This document shows positions 1-64,000 of a stretch of DNA of 64,000 nucleotides, in pieces (positions within the stretch are counted from its first letter, which is position 1; every line of letters starts with the position of its first letter). A program made the position numbers and the translations under genes. Below the pieces are notes generated by a model. The model worked only from the letters and a program-made list of their open reading frames with translations. It did no database searches and was not told the origin of the DNA. The DNA is from Enchytraeus crypticus. Its lineage: Eukaryota > Annelida > Clitellata > Enchytraeida > Enchytraeidae. Location of the stretch: assembly GCA_905160935.1 (NCBI GenBank), contig CAJHZI010000513.1, positions 2,009,001 through 2,073,000 on the forward strand, in the 5' to 3' direction.

Positions 1-588
1 TCTCTTCCACCATCTTTCATGCATCCGTTCTGCTTCACCTTCTCTCTATCTCCACGTTTCTCCTTCCTTTGCATTGCCTGCCTATCCAGTTGAACGTCGT
101 AGCACAGATAAACAGAGCACCATAGGTTCGAATCTCAACCGAACTGCTTCAGAAATGCTCTAATAATTGAGATTAAAACTTTGAATTCTGTCATATTATA
201 TTATGAGGTCAACTTTTCAAGTCAGATGAAGTTAATTATACATGTATGTGTATTTTATTTGTCATTATTTATCTATTCCCTTACTTCCTTTGCTTTCATA
301 TTCTATAAAAAGGCATTTAGTTGAAAAATTGAGATCCTATAATCTACGACAAAACCGTACGTTGTTCTGACTTCTAACTTTGTTATGGTTTGATAAAATT
401 TGCTTCTCTTGCTGCCAGTGTGTACTAGGAGTCTTCATACATTGGCTGATGGTTTATATGAGCATCACAGTCTGTGTGTAGATCCATATTGAATAGAGCT
501 GTTTGGAGTGAAATCATCCGACCGTGAAAATATATCACTAGTTAAATATGCTAATGGATTAGTATACAATAAAATAATACAAAATTCG

Positions 589-638
<50 letters not shown>

Positions 639-3116
639 AATAAAGTAACATTTTCTTAATATCTTTTCTAAGTTTTACCCTTCTACGAATATTTTAAGGC
701 ATTCGACATGCATCTTCCGTAGTTTTCAACCGATGAATTTACACCATAAATCAATCGAACTTTCAAAGAAGTTAAATCAAACAGATAACTTACCGGTATA
801 GACTGAACAATCTTGACAGAAGCCCGAAGTAGAATGGTTAATGGAAGTCCAGGATTTTAGACTGAACAGTTTATATGAGAGCAATGTATCATGACAGAAC
901 ACCTGTGATCAACTCTCACCCCTCCCAACCCTTCCTTCCTGCAAGGGGTACCCGCCTTCGACCATCTCTCCAATCCTCAACCCCTACACTAACCCCACCT
1001 CGTACTCCACTGATGGGTCCCAGAGGCACCAAAAATCCATAATTTATCTACTGGCTTCCTAGACAGAATCTTTCTCAAACAAACGTGAAAAGCAAACAAT
1101 GTCTAAACATAAAGCGATATACTGTAATTGTACTTGAATTTAATAGTAAACGTGACTAATTTAATATAGACGTAATGCGTATGCGGATAACTCACTGTAC
1201 ATGCTGTATATGCTATTATGTTAATATATTATTTACACAAAGGAATATTTGCACATTGCATAAGCATTATGCAATACTTAATGACATAGACGTTTTGCTT
1301 ATACCATATAGACGCCTAGATGTAATATACATATATAAAATTTATGATGCATGAAGCGAAATTTTTTGCAGTTTCAATATGAATTATATGCATCCGATAT
1401 ACCAGGTGGCTAGGAATCGAAATACAAATTTTATTATAAACAATTAAAAACGAATACAGTGATTTCCTATGTACCGTATACAAAATATAGAAATACGAAA
1501 TTGTAGCTTATACATTTCACAAGTCGATTGTATCATCTTACATCACAAACCCACACACCGCTGTCGATTTATCGCATTAGTATATAATACATGCACACCA
1601 CCATGCACTCTGACTTTCTAGATATTCTATACCTTATGATTGCCAATTGATAACTATGGGTTGGATTACTTTTTGTGCAGTTTATTACGTTTAAATTGAT
1701 TCAAGGGTTTTGCCGGTTTGGTTGGGTCACAAAATTTGGACTATACGGTCGGATATTATTGAATGAAATGACTCTTGAAGTATTGTTAGACTACAACCTA
1801 ATATCTACTTCAGTCACCTCTTTAAATGCATCTCCTCAGTCATCTCTTCACATTTGAGCAGTACTCGCACAGTTCTATGCGTTCCGGTATATCAAAAACA
1901 AAGCAGGGTTTCAAAGATGGCCGATCATTTAGTCTAGTCATTACTTTAAATATCTCAGCAATACCTTTTACGCTGTATCATTTTCCTATTAAATATCATT
2001 GTCTACGCAGCGGCACGCAAGGATAAGCACCTATCTCTGTAGATAGTATGTTTAACTGCGCACAGGTGTGCTCAGCGGGTGGCCAGGTTTGATAATGGAG
2101 TAATTTTAGATCCAGAGGCCCCAGGTTCTTCTACGAATTTCTCCGACGTTGAGGACCCCACTCGATGTCGATTTCAAATTATTAAAATTGTACTACGATA
2201 TAATGAAGATTTATCTTCCGGGTTTTCAACTGAAAACGATGTCAAAGAAGGAAACAAAGGCTTATATAAGTAGTTTGTCTTTATACACCAGCGAAATGTA
2301 CGCTACTTCCAAATGTTAAATCTGAACAAATTTAAAGGAATTTGAAGTACAACTTATACTCGGTAACTTTAATGTCTGACGGTACATTTTTAGATGTATG
2401 ATTCACTATGTCACTTGACCTTTCACCTCGTATAATTTTTTCGATTCTTGACGCATGATGTCGCGTAGAATAGCTGTGGTGTCTTAACTAAAGATCATAT
2501 TTCACTTACAATGTCATCAGATTATTGTTTAGAAATTAGTACTAAAGTTGTACTATAATGTTCACAAAATGCCCATGCGTAATTCTTGATTTGTAAAGGC
2601 CAATGCAGAATTGTGTGATTTACAAAATTATATATTCAGTGCCCAGTCTAGAAATTGGCTACGAAAAGACTCGCTATAGGAAGTGCAATGCACATGACGC
2701 ATTGAAAACGAACTAAGCAAAATCGTCTCTGGCTTTATTACATATTTTTAAATTCAGATTTCTTATTCGCTGTGTATATATAGGCCTCTATATGCATAAA
2801 ATTGTAATTTGACGGTAACGAGCCTCAATTGAGCCTTAAAAACATGCAGAACTGTGCAGAGCTTTAAAATCGAAGGAGAGTTCTGCCTGCTTAAATTACT
2901 TAAATTGCTTAGATTACTAAAGAGTTACTGAAGTTATAAAAAGTTCTCTTTGATCCTCATTTATTTTGTCCTAGGAGGTTTTTATTATTTTTTAGTGTGT
3001 AAACAATTCGTTATTTAGCATTAGGCCTATCTTGACAACCACGGCTAGAAATGTACATGGCAACAACTACGTCAACTACAAATATCTTGCAAAGCAAGAG
3101 AAATTTAACCAGTAGT
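1..3116. other. Gene-free AT-rich DNA
   Basis: I see no coding region. Open frames here are at most about 65 codons, have no recognisable domains and lack codon structure. The stretch is unique-looking AT-rich DNA apart from one TA microsatellite. A GGTTCGAATCTC string near 132 resembles a tRNA promoter B box, but the surrounding sequence is too weak to call a SINE. Confidence 0.6.
592..636. repeat. (TA)n microsatellite
   Basis: About 22 uninterrupted TA dinucleotides, seen directly. The first of many TA tracts in the window. Confidence 0.95.
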
Positions 3117-3240
3117 TAAGCTAAGGTTAACGTCAGTTTCCTCATTCGAAAGCGATGTCAGTGACGGGAGAGCCCAGGAATTGAATCACGCACCATTTGA
3201 TCCGCGGTCGAGTATCTTACTGACTTCAGCACTGGCTCCA
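3117..3240 (-). mobile_element. tRNA-derived SINE copy 1
   Basis: Read on the minus strand, this begins with a tRNA-like head: an A-box-like part, an anticodon-arm-like GCGGATCAAA, and a B-box-like GATTCAATTCC. A conserved body follows, containing CCCGTCACTGACATCG and GAGGAAACTGACGTTAAC. The same head and body recur at 35,957-36,080, and the body recurs at 15,658-15,722, 37,928-37,980 and 45,690-45,790, which is what shows it to be a dispersed repeat. I cannot assign it to a named SINE family. Confidence 0.6.
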
Positions 3241-3656
3241 GATTAGTGCGAAGAAGCGTAAACAATCATTGATTATCGCCAACTGGCCTCATCTAGACCA
3301 TTGGAGATACACTCCAGGCACTCCACCGAACCTATCCCTGTATTGCTCAATGCCCGAGCACTTTTAGGGGAGCGAGGGGGGCTTAGTTGTTCTAGAATAA
3401 TTAACTGGAGTTCTGAATCGATCATCATCAATCATCAATATAAATGTATAACTTAATTGCCATATATATACTGATTTACACCGACTGAAAATCAACTACA
3501 AACGTTTGCTTGATTAATTGAGTCTACATGCTTGACTAAACTTTAAAGGTGCGCTTAAATTGGCGCAATCACCCTCTTAAGGACTTAGACGAATTCATAA
3601 ATTTATATAAAAAATTAAAATACAGTTATATATAATATATTTTACTCATAAGTAAA

Positions 3657-3730
3657 ATTCATAAGTATATATACGTATATACACATGCACAGATAGATTC
3701 ATAAGTATATATACGTATATACACATGCAC
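3657..3730. repeat. 40-bp tandem duplication
   Basis: A block beginning ATTCATAAGTATATATACG is repeated almost exactly 40 bp later (3657 and 3697). A TA microsatellite follows at about 3735-3765. Confidence 0.85.
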
Positions 3731-3732
3731 AT

Positions 3733-3771
<39 letters not shown>

Positions 3772-3852
3772 ATATACATGTAATTTGCATGTCTATATAC
3801 GTATATAAATGTATATACGTATATAAATGTAATTTATGTGCATATGTATATA

Positions 3853-3921
3853 CCTATAGCAACACAGTAATATCACTCGTACGTCTCACCAGCGAGCTAA
3901 GTTAATTAAGAAAAATTAAGC

Positions 3922-3973
<52 letters not shown>

Positions 3974-4051
3974 ATATATATATGCTAATTTTTATTAATT
4001 AACTTAGCTCGCTGGTGAGACGTACGAGTGATACTATTGTGTTGCTATAGG
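3853..4051. mobile_element. Foldback (MITE-like) element
   Basis: Two arms of about 70 nt (3853-3922 and 3982-4051) are near-perfect reverse complements, starting CCTATAGCAACACA and including CGTACGTCTCACCAGCGAGC. They surround a (TA)n core. There is no coding capacity. The structure fits a foldback or miniature inverted-repeat element whose centre has expanded as a microsatellite. I did not find a clear target-site duplication. Confidence 0.7.
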
Positions 4052-4599
4052 TCTTCTACTGTCATTCTTTTCTGTCGAAGAAAATGTTGATTTTTTCATT
4101 ACGTGTAGCAATTGTCAAATTATATAAGCTTGTGATTTGTATTAAGTCTCGATGAAGCTATCAAAATCAAGTTCAAATGAGAGCGGGTTGTTGTCAATTT
4201 CGATCCAGATGTTTTAGTTAAGGAATCAATGACTACTTAAAAGATAAATGATAATATGAACCTGCCTGACGTCATCAAATCTTCAATATATTGATAATTT
4301 CTAGCAGGATTATAAGGTGTGGAGTTTAGGGATCTACGTGCTACAGTATATCACTATCTGAGGCCGAGATAATCTGTGTTTGTGAGAAGAAACGGTTAGA
4401 GGAGCATCATTATACAAACATTGCGTGTATATATTTATGTCTCGTCCATAGATAAACCGCTCCCGTACAAGTCATAAATTCATTTCTGCGACAAATAAAT
4501 TTACGTCCAGTGGAATGCAGTGGAAACCAGCCTCGCCTGTATCCTTTTGCCGAGTCGTAGTTTGTATGGAGAATGGCTGCATGATCAGCCAGCTTTATG

Positions 4600-4660
4600 C
4601 ACATGCAATTGGATGGTCTCACTCTCCAGTGCTCTGCCAAGTGGCAGGTCCAAGGTACAT
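4600..4660 (-). mobile_element. Short LINE 3'-end-like fragment
   Basis: On the minus strand this reads ATGTACCTTGGACCTGCCA followed by a TGGCAG half-palindrome. That matches the 3' end of the LINE at 45,883-46,639, which encodes a YVPWTCQ terminus, and the fragments at 8,345, 29,096, 58,308 and 58,741. Too short to classify alone. Confidence 0.4.
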
Positions 4661-5112
4661 ATTTTAAATAGAATACTATAGTTGATATATTCAGATATAG
4701 CCTTCATACATTCAGTACCGGCCTTTATAAATTCAGTGAAAGCCTTCTGCTCTGATCAGACTTGCGTGTCTGTATTGCAATTGATCTGTTTCGAACCAGA
4801 CACTGTCAAATGCGGCTCGATGTGATTTCGAATTTGAAACATATTGTTAATCGGACAAGTCTGCTGTTTACGTGACCATTCTCAATCTGCAGCGTACGAC
4901 ACCTAATAGCGATAGTGGAAATCTACATAAATGGAATTCATGTACTAGATAGACATGTGCAAGTTGGGTGATTAGGCGTTCCGTATTGTTGTCTGATTAA
5001 AATATTTCCACTGTCATACAGACATCTCTTACGTACTTGTCCGACCGTCGGCAAGTTCGATTTTTAACTTTTCCTATCCTACTCAAGATCCTCCCGATGT
5101 GTGCCTGTCAGC

Positions 5113-5270
5113 GTCTTCTTGCTTGTCTTTTCCTATGTATCCGTATCTTCTTGCCTGTCTGCTTCTATCTATCAATGTCTTCTTACTTGTCCTTTCCCAT
5201 GTATCCGTGTCTTCTTGCCTATCTGCTTCTATCCATCAATATCTTCTTGTTTGTCCATCCCATGTACCAG
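5113..5270. repeat. 64-bp tandem repeat
   Basis: Units start at 5113, 5177 and 5241 with the common beginning (G/A)TCTTCTT(G/A)CTTGTCC-like. The exact 64-bp spacing repeats twice and the third unit is partial. Several frames stay open across the array because of repetition and low complexity, not because of a gene. Confidence 0.85.
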
Positions 5271-5491
5271 AGTGGATTGTTCAACTAGTTGTTCAAGACT
5301 GCATACTGCAATACTTCAGATTGTCAAACGACTCGGATTTAAGTACGCGTGTGTCCGTGTTTCTGTATGTTTATCTGTGTGCGTGTGTACTAGTTGTTCA
5401 CGGAGGTGTAATACAAATGTTGGCATACGCGGATTTAAGTGTCGCCCTGGGACCTGTTCAGCTTGTCGATTTAGACCAGCGAGGTGTGATC

Positions 5492-5632
5492 TCAGCAGCT
5501 GCAGCAGCAACCATGACTGCAGCAGCTGCCGCATGATTGCAGCAGCTGCCGAAACAACCACGACTACAGCAGCTGCAAAAAAATCATGACTGCAGCAGCT
5601 GCCGCAGCAACTACGACTACAACAGCTGCCGC
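5492..5632. repeat. GCAGCTGCC-rich minisatellite
   Basis: Imperfect units of roughly 33 bp contain GACTGCAGCAGCTGCCGCA. They would encode short Ala/Thr-rich peptides in one frame, but there is no surrounding open frame, signal or splice structure. Confidence 0.75.
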
Positions 5633-5731
5633 ATATAGAAATCTAGCTACAAAACAGCAATTCCAGCATCAAGATAAAAAAAGAAATCTATACAACACCT
5701 TCAACGGCATTGCTCATTGCATAACTGGAAT

Positions 5732-5800
5732 ATCCACAGCTTAATCAGTTAGCTATCTGGCTGCGGATAAGAAGGTACATGGTTCAAATCCAATGCTAAT
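5732..5800 (+). mobile_element. tRNA-like SINE head
   Basis: CAGCTTAATCAGTTAG (A-box-like) is followed by TCTGGCTGCGGATAAGA, which resembles a tRNA-Arg anticodon arm, and by GGTTCAAATCC, a good B box. The acceptor stem does not pair and the anticodon stem is imperfect. It is therefore best read as a tRNA-derived SINE head or relic, not a working tRNA gene. The GCGGATC-like string is shared with the SINE at 3117. Confidence 0.45.
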
Positions 5801-6864
5801 CTTGACATTGACAATCGTTGTGACAGGAAATTAACAAAGCATCATATAATATACGTTAGACTAGCATCATAATTTGTAAAACTAGGACATCTATAGATCT
5901 ACTATATTCACAATTAATCACAACGAGAAACTCTAATGCACCATTATTCCATGAGACCAATTTGAGAAATACCAAATGTAGGAAGTCGATTTCCGATAGA
6001 TTTGAAAAAGTCGTCAATAATTACCGCAATTCTTATTGAAAATATTAGAAATGCTGAGTGCGTGTAAATTGAAATTGTAAATATGCATCACCTCTGCTTA
6101 CAACCAATGTTTTAGTCTGAAGCCTCGCGGAACATAGAAACTGATAAAATAGAGAGCAGTAGAAATAAATAAAACTAGTAAATGGGACAAAATTGATATA
6201 ATTAAGCAACGACGAAGCAGTGAAAGAAATTATTTATAATACATTAATTAACGCATTAAATAAAATAATATTTATTGATTGGTTTTTGAAATCAGTCGGC
6301 TCTATATAACATAATAATAAATAATATATAATAATAATATATAATACCTGTTCCATCCTGCACTACAGGATTACATTTAGCAAACTTATCTTAGGACGAA
6401 TAGATTACTTCGCGAGTCGAATGGACAGAAGAAAAACACACAGGTGTTGCAACGTACGGCGTCGAGAATTGAACTGATAAAAACACGTAATACCAGATAT
6501 GCATTAATAACAGACTTTGTGACTTTTCTTAATACAATATTGACATTCGTCAAGTTGGTTGGGCGGTAAATGAAAAGTCAACAGCATATCGGGTTGAACA
6601 ATGCCGATGGGTTTTATATGAAGACTGGTCGTATAGCCGGCTGAATAGCTTTAGGATATCAACGTACCATGATACCTAAAGCAAATTCACGCCTCGACAC
6701 AATGGACAGATATCTTGAAGAAATTATATGCCAGAGAAAAAATCAGTCAGCCATCTTGTCGTCTACTATGTTTTAATGCGAAATAAAGATAGATTTAGTT
6801 GAGTGATTTTGGGAGATTGTAAAACTTAGCTAACTTTGGCTATTAGTGTTATATTATTAGGATG

Positions 6865-6865
<1 letters not shown>
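5801..6865. other. No recognisable feature
   Basis: AT-rich sequence with a short ATAATA-type patch near 6,305-6,345. I see no gene. Confidence 0.5.
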
Positions 6866-6898
<33 letters not shown>

Positions 6899-7010
6899 GT
6901 GAGGGAGAGAGAGAGAGTGAGGGAGAGAGAGAGAGTGAGGGAGAGAGAAGGCGGCGAGAGACTGAGAGACTGAGAAAGAGAGCGAGGGAGAGATAGAGAG
7001 AGTTGAAGAG

Positions 7011-7058
<48 letters not shown>
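6866..7058. repeat. (GA)n purine tract
   Basis: Long interrupted GA repeat with GGGAGAGA and GTGAGGGA variants. All-purine on the plus strand over nearly 190 bp. Confidence 0.95.
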
Positions 7059-7059
<1 letters not shown>

Positions 7060-8344
7060 TTATAACAACGTGGTTAATAATTAAGGCTATTCAATAAATG
7101 TATTTTAATAAATTCCTTACAGTTTTAAAGAGAAATAATTAAGGCTTTCTATATATCATAATATCATTGGATGGCCAGAAAGTGCATGGCTTTTATAGTT
7201 ACTGATATATTTATTACCTGCATCACATTCATAGAGTTTATTAAATCTCATATATATATAGCAATTGCAAAAAATCATACCCTGTAATGATTTCTCTTTG
7301 TTTTCTCTAAACCAAGATTTATGGCGTTTTACCAACACTTGTGCTTATTTGAAATTAATTGGAAGTATTATGTACGCTGCGTAGATTAATAATACTAATA
7401 TAGTTTGCGATAAACAGTTACTGAATAAAATTAGTTTCAGAGATTGCATCAGAGAGTCCATGTAGTAGCAAATGAAAGTTTTCTGCAAAGTTTCGTATGA
7501 ATATTCTGGCAAAAATTAAAAGAACAGGAATGTGAGAATCTGAGAATACGAGTAACGCTATTTTCACGTAAATTTAAACAAGCCTAAGTGTATATATTTC
7601 ATGTCACTGGTCTGCAATACTGTGCAATTGCATGATTAATTTAAGCCGAATAACTACGAACGAAGCTAACGAATCTATATTGCAACAATATCCACAAGGC
7701 AGTAAATTTAATCTCATTCAATGATATCACAGTTCGAGACTCGTAGTATAACAACAATACGATAATGTCTTGACGATAAATCGAATGTAAATATTAACGC
7801 TATCTGTAACACTTCGAATAGAATAGTGTCATATGCATAATGAGTGAGTTTCGTGCGAAGCACTTCATTGTTGGCGTGTGAAGGCTAAGAAAATGTTTGC
7901 ACATTTCCACAAAAGATGCTCGCGTTCTAAGCACGCCGCTTTGTGAGCGAGAAGAAAAGTTGATATTCAAGACGGCTTAGAAGAGCGAAATAAAAATCTC
8001 TCGAGTCCATTCAGATAAGAGCAAATATTTTTACAATTCATTGTGATTAGAGTTGTGGCAGTGGAAGCTTTGTAGATATGCCGTCTCATAGCTTGAAATC
8101 TATCCAATATTTGTCTTTATTTGGCGGTACATAACACACGTCGTTTGCATACATATTGGATTGAGTATAAATAATGCATAATGCAGCATCGGCTTGAATG
8201 TGTGGGCCATTCGAAACCCAGCTTACCCCGGTGCTGACGGTGCATTTGGGCGACAAATTTAAATTAAAATCCTGTAATAAACACTAAAACGAAGGCCTAC
8301 GAGATCGTTTGGTGTAAGCTTAAGAGAATTAACATTATAGACTA
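7059..8344. other. No recognisable feature
   Basis: Ordinary AT-rich DNA. No domain-bearing frame, RNA gene or tandem repeat was seen. Confidence 0.5.
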
Positions 8345-8512
8345 TTGTAGAGGCATAGGCAGGCCGAGATTCGGTAAGTTAGATGATTTAAAGACCCACT
8401 CATATGAGGAAATGAAGATGAAAGCGGAAGACAGAGAAGACTTGACGCGTTACATGCCATGGACCTGCCAGTAGGCTGTGCACTAAGAGAGAGACTTAGA
8501 GAGACAATTTTA
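8345..8512 (+). mobile_element. 5'-truncated LINE 3' end
   Basis: The frame starting near 8369 reads LDDLKTHSYEEM, then KAEDRED, and ends MPWTCQ-stop at about 8470. This matches the C-terminus of the LINE protein at 45,904-46,627 (minus strand there). Nucleotide similarity continues past the stop into CACTAAGAGAGAGA. Only the last 40 or so codons and the start of the 3' UTR remain, as expected for a heavily 5'-truncated retroposed copy. Confidence 0.8.
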
Positions 8513-8857
8513 GAATATAATAGTTGTTATATTCAACTTAATTTTGTTATGTTTATCGTTGACGGAATAAATTTATACCAGCACATTTATCCACCTGCAT
8601 GTATACGCTTCTACTAACTCTTATTCACTCACCAGTGTACTGTCAAATGTGACATCGATCAGGTTCAAGACACACATTTGTATTTTTGCATAAAAGCGTT
8701 GCAATCAGGCTGACGAATGAGCACTCCCATGACCAACAAATTGGTTACATCAAAATTATTTATTACAATAGGTTATTAACTTATTGAACCTATTTATTAA
8801 ATTTATCAAACTTATTTAAATGTTAGCATACTTGAAATGTACCCATGTTCTTATACA

Positions 8858-9680
8858 GTAGTAGAATGTTGTAGGGAGTACTTCGCCACATTTGACCCAG
8901 TCCCCAAAGTACATTATGAGTCACGAGGTGTCCTAGATAATCTAGGCTAATCCGCCCACAGTTTCAAGGCTAAGTGCTTGAGGTACTAATTAGTCCGAAG
9001 TAATGGAGCACTCAATTAATACGTCATGTGAGCACTTAGCACTAATTAGCCCGAAGAATCACCTCGCTAATTATGTCATGTGGGCAAACATGCGTGAAAA
9101 GGTATAGCATCTCTTAAATTTAAAATTTTCTAATGTATCTGACCCATCTTAGATTTCTGCATTAAATGCATAACAAGCCTATGATATTCGCAAACAGTGT
9201 ATCGCAAATAAGTGTAGATGTCAATGTCATCGAAGACAGGTGTGGGGCAGCGGCGTGGGGCAGCGGCGTCAGACAGCGCAGGAATTCAGAGGTGTCTGTG
9301 TACATCCAATAAAGTTTTCATCATGCAAGTGATAAAATTAATAGCGTTCTGCACTTCAAATTAATTTTTCCTCTAGCCATACACACGCACACACACCAAG
9401 TAATTGATGATGAGAAAATGCTTAATTTTTAAGTTAAAAATAGGATCATTAAAGATTAGGATGGTAAATATCGATGAAAAGCACGTAGCCGCTAATGGAA
9501 TTTACATATGAAATTTTCAAACTCTTATAGTTGTTCTAGAAGCTCATCTCTAATATACATCTAATCTCTTTTACTTATAAAGGGATAATAATACAGTTGT
9601 GTAATATTTTACTTATCTGCACTTGGCAGATTTATCCAGTTTTATTTTTGCTTTATCTCTTTATCGGGAAATACTATGCA
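8858..9680 (+). repeat. Left inverted arm
   Basis: Reverse complement of 13,295-14,112. It contains a 15-bp palindrome at 8932-8946 and two subterminal direct repeats (8985-9030 and 9041-9082). Both repeats start ACTAATTAG(T/C)CCGAAG and end with a TCATGTG motif. Similarity to the right arm weakens after about 9,660. Confidence 0.8.
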
Positions 9681-10564
9681 GCTTTATAGATGCTAAAATG
9701 TTGAATAATTTAAAAAAACAAATGTTACTAATTATCCCGAATATCAGTAGAGAAAATATCCTCACTATGTACGTCCTCAATTACACTTACATGATTAGAG
9801 TACTAATTAATGCAGGTTTAATGGGCTGACAAGATCAAGAACTATCAGCGCTAAGGTACATCATTTAGCCTAATTGTTTCTTGGCGTGCTTATTTGTCAA
9901 CTTGTTCAAAGTACATCACGTGAATACTACGGCCACGCAAACAAGTTCTTACAGCACTCTAGACATCATCTTTAGCGGAACGGCTCATCGAAATGACTCG
10001 AGGCGGTATCATAATTGTGGTGCTATTGTGATTCTTAAATCACCTCTCAAAATGCTAGCAATTCCTTCATTATCCTGTAACATTGAAAGTCTGTCGCGTA
10101 AAACATTCAAACAGTCCTTCAAACAGACCTTCGGCAGTAAATTAAAATTCTGTAACTTATTTGCTTAAATTATTTAAAGTATACAGAATGAACTAACATT
10201 CGACAAAACATTCGCTCGTGCTAAAGTTTTTCACTGTAAATTCTACATATATATTTTCAAGCACATTGACAAATTAAGGTTAATTATCATTAACTACATC
10301 TCCTTTTACATCGTTAAATCTTAATTCCTTGATGTCATCATTTAATTGATCAGTTTTGATGATATAGATCTTAACGTCTTCACAAAGTCATTATTTAAAT
10401 AAATAAATTCTCTCGCAATAATCGACTTTAAAAATAAGCTCTAAGTAATACATTTGAAGCATGTTTTCGCAGTCTAGGAAACGCTAAAATAATTATATCG
10501 TGATCTACTTTAAATATTTTTGTTCATCTTGCCATACATCTAGTTTACAATTGCTATAATCTTG

Positions 10565-10790
10565 CATTAGCTGTCTCTTACATCACATGTAGTTAACGGT
10601 CGTGCTATTCTTCAGCGCTCATCACAAAACACACACACACAGAGTAATTAACTATCAATAAATGTATAATTTCTATGTTAAAAATTTAATCCTTAAAGAT
10701 AAAGTAAAAATAGTGGCACTTTTATCTCTTTAACACAGTAGCTTTATAACTGCTAAAATTTGAATAATTTACATTGAATAATGGCTGAGA
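10565..10790. repeat. Internal partial copy of the arm end
   Basis: The stretch from the CA repeat and AGTAATTAACTATC through CTTTATAACTGCTAAAAT and TTGAATAATTTA parallels 9370-9720 of the left arm, with an internal deletion of about 150 bp. The first 60 bp, with ACGGTCGTGCTATTCTTCAG, also resemble 47,555-47,610. This suggests that another dispersed repeat lies here. Confidence 0.5.
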
Positions 10791-10968
10791 CGACGCTTGA
10801 CAACCGGACAACTTGAGGTCGCATCCTGACAACTTGAGGTCGCACCAAGATAACTTGAGATTTCATTCAGACAACTTGGAAGTCGTATCCAGACAACTTG
10901 AGGTCGCAGCAAGACAACTTGTGGTCGTAGTTTAGCAACTGTAAGTCGATTCCAGAGAACTTGTGGGA
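10790..10968. repeat. ~23-bp minisatellite
   Basis: Seven or so degenerate copies of AGACAACTTGAGGTCGCA plus a 4-6 nt spacer. The minus-strand frame over it (10,769-10,981) is a by-product of the repeat. Confidence 0.8.
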
Positions 10969-11271
10969 GGCTGCAATTCACTCAAGAAGTAACGATGTCC
11001 ACATGACCCTTTTACCTTCCCTACAAAGTGTGGTTGTTTTTAAATTATGCTTTAGTTGTTTCATAACTTAGTTGCTTACAGCTATGTACCTGCAATATTT
11101 GCGATCACAGAGAACCACAATATTAAAATAAACACATTTTATTATTTTATTTTCATATGATTTTTACAAATACGTTTATTCAACACAATGTTAATTTAAA
11201 TTATGTAGCATATTGAAAGCACGAGATGATGGAATTAAGTGACCATTCATAAAGCGAATCAATTTATTCAG

Positions 11272-11318
<47 letters not shown>
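11272..11318. repeat. (CT)n microsatellite
   Basis: About 20 CT dinucleotides inside the inverted-arm unit. Confidence 0.95.
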
Positions 11319-11320
<2 letters not shown>

Positions 11321-12636
11321 AGGAGATTGCACGAAAAATTTAAGCTCAGCTAAACTAGTTTCAATTAAAATGCATATTGTATAAAATGTATATGAACTGT
11401 GATAAGAAAGCCCATGATTTAGTATCACGTGGTGACATCATTTAAACGTTTTCCACCTTAACCGTATATTAATCAGAGTTTTCATTCATCAGATTATGTA
11501 CAATTTATATTAAGTACAAAATGAAGAACTGGTGAAAATATTTTGAAATAAAATACGATTTTAACTGTTATGCATATATATCGTTTCCTCTATGACTAAG
11601 TATATTCTATTCTTCTACCAACTTCATCATTCTGTGTGCTCTATTAAATAAGCGACATTGTGCAGATAAAATATTTGAATATATATCTAAAATTATTCTC
11701 TCCGCTTCAATCGTGTCAACTAAGCTAGAACTAAGGATAACTGCAGAAAATCTCTTCAGAACACATTACTTTATCCTGGCATACAGCATTCGGTATGGAT
11801 AACACAAAGACTAGATTAAAGGGATTAGCTCGTTGTACTATGGAGTGACCACTATTGAGTCTGAAGGAAGGCTCTGATTATGAATATTTACCCACTCCAA
11901 ATGAGTGGGGGCCAAATAAGAAATATCCAGTACAGGACTATGGGCGTGTTACATGCAGTGTAAAATTATCTCTATTAAAATGAAAGCGAACAAGTCACAC
12001 AAAATTTTAGCTAATACTATTTTGAAGAGCAATCATTTCTTTTCAAAACGACGTAAATAGTTGTTTATATGTACTTAATTGTCAAGATTATTGCGCTCTA
12101 ATCGTCTCACGGCAGCTGAGTACTCGCCTAGCACACGTCGACCTAATGTACCTCAGCGCGTGATAGCAGCTGTAGCCAGACAAGCATTGCATGCATTTAG
12201 CTACGCTATGCTGACTAAGTTTCTCATAGTTTCTGTATCAATATGGGTATCTACTCGTAGTAGATAGTATTATCAAAACAGCAAAACGCCTGACGTCTGT
12301 TAACAAGTATTATAAATGTGTACTTTGGAAATACATATACAGTATTAAAAATCATAAAACACCACAAGTGCATTGAAAAAAGCAATGCTATTGCTAATGA
12401 GAAAGCTTCTGGATATATGATAGACATCATATGTATTTATTATGTAGTTCTTCATTTAATAACAGAATGGTATGTTTAAAATAACAGAAAGGTATATTTC
12501 AATTACTTACCAAATGATGATGCACAAATGTCTTAATTTACATTTAATATATATCTCGATAGAATATCTGGAGAGGATATATTACACATTAGAATGTATT
12601 AAATTGCAGTTATCTTCAGCAAAGACGATCAATTTT

Positions 12637-12847
12637 AAATATCACATGTTATGAAAGATCTATAAGTATTCTAATACATGGAAGGTTCACAATTGCTATA
12701 AATATCACATGTTTAAAAGATCTATAAATATTCTAATACATGGAAAGTTCACAATTGCTATTTAAATATCACATCTTATAAAAGATATATAATAAAATGT
12801 ATAAAAGATCTATAAGTATTCTAATACATAGAAAGTTCACAATTGCT
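12637..12847. repeat. 63/64-bp tandem repeat
   Basis: Three and a bit units, starting AAATATCACAT at 12,637, 12,700 and 12,764. Each contains AAAGATCTATAA, ATTCTAATACAT and AAGTTCACAATTGCTA. It lies inside the inverted-arm unit. Confidence 0.85.
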
Positions 12848-13294
12848 ACTTGATATTCCATCAGTACCATGAGGAATTCTATATAATTGACGACTTTATA
12901 TTTGCTTTAAGGATCTTCAATTACATTTCTGAAAGAGAATTTACTTGATAGTTATATGTATTAAGATGTATAAACATAGCTGTACTTCTGCATAGATTAA
13001 GTTGGATTTAAAAAGAAATATATTTTTCCGAAGTTATATGAGATCTAGAAATGACGTTTGGAAAGTGATATCTCGATCGATGCAGTGCTCCTTACGGAGA
13101 GCGCTAGCAGAGTATGTAGTAGTATCTACTTTGAAGGTTGATAAAAGAAACACTCAGAGGGAAAATTGTAATAAACAAAAACATTTTAATAGTAAATTAA
13201 AGCTTAGTCAACCTCTTGTTGTCTGGTCGTCAGAACGTCGGTTCAGCCCCTAACAGAACTTGTTGAAGATGCATGAATATCTATTAAACTTTTA

Positions 13295-14112
13295 GCAAAT
13301 ATAAAATTAAATAGTATACATTGATACAGAGATTAAGCTAAGATACAACTGTATATATCTGCCGAGTGAAGATAAATAAAATATGACACAACTGTACTAT
13401 AATCCCTTGATACATAAAAAAGATTAGATGTATGTTAGAATTGCATGAGCAAATTTCACAGGTAAATTCCATTAGCGCCTATGTGCTTTTCAGCGATGTT
13501 TATCATACTAATCTTTAATGATCAAAATTTTAACTTAAAAATTAAACATTTTCTCATCATCAATTACTTGGTGTCTGTGCGTGTGTATGGCTACAGGAAA
13601 AATTAATTTAAAGTGCAGAACACTATTAATTTCATCACTTGCGTGATGAAAACTTTATTGGATGTACACAGACACCTCTGAATTCCTGCGCTGTCAGACG
13701 CCGCTGCCCCACGCCGCTGCCCCACACCTGTCTTCGATGACATTGACATCTACACTTATTTGCGATACACTGTTTGCGAAAATATCATCTGCTTGTTTTG
13801 CATTTAATGAAGAAATATAAGATGGGACAGATACATTAGAAAATTTTAAATTTAAAAGGTGCTATACTTTTTCACGCATGTTTGCCCACATGACATAATT
13901 AGCGAGGTGATTCTTCGGGCTAATTAGTGCTAAATGCTCACATGACGTATTAATTGAGTGCTCCATTACTTCGGACTAATTAGTACCTTAAGCACTTAGC
14001 CTTGAAACTGTGGGCGGATTAGCCTAGATTATCTAGGACACCTCGTGACTCATAATGTACTTTTGGGACGGGGTCAAATGTGGCGAAGTACTCCCTATAT
14101 CATTCTACTACT
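13295..14112 (-). repeat. Right inverted arm
   Basis: Reverse complement of 8858-9680 with scattered substitutions and small indels. Landmarks in order are AATTCCATTAGCGCC, the repeated CGCCGCTGCCCCAC, TTCTTCGGGCTAATTAG and CCTAGATTATCTAGG. The outer end is CATTCTACTACT. Confidence 0.8.
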
Positions 14113-15657
14113 TACAGTGCTGCAAAGACTAATTTTTTTACATTTTCCTTGCTTTTCTTACTCCTTGATGTCAACAATATTTACTTGGTTTATAATTTTA
14201 CTAGTTTTATTTACTAGATTTATTTACTTTTGTCGTCTCATAAGCATGGCATACAGTTCTCCACTGATTAATCTCAAAGCTTCCTGAACCAACGCGGGAT
14301 GTACGTTGATAGAAAATTAGCAAGCAATACTCCGCAAACTCTGCTTCAAATTTTTTACTAGATTATTCTAGAAAAGTATTTTAGTAAAATTTTAAACATT
14401 CTTGTAAATTAATTTTTAAAGAGTACAATGAAATAAAACGCACAAAGTGAAAATAAATAAAAGTTCCTGCCAAGTATAGCATTTCAAATGAACATTCAAT
14501 TCAAATTTTATTTCACAATAAATCTGAATCCAGACAAATGGCGACAATATTGACGATGCACTCTGGAAGATTGATCGTATTATATGGACGCTGGAAGATT
14601 GATCGGATAAATCACAGTCGTGAAACGCTGTTATTCGACTCTGATTACGATCCCGCACTGTCGCTAATAAGTATATTATGAGCATTAGAAACAATCAGAG
14701 CTCTTGACAGTGACAAGTAATTCCCGGACGTCATTGATTGAGATGTGACTTCCTCAATCCTGTTAGGACTCGGTGGGGTATTATAAAGGGTATTAGAGTG
14801 GAATGACAAGCGATGGCTGCCTCAATCACCACCTCGTGAGTGAGTGTTAGCTGCTGTGGCAGATTTTTATATTTATGTATGTGTGTATGTGTATACATGT
14901 ATATATATGTGTGTGATGTATCTAGATCCAGTCTGTTTTTGACGATTGAAGAAATGAATATACATGTATATTAATGCAGAATAATCATTTATGCGTTCTA
15001 AACCCTAAACTCGCAAGTTCTAAACTCTAAATGGACTTAGGAGTTTTAAATTCTAAATCTGTTATAAACTCTAAATATATTTATACAGTCCAGACACTAA
15101 AGCTATTATAAACTCTAAATGAATTTATAAGTTCTAAACTCCAGAATTCACAAAAGAATTCTAAACTCGAAACTTGTTATGAAATAAAAACTATTAACTA
15201 TTTTATCAAATAAATACTCGAATCTAAGTCTCTATCTAAAAAGGAAAGTCACTCATAATCAAGTCGAAGTTCATCTAATCCGTGACTTAACAGCGACATC
15301 CTAATCTTGCATACGCACATGTACATTGTTTCATCTGATCTCTAGAAGAAAATGTGTTGTAGACCTAACATTGTTGGTAAACATGCAAAGAGCGCACGTC
15401 CAAGACAATAACAGCTAGCAATAGTTAAGAACAGTTATCACGTCCAAGAGAACTTATAATATATCTTTGGACTGATTTCTTGCATTTTTGATTTTTCACA
15501 TTTGTTACTAGTGTAATTATAAACTCTTTAAATTGTTAAAAGTATTAATTAAATTCATTTAAAATATTAATGGGGTAATATTATAAATGTATCAAAATTA
15601 TAATAAATTATTACTAAATTATTATAATTGATCATGATTATAAGAGAATAAAAGATA
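14113..15657. other. AT-rich DNA with a TAAACTCTAAA patch
   Basis: Between 14,996 and 15,175 short strings of the type TTCTAAACTCTAAAT recur irregularly, with one CCCTAAA. This is a degenerate minisatellite-like patch, not telomeric repeat. The rest holds nothing I recognise. Confidence 0.5.
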
Positions 15658-15722
15658 AAAAGCTAAGGTTAACGTCAGTTTCTTCATTCGTTAGACCTTC
15701 CTACCTAAGTAACGTCAATTTC
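15658..15722 (-). mobile_element. SINE body fragment
   Basis: AAGCTAAGGTTAACGTCAGT and the following TTCTTCATTCG match the body of the SINE copies at 3117 and 35,957. The tRNA-like head is missing. Confidence 0.5.
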
Positions 15723-16112
15723 CCCACTATGCGGAATATTCTGAACATTATCCGAAGAGTTGAAGTCAGTTCCGTGCAGCCTGTACTACCCTGTAGCAAG
15801 CAATTTGGTGTTAGCTGTATATCCCGCAATCAGCTGACACAAGAAATTACTCACTGATATATCTATCAAGCAACCGTCCATTCATATCCCCTAATCATCA
15901 GTATTTGTCGGCGACTTAACCAAGATTTTTCAGCCGTAATGACAACATAGAGCATCGGACCTGAAAGATAGAGTATGTAGATAATTATGTCGAAAGCAGG
16001 CAATGATGGTGTTCAGTTATTTAATAATATAATTTTTTGGTAAAATTAAAAATAGGTTTCGCGTAATTTCCTATAAAATATCTTTTAACAAATTAGCTTG
16101 TTGCGAAATACA

Positions 16113-16190
16113 TAAAGGGGGAGAAGTCTACTGAAAGAGGTCATAGAAGGTAGAATGGAAGGAATGAGAGGCAAAGGCAAGCCGAGATAG
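16113..16190 (+). mobile_element. LINE fragment
   Basis: GAGGTCATAGAAGGTAGAAT and flanking bases match the part of the LINE at 45,883-46,639 that encodes KEVIEGRMEG and the RGRPRL region. The fragment is about 75 bp and has a frame break. Confidence 0.7.
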
Positions 16191-16196
16191 CCTTTT

Positions 16197-16395
16197 ATGC
16201 TTCTCTCTCCCTCTTTCTTCTGTTCTCTCCTCTTCAATTTGTTTTCTCTCTCTCTCTCTCTCTCTCTCTGTTTCTCTATCTCTCAGTCTCTCTCTCTTCC
16301 TCTTTCTCTCTATCTCCAGTTCTTTCCTCTTCAATTCTCTCCCTCTCTCTCTCTCTCTTTCTTTCTCTCTCTCTCTCTCTCTCTCTCTTTCCGCC
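16197..16395. repeat. (CT)n pyrimidine tract
   Basis: Interrupted CT repeat directly after the LINE fragment. The open frames over it on both strands are low-complexity artefacts. Confidence 0.9.
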
Positions 16396-18085
16396 CTTGC
16401 ATTATGTCACCACTCTCAGTTATATCAAGCCAGAGCTCTTGGAATTATTTTAGAGCGTCAAATGACAGAAAAGGGATTTAGACGAGGAGACAGCGGTCTG
16501 CATTAAGTATCCGGGGATACAGTGTCTAATCCCGATAAAGCAGCATCTTAACTCAAATACACCAGCACTCATAATGCATTTGTTCCGTGTTCTTGAATAC
16601 AACGCCAAGCACAATGTACGGCTGACGTTTGGAATTTGCTGCATTAACTTGATGAATGAATCTGTCTATGTTGTAAATCAATCAATCAATCAATCAATAA
16701 ATCAACCAACCAACCAACCAATGCAGAATCTCTTAATGATTTAAATAATTCGCCAAGCGATTAATCAGTATTAGTTGATTCATTTCATTCATTATTCTTC
16801 GATTTGTCTTTTATTCATGTATTCATTTGTTCTTTCGTTCTAACTATAAATTTTCGTTCGTTGGTTCGTTTGCTCATTAGTTTGTTCTTTAAGCAGTGTC
16901 GTGTAGCCAACAATTTAAATCATTTCTCCGTAAATAATTTCTAAAACCCATACTTTACGCTCGTGTAAATATATAGCAACTTAAAGCCAATGACAACGTC
17001 GATTTTAACGTCAATTAAGCTCGGCGAATGCTATTAAATTGTTAATGTTTATATTCGGTCATCTTGGGACCATTTCTAAACCACTGACCCAGGATAGCTA
17101 CCCCACGACGACTAGCGACAGATGTCTCTCTTATCCCTGCACTGCAATCCGTGCGGTGAGAAGTGTGAACAATTATCTGTCTCTAGTCACTTCATCAACA
17201 GTTCAACATGGCTGCCGTCATCCAGGATCAGGGCTTCCCTTTTTGTCTACATGACTGCCGTCACTTAGCGCATGGGCTTCCCTTCTCCGGAAATAATATT
17301 CTCCGAAAATTCTGCTATGATAATGTAGCTACATTTCAATCCAGCTTTCTCCCCTTAATCCTGAATTTCAAAACCCCTAAGCGATATTGTAAATATTGGC
17401 TTTCACATACATGCGCCCAAAATGAGTTTAGACTGACCTTATTATTCAGGCTTTAATCAATCAAATGTAGACGAGATGACTGCAGTAAGAAACGAGATTC
17501 ATAAGCAGGGACGTATTTGATAAATTTTTTCCAAGGGGGCATTGGGGAGGGGGTGGAAGGCTTGCCAGTGCTTTGTAATGTGGGGGAGTTTAAAACGGGG
17601 TGTTAAAACTTTAGCAAGAGATGGAGCATCTGTGACATCTGCCAGGGGGAGGTGAATCCCACAACCTCCCAGCAAACCTAGTCACGAGATAGAAATTGTA
17701 TCAAGTTTCTGCTATAGGCCTGTATGCATATGTAGGCCTAGTGTATATTTGCACTTTTATCCATTGTCGTATTCTTAATATTACTCTTTCGGAACTTTTT
17801 AGTTAATATTACTAGTTGCAATTAGCCTTATAGAACATATCAGCTAAATGCGAAATTATCGCTAGGATTCGTCTGGTGATAACATTGATTTAAATAAATG
17901 AATTAAAACATGGCACACTTAAAAGCTACGATTTAAAGTTGACGGAAGCCCGCGCGTTAAGTGATGTTCATGTAATCTCGATTTGAAAACGTAACAAATT
18001 GACTCTTGTCGTATGATTGAAGCTTAAATCCCGTCTCAGATCCTCAAGCAGTCCTCGTTGATTCCAACACGTCTCTATAACGTAA
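16396..18085. other. No gene; small (ATCA)n patch
   Basis: An (AATC)n/(AACC)n tetranucleotide run lies at 16,674-16,725. A G-rich patch with GGGGGCATTGGGGAGGGGG is near 17,535. I see no supported coding sequence. Confidence 0.5.
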
Positions 18086-18095
18086 GACTCTCTCC

Positions 18096-18164
<69 letters not shown>

Positions 18165-18172
18165 TCTTCCCG
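18086..18172. repeat. (CT)n microsatellite
   Basis: About 40 CT dinucleotides with a few interruptions. Confidence 0.95.
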
Positions 18173-19576
18173 TCACAATTTTAGTTATATATAATCCAGC
18201 AGTGTGCATATGGCTTTTCACATCACCTGAATAGCTCATATCTCAATATTTAGTCATGTTACACTTCTTAAAAAATTTTTGAACAACTTTAATTTTTAAT
18301 ACACGGATACGGGATTTTTTCATTTAACCTTTTTTTTGTTTCCATGTCAATAATAAACAACAAATACAGCATACTTAATTTGCCCAGCTCTTAAGCCCAT
18401 TTGTGTAGAGAGGCGACTTCAGTTTAGTGAACCTTGCGGTTAAGCTTGGATTTAAGTCTACTAGTCTAGGTTGTTTATATCCGGACTTTCTATTCACTCA
18501 TCTAGATCTACTGATGAGCGTAGACCACCCGGATTAACTGTGTCCTTTTCTGCGTACTTATGAGTTTTGCATGTCTTCAGCTAGCCATTGAGGCTAATTG
18601 TAACTAACCTCATCTTTAATTTAAATAACAATGAAAGGTTTAATTTAAATAACAATAACTATTTCTCTATTGTCGGTGATCGCATAGAAAAACGTTGATA
18701 TTTATGACTTTACTAATTTACTAACTAATAATATCTAGATGTCCAACTAAATACAATACTTAGAAGTAATTTTATGGTCAATTCCGCAAAATGAATGAAA
18801 CAATAAAAGAATATAATCGGCTTATATATAATTATGTATTTAATGCTTTGTCATTTTATACTCAGATATTTTGGCCCTTCGGTAATCAGACGGTCTTGTA
18901 TTAAATGAATTATTATAGTTACGAAATTGACTTATTTATGTAAATCTTTGTGCTTTGTGATTGAGACTTTTGTTCGGAAGCCAATTATTTTTGAGTCATT
19001 ATTCATCGAAACCTACCTAAGGTCCTATACAGCGCATAATGTAAACTTTGTGCACCAGATGTCGCAAACATGTGATACCATGAAAGGAGATTAACAATTT
19101 TAGTAATGAATTTAAATATCTATTGTCCTGTTAGTGTTTACCATAAATTTATACTGGTGCGCAAAGACCATCGTATAGAACATTAAGTTACTGCATATTT
19201 AGTCGTGCGTTGATCTACTTATACAGGCCATATTACTTATGATTTGATGCTGTACTTAGGCTATGCTACACTAACTTTATTACACAAATTTATTTGCGTT
19301 ATGCTATATTATAGACATACTTGCGCTGGACAATCCTTCCAAAATGCTACTATAAATAATCAATATCAGGTTTAACATTTATTTTTTAGGATAGGCTATA
19401 GTTAAATAACCGGCAAACTCTGGCCATCAAGCAGGCATCTATTATTACAATCAAGCTTGTAGATGGTAAATTAACTTAAATATAACAAACACGTATTGCA
19501 ACTTTTAAATTCATTTCCTATGATAACACTTGATCGAAAGGAATTGAGACCCGAGTCAGAACATCACTTGTTCGTA

Positions 19577-19708
19577 AGAGACGAGTAACGTAGATATGAC
19601 GTAAATATGACGTAGATATAATGTATATGCGAAGTGATATGACAAAAATATGACTTTAGATACGACGTAGATATGACGTAAATATGACTTTATATATGAC
19701 GTAGATAT
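19577..19708. repeat. TAGATATGACG minisatellite
   Basis: Irregular 11-12 bp units such as GTAGATATGAC and GTAAATATGAC recur about nine times. A (TA)n tract follows at 19,797-19,860. Confidence 0.75.
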
Positions 19709-19795
19709 AGCTGTGTAAGACATTCTGAATTTTAGATTTGATTTGCTGTGCTGGACCTGTACATATGTAGATAATTACAGTAGATATATCTAATC

Positions 19796-19832
<37 letters not shown>

Positions 19833-19860
19833 TTATATATACATGTATATATAATGATTA

Positions 19861-21507
19861 GTCAAACACATTTCATAAACCCCATATGAAGATTTTAATT
19901 TTTTGTAGTGATCTACACCTATTATAGGTTACTTGTCTTTGGATGGTTTGCTAACGCCTCTATGTTCTTTTTCATTGAGTGACGTTTACAATTTGATCGA
20001 TTTTTAAATGATCACTTTTATAGAAGTGAGATGGCCGCGGTGACCGGTCTTCGAGACTGATTTATTTTTGTGATTATTCATATCGTTGATGTTGATAGCG
20101 CCAAATGAAAACAAGCTCCGTTACACAATTAATCTTCCAGGGATTCTACACCCATTTGTTGTTGACTGACTGGAGTTTTTAATCCAGACCACGTGCTGCT
20201 GAGACGAATATTTAAACTGCTACGCCATATTCCCTCACCAAATTGATTAATATAATTGTTTAATGATTGATCAGTAGAACAGCAATAAAATATATACACG
20301 CTTTCATGCACTTTATCATAATGATTTAATAGGCTGTTCAACGACAGACACATTATATTGTACCTAAATTTAATGAAATTACAGGCCGCTGACATAGCCT
20401 AATAAAACATATCACTAGTGGAATTAAAATTGCTGGAGTATAGAAGAATAGACACACGAGACAATCACATTTCACAGTATTTAGGCCTAGTATGGGCCTA
20501 CATTATGACATTCTACAAATGTATAAATGCGACAATGCGCAAATTTTTGCATCTGTATGCAGATCAAGATTAAACAAACAGTTTAAAGTAAAGAATACAA
20601 TGTGTATCATAGCATCAGAATAACTCAACTCTTTATTCGTCTCAATTTATAGTATACTTGAACAAATGTCAACAGCTGTGTTCGAATATTTCATTAAATC
20701 AATATGACTCACACATTATATTAACAGTATAACAATGTCAGCAAAAGAAATACGTTTCAATAATTAATTTGAAATTTGAAATCAACGTCAGTTTCAGATA
20801 CCAGGAAGCCATCAAAGGTGAATGAATTTGTTGGTGGTAGACAATCATTAGAGTCTACTTAAATGATAACGCTAAATGTTCAATATATTGCTAAGAAAAA
20901 ATATATAGGCATATAAATACTAAGAAAAGCCGCTTTGCTGATAGAAGATGTTTCTCGAACATTCTTATAATATATAGTGCATAACCTAAATTTCACCAAA
21001 TACATTGATAATTTAATTACAACCGACAGTACAAAGAATCAAAACGTTAAAAAGTTTAGTGTTCAAATATACAAATCTAGAGACAATATATTTAGTATCA
21101 ATTATTTATTGTATCTAACAGTGTCAGTGTATAAAGTAGTAAATATTTAACATTTTAGTCCACAATTCATTACTGATCAAATCAATGTCCAATTTGTAAA
21201 TATTTATGACAGTTATGTAATGGATATGAAATTAACTTAAACGTCTTTAATGCTCCTCATGCAAGATGCTTCAAAATATTGTAGTGCTAGATACCTACTA
21301 ATAAACTCTGTAAAAAGTAGTTAAGTATTTAGACATCCAATTTAGGAATGACTGTAACAGCAGTATAACATAACTATTTGATAAAATTTGAAATAAAAGT
21401 AATGGAATGTTATGACATTAGCGTAAAAAATATTCGTCAGGACTTTGTTTCATTTCTTGCTACAGAAATGGCAAGTAGATTCTTCAAACTATGTATAACA
21501 GAAAAAT
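19861..21507. other. No recognisable feature
   Basis: AT-rich DNA. An 88-codon minus-strand frame (20,129-20,395) has no recognisable domain and no splice context, so I do not call it. Confidence 0.5.
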
Positions 21508-21638
21508 TAATGTTGTTATCAATCAATTAAGCATCACACAATCAATCAATTAAGCATTATGCAATCAATCAGTTAAGAATCACGCAATCAAAAAATTAAG
21601 CATCATTCGATCAGTAAATTAAAGATTAATAAATCAAT

Positions 21639-21640
<2 letters not shown>
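21508..21640. repeat. ~23-bp minisatellite
   Basis: Five or so degenerate units of the type AATCAATCAATTAAGCATCA. Confidence 0.75.
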
Positions 21641-21702
<62 letters not shown>

Positions 21703-21877
21703 TATATATATAATAAATAAATAAAGGTTTAACGTAAAATATATAATTAAATATACCATTATTTTATCATAAGTTTATATCATAATATAATATATATATT
21801 ATATATATATTATATATAATATATATATATATATAATATTACATTATATATACATATATATATAGAAATATTAAATA

Positions 21878-21943
<66 letters not shown>

Positions 21944-21945
21944 GA
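21640..21945. repeat. (TA)n-rich block
   Basis: Several long TA runs interspersed with ATATAATATATA spacers. Strongly self-complementary. Confidence 0.9.
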
Positions 21946-22435
21946 TTGATTTACAATGTATTGTCCTATAAACTTATTTTTCCAAGATACAATGTCTAGT
22001 AATTCTTTAAATAGAATCCTTCTAAGTATAAAATATAACTCATGCATACACAACGTATAATCTCATATAATTAACTTAATTCACTGAACGGAATTATCGA
22101 AATCAAGTCTACGGAGTAACCCATTGAATGAGTTCGATGTGGTATGAGCACAGAAGCTTTGAATTACGATAAACAGTAAGTTACACGGAATACGCATTCA
22201 CGTACTTCAGCACAGTTCTTTTCTGGAGTTTTTATTTAACAAAAAACTGGCGAAACTGAAATGAAAAGTAAGTGTTAAACATTTTTAATTTCAGTTGCGC
22301 GAAGAAGTGTCCGTTTAGGTAAATCAAATCGCTTATGAATATTTGCTTTCTTTTTTGCGTTTAAGATATTTTTGGCAATAAATGACGTCCTCATTTCTTA
22401 TCAACATTCCACCTATCCGCATGCTATCATCTTCG

Positions 22436-22526
22436 TCGTCGTCGTCCTCCTCCTCTTCATCATCATCATCATTATCATCATCATCATCATCATCATCATC
22501 GTCATCGTCATCATCCTCATCTTAAT
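22436..22526. repeat. (TCA)n trinucleotide repeat
   Basis: TCG, TCC and TCA triplets in a row, mostly TCATCA. About 550 bp beyond the FoxB stop codon, possibly in or near its 3' UTR. Confidence 0.9.
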
Positions 22527-23067
22527 CATTGATTTTATGTCTGCAAGACACTTCATACGACTGTTGCATTTTTTGTCAAATTAGCTGCAGTGCCAAAAGC
22601 AATCTGATTCTTCTACGAAAATCATTACAGTAAGAGGAAAGTAACGCTAAACAGCTTGAGATTGCGAGCAAGAGCAAACAGAATATCACTGCAAAACTCT
22701 AAGATGAATAAATGATGATCTGTTCCACCAAGAGCACGTTATAATAAATAATAATTGCATATTCTAGAATTGTTTAAACAATCTACTAATGCGCTCAATC
22801 TAAAGTAAGAAATTAAAATGGATCATTCTTCAAAACTGTTGATTAACCTTTTTGAACGAACCCCAAAATGGATCAGAAAATTATGTTTTTGTTTGAAGAT
22901 ACTGACTCCGTAGTAAGATGGTAAGAAATATCCATGATCTTTAAGAATACTTACAGAATCCTTGAAAAAAGCCATGGATAAAGTATAACCAAATCAACAA
23001 TTATAATATATTAATTACCATAAACTAAACATTGGTATAATACAATAATAAAGTCTCCTTACTGACA

Positions 23068-24573
23068 TCAACTCCTCTGTAACATCGAGAAAGGAACCGG
23101 GTTAGTTAGCGAGGATGGAGGAACTCTTGGCAGCAAAGCTAGGGGTCCAGATTCAAATCTTAGACCAGCCTGCAGTCTTTGCAGTGACTCGACACGATGA
23201 TAGCTGTCTAAAGATGGCACTAAGGCCGATAAGCTAAGATCAGCTGAGAGGCGTGCTCCAGGAGGCGATCCTGGAATAATTGGACTTCCGTTGAAACCGC
23301 TGCCAGGCGAGAAGACGGGAAGATGTGAGGGTTTGAGAGGATTTGAACCTGGCGCCTGTAGTCTCAGTTGATGCAGCTGTTGTAGGTGATAATGGTGGTA
23401 TACTCGAGTTATTTCAGCCATTATATGACCGAGTTGACGTCGATGTCTCTCCGCGGAAGATAGATCCAGACCTGTGGGGGAGGGTAGCATGACGGGTTGC
23501 GGTCTTGAGAGAGATGAGAGAGAGTGGAGTGCAGGAGGCGGAGCGGGGCTTGTGTCACGTGATCTAATGGATAATGCCGGGCTGGGACTTCCGTCAGAGT
23601 CCAGACTTATGGGCTCTGAGGTGGGACTCATTGACATGGAGATCAAGGGTGATGTCTGACGCCTTCTTGAGGCCTCATCCTCAGCGTCACACCCGTCGAT
23701 GCTATCGTTATTCATGTGATCTCGAGAAGGGCTTCCGTTATCGGCTGACTGGCTATTGACTTTATTCGAGAAGTCTCGTGACATGATGTTCTCTATGGTG
23801 AAGGATTGCTTGGAAGATTTCTTCTCATCACTCTCCTTAATTGGCCTACTGCAGGTTGCGATCATCTTGCTGGAGTCGATAGAAGTTTCTAACTTCGAAG
23901 ATGTTGAATATTGAGAATGAAATTTAGTTGGCGGAAGAATTCTCGGCATTCCGTCTAATTCCCCGGCTGCCATCTTTGAACTTGCCTCTGCCGCAAGAAC
24001 AGCACCCGGTCCAAATGGATAGGATGGATAACCAAGTCGACTAAGCTTCGCTTGATACTGCAGAAAGGAAGCTGCTTCCATTCCCAAAGCTGCTGCGGTT
24101 GACTTTTGCAGCTCTCCAGCACAGTCATAGGGAACCCTTTGACCCGAATAATGACTAGTAGGTTGATAGGGATGACCACGCATATTCCCTCCAGACGACG
24201 CTTGGTGATTCTGACTATTGTGCAGCTGACGCATCCGATGTTCCTTAAATCTCTTTCTCCGACGAAGAAAGCTCCCGTTTTCGAACATATCCCCGCAGGC
24301 AGGGTGCAGGGCCCAGTAGCTGCCCTTGCCGGGTCGATCTGGTCGGCGTGGTAGCTTGATAAAGCAGTCATTGAACGAGAGATTGTGACGAAGACTGTTC
24401 TGCCATCTTTGAGTGTTTTCCCGGTAGTATGGGAATCGGTCCATGATGAACTGGTAGATCTCGCTCAGAGTCATAATCTTCTCAGGGCAGCTCTGTATCG
24501 CCATAGCGGTGAGGGCTATGTAGGAGTAGGGCGGCTTCTGGTCGCTGTATGTGTTCCTTCCGGGGCGTGGCAT
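23068..24573 (-). CDS. FoxB: FoxB-class forkhead transcription factor
   Basis: A 501-codon uninterrupted gene. Forkhead factors bind DNA as monomers in the nucleus, and FoxB genes pattern the neural and epidermal ectoderm in several animals. The N-terminus [19 protein letters not shown] is the FoxB signature. The forkhead domain spans residues 13-105, with helix 3 at [15 protein letters not shown], and ends in the basic RRRKRFK. At 257-264, SFTIENIM matches the FoxB-type eh1-like (Groucho-binding) motif. The tail is Ser/Pro-rich, with a His/Gln-Leu-rich stretch (391-405). Start: the ATG at 24,571-24,573 fits the family; the codon before it is GTG and is not the start. The single coding exon agrees with the usual FoxB structure. 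The protein is longer than vertebrate FOXB1 because of the tail. An AATAAA on this strand near 22,229 could end the transcript. Confidence 0.96.
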
Positions 24574-24599
24574 CACAGTAGTCTACTGAACTGTTTCTC

Positions 24600-25296
24600 A
24601 GAAATTTCTATTTTTCTTATAATTTTAGGAAGTGTCAGAAATTTTTAGAGATTATTCCTGAAGTTATATTTTATAGATTATTGATTCTTCACCGCCGTAG
24701 GAGCTTATGAGCTCCTTATTAGTTTCTGCGAAATTAGGATTATGTATATACATCTGAGTGCTTTGGCTTCTGTTCATTAGTCTAATTTTTTCTTTAGCCT
24801 CACTATTAAATTAGTATAGTACATGTACAATTCGGATAAACTAAAGATAGTAGATCAAGGTTTTTCTGCTATTGTTGCCAAGAGATGTATCTGATATAAA
24901 TCAATACGTTGCTATCGATGCCAATCGCCTAATCAATCAGGGCCATCGATGACTTTTAGTTTTCATAGAAAGTTAAATTCATCTCAATCCTTATCATAAA
25001 AACTCGATAACAGTTATTCAAGCTGTAAATGTACATTTCTTCCTGAACTTCATATTTGACAAAGTATCATCCAAAATATTACATACCTGTTTTCAAACAT
25101 ACGAGATGTTATTATAATGTAATCCAACAATTCTGAGGAGCAAACAATTAATATGATTTTCAGAATTTTATGAGCACCAAGAGAGAAGAGTACTATGACG
25201 AAGAGATGAAGAAGAGATATGAAGAAGAGATGAGTACTATGACGCAATAAATAAATTGAAGTATGTAAATAGGCCTACTGAACACATATTATATAA

Positions 25297-25299
<3 letters not shown>
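24600..25299. other. FoxB upstream flank
   Basis: AT-rich region 5' of FoxB that should hold its promoter. I cannot point to a convincing TATA box or conserved element. Confidence 0.4.

Positions 25300-25353
<54 letters not shown>
25300..25353. repeat. (TA)n microsatellite
   Basis: About 26 TA dinucleotides. Confidence 0.95.
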
Positions 25354-25355
<2 letters not shown>

Positions 25356-26819
25356 AGTAAACTGAATTTAAACTATTGAGCCACAACCACACCACGAGAG
25401 TATAACATTGTGCCCTGTTGTGGACACATAGATTAAAAGGAAAATCAATGAACGATGCGCTGCTCTGGCATATATGGTGCGTAGAACGGTGTTCGTGATA
25501 GTTCACTTCTTCTTCTTCTTCCTCGTAATGTTATGAGCATCATTATCCTTATTAGTATTAATGAAGCAGATTTTCAATGACTTCACTAATAGGCTTCTAG
25601 CATTTGGTAGACTTCAAAGGTGAAGGACTTTCAATATCCAGTACATTATTACTCCATGCGGTGCATTGTTTTTCCAGGAGCGATGTTTCTATATTTATAG
25701 ATTTCCTCAGTCGGTCTTTGTTTCTTAACGAGAACTGCAGTAGAAAGGTGTATTAATATTTCGCACCTTTCTCCCGTCATTTAAACCAACACGTCAACCA
25801 AATATCCGCTTTAGTTCATGCAGTGCATCGATTTCCAATGGGCCAGCCTCCTGCCGTGATAGCAACCAATATATTATAGCAATGGGACGCACGGATGGAT
25901 AGGTAGATAGAGTGATAGAGATACATGTAGGTGGATAGATAGATAGATAAATGATAAAAAATACAAATGTAAACTTAAACCAAATAATACAAAGACATTG
26001 TGATGATTTATGGTAAATTGACAGACAGAACGAGCGAAACCGACTACCGACAGAGAGGCAGAGAAGCAGACTGACTGACTGACTAACTGACTGACTGGCA
26101 GTATGTGGGAGACTGATAGCCAAACATTTGATACAACCTTGGAATTTCATTTACACATGGTTTACTGTATAGGTTTACTATATATATACCTGTTGTTGAC
26201 ATTTTAGTTTTTGATGTGAAAATTTTTCTGGTTTTCTGCATAAATTCCAACTGCGTCCAAAAGCAAAACTTATTATTGCAGTTTAAAGGTTTCGGTTAAA
26301 GACCGGCTTTTCCACAGTGCCAAATGTAAAATCAATACTATTGCATGAACGTTACGTGTCAACTGCAATTCTTATCAACAATTTCTTCTCAGCAAAACTT
26401 AAAATGGCTCGTGACAGCCATAAACCTCTTTAAACCTTTGTGCTAATGGATTGGACCCGTATTCATCAATGCAACAATATTATTATTATTGTTAATAATA
26501 ATAACAATTAGCATATTTTTGTTATTTATTATTATTATTATTATCATAATCAACATCATCATTGTTATTCTAGAATAGTATAATACTATATTAACAATAT
26601 ACCAATATAATCATACAATACTAATATAATGGAAATACTAATATAATAGTAATATACTAATGCAATACCACAATAATTGTCTTTCATGACGAGCATTGAG
26701 AGTCATGCTCCAAGTGACCAAATATTCATACAGATGAATCCATAGGCCAGAGATTCTGACTCCACAAATTGATCACTGCATCATTAACCATCATAGAGTC
26801 TAAACCCTAATCACAGTAG
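25354..26819. other. Gene-free; tetranucleotide patches
   Basis: A GATAGATG-type run lies at 25,888-25,950, a GACTGACT run at 26,068-26,100 and an ATT/AATA run near 26,475-26,550. I see no gene. Confidence 0.6.
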
Positions 26820-26925
26820 AACGTCAGCTACCTGTCCTAGTTTAAGCTAAGACAGGGTTTGAAGTCCACAGCTACTGATCGTCAGTAGGGCGCCTAAACG
26901 ATCATGCTACAGGCTCAGCAAGCAT
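26820..26925 (-). mobile_element. tRNA-derived SINE-like copy
   Basis: On the minus strand, GAGCCTGTAGCATGATCGTT is followed by a perfect anticodon-arm stem CTACTGA...TCAGTAG and by a B-box-like GACTTCAAACC. A tail containing AGCTGACGTTC follows. The layout matches the other tRNA-headed copies, but the body is diverged. Confidence 0.5.
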
Positions 26926-27169
26926 ACTGGCTGTCAAGATCTGACTGACTGGGTTCCGCTTCTCGTTAAGTTCTCCTTATTCCCAGACATGCACACCAGC
27001 GTCTGGGCACAGAAGATACTCTATACCCTTTTATTGCGAGAACACTCTTTCTTTCTTCGCTATTGTTTATTTAGGGAACAAGAAAATGCTCTGCTTGGAT
27101 AATGCTTGAAACTACCGGATTTTGATGAGGAATGTTAGAGCACCACATTCCACACAGAGAGTTTCAGAG

Positions 27170-27171
<2 letters not shown>

Positions 27172-27227
<56 letters not shown>

Positions 27228-27231
27228 TATC

Positions 27232-27263
<32 letters not shown>

Positions 27264-27655
27264 CAATATATATTCCAATGGTATTGTGGCTTTTGGCCAG
27301 TTGAATTACAATATCGCTATCACATATATTACTTTTTTCTGTTTTGCATAAGCTAATTGTCACTGAAGGCTTGGATAGTAAGTTAGATTTCGATAATGCT
27401 GATTACATGAATTATGTTAAAATTAAATATTCATTCAGAGTAATGGCTCTATCGGAAAATTACGCTATAAATGTTGAACCTATTTTGAAGTAATGTTACG
27501 CTAAATTGATTATTATGCCATATATCTAATCCAATGCATTTTCTTTTTTAATTTAAATTTAGTTTATTCAAGGTTAAATCCGTATGTTGCTCTTTTCGGT
27601 AATATTTCTCAAACCTTGTTCTGTTCCTACTGCCATGAATTTTGGTGATTTAAAG

Positions 27656-27732
<77 letters not shown>

Positions 27733-27937
27733 GTATATATAGGGATAGTCCCTGTATTACATATAAAGCATACTGATAATAAGTATGCCTGTATAGGCCT
27801 AAATGTAATATATGTACATATTTGTATTTACATGCATATGTATATATATATATATATACATGTGATAAATAAACATACATAGGCCTAACTCTGGCATAAA
27901 ATGTACCTTAATCTTATAGCTATATACATATATAAGG

Positions 27938-27992
<55 letters not shown>

Positions 27993-28142
27993 CATTATAC
28001 CACCACCTTACTTGACCTTCACTGTCCATTCAAAGCTACTGTGGCATTTAGCATATAGAGTGGCGCTTTATAAATATGCTTACAACTAGGCCTATATATT
28101 CATATATACATGTGTGTGTATATATATATATATATATATAGG

Positions 28143-28191
<49 letters not shown>

Positions 28192-28472
28192 GTGTATCTC
28201 TGCAAATGAATACGAGGTATATATAGGGCCTCAATAAAAAAGATTCATAAAGCCTAATGTCTTCATTGTCCTACTTCAATTATGGTTGTAGAAAAATTCG
28301 TAAAATAATATACTTTTTTAATATGTTACAATCGTGCATCAGAGTTTCTCCCGTTGATCATATATTATATGATCAATAAACTCTTTATAGGCCTAAACTC
28401 TTTATAGGCCTAAATAGAGCAGGCCTATACCGTATATAGTGTAATTTAAGTACATGTAGATTTATACATTTA

Positions 28473-28517
<45 letters not shown>

Positions 28518-28711
28518 GCCTCTATTAGTTTACCAATAGCCCTAATTACGTCGTATAATTATGCATCAAAACTTAACAATTTCTGATATATTTTACGTAC
28601 ATACGGAGATAAATGTTGCAAGACATTTAGCTCTAATTTTCAATTTTTATTATCAATCTAAAGCTGATTAACATAAACATTATGTCAGTTAGGCCTGCAT
28701 AAATTTTAACC

Positions 28712-28805
<94 letters not shown>
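27172..28805. repeat. Cluster of six (TA)n tracts
   Basis: TA runs lie at about 27,172-27,263, 27,658-27,740, 27,938-27,990, 28,117-28,190, 28,478-28,515 and 28,714-28,801. They are separated by short unique DNA rich in TAGGCCTA-type motifs. All long Tyr-Ile frames here are translations of the TA repeat. Confidence 0.9.
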
Positions 28806-28810
<5 letters not shown>

Positions 28811-29095
28811 ATATAATTATGTTAAATATATTATGTTTAACATATATTATTTTATTTAATAATTAATTAATTGATTTAGTTATTAAGTAATTAATTTAGT
28901 TATTTAGTAATTAATTAATTATTATATAATTAATTAATTTAGTTTAATATATATTATTTTATTTTATTTAATAATAATTATGTTTAATATATATAATTAT
29001 GTCTCTAACTATACAAGTATATATAGTCTTTATATAATGTATATACCTACCACATTATTAATGCAGTATTTGCATTATATATATAAATGCATAGA
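28806..29095. repeat. AATTAATT-rich AT block
   Basis: TAATTAATTA strings and TATTTTATTTAATAAT recur, giving a highly self-complementary AT stretch. Confidence 0.6.
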
Positions 29096-29190
29096 CATAT
29101 ATGCAGTGTTCTGCCGAATGGCAGGTCCACGATACACATTCATTCTCTCGAATATTCCTGCTTGCGCCATATAAAGCACTTTATGAATCA
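29096..29190 (-). mobile_element. LINE 3'-end fragment
   Basis: On the minus strand, AGTGCTTTATATGGCGCAAG, then ATGAATGTGTATCGTGGACC and TGCCATTCGGCAG. This parallels the sequence at 58,741-58,936, so it is another truncated copy of the same family of retroelement ends. Confidence 0.6.
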
Positions 29191-29421
29191 ATATGTTAAA
29201 CATTTCTTAAAATTCTACGCCTTATCTATATTATGTGTAGCCTGCAACTTAAGAAAACTATATCTTTTGAGGTGATTTCCAGTTGCCTTGGTAATTAAAG
29301 GGTTTATGGAAGACTGATAAAACATTGATTTCTAAAGAGATCTAGGGGGAAATGTTTTGGTTTTAAAATCATTTTCAGAATGAAAATATGCATTTTTAGA
29401 CTCACCAACTACCAATTATTT

Positions 29422-29426
<5 letters not shown>

Positions 29427-29485
<59 letters not shown>

Positions 29486-29486
29486 C
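29427..29486. repeat. (GA)n microsatellite
   Basis: About 28 GA dinucleotides with one AAAG interruption. Confidence 0.95.
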
Positions 29487-30789
29487 CCTAAATTAAGAAG
29501 TGAAAAGAGCCAGTTAGTTATCTATATCATTTTGGAAATTTAATAATAGCCAGTCTAATTTTCGCTTCCTAAAACATTATTATATTATTCCTTTTAAGTA
29601 TTCAGTCGGCCCTATATGCATAATATTATTATTTCAAGAGATTAAAAGCCCTGTTTAACGGTGCATTAAATCTGCTTTAAAACTATTGTAGATTACTCAG
29701 TCATTTGAAGACTAGATATTGCATTTTTAACAACCTATTCATCCAGTCTTCCTTTGATATTGTTTTCTTAAGTGAGGCCATTGAGTTCGTAGATCTATAC
29801 CTAGGCCTATTTTAAATAAGATCTACCTAGCTAGCCTAAAACTATATACGAAGGATATATTTTCTATAAAATATAAAATATATTAACTTTATACAGCAAA
29901 AATTAAACATTAAAAACTACATCTGCGCTCCTCTTGTGTTAACATTTACTTGTGAACAAAAACCACATGTTAATACACAGGATTGTAGCAGCTGTAAGAA
30001 AGCCATACAAAACACGAGAGGGCGGTCCTTCACTAGGCATCGACTCTTATTGGTAGGAATGGAGTAAAGTTTTAAATTGACGCTTGTTCAACCAATCACA
30101 ATCGTCGTCGCTAAGTCTTGCATTTGACTGAAAGTCATTTCAGTTCTAACATTCTTACCGCTGCAGACAAATATTTTCTGACGACTGAATTACTTTGATA
30201 CTGCTTTGTGAATAATGTTTTTGTATTTTGATATCGGTCGACGTGTGAAAATTATAATGCGATATTGCCGTGCGGCCGATTTAAACTGAACGCGATATGT
30301 CGCTATATAAATAAATCAACGGGGTCGAATGGGTATAGCAAACCCCTTTGTTGGTATATACTGCCATGTTTCCCATTTCGTGTTATTTCGTTCTTTTCCG
30401 TACGTCTTTAGAATTTAGGTTTTTTGTTACGTGAGAAGAATTAATCGATTCTCGATAATAAATGAATCTCAATCTAAATCATACGTAGTCATTATATTGC
30501 ACCAAGTCGTTAATTTTTATATCTAATAGGCCTACTGTGTTAAAATACTTGCGCATAATTTTTAAATTGCAAACCTATTTCCATATATAATTTACTTAAA
30601 ATACACTTTAGTAGCTTTCACTGTCACCTATTATTTGTATTGTTGGTTTGTTGTAATTGTATTTTCTCTATTTTGATTTATAGCTTCATGAAGTTGATAG
30701 AGCTGTTACTGGGTGGAGTCGATGGCTTTTCTGGTTTATGATAAATAAATAAGGTGTGAATTGAGAAATTTAATAGAGGATCCAAGAGG

Positions 30790-30829
<40 letters not shown>

Positions 30830-31263
30830 CTGTAAAGGACGTTTCTATATTGTGTATAGATCCCAATGGATATATGTATGCGCAGTAGGTTAAATTATAT
30901 GAAGAGTTCAATTACATCTCACAGCGGGACATCAACTTTATATATCTGTCTGATCAACTTTTCTGCCCCCCATTTCCACCAACCCCCCCCCCCACCCACG
31001 CCATCCCCTGCCTCTCACTGATTACCATTGGATTTTTTAATACAACTAAACAACTATACAACTGAGCATCACAACTATACAATTCAACTGTACAATACAA
31101 CTATACTTTATCTATAATTATACTATACAAGTGAACTGCTTTTTAATATTGAATTTATCAAACTCCAGCTGTGATACTGGGTATACAGCAGCTGTGAGAC
31201 ATAGATGCTGCATGTGTACACAGATGATATATACAGCTGCGATGATATGTATATATACAGCTG

Positions 31264-31328
<65 letters not shown>

Positions 31329-33583
31329 GCTGTGCAATTGGGTACACAACAGCTCTGAGACAAAGTACTTAGACTATACAACTGTGACACTGGGTACACA
31401 GTACACACACAGCGGCTATGGGACATATTACTAGGTCTTTTATACCAGTGTATGTTTAGCTCTTTTACGTCAATATTATCGTTTGCTCTCAGAAGTGCGT
31501 CCATTGCGTCCCAAACTCAGGCAAGAGTGTTCAAAGATTTCCGATGTGTTTTTCTGTTGCTTTTGACTGTTTTTGTTTAAATTCACATAGGCCTATTGAG
31601 GTTAGATTTAATCCAGGCCTACTTTCATTAATTCCCCTTGATTACTTTCATTCACGTTCCATTTTCTCTTTGCATACTTTCTTCGCGAACATTTTTTGTT
31701 TATACGACAATCCAAATATTACACGGATACAGGGCATAAGGGTAACGTCATGAAGTTTTAAATAACAAATCCTGAGGTGAATTGAACTCTCGCGGATTCT
31801 CGACAAGTGATAGGTATCGATATAGTAGTTGATCATTTCACTATAATGCGTGTTTACTTTACTTTATGTGTAGAGGCATAGCCAAAATTTTATGGAAAAG
31901 GCGAGAGAAATTTAGTGTCAGTTCTTTCCGTATATACCAAAAGTAACCAAAGATCCTCTTGATCTCCTCACTGTTACATTCTATTCTTTATCGCATATCC
32001 TACATCATCTGCACTGTTAATATGTCGAAGTGCAAAGAAACAACCGGACGTAGACAACGGCTCTCTATCTGTATTTGATTACTCGATTTGCACGATTCAT
32101 TTAGCGACGGGAAGATTTGCTCAGAGAATTACTGTATGTTCGCCTCACACTGAGAAATAATGGTGTTTTAATCATTGGCAAAATGAAAATCAAGTGCTTC
32201 CTGGATGCGTTTAATTGAGTCGCATTTATGAAATAATCGACTTCGTAAAAAGGAAACCGTCTACAGTAAAATGCTAATATGAATTTAAAGCTCTCCTTTT
32301 ACCGCGATTCATAATAAATTATTATGAGGACAGTATTCTGCGACATTTTGCTTAAATCTTAAAAGTGTTGTTTAAAGCTGTAGCTTTGATTTCTGCATGA
32401 TTAGGCTTATACATTTTATTTATAATTCTGATATTCTAAATTAGAGGCTTATTTAATAATTCAGTAAAATTTTCTATTTGATAAATGCAAGTAGGCCTAT
32501 AAAACATAGACCTATAAGAGTGTGATTTATTTCAAATCTGATTTTTCCCCAACCCCCCCCCCCTCCCGCACCACCCCAAAGGACAGTAAAGATTCCTATT
32601 TGATCTCTCGCTTCATTGATTTAGGGATCTTCTCCAAAGATCCATCATTGGAACTTTTCTAATAGAGACTGGGACAGAAATATCCTTTTCCTGCATAGAA
32701 AAATCTTACAGTAACTTTGAAAAATCTTAACGTGTTTCTGCAAAACTTTTAAGATGACGAAAATATTGGAACATATCTGTCACAATCTGCATATCGAAAC
32801 CTGAAAAAGCTCAGTTCAGAAAATATATATGATGTGTAGGCTCTATAGGTGATAAAATTGTGAATTTGGCATTAAATAGAATTAAATATCGGGCTCTATA
32901 ATTTCTGCAGTCCTAATATACTTGACTGTTAGCCTATATAAAGTATACGTTTAGACTGTTGACATTAAAGGTCTAACATTTTGATATAAAACGAGCGTGT
33001 TTCAAAGCTTAGATGTCATTCAATGCAATAAATGCATTCCAAGAAACGCGCTACTATAGCCTTAAATCAAGAATAAAGTATCACAGTGGAGGGCTATTAC
33101 GTCACATTTAACAAATCACTCGCTCTATTGCACAATCATGCAGCGGTCAAGATGTTGCAAATCAAGGAATGCAAATCGAAAAACCGTTCTACGTAAATTA
33201 AAGCCAACAAACTTGTGAGTAATTTATAAGCTATATATAAACTGCTTTCAAAGATAAAAGGCAGAGTATTACACAATGATATCTCACAATAGCCTATAGC
33301 CTCTACACGTGCACACACAACACAATGCCCATGATCAAAGCCAGATCAAAATATTTTATACGAATTAAAGGGCGAACCTTGTAATTTAAATATCAACTTA
33401 TAAATGGAATCTGCATGATTGTAAATTTCTTATTACTGAGAACATTCTATCCAGATTTAAAACTGTGACTATAGAGTTTTATTGCGGATATCAGCGTGTT
33501 AATCATCTAGAAATATTACGTATAATGAAAAGAACACTTTCAGAAAATTGTAATGGATCTCGTCAAAAATGAATGGATAAAAT

Positions 33584-33585
<2 letters not shown>
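29487..33585. other. Gene-free, TAGGCCTA-rich DNA
   Basis: Contains a (GA)n run at 30,792-30,826 and a (TA)n run at 31,268-31,325 flanked by CAGCTGCGAT and GCAGCTGTG strings. Poly-C tracts occur near 30,985 and 32,553. AGGCCTA strings occur many times. Around 30,045-30,115, ATTGG and CCAAT boxes sit close together, but no gene can be tied to them. Confidence 0.55.
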
Positions 33586-33624
<39 letters not shown>

Positions 33625-33780
33625 AGAGAGAGAAAATAGAGAGAGAAAGAGAGAGAGAGGGAGAGACAGAAGGAGAGAGAGAGGGAGATGAAAAGAGACA
33701 GACAGAAGAGAGATAGAGGAGGAGAAAGAGAGAGAGAGAGCGATAGTGAGAGTGAGAGAGAGAACAAGAAAGAGATAGAT
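33586..33780. repeat. (GA)n purine tract
   Basis: Interrupted GA repeat about 190 bp long. The Leu-Ser frames on the minus strand are its translation. Confidence 0.9.
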
Positions 33781-35382
33781 TTGAGGATTGATGGTTTGTT
33801 GGCAGGCTAGGTGATCACGTGATGTAAGCTGTTTATTAAATCCCCTAGTGTCCGCTACACGCTTCATTAGCATTATCATCACGACTTGATGATGATGATG
33901 TTGTTCTGCTTAATGACGACATTAGTCATTCTTACGTTGTTACTGTAGTCATTAATGCCGCACTGTCTTCGCTCATTACTCCATATATCCGCTGGAGTAT
34001 CACAAAATTTATGATTTTAAAAGAGAGGTACCGTAAGGAAAAGGTTCAATAATTTGAATTCTAAAAGTATACTGGAAAATTACCGATTTAATATTTTTAC
34101 AGATAATTTACGGAACCTTACCAAAAATTATTAAATAGTGTACAATGTAACTGTATATTATACAGGACTATAATTAATTGTATACCTTAACTAGTCTCGA
34201 ATTTTATTGACTTCTGTGTAATTTTGTAGGAAATATTGAAAAATTTGAGATATTGAGAAATTTGCAAGTCGCAGCTGCTGCGCATAAAGCAATGACGAAA
34301 ATGTAAACTTGAAGCCATTGCTTCACGATGAGTAACTTGCGCTCTCTGGTGAGTTAACTAATTACATTGTTAATTCTTCTTCGACATTTTTTTATTATAC
34401 TAATTATTTAACGACTAATTAGTTAAACATTCAAGCCAAAGTATAGTAGCTTTCCTGATATCATCTGATATAATGTGCTATAATATAAGTCTAATGAGAT
34501 TATTAACTATTGAAGCCGTCGTAGCTCTTGTAAGTTAATGAAATTAACTCATTAATGTGTATTTAACGTCAAGGTCAGAAGCCAGACGTCGTTTGATTTC
34601 GAAACCACCTGGAGAATATCTGATCTTGGCTGTTTGTTGTCTGGGTTCTTATCCCTATCGTCTGGCTATGAAGAGTTGCGTTATCCAGCTGAAGCAGACG
34701 TTGCATTGTGATTTGTTGCTCTGTTTTGGAAGGTAATTTATTTCGTTACGGTAGCTCCTATATATCATGAACTACGCTTCCAGAAAACCAGGTGTTATGA
34801 TTCGATATTTAAATAAAGTAGTGTGCCATAATTTCTTAGACACATATAGGAGCCTAGGCTACTTGAATTCGTGGATGTTATAATATTATGCTAATATCTG
34901 TAAACGTGCAAGTGTTGTATGCTATTAGGCCCTATGTACATGTATATCGTGTAGGCTGAGGCTCTATGTATATTATAAGCCGGCAATTTAGTAGGTGTAT
35001 GACTATGTTTAACGATATATAAGCAACAGCAATTTTATACAAGAAGTAGGCCTAATTCCACAAATATTTGAGCTGTTTTGAAATATGCTGTTCATATAGT
35101 TTTAAGGTGTGGAGGCCTACATGTTAGTTTATTCAGGCCTTTACGCCCAGTCATAAGTTCTCTACTACATACAAGCTAGATTCTTAGGTAGTACGCCTGA
35201 CGAAGGTTTCGAACAATCTAATGTTTTTGTGCCGGCTTTGATCTAGTCACATATTCTTCCAATTATCTGGTGACACGCTTATTTGAGGAGATACGTCTAC
35301 ATATTGTACATGTAGACACACAATCACACACGGAGACACGCAAATATACATCTTTGTCTACGCTAAATATTGTGACATAGAC
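33781..35382. other. No recognisable feature
   Basis: AT-rich DNA. A short frame (ATG near 34,670) ends in a GGAAGGTAATTT donor-like string near 34,735. With no linked exon I do not call it. Confidence 0.4.
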
Positions 35383-35420
35383 AAACACAAACACACACAC
35401 ACACATACACACAAACACAC

Positions 35421-35465
<45 letters not shown>
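35383..35465. repeat. (AC)n plus (GA)n compound microsatellite
   Basis: ACACAC run followed directly by a GAGAGA run. Confidence 0.95.
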
Positions 35466-35468
<3 letters not shown>

Positions 35469-35920
35469 ACAGTCACTGTCAACAGAGTGTGGAAGTGGAA
35501 CTATGGATACGCTAGGCTGACTTCTTGTGGAGGTTGTAACAAGATTAATGTCGCCGTTAATACGCCAACTTGCGAATGAAATGAAGATAAATCGCCTCCA
35601 CCACTCATATGTTACAGCAACTCAATTAACTCTCTGTTTAGTCGCCAGGCGGCCGATAGAGTGTGGACAGCAAGGGAATTCCGATAGCTTACCTAGCTAT
35701 AAGTGCACGTATTAATGGATATATAATATATATAAGCCCTTTAAAAGGTGTAAAAAATAAATTTAAAAATAATATAAAATAAAATAATTATATAAAATTG
35801 TATATATTGTATAAAATAGTATTGTTAAACAAATAATTAATTAAATAACAGATGCTGCTAATTTCTTGATCCGCTTTCAATTTCTTCGCTGAAAGTTTTA
35901 TTTGAGCGCTTTGAGTTTAA

Positions 35921-36172
35921 AACACAAGTCTAACACAAGTCTAAAAACCAGTAAAAAAGCTAATGTTAACGTCAGTTTCCTCACTCGAAATCGATGCCAG
36001 TGACGGGCGAGCCCAGGATTTTAACCCAGCACATGCTGATCAGCGTTCGAATAGCTTACCGACATCGCCACTGGCTCCAACCAAGTCTAAACAAAAGTCT
36101 AAACAAAAATCTAAACACACGTCTGAGCACAAGTCTAAACACAAATCTAAACAGAAGTCTATACACAAGTCT
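35921..36172. repeat. 12-bp minisatellite split by a SINE
   Basis: AAGTCTAACAC-type units at 35,921-35,950 resume after the SINE as CAAGTCTAAACA units at 36,082-36,172. The array must predate the SINE insertion. Confidence 0.7.
35957..36080 (-). mobile_element. tRNA-derived SINE copy 2
   Basis: On the minus strand: GGAGCCAGTGGCGATGTCGG (A-box region), CGAACGCTGATCAGCA (anticodon-arm-like), GGGTTAAAATCC (B box), then the body CCCGTCACTGGCATCGA and GAGGAAACTGACGTTAAC. This is the best preserved copy of the family and lines up end to end with 3117-3240. Confidence 0.7.
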
Positions 36173-36608
36173 ACATATTGCTCACTAGAAACTGCAATGA
36201 GCTACGCTATACTGGACACATACAAGAAACATTTTAGAAAGTCATATTTAAATAAAGACCTTTAACAATGCAATTTAAATCATCGTATATACTTAATAGA
36301 TAGGTTGAAGCTATTTTGGTCTTCTTTTTCTTTTATTATGTATATTATTTTAAATTGCAGTTTAAAATTATACTCCTGCCTATATCCTATGCACAAGTTC
36401 ACCTGTTATCTTTTTTCAGTTCACCATACTTCACATTTAGTTTGTTTAATTAAAGTTTAAATAAACCACAATTTAACGTCTGCTTCCTTCACATTTAGTT
36501 TGTGCCTTTCCTGTTGCATTTGCTTATTTATGTGTTGTGCATGTGAAATCTATAGGGTTCAGTGACATGAACGTCACTGTATGTCATGTAATGACTCTCA
36601 TGTAAATG

Positions 36609-36653
36609 AGTCATGTCTGAATAATGACTGTCAGTCATTATTCAGACATGACT
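36609..36653. repeat. Perfect 22-bp inverted repeat
   Basis: AGTCATGTCTGAATAATGAC begins a 22-nt arm. After a single T at 36,631, its exact reverse complement follows. Flanking strings (GTGACATGAACGTCAC near 36,560; CAGTGACATGAATGTCATG after) repeat the TGACAT theme. Confidence 0.85.
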
Positions 36654-36984
36654 GTCAGTCATTAATGAATGTATTCAGTGACATGAATGTCATGTATGAA
36701 ACTACACGAACAAAAATGTTAAAACTGATAACATTTACTAAATTAGCCTAACTTATGTCTTTGGATTGGTTTACTACCCAATATTGAAATTTCACAGTTT
36801 GTTATACCTATGTCGGGTTGGTTTGGCTGCACAGTGCTTGATAGCTGTAAGAGAATTTATGCACAAGTAGCAGCTTATGATGTCGATATTCAACTAGCAT
36901 CCAAGAAAGAGAGAGAACTACTGAAGTATCGCTTTTGAAGATATCATATAAGCTGTGTTGTTGCTAGGAATCATAAATTGTGAT

Positions 36985-37022
36985 CATTGTGAAAAGACCG
37001 ACGACCTAACCATTAAGCCACC
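36985..37022 (-). mobile_element. tRNA 5'-half-like fragment
   Basis: The minus strand reads GGGGTGGCTTAATGGTTAGG, which has a good tRNA A-box (TGGCTTAATGG). The second half of a tRNA is not recognisable, so this is probably the head of another diverged SINE. Confidence 0.35.
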
Positions 37023-37927
37023 CCATATACTCAATATCAGCACTTTAATATCACTCCGTGCATTAGGCTAATGACACTCTTAATATTTGACCTTCAAATA
37101 AACTTTAAACTTACTATATTCACCAGATGTCTGCAGTTTACATATTCAGGGACTCATACCCTTATGCTATATCATGTCAAGATAAAGATTTGCGCAATTG
37201 TGGGCCTTTGATGTTATATAGGCCCTATACTAAATTTCGACAAATCTGTGATTGCAGCCGCTTTTAATGGTTAACTACGTTATTATCTTTTCCTGCAGGT
37301 TAACATTGAAATCCGGTGAACAGGTTTCAGTGGCGGAGCCAGGAACAGCATAAAATCTTGGTGCCATTCTTTCAACTTCCAAATTGTGTCGTATATTAAA
37401 GAAAAGGTTTTTAAATAACGTTTACCAGAGGTATGTTGGGGTCCAAGGGTGTGGCGATCATTGTCAATCATTTCAGTCATTCAAAAGTTAACAAAACAGT
37501 TGCATGATTAAAAAAGTTCCTGAAAATATTTTCAGAAACCCAAAAGAATTTCTGGATCCGCCCATGTTTAAACCAATGATCCACAGGTTTCAAAGTTCCA
37601 ATTGGTTTTTTACCAACGTTTAGTCAATCACAGAATAGGATACAGAGCAAATGTGGCCTTCAGTCTTTTAATTTTTTTCATGGACTTGTTGTCTGAACTC
37701 TTTTAAGAACTGCTTGTCCGGATACTCTTCCATGGACTGCTTGTACGGATTCTCTTTCGTAGACATCCAGATTGTTGCTTGATTTAATTATTTTAAAATA
37801 ATTGTTGCTAATTGGCTTGAATATGGATTCACAGAGCCCGATGTTATCGAACAATACGATTAGTAGACACTAAAGAAGATTAATTCCAGTCTAGAATGTC
37901 TCAAACAATCAATCAATCAATCAAGCA
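37023..37927. other. No recognisable feature
   Basis: No coding or repeat structure was seen beyond short AT-rich strings. Confidence 0.4.
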
Positions 37928-37980
37928 ATAAAAATTTAACCTCTGGTTCCTCGCCATAAGGCAATGTCAGAGACGTCAAA
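37928..37980 (-). mobile_element. SINE body fragment
   Basis: On the minus strand, GACGTCTCTGACATTGCC and GGCGAGGAACCAGAGG resemble the shared SINE body. No head is present. Confidence 0.4.
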
Positions 37981-38225
37981 TGTCTAATACTTCAGTGTGT
38001 AATATAATGCCTTAGGCAACGTCAAAGAAATTTTAAACGACAATTTCTATGTTTTGGAATCAACTTCATGTAGACCATAGAGCCGAACCGAGAGTAAAAT
38101 CTTGTACATTCACAAGACTGCTAAATGGCTAATTGACTAAACTTTGTTATTGCTAAGCATGTGACATTAAACGGTGATAGATATCATCAGAGATGAAGTT
38201 GTCACTATGATGCGTATCTAAATTA

Positions 38226-38335
38226 AAGTTTAGCATATTCTACTAGTGACAGGCGTGCACTGGATTGAACTCATCCTCTACTGATCCACAGCCGTGCACC
38301 TTACCGATCTTGCTAACGGCCCAGAATTATAAAAG
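38226..38335 (-). mobile_element. tRNA-derived SINE copy 3
   Basis: On the minus strand: GGCCGTTAGCAAGATCGG (A-box region), GGCTGTGGATCAGTAGAGG (anticodon arm), GAGTTCAATCC (B box), then GCCTGTCACTAG. Same order and spacing as the copies at 3117 and 35,957. Confidence 0.6.
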
Positions 38336-38577
38336 CCTCTCTAAGCTAAAAATATTCATGAGTTTCTAATTACTATAGAACAAATATGGTTATGAAGCAA
38401 CTTTAATGGAAATTTCCTATTCTCGTAACACTTTATCAGAACAACTAGAGTTCCCGGCTGAACTAGAGTCATCATTACATTTAGATAGCAATCTTACCTG
38501 GAAATCCTACTATTGCACTTATTACTTAGATGCATTAAGCTTTAAATAATGTCTAATTCAGTGATTCAGCGCGTATA

Positions 38578-38862
38578 GATAACAATAGAGATCACAGTGC
38601 AGATCACAGTACAGATCACAGTACAGATCACAGTATAGATCACAGTACAGATCACAGCACAGATCACAGTACAGATCACAGTACAGATCATAGTAAAGAT
38701 CACAGTACAGATCACAGTACAGATTACAGTACATATCACAGTATAGATTACAGTGCAGATCACAGTACAGATCACAGTACAGATTACAGTACAGATCACA
38801 GTACAGATCACAGAATAGATTACAGTACAGATCACAGTACAGATTACAATACAGATTACGGT
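38578..38862. repeat. 12-bp minisatellite
   Basis: About 24 copies of CAGTACAGATCA with single-base variants. On the minus strand it would encode Cys-Asp-Leu-Tyr repeats. The frame has no signal, splice or domain context, so I treat it as non-coding. Confidence 0.9.
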
Positions 38863-39269
38863 ACAGATACAGCTTTAACCAAAATATCAAAATAAATGTA
38901 GGTATTAGTAGCAATATGAATAAAAATAAGGACATTGTTATTATACAAGAATTTTAATTCCATTTCTCTTATGAATGACATTTAACCTGATGACAGATTT
39001 ATACATTGTCTTGATACGAGCAATTATTGGGTGCATATAGACTGTATTGACAGTTTTACCACATCGTTGAGGATCTTGTAGAGATTTTACTCCACTAAAA
39101 ATAAAGGTTAGGATAATATATGTGGTTCTATAGAAGAACGCTACGTATATCTGATAAAGACCACGTTAAAAATGAAGATGTTTTACAAAGAATGTCAACT
39201 TATCGTGACCTTTTGAACCGAATACGACGACAACAGATGACATTTTTTCGTACACATTATGCGGAACAA

Positions 39270-39479
39270 AATAATTGAAAATACCGTAGTGACAGGAATA
39301 AGAAGGAAAACGATGCAAGGGTCGACAACGAATGACGTTTATTAAGAGTTTTAGCAAATGGATGCAGTTAACTGAAACAGAGATGATCAGAGCAACAATG
39401 AACAGAGACGTATGGAGGAATATGACCATGACCGCCGAGGCTTGGGACAGGTACGGCACTTAGAGAAGAAGAAGAAGGA
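39270..39479 (+). mobile_element. LINE 3' end with AAG tail
   Basis: The frame over 39,358-39,463 reads WMQLTETEMIRATMNRDVWR, then MTMTAEAWDRYGT and a stop. This is the common C-terminal pattern of LINE ORF2 proteins (an EMIRAT-x-x-RD-x-WR core). It is followed by an (AAG)n tail at 39,466-39,479. The upstream part is frame-broken. Confidence 0.65.
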
Positions 39480-41877
39480 TAATACCACTCACTGCTCTTG
39501 TCTCGGCCTTTCATCAACTATTGACTACAGTAATTAAAACAAACCTGAACACTTTTGCTATCAACAGAAATCGGCGGAATTTAGCGCACTTTGCTAAGTT
39601 GTGCGTCAATAAACGAAGTTAAACTACATCGGCCTCGGTTAGTACATGGTTGAGTGAGCACCTTGGATGACTGATTGTTGGCAGCTTTGAATGAAAAATT
39701 CCCAGGGTGTTTGGCGGTTATTCTTAAATGGGAGCAGCTGCAATTGGTAAGCCATCAAAAGGTACGCCATCACTCAACAAGCATCCTGACCCAGTGTGCC
39801 GTTATGTTATGTAAGAAATAAAAATCGTTGACAGTTTAAACGACATTACTATGTAATTTTAACTTTTTGGCTTCATCAAAGACGCGGTCGAAGATTTGCT
39901 TTGGAACATTTGACTGATAGATATCGTATCATTCCTTGAGACGTTTAACTAGATATATAATTTGTATTGCTATTTGATTGAGTCCTTTGAATTTAATACG
40001 TCATCGATCCTATTATTTAATTAGTTAATATAATTAATTAAATTTAATTGAAAATTTAATTAACAGGACGGTCTAAAATATTTTGTATGTAAAATAGTAG
40101 TGTCTATTTGTCTTCTATAATTGCACTAGAGCTGTATACAGAATGACAGCGACTGACCTCCGCTATTTTCATAAGTACATTTGATACCAAGTAACTGTGA
40201 TTCAAGCCTTGACTCTGATAGACTATTGACTGCGTGTTAGTGACTATAATGAATCCGACCAATGTTCAATCCTGTATTCCGACCTCTATTGTTTACAAGT
40301 AGCATTGAATACTATGCAACATTGTGTGTGAGTTATTCCTAAAGGAAAATAACGTCGACAAACTTGGATGTAGGTGCCTATATTATAAGCACATACCAAA
40401 GACGAGCAACGGTGATGAAATAGAGGGGCTAATTGGTGGGAGGAGTGGAATTTAACCCCAGTCTATTTATGTGGAAAAGGGGTGGTAAGTTGAAGGGGTT
40501 CATTAATGAATTTAGGGGGACTTGAACCTTAGCCCCCCCCCCTCCTCCTAGTTTCGTGCCTGGCATACATATTGATAAATATAACCTTTTTGCATTCTTG
40601 ACTGTGAATAGATCTATATATCTATCATAGATATTCAGTTCATCATCATCATCAAGATGATGATGATATGTTCAGTGTTATTAACAATAAATTATAAACT
40701 ATACGAGGCTTAACAAGACTTCTATACTGGATCACATGAACATAACTGTTTTATTCATACAAAGAATTCAAGAAGTTAAGTACTTAAAATCAAATGTCAA
40801 GAAAATACTAAATCGAGGCATGAATTATTTCTAGAACTAAATAAAGTCGTAATAGAAGTATAATCGTTGTTGTTTTTGTAGTTTTCGTTATTTTCTCCAT
40901 TCCTCTCCATGGTTATTAGTTATCGTTGCCTTTTGTTGGCGCATCATTTGCAGCCGTCGCGGATTTAAGAATAACCTTCCAACACCCTCGGAATTTTTTC
41001 TTTCAATGCTGGCAACATTCGGTCTTCCAATGGACACAAAAGTACTAACCGGGCACGATTGAGCTTAACTTAGTTCAGCTCCACCGACTGCGCAAAATTC
41101 CACCCCAACGATGACGTAATTTTTTTTGGGGGGGGCAGTGAGGGAGGCGGGTCCACATGATCATGATCCCGGTAGTTAGCTACGGAAAGTTGACAAAGTT
41201 TTCGCACCTCACTTAAACCAGAATGTTGCCCAATCAGAATCCGCCCAATGTAGTTGTATTATTGCCTCTAGTGATTTAAGGAGGGGGGGGGGGACGATGG
41301 GATAGTCAGTTCCCACTGCTCTCATTTTTCCCGAGGAGCATTCCTCTGCCAGGAGGCCGTACTAGATACTAGGAGATCTTTAAGTACGTTACTGGGGGCC
41401 CGAAAAAATCTGACCGTTCCTCTCTTAATTCTTAATTCCCTTATTTCCTATTTTAATCACAGATTGTCTCATAATCTAATTTTTCACGAAACCACGTATT
41501 ACAGAAAAGAAATACGAAATCAACTTGGTCCACTATACTAGTCAGATCTTAACAAAGGCCCAGACAGTAGGCCTAATTTACGATTGACTTTTGCGTACTA
41601 TCTTTAGATATCTCTTAATATCCGTACCAGTATGGTTTAATATCGATCATACACTCAAATGTTAGTGTAGCCGTCCATCTCGCTAATTAGACTGTGTCTC
41701 AGGCTAGGGGCTTCAGCCCACGGGCTGCTGGCTACAGGCCTATATTCCAAGTTAGACGTCTGGCCTGAGGAAAGTTTTACCTTTCTCGAATATTATCTAC
41801 GCTAGCTTAGTGCAGTCACTGCAGTGCGTTCAAATGATAAAACTTAGGACTTTAAAAGTTAATCTAGAAGGTATGGA
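39480..41877. other. No gene; G-tracts
   Basis: Gene-free. Contains poly-C near 40,535, TTTTTTTTGGGGGGGG near 41,120 and a G10 run near 41,284. Confidence 0.5.
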
Positions 41878-41975
41878 TACTATCTTCTAAGTTAGTTTAT
41901 TAATATATTTTAGTTTTTGAATCGATTTAAAGTAGATTGAAACACAAGGCTTATAATTAAATGCTTAGAAGGTTG
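41878..41975 (+). repeat. 98-bp direct repeat, copy 1
   Basis: Matches 42,734-42,831 with three or so substitutions over 98 bp, beginning TACTATCTTCTAAGTTAG and ending TTAGAAGGTTG. Spacing is 856 bp. A (TA)n tract lies between at 42,170-42,241. Confidence 0.9.
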
Positions 41976-42168
41976 CTATAATATTAATTTAAAAAATCTA
42001 ATATAAATAATAATATTATTATTTTAGCTCGAATATAAATATAGTATAGTTAAATCACGGGTAAACTTTATTCTTTTATATTTTTTGTTTGTTTGCCTAA
42101 TTCACTATGAATTTTTATGTTGTCTTATTTTCCTTTCTTGTAATACTGCCAATTGCTTGGAGAATAAA

Positions 42169-42244
<76 letters not shown>

Positions 42245-42733
42245 TATATTAGGCCTACTTTAGAAGTTGTACCTTATATTAAACTATTGATACAACTGGA
42301 TATTTTCGCGTTGCAAACAGTTACTAAGCTTTCTATTGCAACTTACCGGCACGTGTCCGCAAATTAGGAATTTAGCACAGGACTACGTAGTCTGATATAT
42401 TATTTGACGAAATTTTGAGGATTGGGCACTATTAAATAATAATAATTTGTTTATTTCTATTTAAGTAATTATAGAGAATTTACTATTGAGACTAAACACT
42501 ATTTCTGTTGCTGTTGTACTTAGAATTTCTATATCTATAATATATTCGTTTATTTTCGTTCAATCTGACAACCGCAGAAAGTTACAGCACAGAAATTCCA
42601 ACAGACACAGCATAACAAATTACAGATATAGCATAAACAGTTAATAGGCTAGATATAAGAGAGATAAAATTAAAAATTGTTCTCGCTAACATTTACCACA
42701 TGAATATTACAACATTACATAAATCAATGGCTT

Positions 42734-42831
42734 TACTATCTTCTAAGTTAGTTTATTAATATATTTTAGTTTTTGAATCGATTTAAAGTAGACTAAAACA
42801 CAATGCTTATAATTAAATGCTTAGAAGGTTG
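42734..42831 (+). repeat. 98-bp direct repeat, copy 2
   Basis: Second copy of the 41,878 block. It is followed directly by two further (TA)n tracts (42,842-42,926). Confidence 0.9.
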
Positions 42832-42873
42832 AGGATCTATGATATATATATATATATATATATATTTCTTATA

Positions 42874-42931
<58 letters not shown>

Positions 42932-43049
42932 TAATTGCCATATAGGGCGTACTGAACTATGAGTAAAGAAGAATCTTTTAGTATTCATTAAATTAACTAG
43001 CATCATCTAGAGTCATACGAATAATGAAGTTTTTATCGCTCAGACTGCT

Positions 43050-43917
43050 TCGTTTTATGGGAAGGGAAAAGCATCTCTTAGCAGTATTTCATCGGGTTGG
43101 GTAATTATGATTGTTTTGTGGAGGTAACAAATGCGCCAGTAAATGTGCAGGGTTGTTACAGATGGCCTTGAAAAGATTATTGTCAGCAAAGTTACATAGA
43201 TCCTCAAAATTAGATTCCTTACTGTAGAATCCAGCTCTCCTTGCCTTCTTTAAAAAGGTTTCAAGACGGGTTCTCTCTTCAGCATTTGTGAAGCCCCACC
43301 AAAACTGGGAGGCATATGGAAGCTTAGAGAGTGTGGAGGCTTGAAAGACTCTCTGAAGAAGATCATTTGCCAAACCTTTACTACGTAAAGAATAGAGCGC
43401 AAAAATGTTGCTCGAACACAAGCTAATGATGTTTGTGATGTGAGCAGAAAAAGAAAAGTTATCAGATACTATGACACCTAAGCATTTGATGTTAGAAACC
43501 CGCTCAATTCCTTCAAGGTGTGGGACATCTCTTATCTGCCTTTTTTGCTTGGGTAATTGGAAGAGAATTTCTTTTGTTTTATTTCGATTTAATAGTAGAT
43601 TGTTAGAGCGGGACCAGTTTTCGATATGGACTAATTCCTCTTCCGTTGAGTGAAGGTTAGAGGCAGGCACAATCAGGTATGTGTCATCGGCATATTTGAA
43701 CAAAGAGTTTGTAGGCTGTAGGGTTTTTAAGTCTGATGTAACAAATGACAAATGCAGTTGGTCCAAGGGCTGATCCTTGGACTATGCTGGCATTGATTGC
43801 TGCTGATGACGACGTTTGACCATCAAAGATAGTGGTGTGTGAACGGGCCGAGAGGAAGCTGGCAATCCGCCCATTAATGTTGCTAGGCACATCCAGGGTA
43901 CACAGTTTATCAATCAT
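43050..43917 (-). pseudogene. LINE reverse transcriptase, 5'-truncated and frameshifted
   Basis: Two overlapping minus-strand frames together give the RT palm. The upstream frame carries INASIVQGSALGPTAFVI (the QGS-x-LGP block). The downstream frame carries FKYADDTYLIVP, the YADD catalytic box, then NRNKTKEILF, IKCLGVIVSDNFSF and the thumb and C-terminal region ending HLLPPQNNHNYPTR. The frame changes near 43,735, so the enzyme is broken. Endonuclease and N-terminal parts are absent. It resembles CR1/Jockey-type LINEs. It lies just upstream of the Ly6-type gene on the other strand. Confidence 0.9.
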
Positions 43918-44228
43918 TTATATCGTTATTTTAACCGTGATTGCAGGGTATTCGATACGTAGGCCTACATGAATTCCTTAGGCTACTGTTATAAGTAAAA
44001 CCAGTTATCCACTAGTTATCGTCTAGTTATCCACTAGTTATACATTTGCCGTTAATTTTGATATATCGTATATAGAATTTCATTACATAATTCAGAATCG
44101 ATTAATTTAGCACTGAAATCGGATTAAAGAGCCCTAAGTACAATATAAGCAGTAAACCGATTCATGGATAAGAGCAGATTAATTATTCAACCAGTTGAAG
44201 AAATACGACCAGTTGAGCGAACTATGAG

Positions 44229-44237
44229 TATAAAATA
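44229..44237 (+). promoter_or_regulatory. TATA box of the Ly6-type gene
   Basis: TATAAAATA lies 24 bp before one ATG (44,253) and 42 bp before the in-frame ATG at 44,271. If transcription starts about 30 bp downstream, only the second ATG would be in the mRNA. A looser start site would include the first, which gives a better signal peptide. Confidence 0.55.
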
Positions 44238-44252
44238 GCGGTTCCTCAGGAT

Positions 44253-44307
44253 ATGTGCTTTACCATTTGGATGACGATTTTTGCTTTGCTTCTGTGCACC
44301 TGTACAG
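44253..44307 (+). CDS. Ly6/three-finger gene, exon 1 (signal peptide)
   Basis: Encodes MCFTIWMTIFALLLCTCT plus the first base of an Ala codon, then a GT donor (ACAG|GTATGT). Spliced to 45,124 it gives a junction ...LLLCTCT-ALECYSC, a typical signal peptide with cleavage just before the first Cys pair of a Ly6 fold. The intron is phase 1, as in known Ly6/uPAR genes. The exon is too short to stand alone; it is supported by the TATA box upstream, the donor, the matching phase and the peptide. The alternative start at 44,271 would leave a very short signal sequence. Intron 1 (44,308-45,123) has an (AATC)n run at 44,325-44,490. Confidence 0.7.
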
Positions 44308-44324
44308 GTATGTAGCCAGCGTTA

Positions 44325-44490
44325 ATAAATAAATTAATCGATCAAACAATCAATCAGTAAATAAATCAGTCAATCAATCAGTCAAACAATCAAACATTCA
44401 ATCAACTGAGCGATCTATCGATCGATCAATAAATAAATTCACTGAATGAATAAATAAATGAATGAATGAATCAATCAATCAATCAATCAA
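44325..44490. repeat. (AATC)n tetranucleotide repeat
   Basis: AATC/AATA/GATC-type tetranucleotides, imperfect, in intron 1 of the Ly6-type gene. Confidence 0.85.
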
Positions 44491-45123
44491 CTGTTCTGTC
44501 TATCGATCAAACGGTCGGTCGATAGGTCGCTCTGTGTCGTGGGGCAATTCATACGAGTAACTCAATAGGTATTAACGATTATTTTATTAACATATTTTTA
44601 TTTATACTGATCTTTATATTGACCGTTAGACTAATTGGCTATAATCATGTCGTTACTTAGCATTCTATTAAGTCATCATTGAAGAACTGTTAAAGTCGTA
44701 GTTTTCACTAGTGTCTAAGCTAGAATTAAATTGAAACTATTTAGAGAATGTAACCTTGAAATAGGGGCATCGCCGGCTGATGGCTTTCTTGCTAGATTCC
44801 ATCCTCATTTCATACATCGCCAACAATCATGGTAACCAAACAAATGGCATTACCTACAATTATTTGTATTCATCAGACTACTATGAATTACATGCACGCT
44901 CTTTCTATGTGATCCCGTTTCTTAATTTGTTTCTAATTATATTTAAAACCTACTAAGAGATATAAATTTAAAAATTTCACCTTGTTGCGCCATTTTCTAA
45001 AAATTACCTAGCCATGTAATCCTATAATGCTACAATACTAATTATAAATTGGATACTAATTTTAAAAATACTTAATAATATTAACTAAAATGAATAATAA
45101 ATTTTACAATATTTTGTGCTCAG

Positions 45124-45633
45124 CACTGGAATGCTACAGCTGCTACCACATAGCTAGCGACTCCAATGAGAGAGTGCGCACTGGTTCTGCCCCTGGTACC
45201 CCTGGTGCTTCCCCTGGTGCTTCCCCTGGTGCTGCCCCTGGTGCTGCCCCTGGTGCTGCCCCTGATGCTGCCCCTGGTGCTGCCCCTGGTGCTACCCCTG
45301 ATTCTGCCCCTGGTGCACCTGGTGCTGCCCCTGATGCTGAACTTCGTGCTTCCCCTGATGTTTATCCTGGTGCTTCGACTGATATTGCCCCTGCGGCCGC
45401 CCCTGGTGCACCTGGTGCTAACCCTGATGCCGCCCCTGGTGCACCTGGTGCTGCCCTTGATGCTGAACTTGGTGATGCTTATGGTGATCCGAATGCTGAG
45501 TTCACTGACGACTTCGAGCAACCATGGCACGAGGATTGTCTGCTGAGACCCAAGAGAACGGAGGTCTGTTCGTCGGGGGACATGGTGTGCGGCAAGCAGG
45601 TGGGATTTGGGAGGAGGAGTAACAGTTCTTCAG
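45124..45633 (+). CDS. Ly6/three-finger gene, exon 2
   Basis: Acceptor TTTTGTGCTCAG|CACTGG and donor TCTTCAG|GTGAGA are both good, and the 510-nt length keeps phase 1 at both ends. The peptide starts LECYSCYH, the first Cys pair of a Ly6/uPAR domain. It then has about 95 residues of Ala-Pro-Gly repeats (GAAPGAAPDAAPG type; protein residues 39-135), coded by a 12-bp GGTGCTGCCCCT minisatellite. The domain resumes with HEDC, TEVC and DMVCGKQ (Cys 157, 167, 174). The repeats sit between Cys 2 and Cys 3, where the first finger loop should be. A family member of the quiver or sleepless type is plausible, but I cannot assign an orthologue. Confidence 0.75.
45187..45475. repeat. Coding 12-bp minisatellite
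   Basis: GGTGCTGCCCCT units with GAT, TCC and ACC variants, plus GGTGCACCT half-units. In frame with exon 2 and encoding Gly/Asp-Ala-Ala-Pro. Confidence 0.9.
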
Positions 45634-45689
45634 GTGAGAAATGAACCAGATGGAGTGAAAGAATATACGAACAAGTTAAAGCTTAACCC

Positions 45690-45790
45690 AGGTTTAACGT
45701 CTGCTCGATAGCATGTCAGTGACGGGAGAGCACTATACCTTTTGATCCTACATCTGTTGAATAATTTTCCAACAGGTCACTGATTCAGTC
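45690..45790 (-). mobile_element. SINE fragment in intron 2
   Basis: On the minus strand, TCTCCCGTCACTGACATGC and GACGTTAAACC match the shared SINE body. The head is diverged. Confidence 0.5.
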
Positions 45791-45795
45791 CAATG

Positions 45796-47165
45796 TGTAG
45801 ATATGCGAATGAGCGACTTAAAGTATGAGCAAAATGATATGAGCTTGTGAATGAGTAGATGAATTAACAAATTTGTTGAACTCTCTCTCTTAGTGCACTG
45901 CCTACTGGCAGGTCCATGGTACATAACGCCTCCACTCTTCTCTGTCTTCCGCCTTCCTCTTCATTTCCACATATGAGTGGGTCTTTAAATCATCTAACAT
46001 ACCTAATCTCGGCCTGCCCCTGCCTCTTTTTCCTTCCATTCTACCTTCTATGACCTCTTTTAATAGACCTTCCCCCCTTAGAATGTGTCCTATCCATCTC
46101 TTCTTCCTATTTCTTAATACATTTATCAACTGTCTATCTGTGCCAACTCTCTCCAGGACTTCCTCATTTGTAACCTTTTGAGTCCAGCTAATCCTCTCCA
46201 TTCTTCTCCAAATCCACATTTCCAATGCCTCCAGTTTCCTAATATCTTCCTTCCTTAAGGTCCATGTTTCACATCCATGCAATAGCGTGGTCCAAACCAA
46301 AGTTTTCACTATCTTTATCTTTGTGTCTTTCTTTAGACTTTTTGTTAATAGTTCTTTTCTGCTACCAAAGGCCGCTTTTGCTTGTGCAATCCTACTGAAT
46401 ATTTCTGTCTCACATTTTCCATCATCGGTTATAGTATGACCCAAATATTTGAAACTCCTTACCTGTTCCAATTTCGTACCATTTATTGTGATATTAATTT
46501 CACCTTTATTATTGGACACTCTCATAACCTTGGTCTTTTTTATATTAATCTTCATGCCATATCTTAGAGCCGTATCATTCAGCCTATCCATTATCTTCTG
46601 CAATCCAATCTCGCTGCCCGCTACCATTCCTTGGTCATCTTGTTAAACTATTAACTAAATATACAGAGATGTGAATGAGCGACTAATTGTAAGAGAATGC
46701 GAATGAACCACTGAATGTATGAGCATGTTTATGAACCACTGAATATATGAGCTTGTTCATGAGTCGCAGAATGCATGAGCTTGTTTATGAGCCTCTGAAT
46801 GTTGAGCATGTTTATGAGCTACTGAATATTTGAGCATGTTTATGAGCCACTGAATATATGAGCATATTTATGAGCCACTGAATATATGAGCATGTTTATG
46901 AACCACTGAATATATGAGCATGCTTATGAGCTTCTTAATGAGCATGTTTATGTTTGTGAGCTACTGATTGTCTGAGCTTGTTTATGAGCCACTGAATATA
47001 TGAGCATGTGTATGAGCCACTGTATATATGAATATGTTTATGATCCACTGAGTATATGAGCATGTTTATGAGCCACTGAATATATGAATATGTTTATGAT
47101 CCACTGAGTATATGAGCATGTTTATGAGCCACAGAATATATGAGCTTGCTTATGAGCCATTAAAT
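45796..47165. repeat. 28-bp minisatellite split by a LINE
   Basis: Units of the type GAGCATGTTTATGAGCCACT plus GAATATAT (about 28 bp) fill 46,655-47,165. Diverged units with ATGCGAATGAGCGACT and GAATGAGTAGATG occur at 45,796-45,862, on the other side of the LINE. Non-coding, inside intron 2. Confidence 0.85.
45883..46639 (-). pseudogene. LINE (endonuclease-RT) C-terminal part, 5'-truncated
   Basis: A 240-codon minus-strand open frame (45,904-46,627). It reads IMDRLNDTALRYGMKINIKK, then KYLGHTITDDG, LKKDTKIKIVKTLVWTTLLH, GCETWTLRKEDIRKLEALEM, WIWRRMERISW, RKKRWIGHILRGEG and the stop after YVPWTCQ. This is the connection/C-terminal region of non-LTR reverse transcriptase proteins. The catalytic palm is missing through 5' truncation. 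Almost identical 9-of-10 flanks, TTGTTGAACT at 45,873-45,882 and TTGTTAAACT at 46,640-46,649, look like a target-site duplication. The open frame suggests a fairly recent insertion. It lies antisense in intron 2 of the Ly6-type gene. Confidence 0.9.
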
Positions 47166-47454
47166 TATAGTCGTCATATGATAGAATGATAGAAATTATT
47201 AGAATTAATAAGTGGTTCAAAGCAAATGCATAATTGCTAAAAATAAATAATTTGTGAGATATAATAATTATCCCCCAGAAAAATTTTAAGATAAAATAAT
47301 TTTCTTAGTGAATGGAGATGATGAAAATACACTACATGCTGACTGTTTAAAGTTGTTCCGATATTAATTCTAAATTTTTTGGTACTGTTATTATTCTTAA
47401 TAATCGAATTGATAAAGCAGTACATCATCATAATCATCTTCCCTTCGATCCTGT

Positions 47455-47610
47455 TAAACTTGGGTCGGGTTTCTGAAATTTTTGTAGAAATGTCTGGAAC
47501 CTAGGCAGTCACCCTCGAATGCCCGTTCTGACTTTGGTTTGAATCTTATTTCTTAGTGGCCTTTTACGTCACGTGCAGTCTATGGTTGTTCTATTCTTCG
47601 GCAACCCGGA
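47455..47610 (+). mobile_element. SINE-like dispersed repeat
   Basis: GGTTTGAATCTT could be a tRNA B box. The following TTTTACGTCACGTGCAGTC and GGTTGTTCTATTCTTCGGC resemble 10,565-10,625. Weak evidence, but the two-copy match argues for a repeat. Confidence 0.4.
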
Positions 47611-47732
47611 CACAACACGAGTAATATCACTATTTCTAATTTAATTCATCTTAATAATTAACACCGTTTTCTTAAAATGTTGTTCAGAACTTCTCAGAAA
47701 CAATTGATGCGATTTCATTTTGTATCATTTAG

Positions 47733-50700
47733 GAGTTAAACAAACAGCGCTGATCACCTACATTTTGAGAGGCTGCGTTAAAGCACAGCTGCCGTCGAAG
47801 ATAAAGAATCAATGTCTCCTCGTCGAAAATAACGTGTACTTTCCTTTCCTTCCATCAATCGTTCAAGTCTACATCACTTCACTACCTGCTGGTCAGCTGT
47901 GTACTTGTAATACGTCAAAGTGTGACCCACCGAATATGTTTATTGTGCTAGACTTAAGCGAGGTAGCTGCGTCTCAGCATTCTGAGGTAACTGCGTGGAC
48001 TAAGAATTCTGGAGCCTATTTAGGTACTACGGAACAAAATTTGATTACACCGGGTGCCTCGACGGTTTTAGAAAATTCAGTTACGTTTAATAAAGACTTA
48101 ACTTCTTCAAAAGATCAGCATGGAGAAATTGCAATCAATGATACGAGGGTGTCGATATTTCTAGAACCTTACTCCAAAGATTCTACGGATTTCTTTCCTG
48201 CTACGAGAAGGAATGCAGAAAGATTTTCTACAGTTAATTCGAACAAACATATAAATCCAACTCGACCATCACTAGATTATTTGAGCGATCATGATAACGA
48301 AACGGATGTATACGTCTCTGTAGGAAATGTCTCGGGAGAAAATAATTTGAATGAAGCTTACGCCGATAATGTGACCAGTATGGTTTCATTTTTAAATGGA
48401 GTTTCAAGTACAAGTGCTAATAAAGATATTGCGCACGGATTCGGAAAACTAAAAAATGGCCCTTCATTAAAACGAGTCAATCTTTTTGTTCTTACTAGAA
48501 TGGTTTCCAGAGGAATAACTACAAATAGTAGTGTTGCAAGAGCAATAACTACAAATAATAGCATTGCTAAAGGAATAACTGCAAATAGTAGCATTACTAA
48601 AGGAATAACAAAAAATAGTAGCATTGATGGAGGAATAACTAAAAATAGTACCATTGCTGGAGGAATATTTATAAATAGTAGCATTGTTAGAGGAATAACT
48701 ACTAATAGTAGCATTGCTAAAGGTATAACTACGAATAGAAGCATTGCTAGAGGAAGAACTACAAATACTAGCTTTACTAGAGGAATAACTACTAATAGTA
48801 GCGATACTACTGTGGACTATGCCAGTGCAAGGACTACTATCTCACCTTATAAATCAACCATTAACCATTATAACTCAACATTGGATATTCTAGATAAACA
48901 AACAAAATTAGATGTCACTGATGGATATGGTACTTCACTAAAAGACATTACAGAAAACAGTGTTCATAATAGTGACGTCGAATTTAAAGTATTTTCTCCA
49001 AATGATGAAGCAAGCAGTAGCACTGATTTTTCGGGAAAAGGGAATTTTCTAAAGAATGTCACTGGTAATATGTTAAAAGCACTGGCTACTTCGGCAATTG
49101 GTGAATGGAAGAATGCTATTGAGAATGACGAAGACTACGAAAATTATACTCCAGATAAGAAAAGAAAAATCTCTATATCTGCCTATATACCTTTCAAAAG
49201 TGGCAATTTAAATGGAATTAACACTGGGAGAAAAGATGATTTTAAATTTGAAACTTTTGATAATGGTCTTAACTTTAATATTACTACTGAAAATGCTGAT
49301 ATAGGGCGTAGTGCCGATAGAATTACAGATGTCGTAAATAATATTTCAAGAATTGGTGTTGCAAACTATTTAATCGATTTCAATTATCAAGCATTGAACA
49401 ACTCCAGTAGGAGAAGAAATCTGTACGATAGAGTAATATTTAATCCAGACACTGAGAATTATGCTACTGGAAGAAGGATAATCAGAAGTGTGCCTGACAG
49501 AAACGTTAACTCACTAGAAATTCGAAAAACTAGCGAAAAGAAATTGAATGCTTCACCAGGAGATGATTTTCAAGGTGTAGTTTCTCCTAGATTGGAAATA
49601 AAAATTAATCCAGGACCATATCCTAGAGGATCCCTGGGATATGATGATTCGGAAAATGGTACTTTAGCCAAATGGGATAAAATTTCAGTATTACGTGTTT
49701 CTAAGGCCATTGTAAATAGTGTTGACAATACAGAAATATCTAGAAAAAATTCGTCTTCTACAAAACATAAGGTTAGTAAAATACGCATGAAAAGAAGTAG
49801 TGATTCCGATTCTACTGAAAATGAAAAGATATTTGGTGTTATTGTAAAGTCCGATGCTAAAAATGATGCCAATGATGACAAAGCTGGAGTATTTTACAGC
49901 ACAGGTGCTAATGCTTCAACCAGTGTTTCAGCAAACAGAGTCAACGTAGTTTCAACTACTGTAAATTATTTGAAAGAAAACATTGTTTCTGAAAAGTATA
50001 AGAGTTCCAATGCGAACAAGTTAAATGAAAATATTGAAAGTAGTCAAGAAAATAGCGGTTTACAGACAATATCAGGAAATGATACCTTGGTATCTGATGT
50101 TCAAAGCGTTACGAAAGTTGCTACCAAGGAAATCGATGTTTCACCAAATAGTGTTCTATATAGTATTATCGAAACTAGTACTCCTGTGGGATTCAATAAC
50201 TCAGGAAATATTGTATTAGATATTACTACGGAACTTTTTGTTTCTACAGGTGCTAACTCAGAACACATTGTCCCAAGTATAAAAGCTCAAGGAAATACTG
50301 ATTCAAAATTTGAAAATATGGCGAGTACCATTTCATTTGATTCCACTGAAAGACATGTGTTGTCAACTATTGCAACCACAGAAAATAGTACAATGGATAT
50401 TGCTACTGAAGGAAATAGCAACGCAGAAAACATCTCATCTTATTCTGCTGAAGTTCGTGATGTTACTTCTATTGCTGCCCTAGCAAATAGCACCATGTAT
50501 AATGGTACTGAAATATATAGCAATACAGAAAGCGTTATTGTGGGCAATACCGTCTCATTCTATTCTACTGAAGGACCATTTGTTTCAGCTAGTGTCGATA
50601 TAGAGAATATTACCGTATTTAGCAGTACTAGAGTAATTAGAAATTCTGAAAACAATATTCTTGATAATACCATTTCTTTTGATTCCACTGAAGGTCATGT

Positions 50701-51160
50701 GTTTTCAGCTATTTCAAACACAGAAAATAGTACAATGGATAATCCTACTGAAGGAAATAGCAACACAGAAAACGTCTCATCTTATTCTACTGAAGTTCGT
50801 GATTTTTCTTCTATTGCTGCCCTAGTAAATAATACCATGTATAATGGTACTGAAATAAATAGCAGTACAGAAAACCTTATTGTGGATAATACCATCTCTT
50901 TTTATTCCACTGAAGAACCATTTGTTTCAGCTAGTGCCGCTCAAGAGAATAGTACAGTATTTAGCAGTACTAGAGTAATTAACAATTCTGAAAACAATAT
51001 TATAGACAGTACCATTCCTTTTCATACAACTGAAGTTCGTGATTTTTCTGTTTCTGTCGCTCTAGAAAATAATACCATATATTATGGTACTGAAGTATAT
51101 GGCAATACAGAAAACGTCTCATCTTCTTCTACTAAAGTTCGTTTCCAGGAATTACTGCCC
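47733..51160 (+). CDS. Ly6/three-finger gene, exon 3: end of domain and mucin-like stalk
   Basis: Acceptor TTTTGTATCATTTAG|GAG in phase 1 joins exon 2; the earlier in-frame bases are intron, since no ATG precedes. The peptide completes the domain with RGCVK, KNQC and LCTCNTSKCDPPN. That brings the total to ten Cys (22, 25, 157, 167, 174, 203, 216, 245, 247, 252) in Ly6/uPAR order. After residue 256 it is Ser/Thr/Asn-rich and nearly Cys-free. Ten 10-residue repeats (GITTNSSIAK type, 48,508-48,810) are followed by 34-40-residue repeats (ENSTMYNGTEINSNTE type), packed with N-x-S/T sequons. This suggests a heavily glycosylated extracellular stalk. The frame stops at 51,161 because of an indel; the same repeats continue in the next frame. 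Confidence 0.75.
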
Positions 51161-52599
51161 TAGAAAATATTACCACATTTAAAGTTACTGAAGTAAATAT
51201 CAGTTCAGAAAACATTATTGTGGAAAATACTGTCTCATATTATTCTACTGAAGGTAGTACTGATCCAGATAATAATGCCATTAATGTCAGTACTGAAGTA
51301 AATAGCAATACAGAAGACGGTATTCCAGCTAATACCATCTCATTCAATTCTACTGAAGGACCAGTTGTTTCGGCTAGTGTCGCTCTAGAAAATGGTACCG
51401 AATTTAGCAGAACTAGAGCTTATAACAATTCTGAAGGCAATATTCTAGATAATACCATTTCATTTGATTCCACTGAAAGTCATATGTTTTCAGCTTTTGC
51501 AACCACAGAAAATGGTACAATGGATAATGCTACTGAAGTAAATATCAACACAGAAAACCTTACATCTTATTCTACTGAAATTCGTGATTTTTCTTCTATT
51601 GCTGCCCTAGTAAATAGTACCATGTATGACGGTACTGAATTAAATAGCAATACAGAAAGCGTTATTGTGGATAATACCGTCTCATTTTATTCTACTGAAG
51701 GACCGGTTGTTTCAGCTAGTGTCGCTGTAGAGAATAGTACAGTATTTAGCAATACTATAGTAAATAGCAATTCTGAAAACAATATTCCAGATAATATTGT
51801 TTCATTTCATACAACTGAAGTTCGCGATTTTTCAGTTTCTGTCGCTCTAGAAAATAATACCATATATTATAGTTCCGAAGTAAATAGCAATACAGAAATT
51901 GTCTCATCTTATTCTACTGAAGGTCGTGATCTTTCAGCTATTGACGTTCCAGAAAATATTACCATATTTAGTAGGGCTGAAGTAGATAAGTTAACTTATT
52001 TTACTGATGGACGCACTTTTTCATCGAATGTCTCTTTGGAAAATAGCACTACAGTTAGTAGAACTGAAGTAAATATCAATACTGAAAATAATAATACCAT
52101 GGCATTTTACTCTACTGAAGGACGTGCCACTACAAGTACTATTGCTAAAGATAATAATACCGTAACTGATATTTCTGAGGAAACTGGATCTTCAGAAGAT
52201 AATGTTCTTACTAGTGACACCGCAGTTTATTCAAAAGAGGAAGGTTTTACTTCAGCAGATGTTGCTGGAGAAAGTTATGATTTTCTGAATTTTACTGTAG
52301 GAACAAGCAATTCAGAAAACGATTTTCTAGATAATACCAGCGTAATTTATTCCACTGAAGGAAGTCCCACTACTAGTACTGTTGTTAGAGATAATTATAC
52401 GGTATCTGATATTTCTGAAGAGAATAGAAATTCAGAAGGCGATGGTCTTGCTACTATCACCCCAGTTTATTCAACAGCCGGAAGTATTATTTCAGGAGAT
52501 GTAGCAAGAGAAAGTCGTGATTTTCTTAATTCTGCTGAAGAAAGTAGTTACTCGGAAAATAATATTCCAGATAGTACGATCACAATTTTTATTCACTGA
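51148..52599 (+). CDS. Mucin-like stalk continued in shifted frame
   Basis: The repeats go on without a break from 51,136 in the next frame: ENSTVFSNTIVNSNSENN, STEGPVVSASVA and similar, about 480 codons to a stop at 52,597. Compared with neighbouring units, about 4 nt are missing near 51,140. That explains the shift by mutation or assembly error. Alternatively TTCGTTTCCAG|GAATTAC could be a splice acceptor at 51,149, but no good donor at a usual distance was found. Repeat order (A, B, C, D units) is the same before and after the break, so this is one gene. Confidence 0.65.
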   Translation, partial: GITALENITTFKVTEVNISSENIIVENTVSYYSTEGSTDPDNNAINVSTEVNSNTEDGIPANTISFNSTEGPVVSASVALENGTEFSRTRAYNNSEGNILDNTISFDSTESHMFSAFATTENGTMDNATEVNINTENLTSYSTEIRDFSSIAALVNSTMYDGTELNSNTESVIVDNTVSFYSTEGPVVSASVAVENSTVFSNTIVNSNSENNIPDNIVSFHTTEVRDFSVSVALENNTIYYSSEVNSNTEIVSSYSTEGRDLSAIDVPENITIFSRAEVDKLTYFTDGRTFSSNVSLENSTTVSRTEVNINTENNNTMAFYSTEGRATTSTIAKDNNTVTDISEETGSSEDNVLTSDTAVYSKEEGFTSADVAGESYDFLNFTVGTSNSENDFLDNTSVIYSTEGSPTTSTVVRDNYTVSDISEENRNSEGDGLATITPVYSTAGSIISGDVARESRDFLNSAEESSYSENNIPDSTITIFIH

Positions 52600-53704
52600 A
52601 ACAAGTATTGTTCAGCTAATGCTGCTATAGGCTAACAAGAAACACTTTGTAGGCACCGCTAGAAATACTGAATCAGAAAGATTTGTTCTGAAAATGATGT
52701 CTATGATGCTTTTGAGAATATGATAACAGAATCGGTGTTAGAGTTCTGCGACAACGCTGAGGCCACTATAAAAATGTTGATGTCAGATAATGTCATTTCA
52801 GACCGTGAAATCGAATTAGGGTTTACTACTTGTTGATTCGGAAAAGGCATTATTAAGGTGCTAGTGAAAAGAGCGATTCGAGACATGACTTTGATGAAAT
52901 AGCATTGAAGATAGTACCCACTGAAGGTAGCTCTGATTCGGGAAATGCCGTAGAGGATAATACACATCTGCAGCAAGCGTGATTCGAGAAATTACTTAAT
53001 AGAATGATGTGAAATCTATCTTACGTCAAAGTATAATGATTCAAAACTTGAGATTGAAGAAAATGCCTTCCTAGTCTTTTTACTAAAGGTAGCGGTATTT
53101 CTGCAAAAGATAGTTTTAGAATTGGTATCGGAGATAGTGCTTCTGCAGAAAAAAATAATTCATAAATGCGATTAGAAAATACTGTCGAATTTCATTCCAC
53201 TACTGAAACCGGGGATTCTGAAAACATTTCTCTAGAAATTGGTATCAAAGATGGTGTTCCTGCCGTCAAGAGTGGCTCAAGAAGTGACGATCAAGAAAAT
53301 ATTGTCCAATTTTATTTTACTATGGGCAGCGGTTGATTCTGGAATTGAAATTCTTGAAATATATGTTATAAAAATATATCTACAGGAAAGAAACATTCAG
53401 GAATTGAGATTATGAAGAAATAGTTCCATTTGAATTTTACTAAAGAAATCGACGATTCTTTAAGGACCATAGAAGACGTAGTATGAATGAAAAAACTGAA
53501 GGAATGTCCAAAAATACCTCTCAGAACAAAATTAGAATTTAATTTTACTAATGCCGATGATTCTGGAAATGATATTCTAGAATCTAAAAGTCTTACAAAT
53601 AATATCGCCGCTAATGGACTTCAGAAGTATTTTTCGAGATAAACTCTCCCGCAAATGCTAGTAAAGACTTAATCTTCAATAAATTCTGTATCAATCTCAT
53701 TGAG
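52600..53704 (+). pseudogene. Decayed stalk repeats
   Basis: Fragments of the same repeat vocabulary (TCCACTGAA, GAAAATATT, GGTAGCGG strings) recur, but the frame changes several times and stops are frequent. One open piece runs from about 52,692 to 52,833. This is either lost coding sequence now in an intron or 3' UTR, or damage to the whole gene. Confidence 0.55.
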
Positions 53705-53871
53705 AGGGAAGTGATGACGATAATTCTTCGACTGAGACCTACAACACTTCCCGTCGACAGAGGAGTGCAGAGTGCTGCCAACACCGAGGAGGACTCGCTT
53801 ATACTTGTTCTTCCCTTGTCCTGGCCTTCCTCATGGAAATTCTGGTCAGTATATTATCTCATTCATTCTGA
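53705..53871 (+). CDS. Possible last exon with hydrophobic tail
   Basis: After an acceptor-like TCAATCTCATTGAG, a phase-1 frame reads SDDDNSSTETYNTSRRQR, then SAECCQHRGGLAYTCSS, the hydrophobic LVLAFLMEILVSIL and SHSF-stop at 53,869-53,871. A Ser/Thr-rich linker with a C-terminal hydrophobic segment would suit a GPI-anchored or membrane Ly6 protein. A poly(A) signal follows at 54,147. The donor that would feed this exon is not identified, and a 70-codon frame overlaps it. Confidence is therefore low. Confidence 0.35.
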
Positions 53872-54146
53872 CTTCTTTTATACTGAACGCGTGTTCGGTG
53901 GTTTTGTTAAGCGGCTTTTATAGAGATATCGTGCTACGGTAAATTTGCTACTGACTATCATAGGGTTTCTTTCGTTGATGAACTGTTTGTTACCTGTAAT
54001 ATTGCTTATCGTAGTGGAAAATTACTGGTAATGCAAGTGACAAACACGGAAAATGTTCGAAGAAGTTAGTTGTAGAGGCGGGTTTAGCATTGTTTAGGCT
54101 TAGAACCCGTGACGGATATAAATTAGCCTTGGAAAAATATTTATGA

Positions 54147-54152
54147 AATAAA
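54147..54152 (+). terminator. Candidate poly(A) signal
   Basis: AATAAA about 275 nt after the hydrophobic-tail stop codon. It would end the Ly6-type transcript if that exon is real. Confidence 0.35.
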
Positions 54153-54199
54153 TATAAATCTAAAGGCATTTCATTGGAATTTGCTTGCTACATCGTTGA

Positions 54200-56229
54200 A
54201 CGGGTGAAAGTTACGGGATGAAATTAGAATAGTTAGTACCTTTGAAATGAAAGGACCCTGGCGAATATTGAAAATTACAAAAAAACGCGTCATAAATTTA
54301 ACTAAAAAGAGAATATGTATATTATACTATTTCTCTAAGAACGAAAATCTTTGTACGATTAAAAACAGTTAGTCATTTAGTTAAATTTTCTAAATACATT
54401 TCACTCTTTACTTGATAAGTGCTCAGTACGTTCATCCTAAATTGCCTGCAATGTAGCAAAAGTAGTTTATTCGGTGACATGGTAACTGCCCAGAAATTAC
54501 CGATGTTACAAATACGATGTTCTAATTGGAATACGCAAGTGCTCTTTTAATAGCCTATATTTGCTGTTTAACTTACGTATTTGTGAATGTTTCTATACTC
54601 CGCATGTTCTTAATGCTTATGTGATAAATAAATCCTATTTAATCGTCCTCTCCACCAACTGTAAAGGCTTTCCAATTCACAATTAATCTCGAGTATGATT
54701 TTAGCGTCAATTTTGATAAAGCCGCTGGACGAGGCCTATGACATAATCACTCCAGATCCGATCCTTTCCGTGTAGCATCATCTGCAGGTTTCAAAGAGCC
54801 TGTATAAACAAAATTACGAAGCATTTTCTTTAGTCTTTAGTTATTTTTCAATTAGACTTATGTAGACTTTGTTTCAAAAGTTTCATGAATATCAGAATGT
54901 TAAAGCTCTATACGTTGTCGTCAAATATAATAATTCATATTGTCTAAATGATTGTCCTTGGTAATATACTGTTATGTCATCTTACTGTATATTCACTTTT
55001 AATTTTACACATTTAAACTCTTTTGCCATTTAATATCAAATGTCCATGCTACCGATCTTGTGAATGTGATTGTCCAAGAAGTACATTCTGATTCTGATTA
55101 GTTGGCCTAAGATCGAAACAACGTATCAGAAATAGATCAGTAAAGTTTCGGACGTTCCTTGACGCCTACACATTGAGCTATCTAAATCCTAAAATAATGC
55201 TCAAAGTTCCACTGGAATTATACAAGACCTCTGCTAAGTTACCATCACTATATAATGTAGCTCTAATAGTCATGGAACCATAATATTAGTGTAATTAAGG
55301 TATTAAAGATTTTTTTGATTTTCCGTAATAAAAAATCATTCCGTGGAATTCTGAAACTGGAATGTCTATTGAACGTTGTATTTCAGTTTACTGCCGTGGC
55401 AATCGGTATTGCACTGGGGCTGACAGCACCTTAATGATATTAGGCGTGCGGCTATGTATTGGTTCATCTTCTTTAGAAAGGGTAAACAGTAACATTTCTA
55501 CTTCATTGATAATTTAATTTACCATTAAACAGGATTTCTAACCAGCACCTAAAGCAAGGCCAATTTCATTGCGAGTTGAATGTCTGATATTATTACTACT
55601 CTAACTTGTGTGTGTGGTTAACTAAATATCTAAAATGTAATAGTCAATTTTACACCATAGTATCAACTAAACATCAACATAACATATAATATATAACAAC
55701 AATTAGAGTGCCAAGTTCAATGACAACATCGAGCACTATTGAGACAAAATCAAGCCGGCGAGCAAAAAAAAGAAGGTCCAAAACACGGTGCACAATTCCA
55801 AAATCCAGAAAATAACAGAAATAACAGTATCAATCTACGCATTAATATTTTATAAAACCAATATAACCGCCTACAGATAATATAATACTTAAAGTAAGAT
55901 AGAACCCAAATTTATCTGCATATTCTCAATTAAGTTTGTCTTTTATAAATTTGGATCCAAGCACGTATTCTTATTCGTCGGTGTCTTTCATCTACTCACG
56001 TGCCATATCGTGTATCATGGAGCACTCCAGTGACCAATAATTCATTTTTTAACAGAGTTAATCTATACTGAGGAAATGACTTTGGAAGGCTACTGAGGAG
56101 CTGAGTATCGATATTTGATTTTCATATCTGTGACCTGCGTGTTTTCAGAGTTGTATTTTGTCATACCTAGCAAGCTAAATATTGGTTGTTGCAACAGCGG
56201 TCTGAATTTACCAGAACAGCTACCAAGTT
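54200..56229. other. No recognisable feature
   Basis: AT-rich DNA. I searched it for first exons of the downstream Lys/Gln-rich gene and found none that I could support. Confidence 0.45.
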
Positions 56230-57520
56230 TCGTTAGTCTAATCCTTCTTCAAACTTAGGTAGCAGGAACAAGGGAAGAAAGCTAAGGGCTTATTTCAATC
56301 CCTCATCCTGATTACAACATCCAGCTTGTTTTTAAAACTATTCATTGACACCGCGTTCACAACTTCCTACTCAAAGAGTTCCAATCTATCAATCCCTATG
56401 AGAAAAATAAAACTTCCTAGTCTCCTCTAAACTAGGCTTAAACAACTGATAGCGATGACCTCTTAAACCTTCTTAGAGATTGAAAAATGTGTTGCTCTTA
56501 ATTCGGCAAGCCCGCATTAAATAAAACCTCTATAAGATAACTCTATTTCTCCTGGTTTCCAGGGTTGTCAGTTGAACTGTCTTTAGCCTCTTCTCATACT
56601 TAATACTTTGAATTCCCTAATAGTTTTTTAATGCTCTTCTTTGCATTCAATAAGTTGAATAGCCTTCTCTAGTGAGGTCTCAAACTGACAGACAATACTC
56701 CAGATGAGTTTAAATCAAAGATTTATACAATCTTAAAACATGCCCTTATCTCGACTTTTGAATGTTCTCTTTATTAGTCCTCAGGTCCTATTGGCTGCTT
56801 TAACAGCCACAGTTCATTGTCTCCTCACTTGAGGTCCTGTATATATATATTATCTCTAAATCCTTCTCCTCATTCCTACTACCTTCAATATCTTATTATT
56901 ACAACATATTCTTTATTAGGGTTATTTTTAGCAAACCTGAATTACCTTGCACTTGTCCTTCTTGATTCTAACCCCATTGTGGGACCACTTACTTCGCAAG
57001 CCAAGTCCGGAACCAATACTGGTCACTTTTTTGTTCTTTCATTCAAATTTTTCCAAATAGTTTTGTATCATCAGCAAACTTCAAGATCATATTAATATTT
57101 CTGTTGTTCTATATCGTGTTCTGACGATAAAAATAGGCCCCCCAACACTCACCTGCAGCACCCCCGAAGTTACCTCCACCAACCTGATTAGCCTCACCCG
57201 CGTAACCCTCTGCATCCTCCCCTTAACCAATCTTCTTATCCATTTGTACAATTTCCCATCTATCCGCAAGACTTAATTGTAAGTAGAAGTCTCTTGTGAG
57301 TGAATTATCAAAGCCTTTCTGAAATCCAAGTACACTGCATCAAGTCTCTTCCTCCTCTATCCCACTCGTCACTTTCTCTAAAAGTTAATTAAGTTAGTAA
57401 GATGACCTTTTACTAATGAATCCATGATGAAAGATGTTCTAAGATGTTGTATTTCTCCAATGACTTACTAACGCATCCCTTATTATACTCTCATGCTCTG
57501 TGCATAATTGTGGTGTAAGG
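56230..57520 (-). pseudogene. Decayed LINE reverse transcriptase
   Basis: Read on the minus strand from 57,520 down, RT motifs appear in order but in changing frames. DAVYLDFRKAFD comes first (motif A, near 57,310-57,345). GKLYKWIRRLVKGRMQRV and AEVTSGVLQ-like follow (57,140-57,260, degraded GVPQGS). MILKFADD comes next (catalytic box, near 57,080). Far downstream, LKTVQLTTLETRRNR-like and GHRYQLFKP with a FYFSHR-like motif (56,340-56,580) form the typical LINE C-terminus. Multiple indels and stops make it dead. CR1/Jockey-like. Confidence 0.8.
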
Positions 57521-57996
57521 CTCCCCGGTCTATACATTTACATTATTCGGGTCATTTGCCGATTGAACTAAGATTGCAAATAGGAATTTATTTTTTTGAG
57601 GAAATTGTGTCTTTCTGATACTACTTGTAAATACTTTAATTGTTTTAATGGAGAGTCGTTGCCATTGATAAGCATAAATACTGCTTCAACATTATAATCA
57701 GGCCTATAACTGTACCTTCCCCAGGGATCTTACGTTTTGAGATTTGACTTTTAGAGTCATTATGCGAAACTACTTTGAACGTTCGCTAGAAATCAATTAA
57801 GGTTTATTTCTTATTTTTAGTTTTATGTGAGGAGTGTTGCTTGCGTCGTAAATTTTTTCAGCACTACTTGTGTGTTTACTTTTATGTTGTATTGAATTTG
57901 TTTTTTTTTTGTCTTGCTATCTGAGTGGTGAAATGAAAGCTAATATATATATTATACATACATATATATATATATACATGTCTATATATATATATA

Positions 57997-58035
<39 letters not shown>

Positions 58036-58307
58036 ACCGTACATGTGTTCCGAGGTTAACTCTCATTTCCCCTAGTAAATGAGTATTACATTGGACATCT
58101 TCCATTGAATTAGATTAGGTCAGGACGTTCCAATCATTGTCAAACTAATCTAATCATCCAAATATTTGATAACTTGATCATAGGCCTATATATATATATA
58201 TATTATATATATATTATATAAATAGTATATATAGTATATATATACATGGATATACTTGTAATATACATATTTATTGTATATATAGACGACATCTATATAT
58301 GCTATCT
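57521..58307. repeat. AT-rich block with (TA)n
   Basis: TA runs at 57,940-58,032 and short ones near 58,185-58,240. No gene was seen. Confidence 0.6.
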
Positions 58308-58500
58308 AAACTGAGGAAGGCAACGAGAAACCATCTCAGAAGCCACCATTTTTCTTCAGCTATAGGCTCAAGGTGGATAGGCATAGACTGTGTGAAGGAT
58401 TAATTTTTTGATCTAAGGAGTGCTCTTATGGATCGAGAAAGCAGACTTTAAAGTTAAGTATGAACTGTACCTTGAACCTGCCACTTGCAGTTAACTGAAG
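58308..58500 (+). mobile_element. Retroelement 3' end, plus copy
   Basis: About 190 bp from ACTGAGGAAGGCAACGAG to TGTACCTTGAACCTGCCA. It aligns as the reverse complement of 58,741-58,936. Confidence 0.65.
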
Positions 58501-58740
58501 ATATATGTAAATATATGTATATATACTATATCTATATATATATATATACGTGTATATATATATATAACGTGTATTATACATTATTATATGTATATATATA
58601 CATGTATATTCATTATATATATATATTATATTATATATCTATTATATATATATTATATATATAATATATTATAGTATATTATATATAATTAATAAATATA
58701 TATAGTAGATATAATAATATAGATCTTCTTCTTCTTCATG

Positions 58741-58936
58741 CCAAAAAACAACTGGCCAAGGGCAGGTTCAAGGTACATATTCATACTCAAAATCTGTCTT
58801 CTCGCTCCATAAGAGCACTCTTAGATTAACAAGTTAATCCCTCACAAAGTCTATGCTTGATCCCTTAACTTATGTAGTCTATAGCTTGGGAAAATATGGT
58901 TTCTGATGGTGTTTCCCCGATGCCTTCCTCAATAGA
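58741..58936 (-). mobile_element. Retroelement 3' end, minus copy
   Basis: On the minus strand: GAGGAAGGCATCGGGGAAAC, AGAGTGCTCTTATGGAGCGA, ATGTACCTTGAACCTGCC, then a (GAA)n tail at 58,728-58,738. The tail and the shared YVPWTCQ-like 3' end tie it to the LINE family at 45,883. Together with 58,308-58,500 it forms an inverted pair around a TA-rich spacer. Confidence 0.65.
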
Positions 58937-59169
58937 ATACATCAATTAACCAATAACACTTGGCTAACACGTTAGTAATCAATCCCCAATCAAAAACGGT
59001 CAATCCGTAGATGCATTTGAACTTCCAAGCGATCTTGTGTCCGTACCCATCCCAAAATACATATATATATATATATATATACTATAATTATTAAAGTATA
59101 TAATATTATTTAGCATATAAATTTATACGAGTTATTTATTTTATAATTCGTACCAAGTCTCCTATATTA

Positions 59170-59171
59170 TA

Positions 59172-59243
<72 letters not shown>
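59170..59243. repeat. (TA)n microsatellite
   Basis: Long TA run ending about 95 bp before the giant exon. Confidence 0.95.
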
Positions 59244-59246
<3 letters not shown>

Positions 59247-59337
59247 AGATTAATTAACTTAAACAGTTTTTCTCGCTGGATCCATAGCTAGCTGATAGTT
59301 ATAGATAAAACTGACCTGGATATTTTTGTTCACGCAG

Positions 59338-62300
59338 GAAACATCAACAATGGTGATGGCAACCAAGTTATTCCGCTGGCTCCAATTCTAGGTGGAGAAA
59401 ATGGAGAAGGTCACTATGTGCCTTCCACGGAATATATCCATGAAAACTCAACAATGTTTTCATATACACAACCGCAACATCAGTGGTATACAAACTGTTA
59501 TACTTTGGGTTTTCAGTTTGTCCCCTTGGTGTTATATCCTCAAACAAACACAGTATCTTATCAGTTATATAATGAAGATTTGTATACTGAAAGTGCTAGG
59601 GCTTTATCGGTTGAGCAAAATCAACCGACTTGTCGGGATAGCAAGTTTCAAAAGATACCAGGAGTTGGTTATCCTACAAACAAAATGACATTGACTCTCG
59701 ATTCAGGAAAACAAAAAATTACAAATGATTATGAAAAAGACGTCAGTAAAACTGAAATTCCACTTGAAAAATGTCTTTCAAGCAAATCAGGAGCGCCGTT
59801 TGCAATCATTAACCAAGAATATTCGACTCCGCATTTATCTCAATTACTTAAAGCTTCCTTGAGCAATGAAGTGGGCCTAGATAAGCCTGGTCGTTTTTCA
59901 AAAGGCAATGGAAATAGTTGTAAGGCTACTTCAATAAACTTAATCAAACCAGACAACCAAACTCTAAGAAAAGCTAGCTTACAGGAAACTAATTTGCCAC
60001 ATCCACGTCTAGAAGCAGACATACCGATGACTCGTGAACGTTTAAGAATGAATAAAATAAAGAAAGATTGCAAAACTCAAGCCAAGGGAGTTAAGTTAAC
60101 TAAAGCTTTGACTCAAGGCAATTTGTTAGCTGGAACAGAATGTAAGGTACAAAGGAAGAAGCAGAAGAAAATGCAAACACAATTACAAAATGGAAATCAC
60201 GATACAGCATATGATAACACACCAAAAATGTCTCAAAATGTAGCAATGAATAATTCGCAACATAATGAACAAGCTAAACTGGATAATAAAGCGAGGCAAA
60301 AACATGACAAACCTCCAAATGTAATAAAGGATAAATCTCGAAATAAAAAAAGAGAAAAACCTTCATCTAGAGTTCAAGCCAAGGCAAGTGACGAAACTCT
60401 AGAGAAACCACAGAAAGTAATAATATTTAAACCTGAAAAGAAAGCCGAAGTAACGTCACTGGGTGAAATAAAAGCCTTGACACAAATTAAGGCGGAACCG
60501 AAACTCAAGCCACGCAGCAAAATGAAATCCAAACCGCAAAAGAATCTCAAGTCAACAAATATAGCAAAAACCGAGATTCAACATAACTATCAAATAATAT
60601 CTCAAGAGAGAGTTCATGATACAATTGATTATAGTGTACAAAAGGAGCCTGAAGATAGCCATCATATAAAGTCTCTGGAGAATGAAAAGGATTTGAATTA
60701 CGATACTGTTATCGAAAAGCCAGCAGATATTAATGCATTGAAGTCAAAGAGGAATGTGGAAAGAGTGAAAGAGGAAGTAAAATATGGGATTGATGAGCCA
60801 CTGTTTAAAGTACAAGATGATGCGCAAGAAGAAATGCAAGAAAAATTGCAATATGAAGTAACAAAAGATTCTCAGAATAAAGTCCAAAAAAAGCCAAAAA
60901 CTAAATTACAAAACAAAACAAAGGATTTACTGCCTGCAAAGCCATTGCATAAAGTCCAAAATAATATGAAATCCAAAACATGTGGAATAGAGCCATCAAA
61001 GCCTCGACATAAATTACAAAAAGATCTATATGAAAATGCGCAATCCAAATCACAAAACATAACACCAGCAAAACCCATAAAAGAAAACACACAAGTGCAA
61101 GAAGATTTTCTGGATAACGGTACAGCCGGAACCCAAATTAATAACAAGTCAAAGCTGCAACATACAGCACTAGAAAATTCAGATGATAGAATTCAAGACA
61201 AACTAAAAAGCCACATTCAAGTAATGTCGCAGCATCAAGCACTTGAATCCCCTCAGGATGAAGCACGAAACAGTGGATCAGATATATTTCCAACAAAGCC
61301 GCAAAATAAAGGACAAGATATACAGCAAGATAAAATGCAAGACACCACTAAATATACAATGAAAGCAAAGCCACTTCAAAAAGCACGAAGTAAGCGGGAA
61401 GATAAATTTCAAACCAAAACAAATCATACATTGCAAGTAAAGTCGGATCATAAAGTACAAAAAGATAGAAAGCAGAAAGTGTGTGCCAAAGAACACAATA
61501 TGGTGATTGCAAAACGACAACAAAAAGTACAAGAAAAACCAATAGATGAAGTACAAGATAAAACCAAAGAGAAATTTCTGACAGAGTTAAAGGAGAAGTT
61601 TAATGCAAGGCCACTACATAATGTACAACAGCAGTCTCAAGTTAAATTACAAGATAACGCACAAATTAAAACGCAAGAATATTCACAGCGTAAAGTTAAA
61701 GAAAAGAAGAAGGATAAAGTTCAAATAAAGCCGCCTCGACACAATGAAACAAAAAATGTACAAAATAATGTACGTGACAACACTCAGCACATAAAGCCAG
61801 TTAAATCAATATCGTGTGTACAGAAAGAACCGCAAGGTAAAGTGCATGCCAAACCACTAGAAAAAGTGCAAATAAAAGCAAAACTAAAAGCGAAAAACAA
61901 TAAGGCAGGTATATTCCCAGCAAAGCCGCAGTATATAATAGCAGAAAAGCCCCGAGATGAAATCCAAGCTATAACACAAGACAAATTGCCAGTAAAGATA
62001 CAACTTGAAGCACAAGATGAGGAACAAAACAAAATGCAAAACCAGATTGAAAACATCATGCCATCTAAGCCTATTCATAAAATGCAAGCAAAGCCAGAAG
62101 CTCAAGTGCAAATTAAAACACAGAATATAGTGCCAGCAAAGCTAAAACCTACAGTACAAGAAAATTCACAAAATAAATGGCTTGACAAGGTACAAGACAA
62201 AGTCCTAGATGCAGCTGAAGTTAAAACGCCTGCAAACCAACTACTTGAAGGACAAAAGAAAACGCATGATAAAGTGCCAACCAAAACCGAAGGTGAAATG

Positions 62301-64000
62301 CAGAGAAAACCACAACATAAACTACAAGAAGAACCACCAAATAAATTGCAATTCAAAACACGAAATGAGGTGGCCATAAAGGATGGGCCTATTGCACGCG
62401 AAAAAACAAAAGATAAACTACATGACAAAGCACAGTATAAATTGAATGCCAAGAAACAAAATAAAATACAAGAACATAAAGAGGCACTAGCAAATTCGAA
62501 ATTTAATAGCAAAGAAGTGTCGCAAGAAAAAGTTCAAGATAAAGCTAAATCGCAAATGCAAGTAAAAGAAATGTCACAAAATAAAATGCAAGACAAAGCT
62601 CCAGTTAATTTGAAAGCCAAATCTCGAAATAAATTGCAAGAAAAGCCGAATGAAATAGTAAAGAGGAAAACAAAAGAAAAGTTGCAAGCTAAATCTCATG
62701 TTCATGTACAAGGAAAAGCGCTAAATAACGTACAAGATAAAATGCAAAACAAACTAAAGTCCCTAAATAAAATAAAAGAAAAGCATTTGGATAGAATACA
62801 AGCGGATTCGCAGGATAAGCTGCAAGCAAAGTCGCTAAGGAACATAAGTGAAATGTCTCAAGATATAGTGCAAGATAAAGCAAAATCGATAAATAATTTA
62901 AACGAAATGGCGCATGATAAGTTGCAAAAAGAATCGCAAGCTAGCTTGGGAACCATGATGCAAAACAGTATAGAAGAAAAGCCACAATATAATACAGAAT
63001 ATAAGGCGAAAGTGAAATCAAAACATAAAGTGCAAGCACAGTCGCAAAATAGGATAAAAGAAGAATTGGATCACCAAGTGCAACATAAAACAAATTTGCA
63101 AAATAATGTAAACGAAAACTCGCAAGACAAAGACAAGACTAAATATAAGATAAAAAAGCAGCAAGATAAGTTGCAAACGCAATCAAAATACAAGATTCAA
63201 ACAATGTCGCAAGTTACTTTAAAAGCAGAGCCACAAGATAAATTGCGCAAACATGTAAAGTCGACAAATACAGTAAATGAAAGGGCAGAAGATAAAGTGC
63301 TAACACAAACACAAGATAAGGATGAAGCAAAGTCTCAAAATAGCATAAAAGCTAAGCCAAAAAATAAAGGGCAAGACATGGCACAAGATAAATTGACAAC
63401 CAAAACGCTAAAGAAATTACAAGAAAAGTCGCAGGAAAAAATACCAGTGAAAACACAGGATAGGGTGATAATTAAATCACAAGATCAAGTGCAAATTAAA
63501 GCAGAATCTCTAACGGAAATGAAGGAAAGACTACAAATTCAAAAACTGACGAACGAAATAGATAAGGTACAAGAAAAGTCAGAAAAAATAATTTTTGAGA
63601 AGTCTCAAGGTAAAGTGCAAAGCAAAGCACATGATAGATTAAAGGTAAAGTCACAACATCCAAATTACCATAATGCAAATGATAAAGTACTAGACAGAGC
63701 AAAAGATCAATTTGCAATAAGCGCTCAACAGAAAATTAATGAAATGCAGCAATTTGAAATACAGCATAAAGGACAAGGCATAATGCCAGGAATACCGCTA
63801 CATAGAGTACAAGTAAACCCATCACAGTCAGTTCCTAACACTTTGGAGGACCATAAACAAGCAAAACCACTATATCAAGTGAAACAAAAGTTACAAGATG
63901 ATGCTCAGGGTAAATCGCAATATTTAGCGCCTCCAGACAGTTCACAACCGAAATCACAGCATAAATTGCTGACCAAGTCTCAAACCGATATAAAAGATAT
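59338..64000 (+). CDS. Giant exon of a Lys/Gln-rich octapeptide-repeat protein (partial)
   Basis: No stop occurs from 59,292 to the window edge. A strong acceptor, TTTTTGTTCACGCAG|GAAAC, sets the exon start at 59,338, phase 1. This gives at least 1,553 codons, and the 3' end is outside the window. About the first 480 residues are non-repetitive, beginning NINNGDGNQVIPLAPILGG and then Tyr/Gln-rich (for example YTQPQHQWYTNCYTLGF). They become increasingly basic. From about 60,808 the protein is a continuous array of degenerate octads, e.g. QNKMQDKA, RNKLQEKP, KEKLQAKS, with consensus Q-x-K-[VLIM]-Q-x-K-[PSTA], about 133 units. It is very rich in Lys and Gln and has few Cys. I do not recognise the family. 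No upstream exon was identified; the first in-frame ATG is at 59,454. Lys and Gln side by side would suit transglutaminase cross-linking, which is inference only. Confidence 0.85.
60808..64000. repeat. Coding 24-bp minisatellite (octapeptide array)
   Basis: Underlying DNA units of the type CAAGATAAAGTGCAAGCAAA plus 4 nt, strongly diverged, with the 8-codon register held over most of the 3.2 kb and only occasional shifts. Diverged units and a preserved frame point to an old array under selection. Confidence 0.8.

Follow-up and report, generated by a model that had tools for sequence, protein, structure and literature searches.

Giant proteins built of low-complexity repeats are already known as a kind. 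In the silk heavy-chain fibroins, a short first exon precedes a giant exon of repeats rich in Gly, Ala and Ser. Involucrin and other epidermal Gln/Lys repeat proteins carry short Gln/Lys-rich repeats within one large exon and are transglutaminase substrates; these vertebrate proteins are a few hundred residues long, with repeats numbering in the tens. The Balbiani ring proteins of Chironomus serve as salivary silk. The Balbiani ring genes are described as about 40 kb in size, with internally repetitive coding centres (PMC4192438). The rodent semen coagulum proteins are reported to combine a high content of Gln and Lys with a high pI (10.3 for Svp5) and to contain repeats of low conservation in which Gln and Lys flank a hydrophobic residue; according to the same source, internal duplication has enlarged the main coding exon of the REST genes, which diverge rapidly (PMC7556508). 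The motif Q-x-K-[ST] is named as a cross-linking site of mouse SVS3 (PMC6483057).

We analysed a stretch of 64,000 nucleotides (hereafter, the window), that is, bases 2,009,001-2,073,000 of the 2.5-Mb contig C420 of the annelid Enchytraeus crypticus, whose genome is represented by 524 Mb in 802 contigs. Beyond position 64,000, the coordinates given below continue those of the window along the same contig. The key features are the following:

44253..44307, forward strand: phase-1 signal-peptide-like exon (MCFTIWMTIFALLLCTCT/G) of a Cys-rich gene, from the signal-peptide exon scan.
59323..59337, forward strand: candidate 3' splice site, TTTTTGTTCACGCAG, 2.8 bits with a generic acceptor matrix.
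59338..64000, forward strand: giant open exon, the part within the window; it continues in C420 to 98,318.
59338..60806, forward strand: N-terminal part of about 490 residues, mostly non-repetitive and unique in the genome.
59454..59456, forward strand: first in-frame ATG of the exon, with A at -3, an alternative translation start.
60807..64000, forward strand: Lys/Gln octapeptide array, the part within the window, about 133 octads (lag-8 z 12.3).
From the window edge to 98,318, forward strand: array beyond the window; behind it, a broken tail reaches about 100,677 in C420.
98,319-98,321, forward strand: TAA stop codon of the giant frame in C420.

The preliminary description of this DNA had reported at least 1,553 codons open to the window edge and had judged such a stretch too long to stay open by chance. 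The frame, with codon starts at 59,337, 59,340 and so on, indeed runs through 1,554 codons without a stop before it reaches the window edge and, followed further along the contig, spans 13,009 codons between two stops (59,292-98,318), so that its approximately 39,000 bases amount to about 8 times the visible part. There are no N bases in the array. In the same DNA, the other two forward frames contain 738 and 1,371 stops, with longest open runs of 119 and 51 codons, and the three reverse frames contain 863, 405 and 297 stops, with a longest open run of 627 codons, that is, hundreds in every other frame vs 0 in the 12,994 codons of the giant frame. A chance open frame is ruled out by these stops together with the stop-free divergent copies described below, and the giant frame is very probably a real coding frame. 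To our knowledge, the exon would rank with the longest coding exons that run without interruption in any animal. Counted from the first Met, the product has a mass of about 1.50 MDa and a pI of 9.8. The span 59,340-100,700 includes 15 donor-like sites of at least 4.5 bits within the exon, several of them at 7.4 bits, and therefore the giant exon may be spliced internally. A strong donor-like sequence of 7.4 bits, GAAG/GTAAGG, recurs in the array, for example, at 86,965, 89,089, 91,399, 92,671 and 94,915.

An 8-residue register, distinct from the heptad of coiled coils, had been proposed from the window and emerges clearly from the autocorrelation of the translation. Within the window, identity at lag 8 is 0.189 vs 0.084 for shuffled sequence (z 12.3), and for the part of the chain that starts at residue 490, the z is 36.7; in both cases, lag 8 is the highest among lags 1-32. 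Lags 4, 12 and 16 are almost as strong because Lys or Gln sits at alternate residues. A weaker lag-8 signal is already present in the first approximately 490 residues (z 4.3). In the blocks tested, lag-7 identity is 0.039-0.054, below the 0.061-0.109 of shuffled sequence, and with the peak at lag 8, a heptad coiled coil can be rejected.

The alternation is equally apparent in motif counts, with 1,022 occurrences of [KQ]x[KQ]x[KQ]x[KQ] vs 172 expected, 907 of K-x-Q vs 354 and 764 of Q-x-K vs 357; KQ, QK, Q..K and K..Q are depleted. The motif Q-x-K-[ST] occurs 233 times vs 46 expected by composition, and this excess follows from the register because Q-x-K-[VLIM] is as highly enriched (252 vs 53). 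Lys makes up 20.7% and Gln 13.3% of the residues, Cys and the aromatics are very scarce, and the charge is net positive (2,990 K+R vs 1,867 D+E). Because the coding strand of the array is 50% A, the A-rich DNA could account for part of the Lys/Gln/Asn make-up as a by-product. The octads form higher-order units: those of the first half measure approximately 1,196 aa, those of the second half 58 aa. Residues 8,073-8,397 (locus L010-L011) contain, in the otherwise Cys-poor chain, 4 copies of GCILCxFC spaced 106 residues apart, which are possible metal-binding or disulphide points.

The preliminary description had recognised no family in this protein and had proposed a profile search of its N-terminal part. 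At Pfam-A cut-offs of E <= 0.01 for the first 500 residues and 0.001 for the rest, we detected no Pfam family in the first 500 residues or in five pieces spanning the remainder apart from a few codons where the pieces join. Among PDB sequences, there is no match for residues 1-1,554 and approximately 8,222-11,553, so that the protein stays without a recognised family for the parts searched. An AF2 prediction for residues 1-500 on their own yields a pLDDT of 37.1, and one for an approximately 300-aa block with five paralogous blocks yields 47.0, with low-confidence helices; neither is a confident fold. The N-terminal 500 residues match the genome only at their own position (11 of 11 candidates scored). 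A search of the genome with the array gives 7 matches, all in the giant frame, among the best 86 of 114 candidates, and in a second search, 67 of the 68 matches among the best 86 of 2,785 candidates fall in the array or its tail. The remaining match among these 86 is a weak, K/Q-rich one with 23% identity on contig C322; with the best 86 candidates scored, weaker arrays might exist elsewhere in the genome. In searches of an open-licence library, none of the listed titles and abstract openings described this giant Lys/Gln protein.

The copies within the array have diverged substantially. Three paralogous blocks of approximately 3.6 kb, compared pairwise (the pairs are not independent), differ at 648, 505 and 483 bases, that is, 18.3, 20.3 and 19.5%, with the differences spread almost evenly over the codon positions (e.g., 206, 217 and 225). 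If the same positions had changed randomly, 34.3, 27.7 and 25.0 stops would be expected in these pairs, and none is seen. Out of 2,512 block pairs, dN/dS was tabulated for the 580 with at least 40% identity and both members in one half; the medians lie at 0.63-0.84 for pairs from the first half and at 0.35-0.57 for those from the second. Among five of six aligned copies of the approximately 300-aa block, pN/pS is about 0.87, close to neutral. The punctuation motif PSQSVHDT...PAKP, considered as a functional site, was rejected, because a pN/pS of 0.92 vs 0.87 overall indicates no special constraint. No specially conserved Lys emerges either: in 57 blocks, the ratio of change at codon positions 1-2 between Lys and Asn codons is 0.99 (0.87-1.14). 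In the same blocks, the ratio for Gln vs His is 0.68, a biased value given that His is often derived, and Glu changes more than Asp (ratio 1.20). Our reading of these patterns is that the open frame and the make-up of the protein are likely to be under selection, and individual residues little.

We tentatively favour the view that this is a disordered bulk matrix or gel protein of the annelid, probably secreted and cross-linkable. Under this scenario, the main exon would be a single open frame of approximately 39 kb in a protein-coding gene, and the product would be a positively charged, intrinsically disordered chain of approximately 1.5 MDa in which, for long stretches, every second residue is Lys or Gln. 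The array would have grown by successive tandem duplication, from the octad to the 58-aa and approximately 1,196-aa units, with selection holding the frame open and the Lys/Gln-rich make-up in place and single residues only loosely held. Such a chain would most likely be a bulk structural product of a secretory tissue, contributing to a tube, mucus, a cocoon or a reproductive gel, where this length and charge, together with numerous Gln and Lys side chains, would give a swollen network, cross-linkable by transglutaminase or by ionic bridging. The sequence itself shows the frame, the register, the lack of stops in diverged copies, the absence of recognised domains and the presence of transglutaminase-domain matches in the genome; for the giant protein, we infer expression, secretion, cross-linking and tissue. 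A profile search of the genome gives six Transglut_N matches over the cut-off on 4 contigs, and because of these, the enzyme type is probably present; this, together with the seminal-coagulum and Balbiani analogues, is why the secreted, cross-linkable reading is favoured. The earlier suggestion of a possible cross-linked structural or secreted matrix role has evidence on both sides: the 233 vs 46 occurrences of Q-x-K-[ST] and the Transglut_N matches are in its favour, and the equal enrichment of Q-x-K-[VLIM] and the rate of change of Lys codons, no lower than that of Asn codons, are against it. In particular, site-specific Lys cross-linking is disfavoured because Lys is no more conserved than the matched Asn.

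The secreted-matrix reading has to be weighed, above all, against an intracellular one, in which the protein is a giant spacer or cytoskeleton-associated basic chain whose many weak Lys-rich repeats bind microtubules, actin or membrane. The net positive charge (2,990 K+R vs 1,867 D+E) is compatible with such a role, no signal peptide has been assigned, A stands at -3 of the in-exon ATG at 59,454, and there is a precedent in Plasmodium, where short Lys-rich repeats are described as targeting the erythrocyte periphery (PMC5207086). However, the chain contains no recognised anchoring domain, and near-neutral change of residues fits poorly with repeated binding motifs, so we regard the intracellular role as rather unlikely.

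A different challenge comes from the possibility that the gene is expressed and the array is a dispensable, runaway minisatellite, with the function confined to the first approximately 490 residues and the rest tolerated as ballast. The almost equal change at the three codon positions and the pN/pS of 0.87 are what ballast would show, and truncation at the C-terminus is evidently tolerated. Compared with paralogous units, which have 87-89% identity in this region, the array has lost 5 bases ahead of the stop at 98,319, and because this deletion ends the frame, the loss of the last approximately 790 codons was tolerated; no C-terminal domain was seen. Past the frame end, a further 2,356 bases of array follow in a different frame and reach about 100,677. 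The repeat-bearing frame of this tail contains at least 4 stops (at 98,506, 99,925, 100,273 and 100,540) and, judged by eye, shifts twice, near 100,345 and ahead of 100,540; the tail is not heavily decayed and retains one open run of 472 codons. Four stops in the 2.4-kb tail vs none in 39 kb make a useful internal control. The divergence of the tail is similar to or lower than that of the block pairs in the open array. Ballast need not stay open for 13,009 codons, yet 0 stops are seen where 25-34 are expected per divergent block pair, and the stretch behind the deletion does collect them. On this evidence, dispensability of the array appears improbable.

The 5' end of the gene bears on another alternative. 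The preliminary description had placed a consensus 3' splice site in front of the open frame; a candidate acceptor does exist, TTTTTGTTCACGCAG/GA at 59,338, giving a phase-1 exon start, but at 2.8 bits, it is fair rather than outstanding. No first exon with an ATG, phase 1 and a donor of at least 2 bits was found in 53,000-59,330, and a single donor reaches 3 bits in 53,800-59,330. A scan of 44,000-59,330 for an ATG, a hydrophobic core and a donor of at least 5 bits yields a sole candidate, the exon 44,253-44,307 with two ATGs; in the scans of this interval, no signal-peptide exon could be assigned to the giant protein with confidence. Judging from the sequence, translation might start either at the in-exon ATG at 59,454, where the weakly hydrophobic LGFQFVPLVLY begins 15 residues after the Met, or in a more distant exon.

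The neighbouring gene (44253-53868, forward strand) consists of a signal-peptide-like exon, a short Cys-rich exon and a long Ser/Thr/Asn-rich repeat exon. The Cys-rich exon (45,124-45,633) appears Ly6-like by eye, is not recognised by Pfam and carries an APGAAPDA insert. The repeat exon spans 47,868-51,163 and then, in another frame, 51,136-52,599; its frame is broken near 51,120 by a 4-base gap relative to the 342-bp neighbours. The giant exon could be an alternative or additional exon of this Cys-rich, mucin-like gene, with one promoter serving two repeat exons. The two share a strand, the giant exon is in phase 1, as are both donors upstream of it (5.9 and 7.7 bits), and no good donor lies nearer to the giant exon. 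Such splicing would require skipping about 14 kb, however, 47,868 is likewise an in-phase partner for the Cys-rich exon, and agreement in phase arises by chance in 1 of 3 cases. The exon 44,253-44,307 is phase-compatible with the giant exon, but its partner is more likely to be the Cys-rich exon at 45,124. We therefore give this linkage a low probability; it is not exclusive of, and would be compatible with, secretion into a matrix. Finally, although the DNA is A-rich and strongly repetitive, the notion of a non-coding satellite or an assembly artefact, open by accident, has virtually no plausibility in the face of 0 stops in 12,994 codons, stop-free divergent copies and the lack of N in the array.

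Several other features were noted around the giant gene. On the reverse strand, 23068-24576 is a single-exon forkhead-domain gene (Pfam, 127.7 bits), which we take to be FoxB-like. Two weak reverse-transcriptase matches (43089-43766 and 45902-46627, both on the reverse strand; 22.7 and 21.8 bits, below the Pfam cut-off of 29.6) are probably retroelement remains. Further along C420, 106184-106682 is a short-repeat open stretch, SKQLN.../NSSTV... in two frames, and 116,679-117,662 on the forward strand, about 18 kb downstream of the giant exon, is a candidate cytochrome P450 by eye. Contig C802 is the 15.2-kb mitochondrial genome, in which COX1 was identified by profile and the other genes by reading the translated frames; their order, all on one strand, is cox1-cox2-(atp8)-cox3-nad6-cob-atp6-nad5-nad4L-nad4-(rRNA stretch)-nad1-nad3-nad2. 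This is the common annelid order and points to an annelid. In annelids, mitochondrial gene order is described as fairly stable, and a single strand carries all the genes (PMC8245539).

More broadly, the locus might represent a megadalton, single-exon, Lys/Gln-alternating polyampholyte without a known relative, selected for length and make-up while its residues drift, and encoded by one of the longest animal exons; we consider this characterization possible but doubtful. If expressed, it would be a one-exon protein of approximately 1.5 MDa with the simple rule of Lys or Gln at every second residue, which could be copied as a material. The locus also offers a clean test of selection for length, with 39 kb of drifting residues without stops followed by a tail that collects stops behind a deletion. 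Standard annotation is likely to miss or fragment such a gene.

Among the known systems, the REST genes (Svs2, Svs3, Svp1 and Svp5) resemble the giant gene in the Gln/Lys-rich repeats, the high pI and the internally duplicated main exon. The semen coagulum proteins share with it the Q-x-K repeats, including QXK(S/T), although the excess here is not S/T-specific. The likeness is one in kind, with no homology seen or expected, and because the host is an annelid, we do not claim REST membership. Whereas REST proteins are encoded by a signal-peptide exon and a main exon, here the main exon is clear and a signal-peptide exon is not assignable; and unlike Svp5, a mammalian protein of 1,536 residues, the annelid protein has approximately 13,000. 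In size, the 39-kb open exon with repetitive coding is comparable to the Chironomus Balbiani ring genes, which differ in having four introns and in comprising several related genes, in contrast to the single copy found here. The likeness to involucrin is an analogy only. The fibroins are similar in possible architecture, but the repeats of the giant protein are charged and rich in Lys, Gln, Asn and Ser. What is new here, compared with all these systems, is the rule of Lys or Gln at alternate residues, the single exon's size, and a frame that is kept open while the residues drift.
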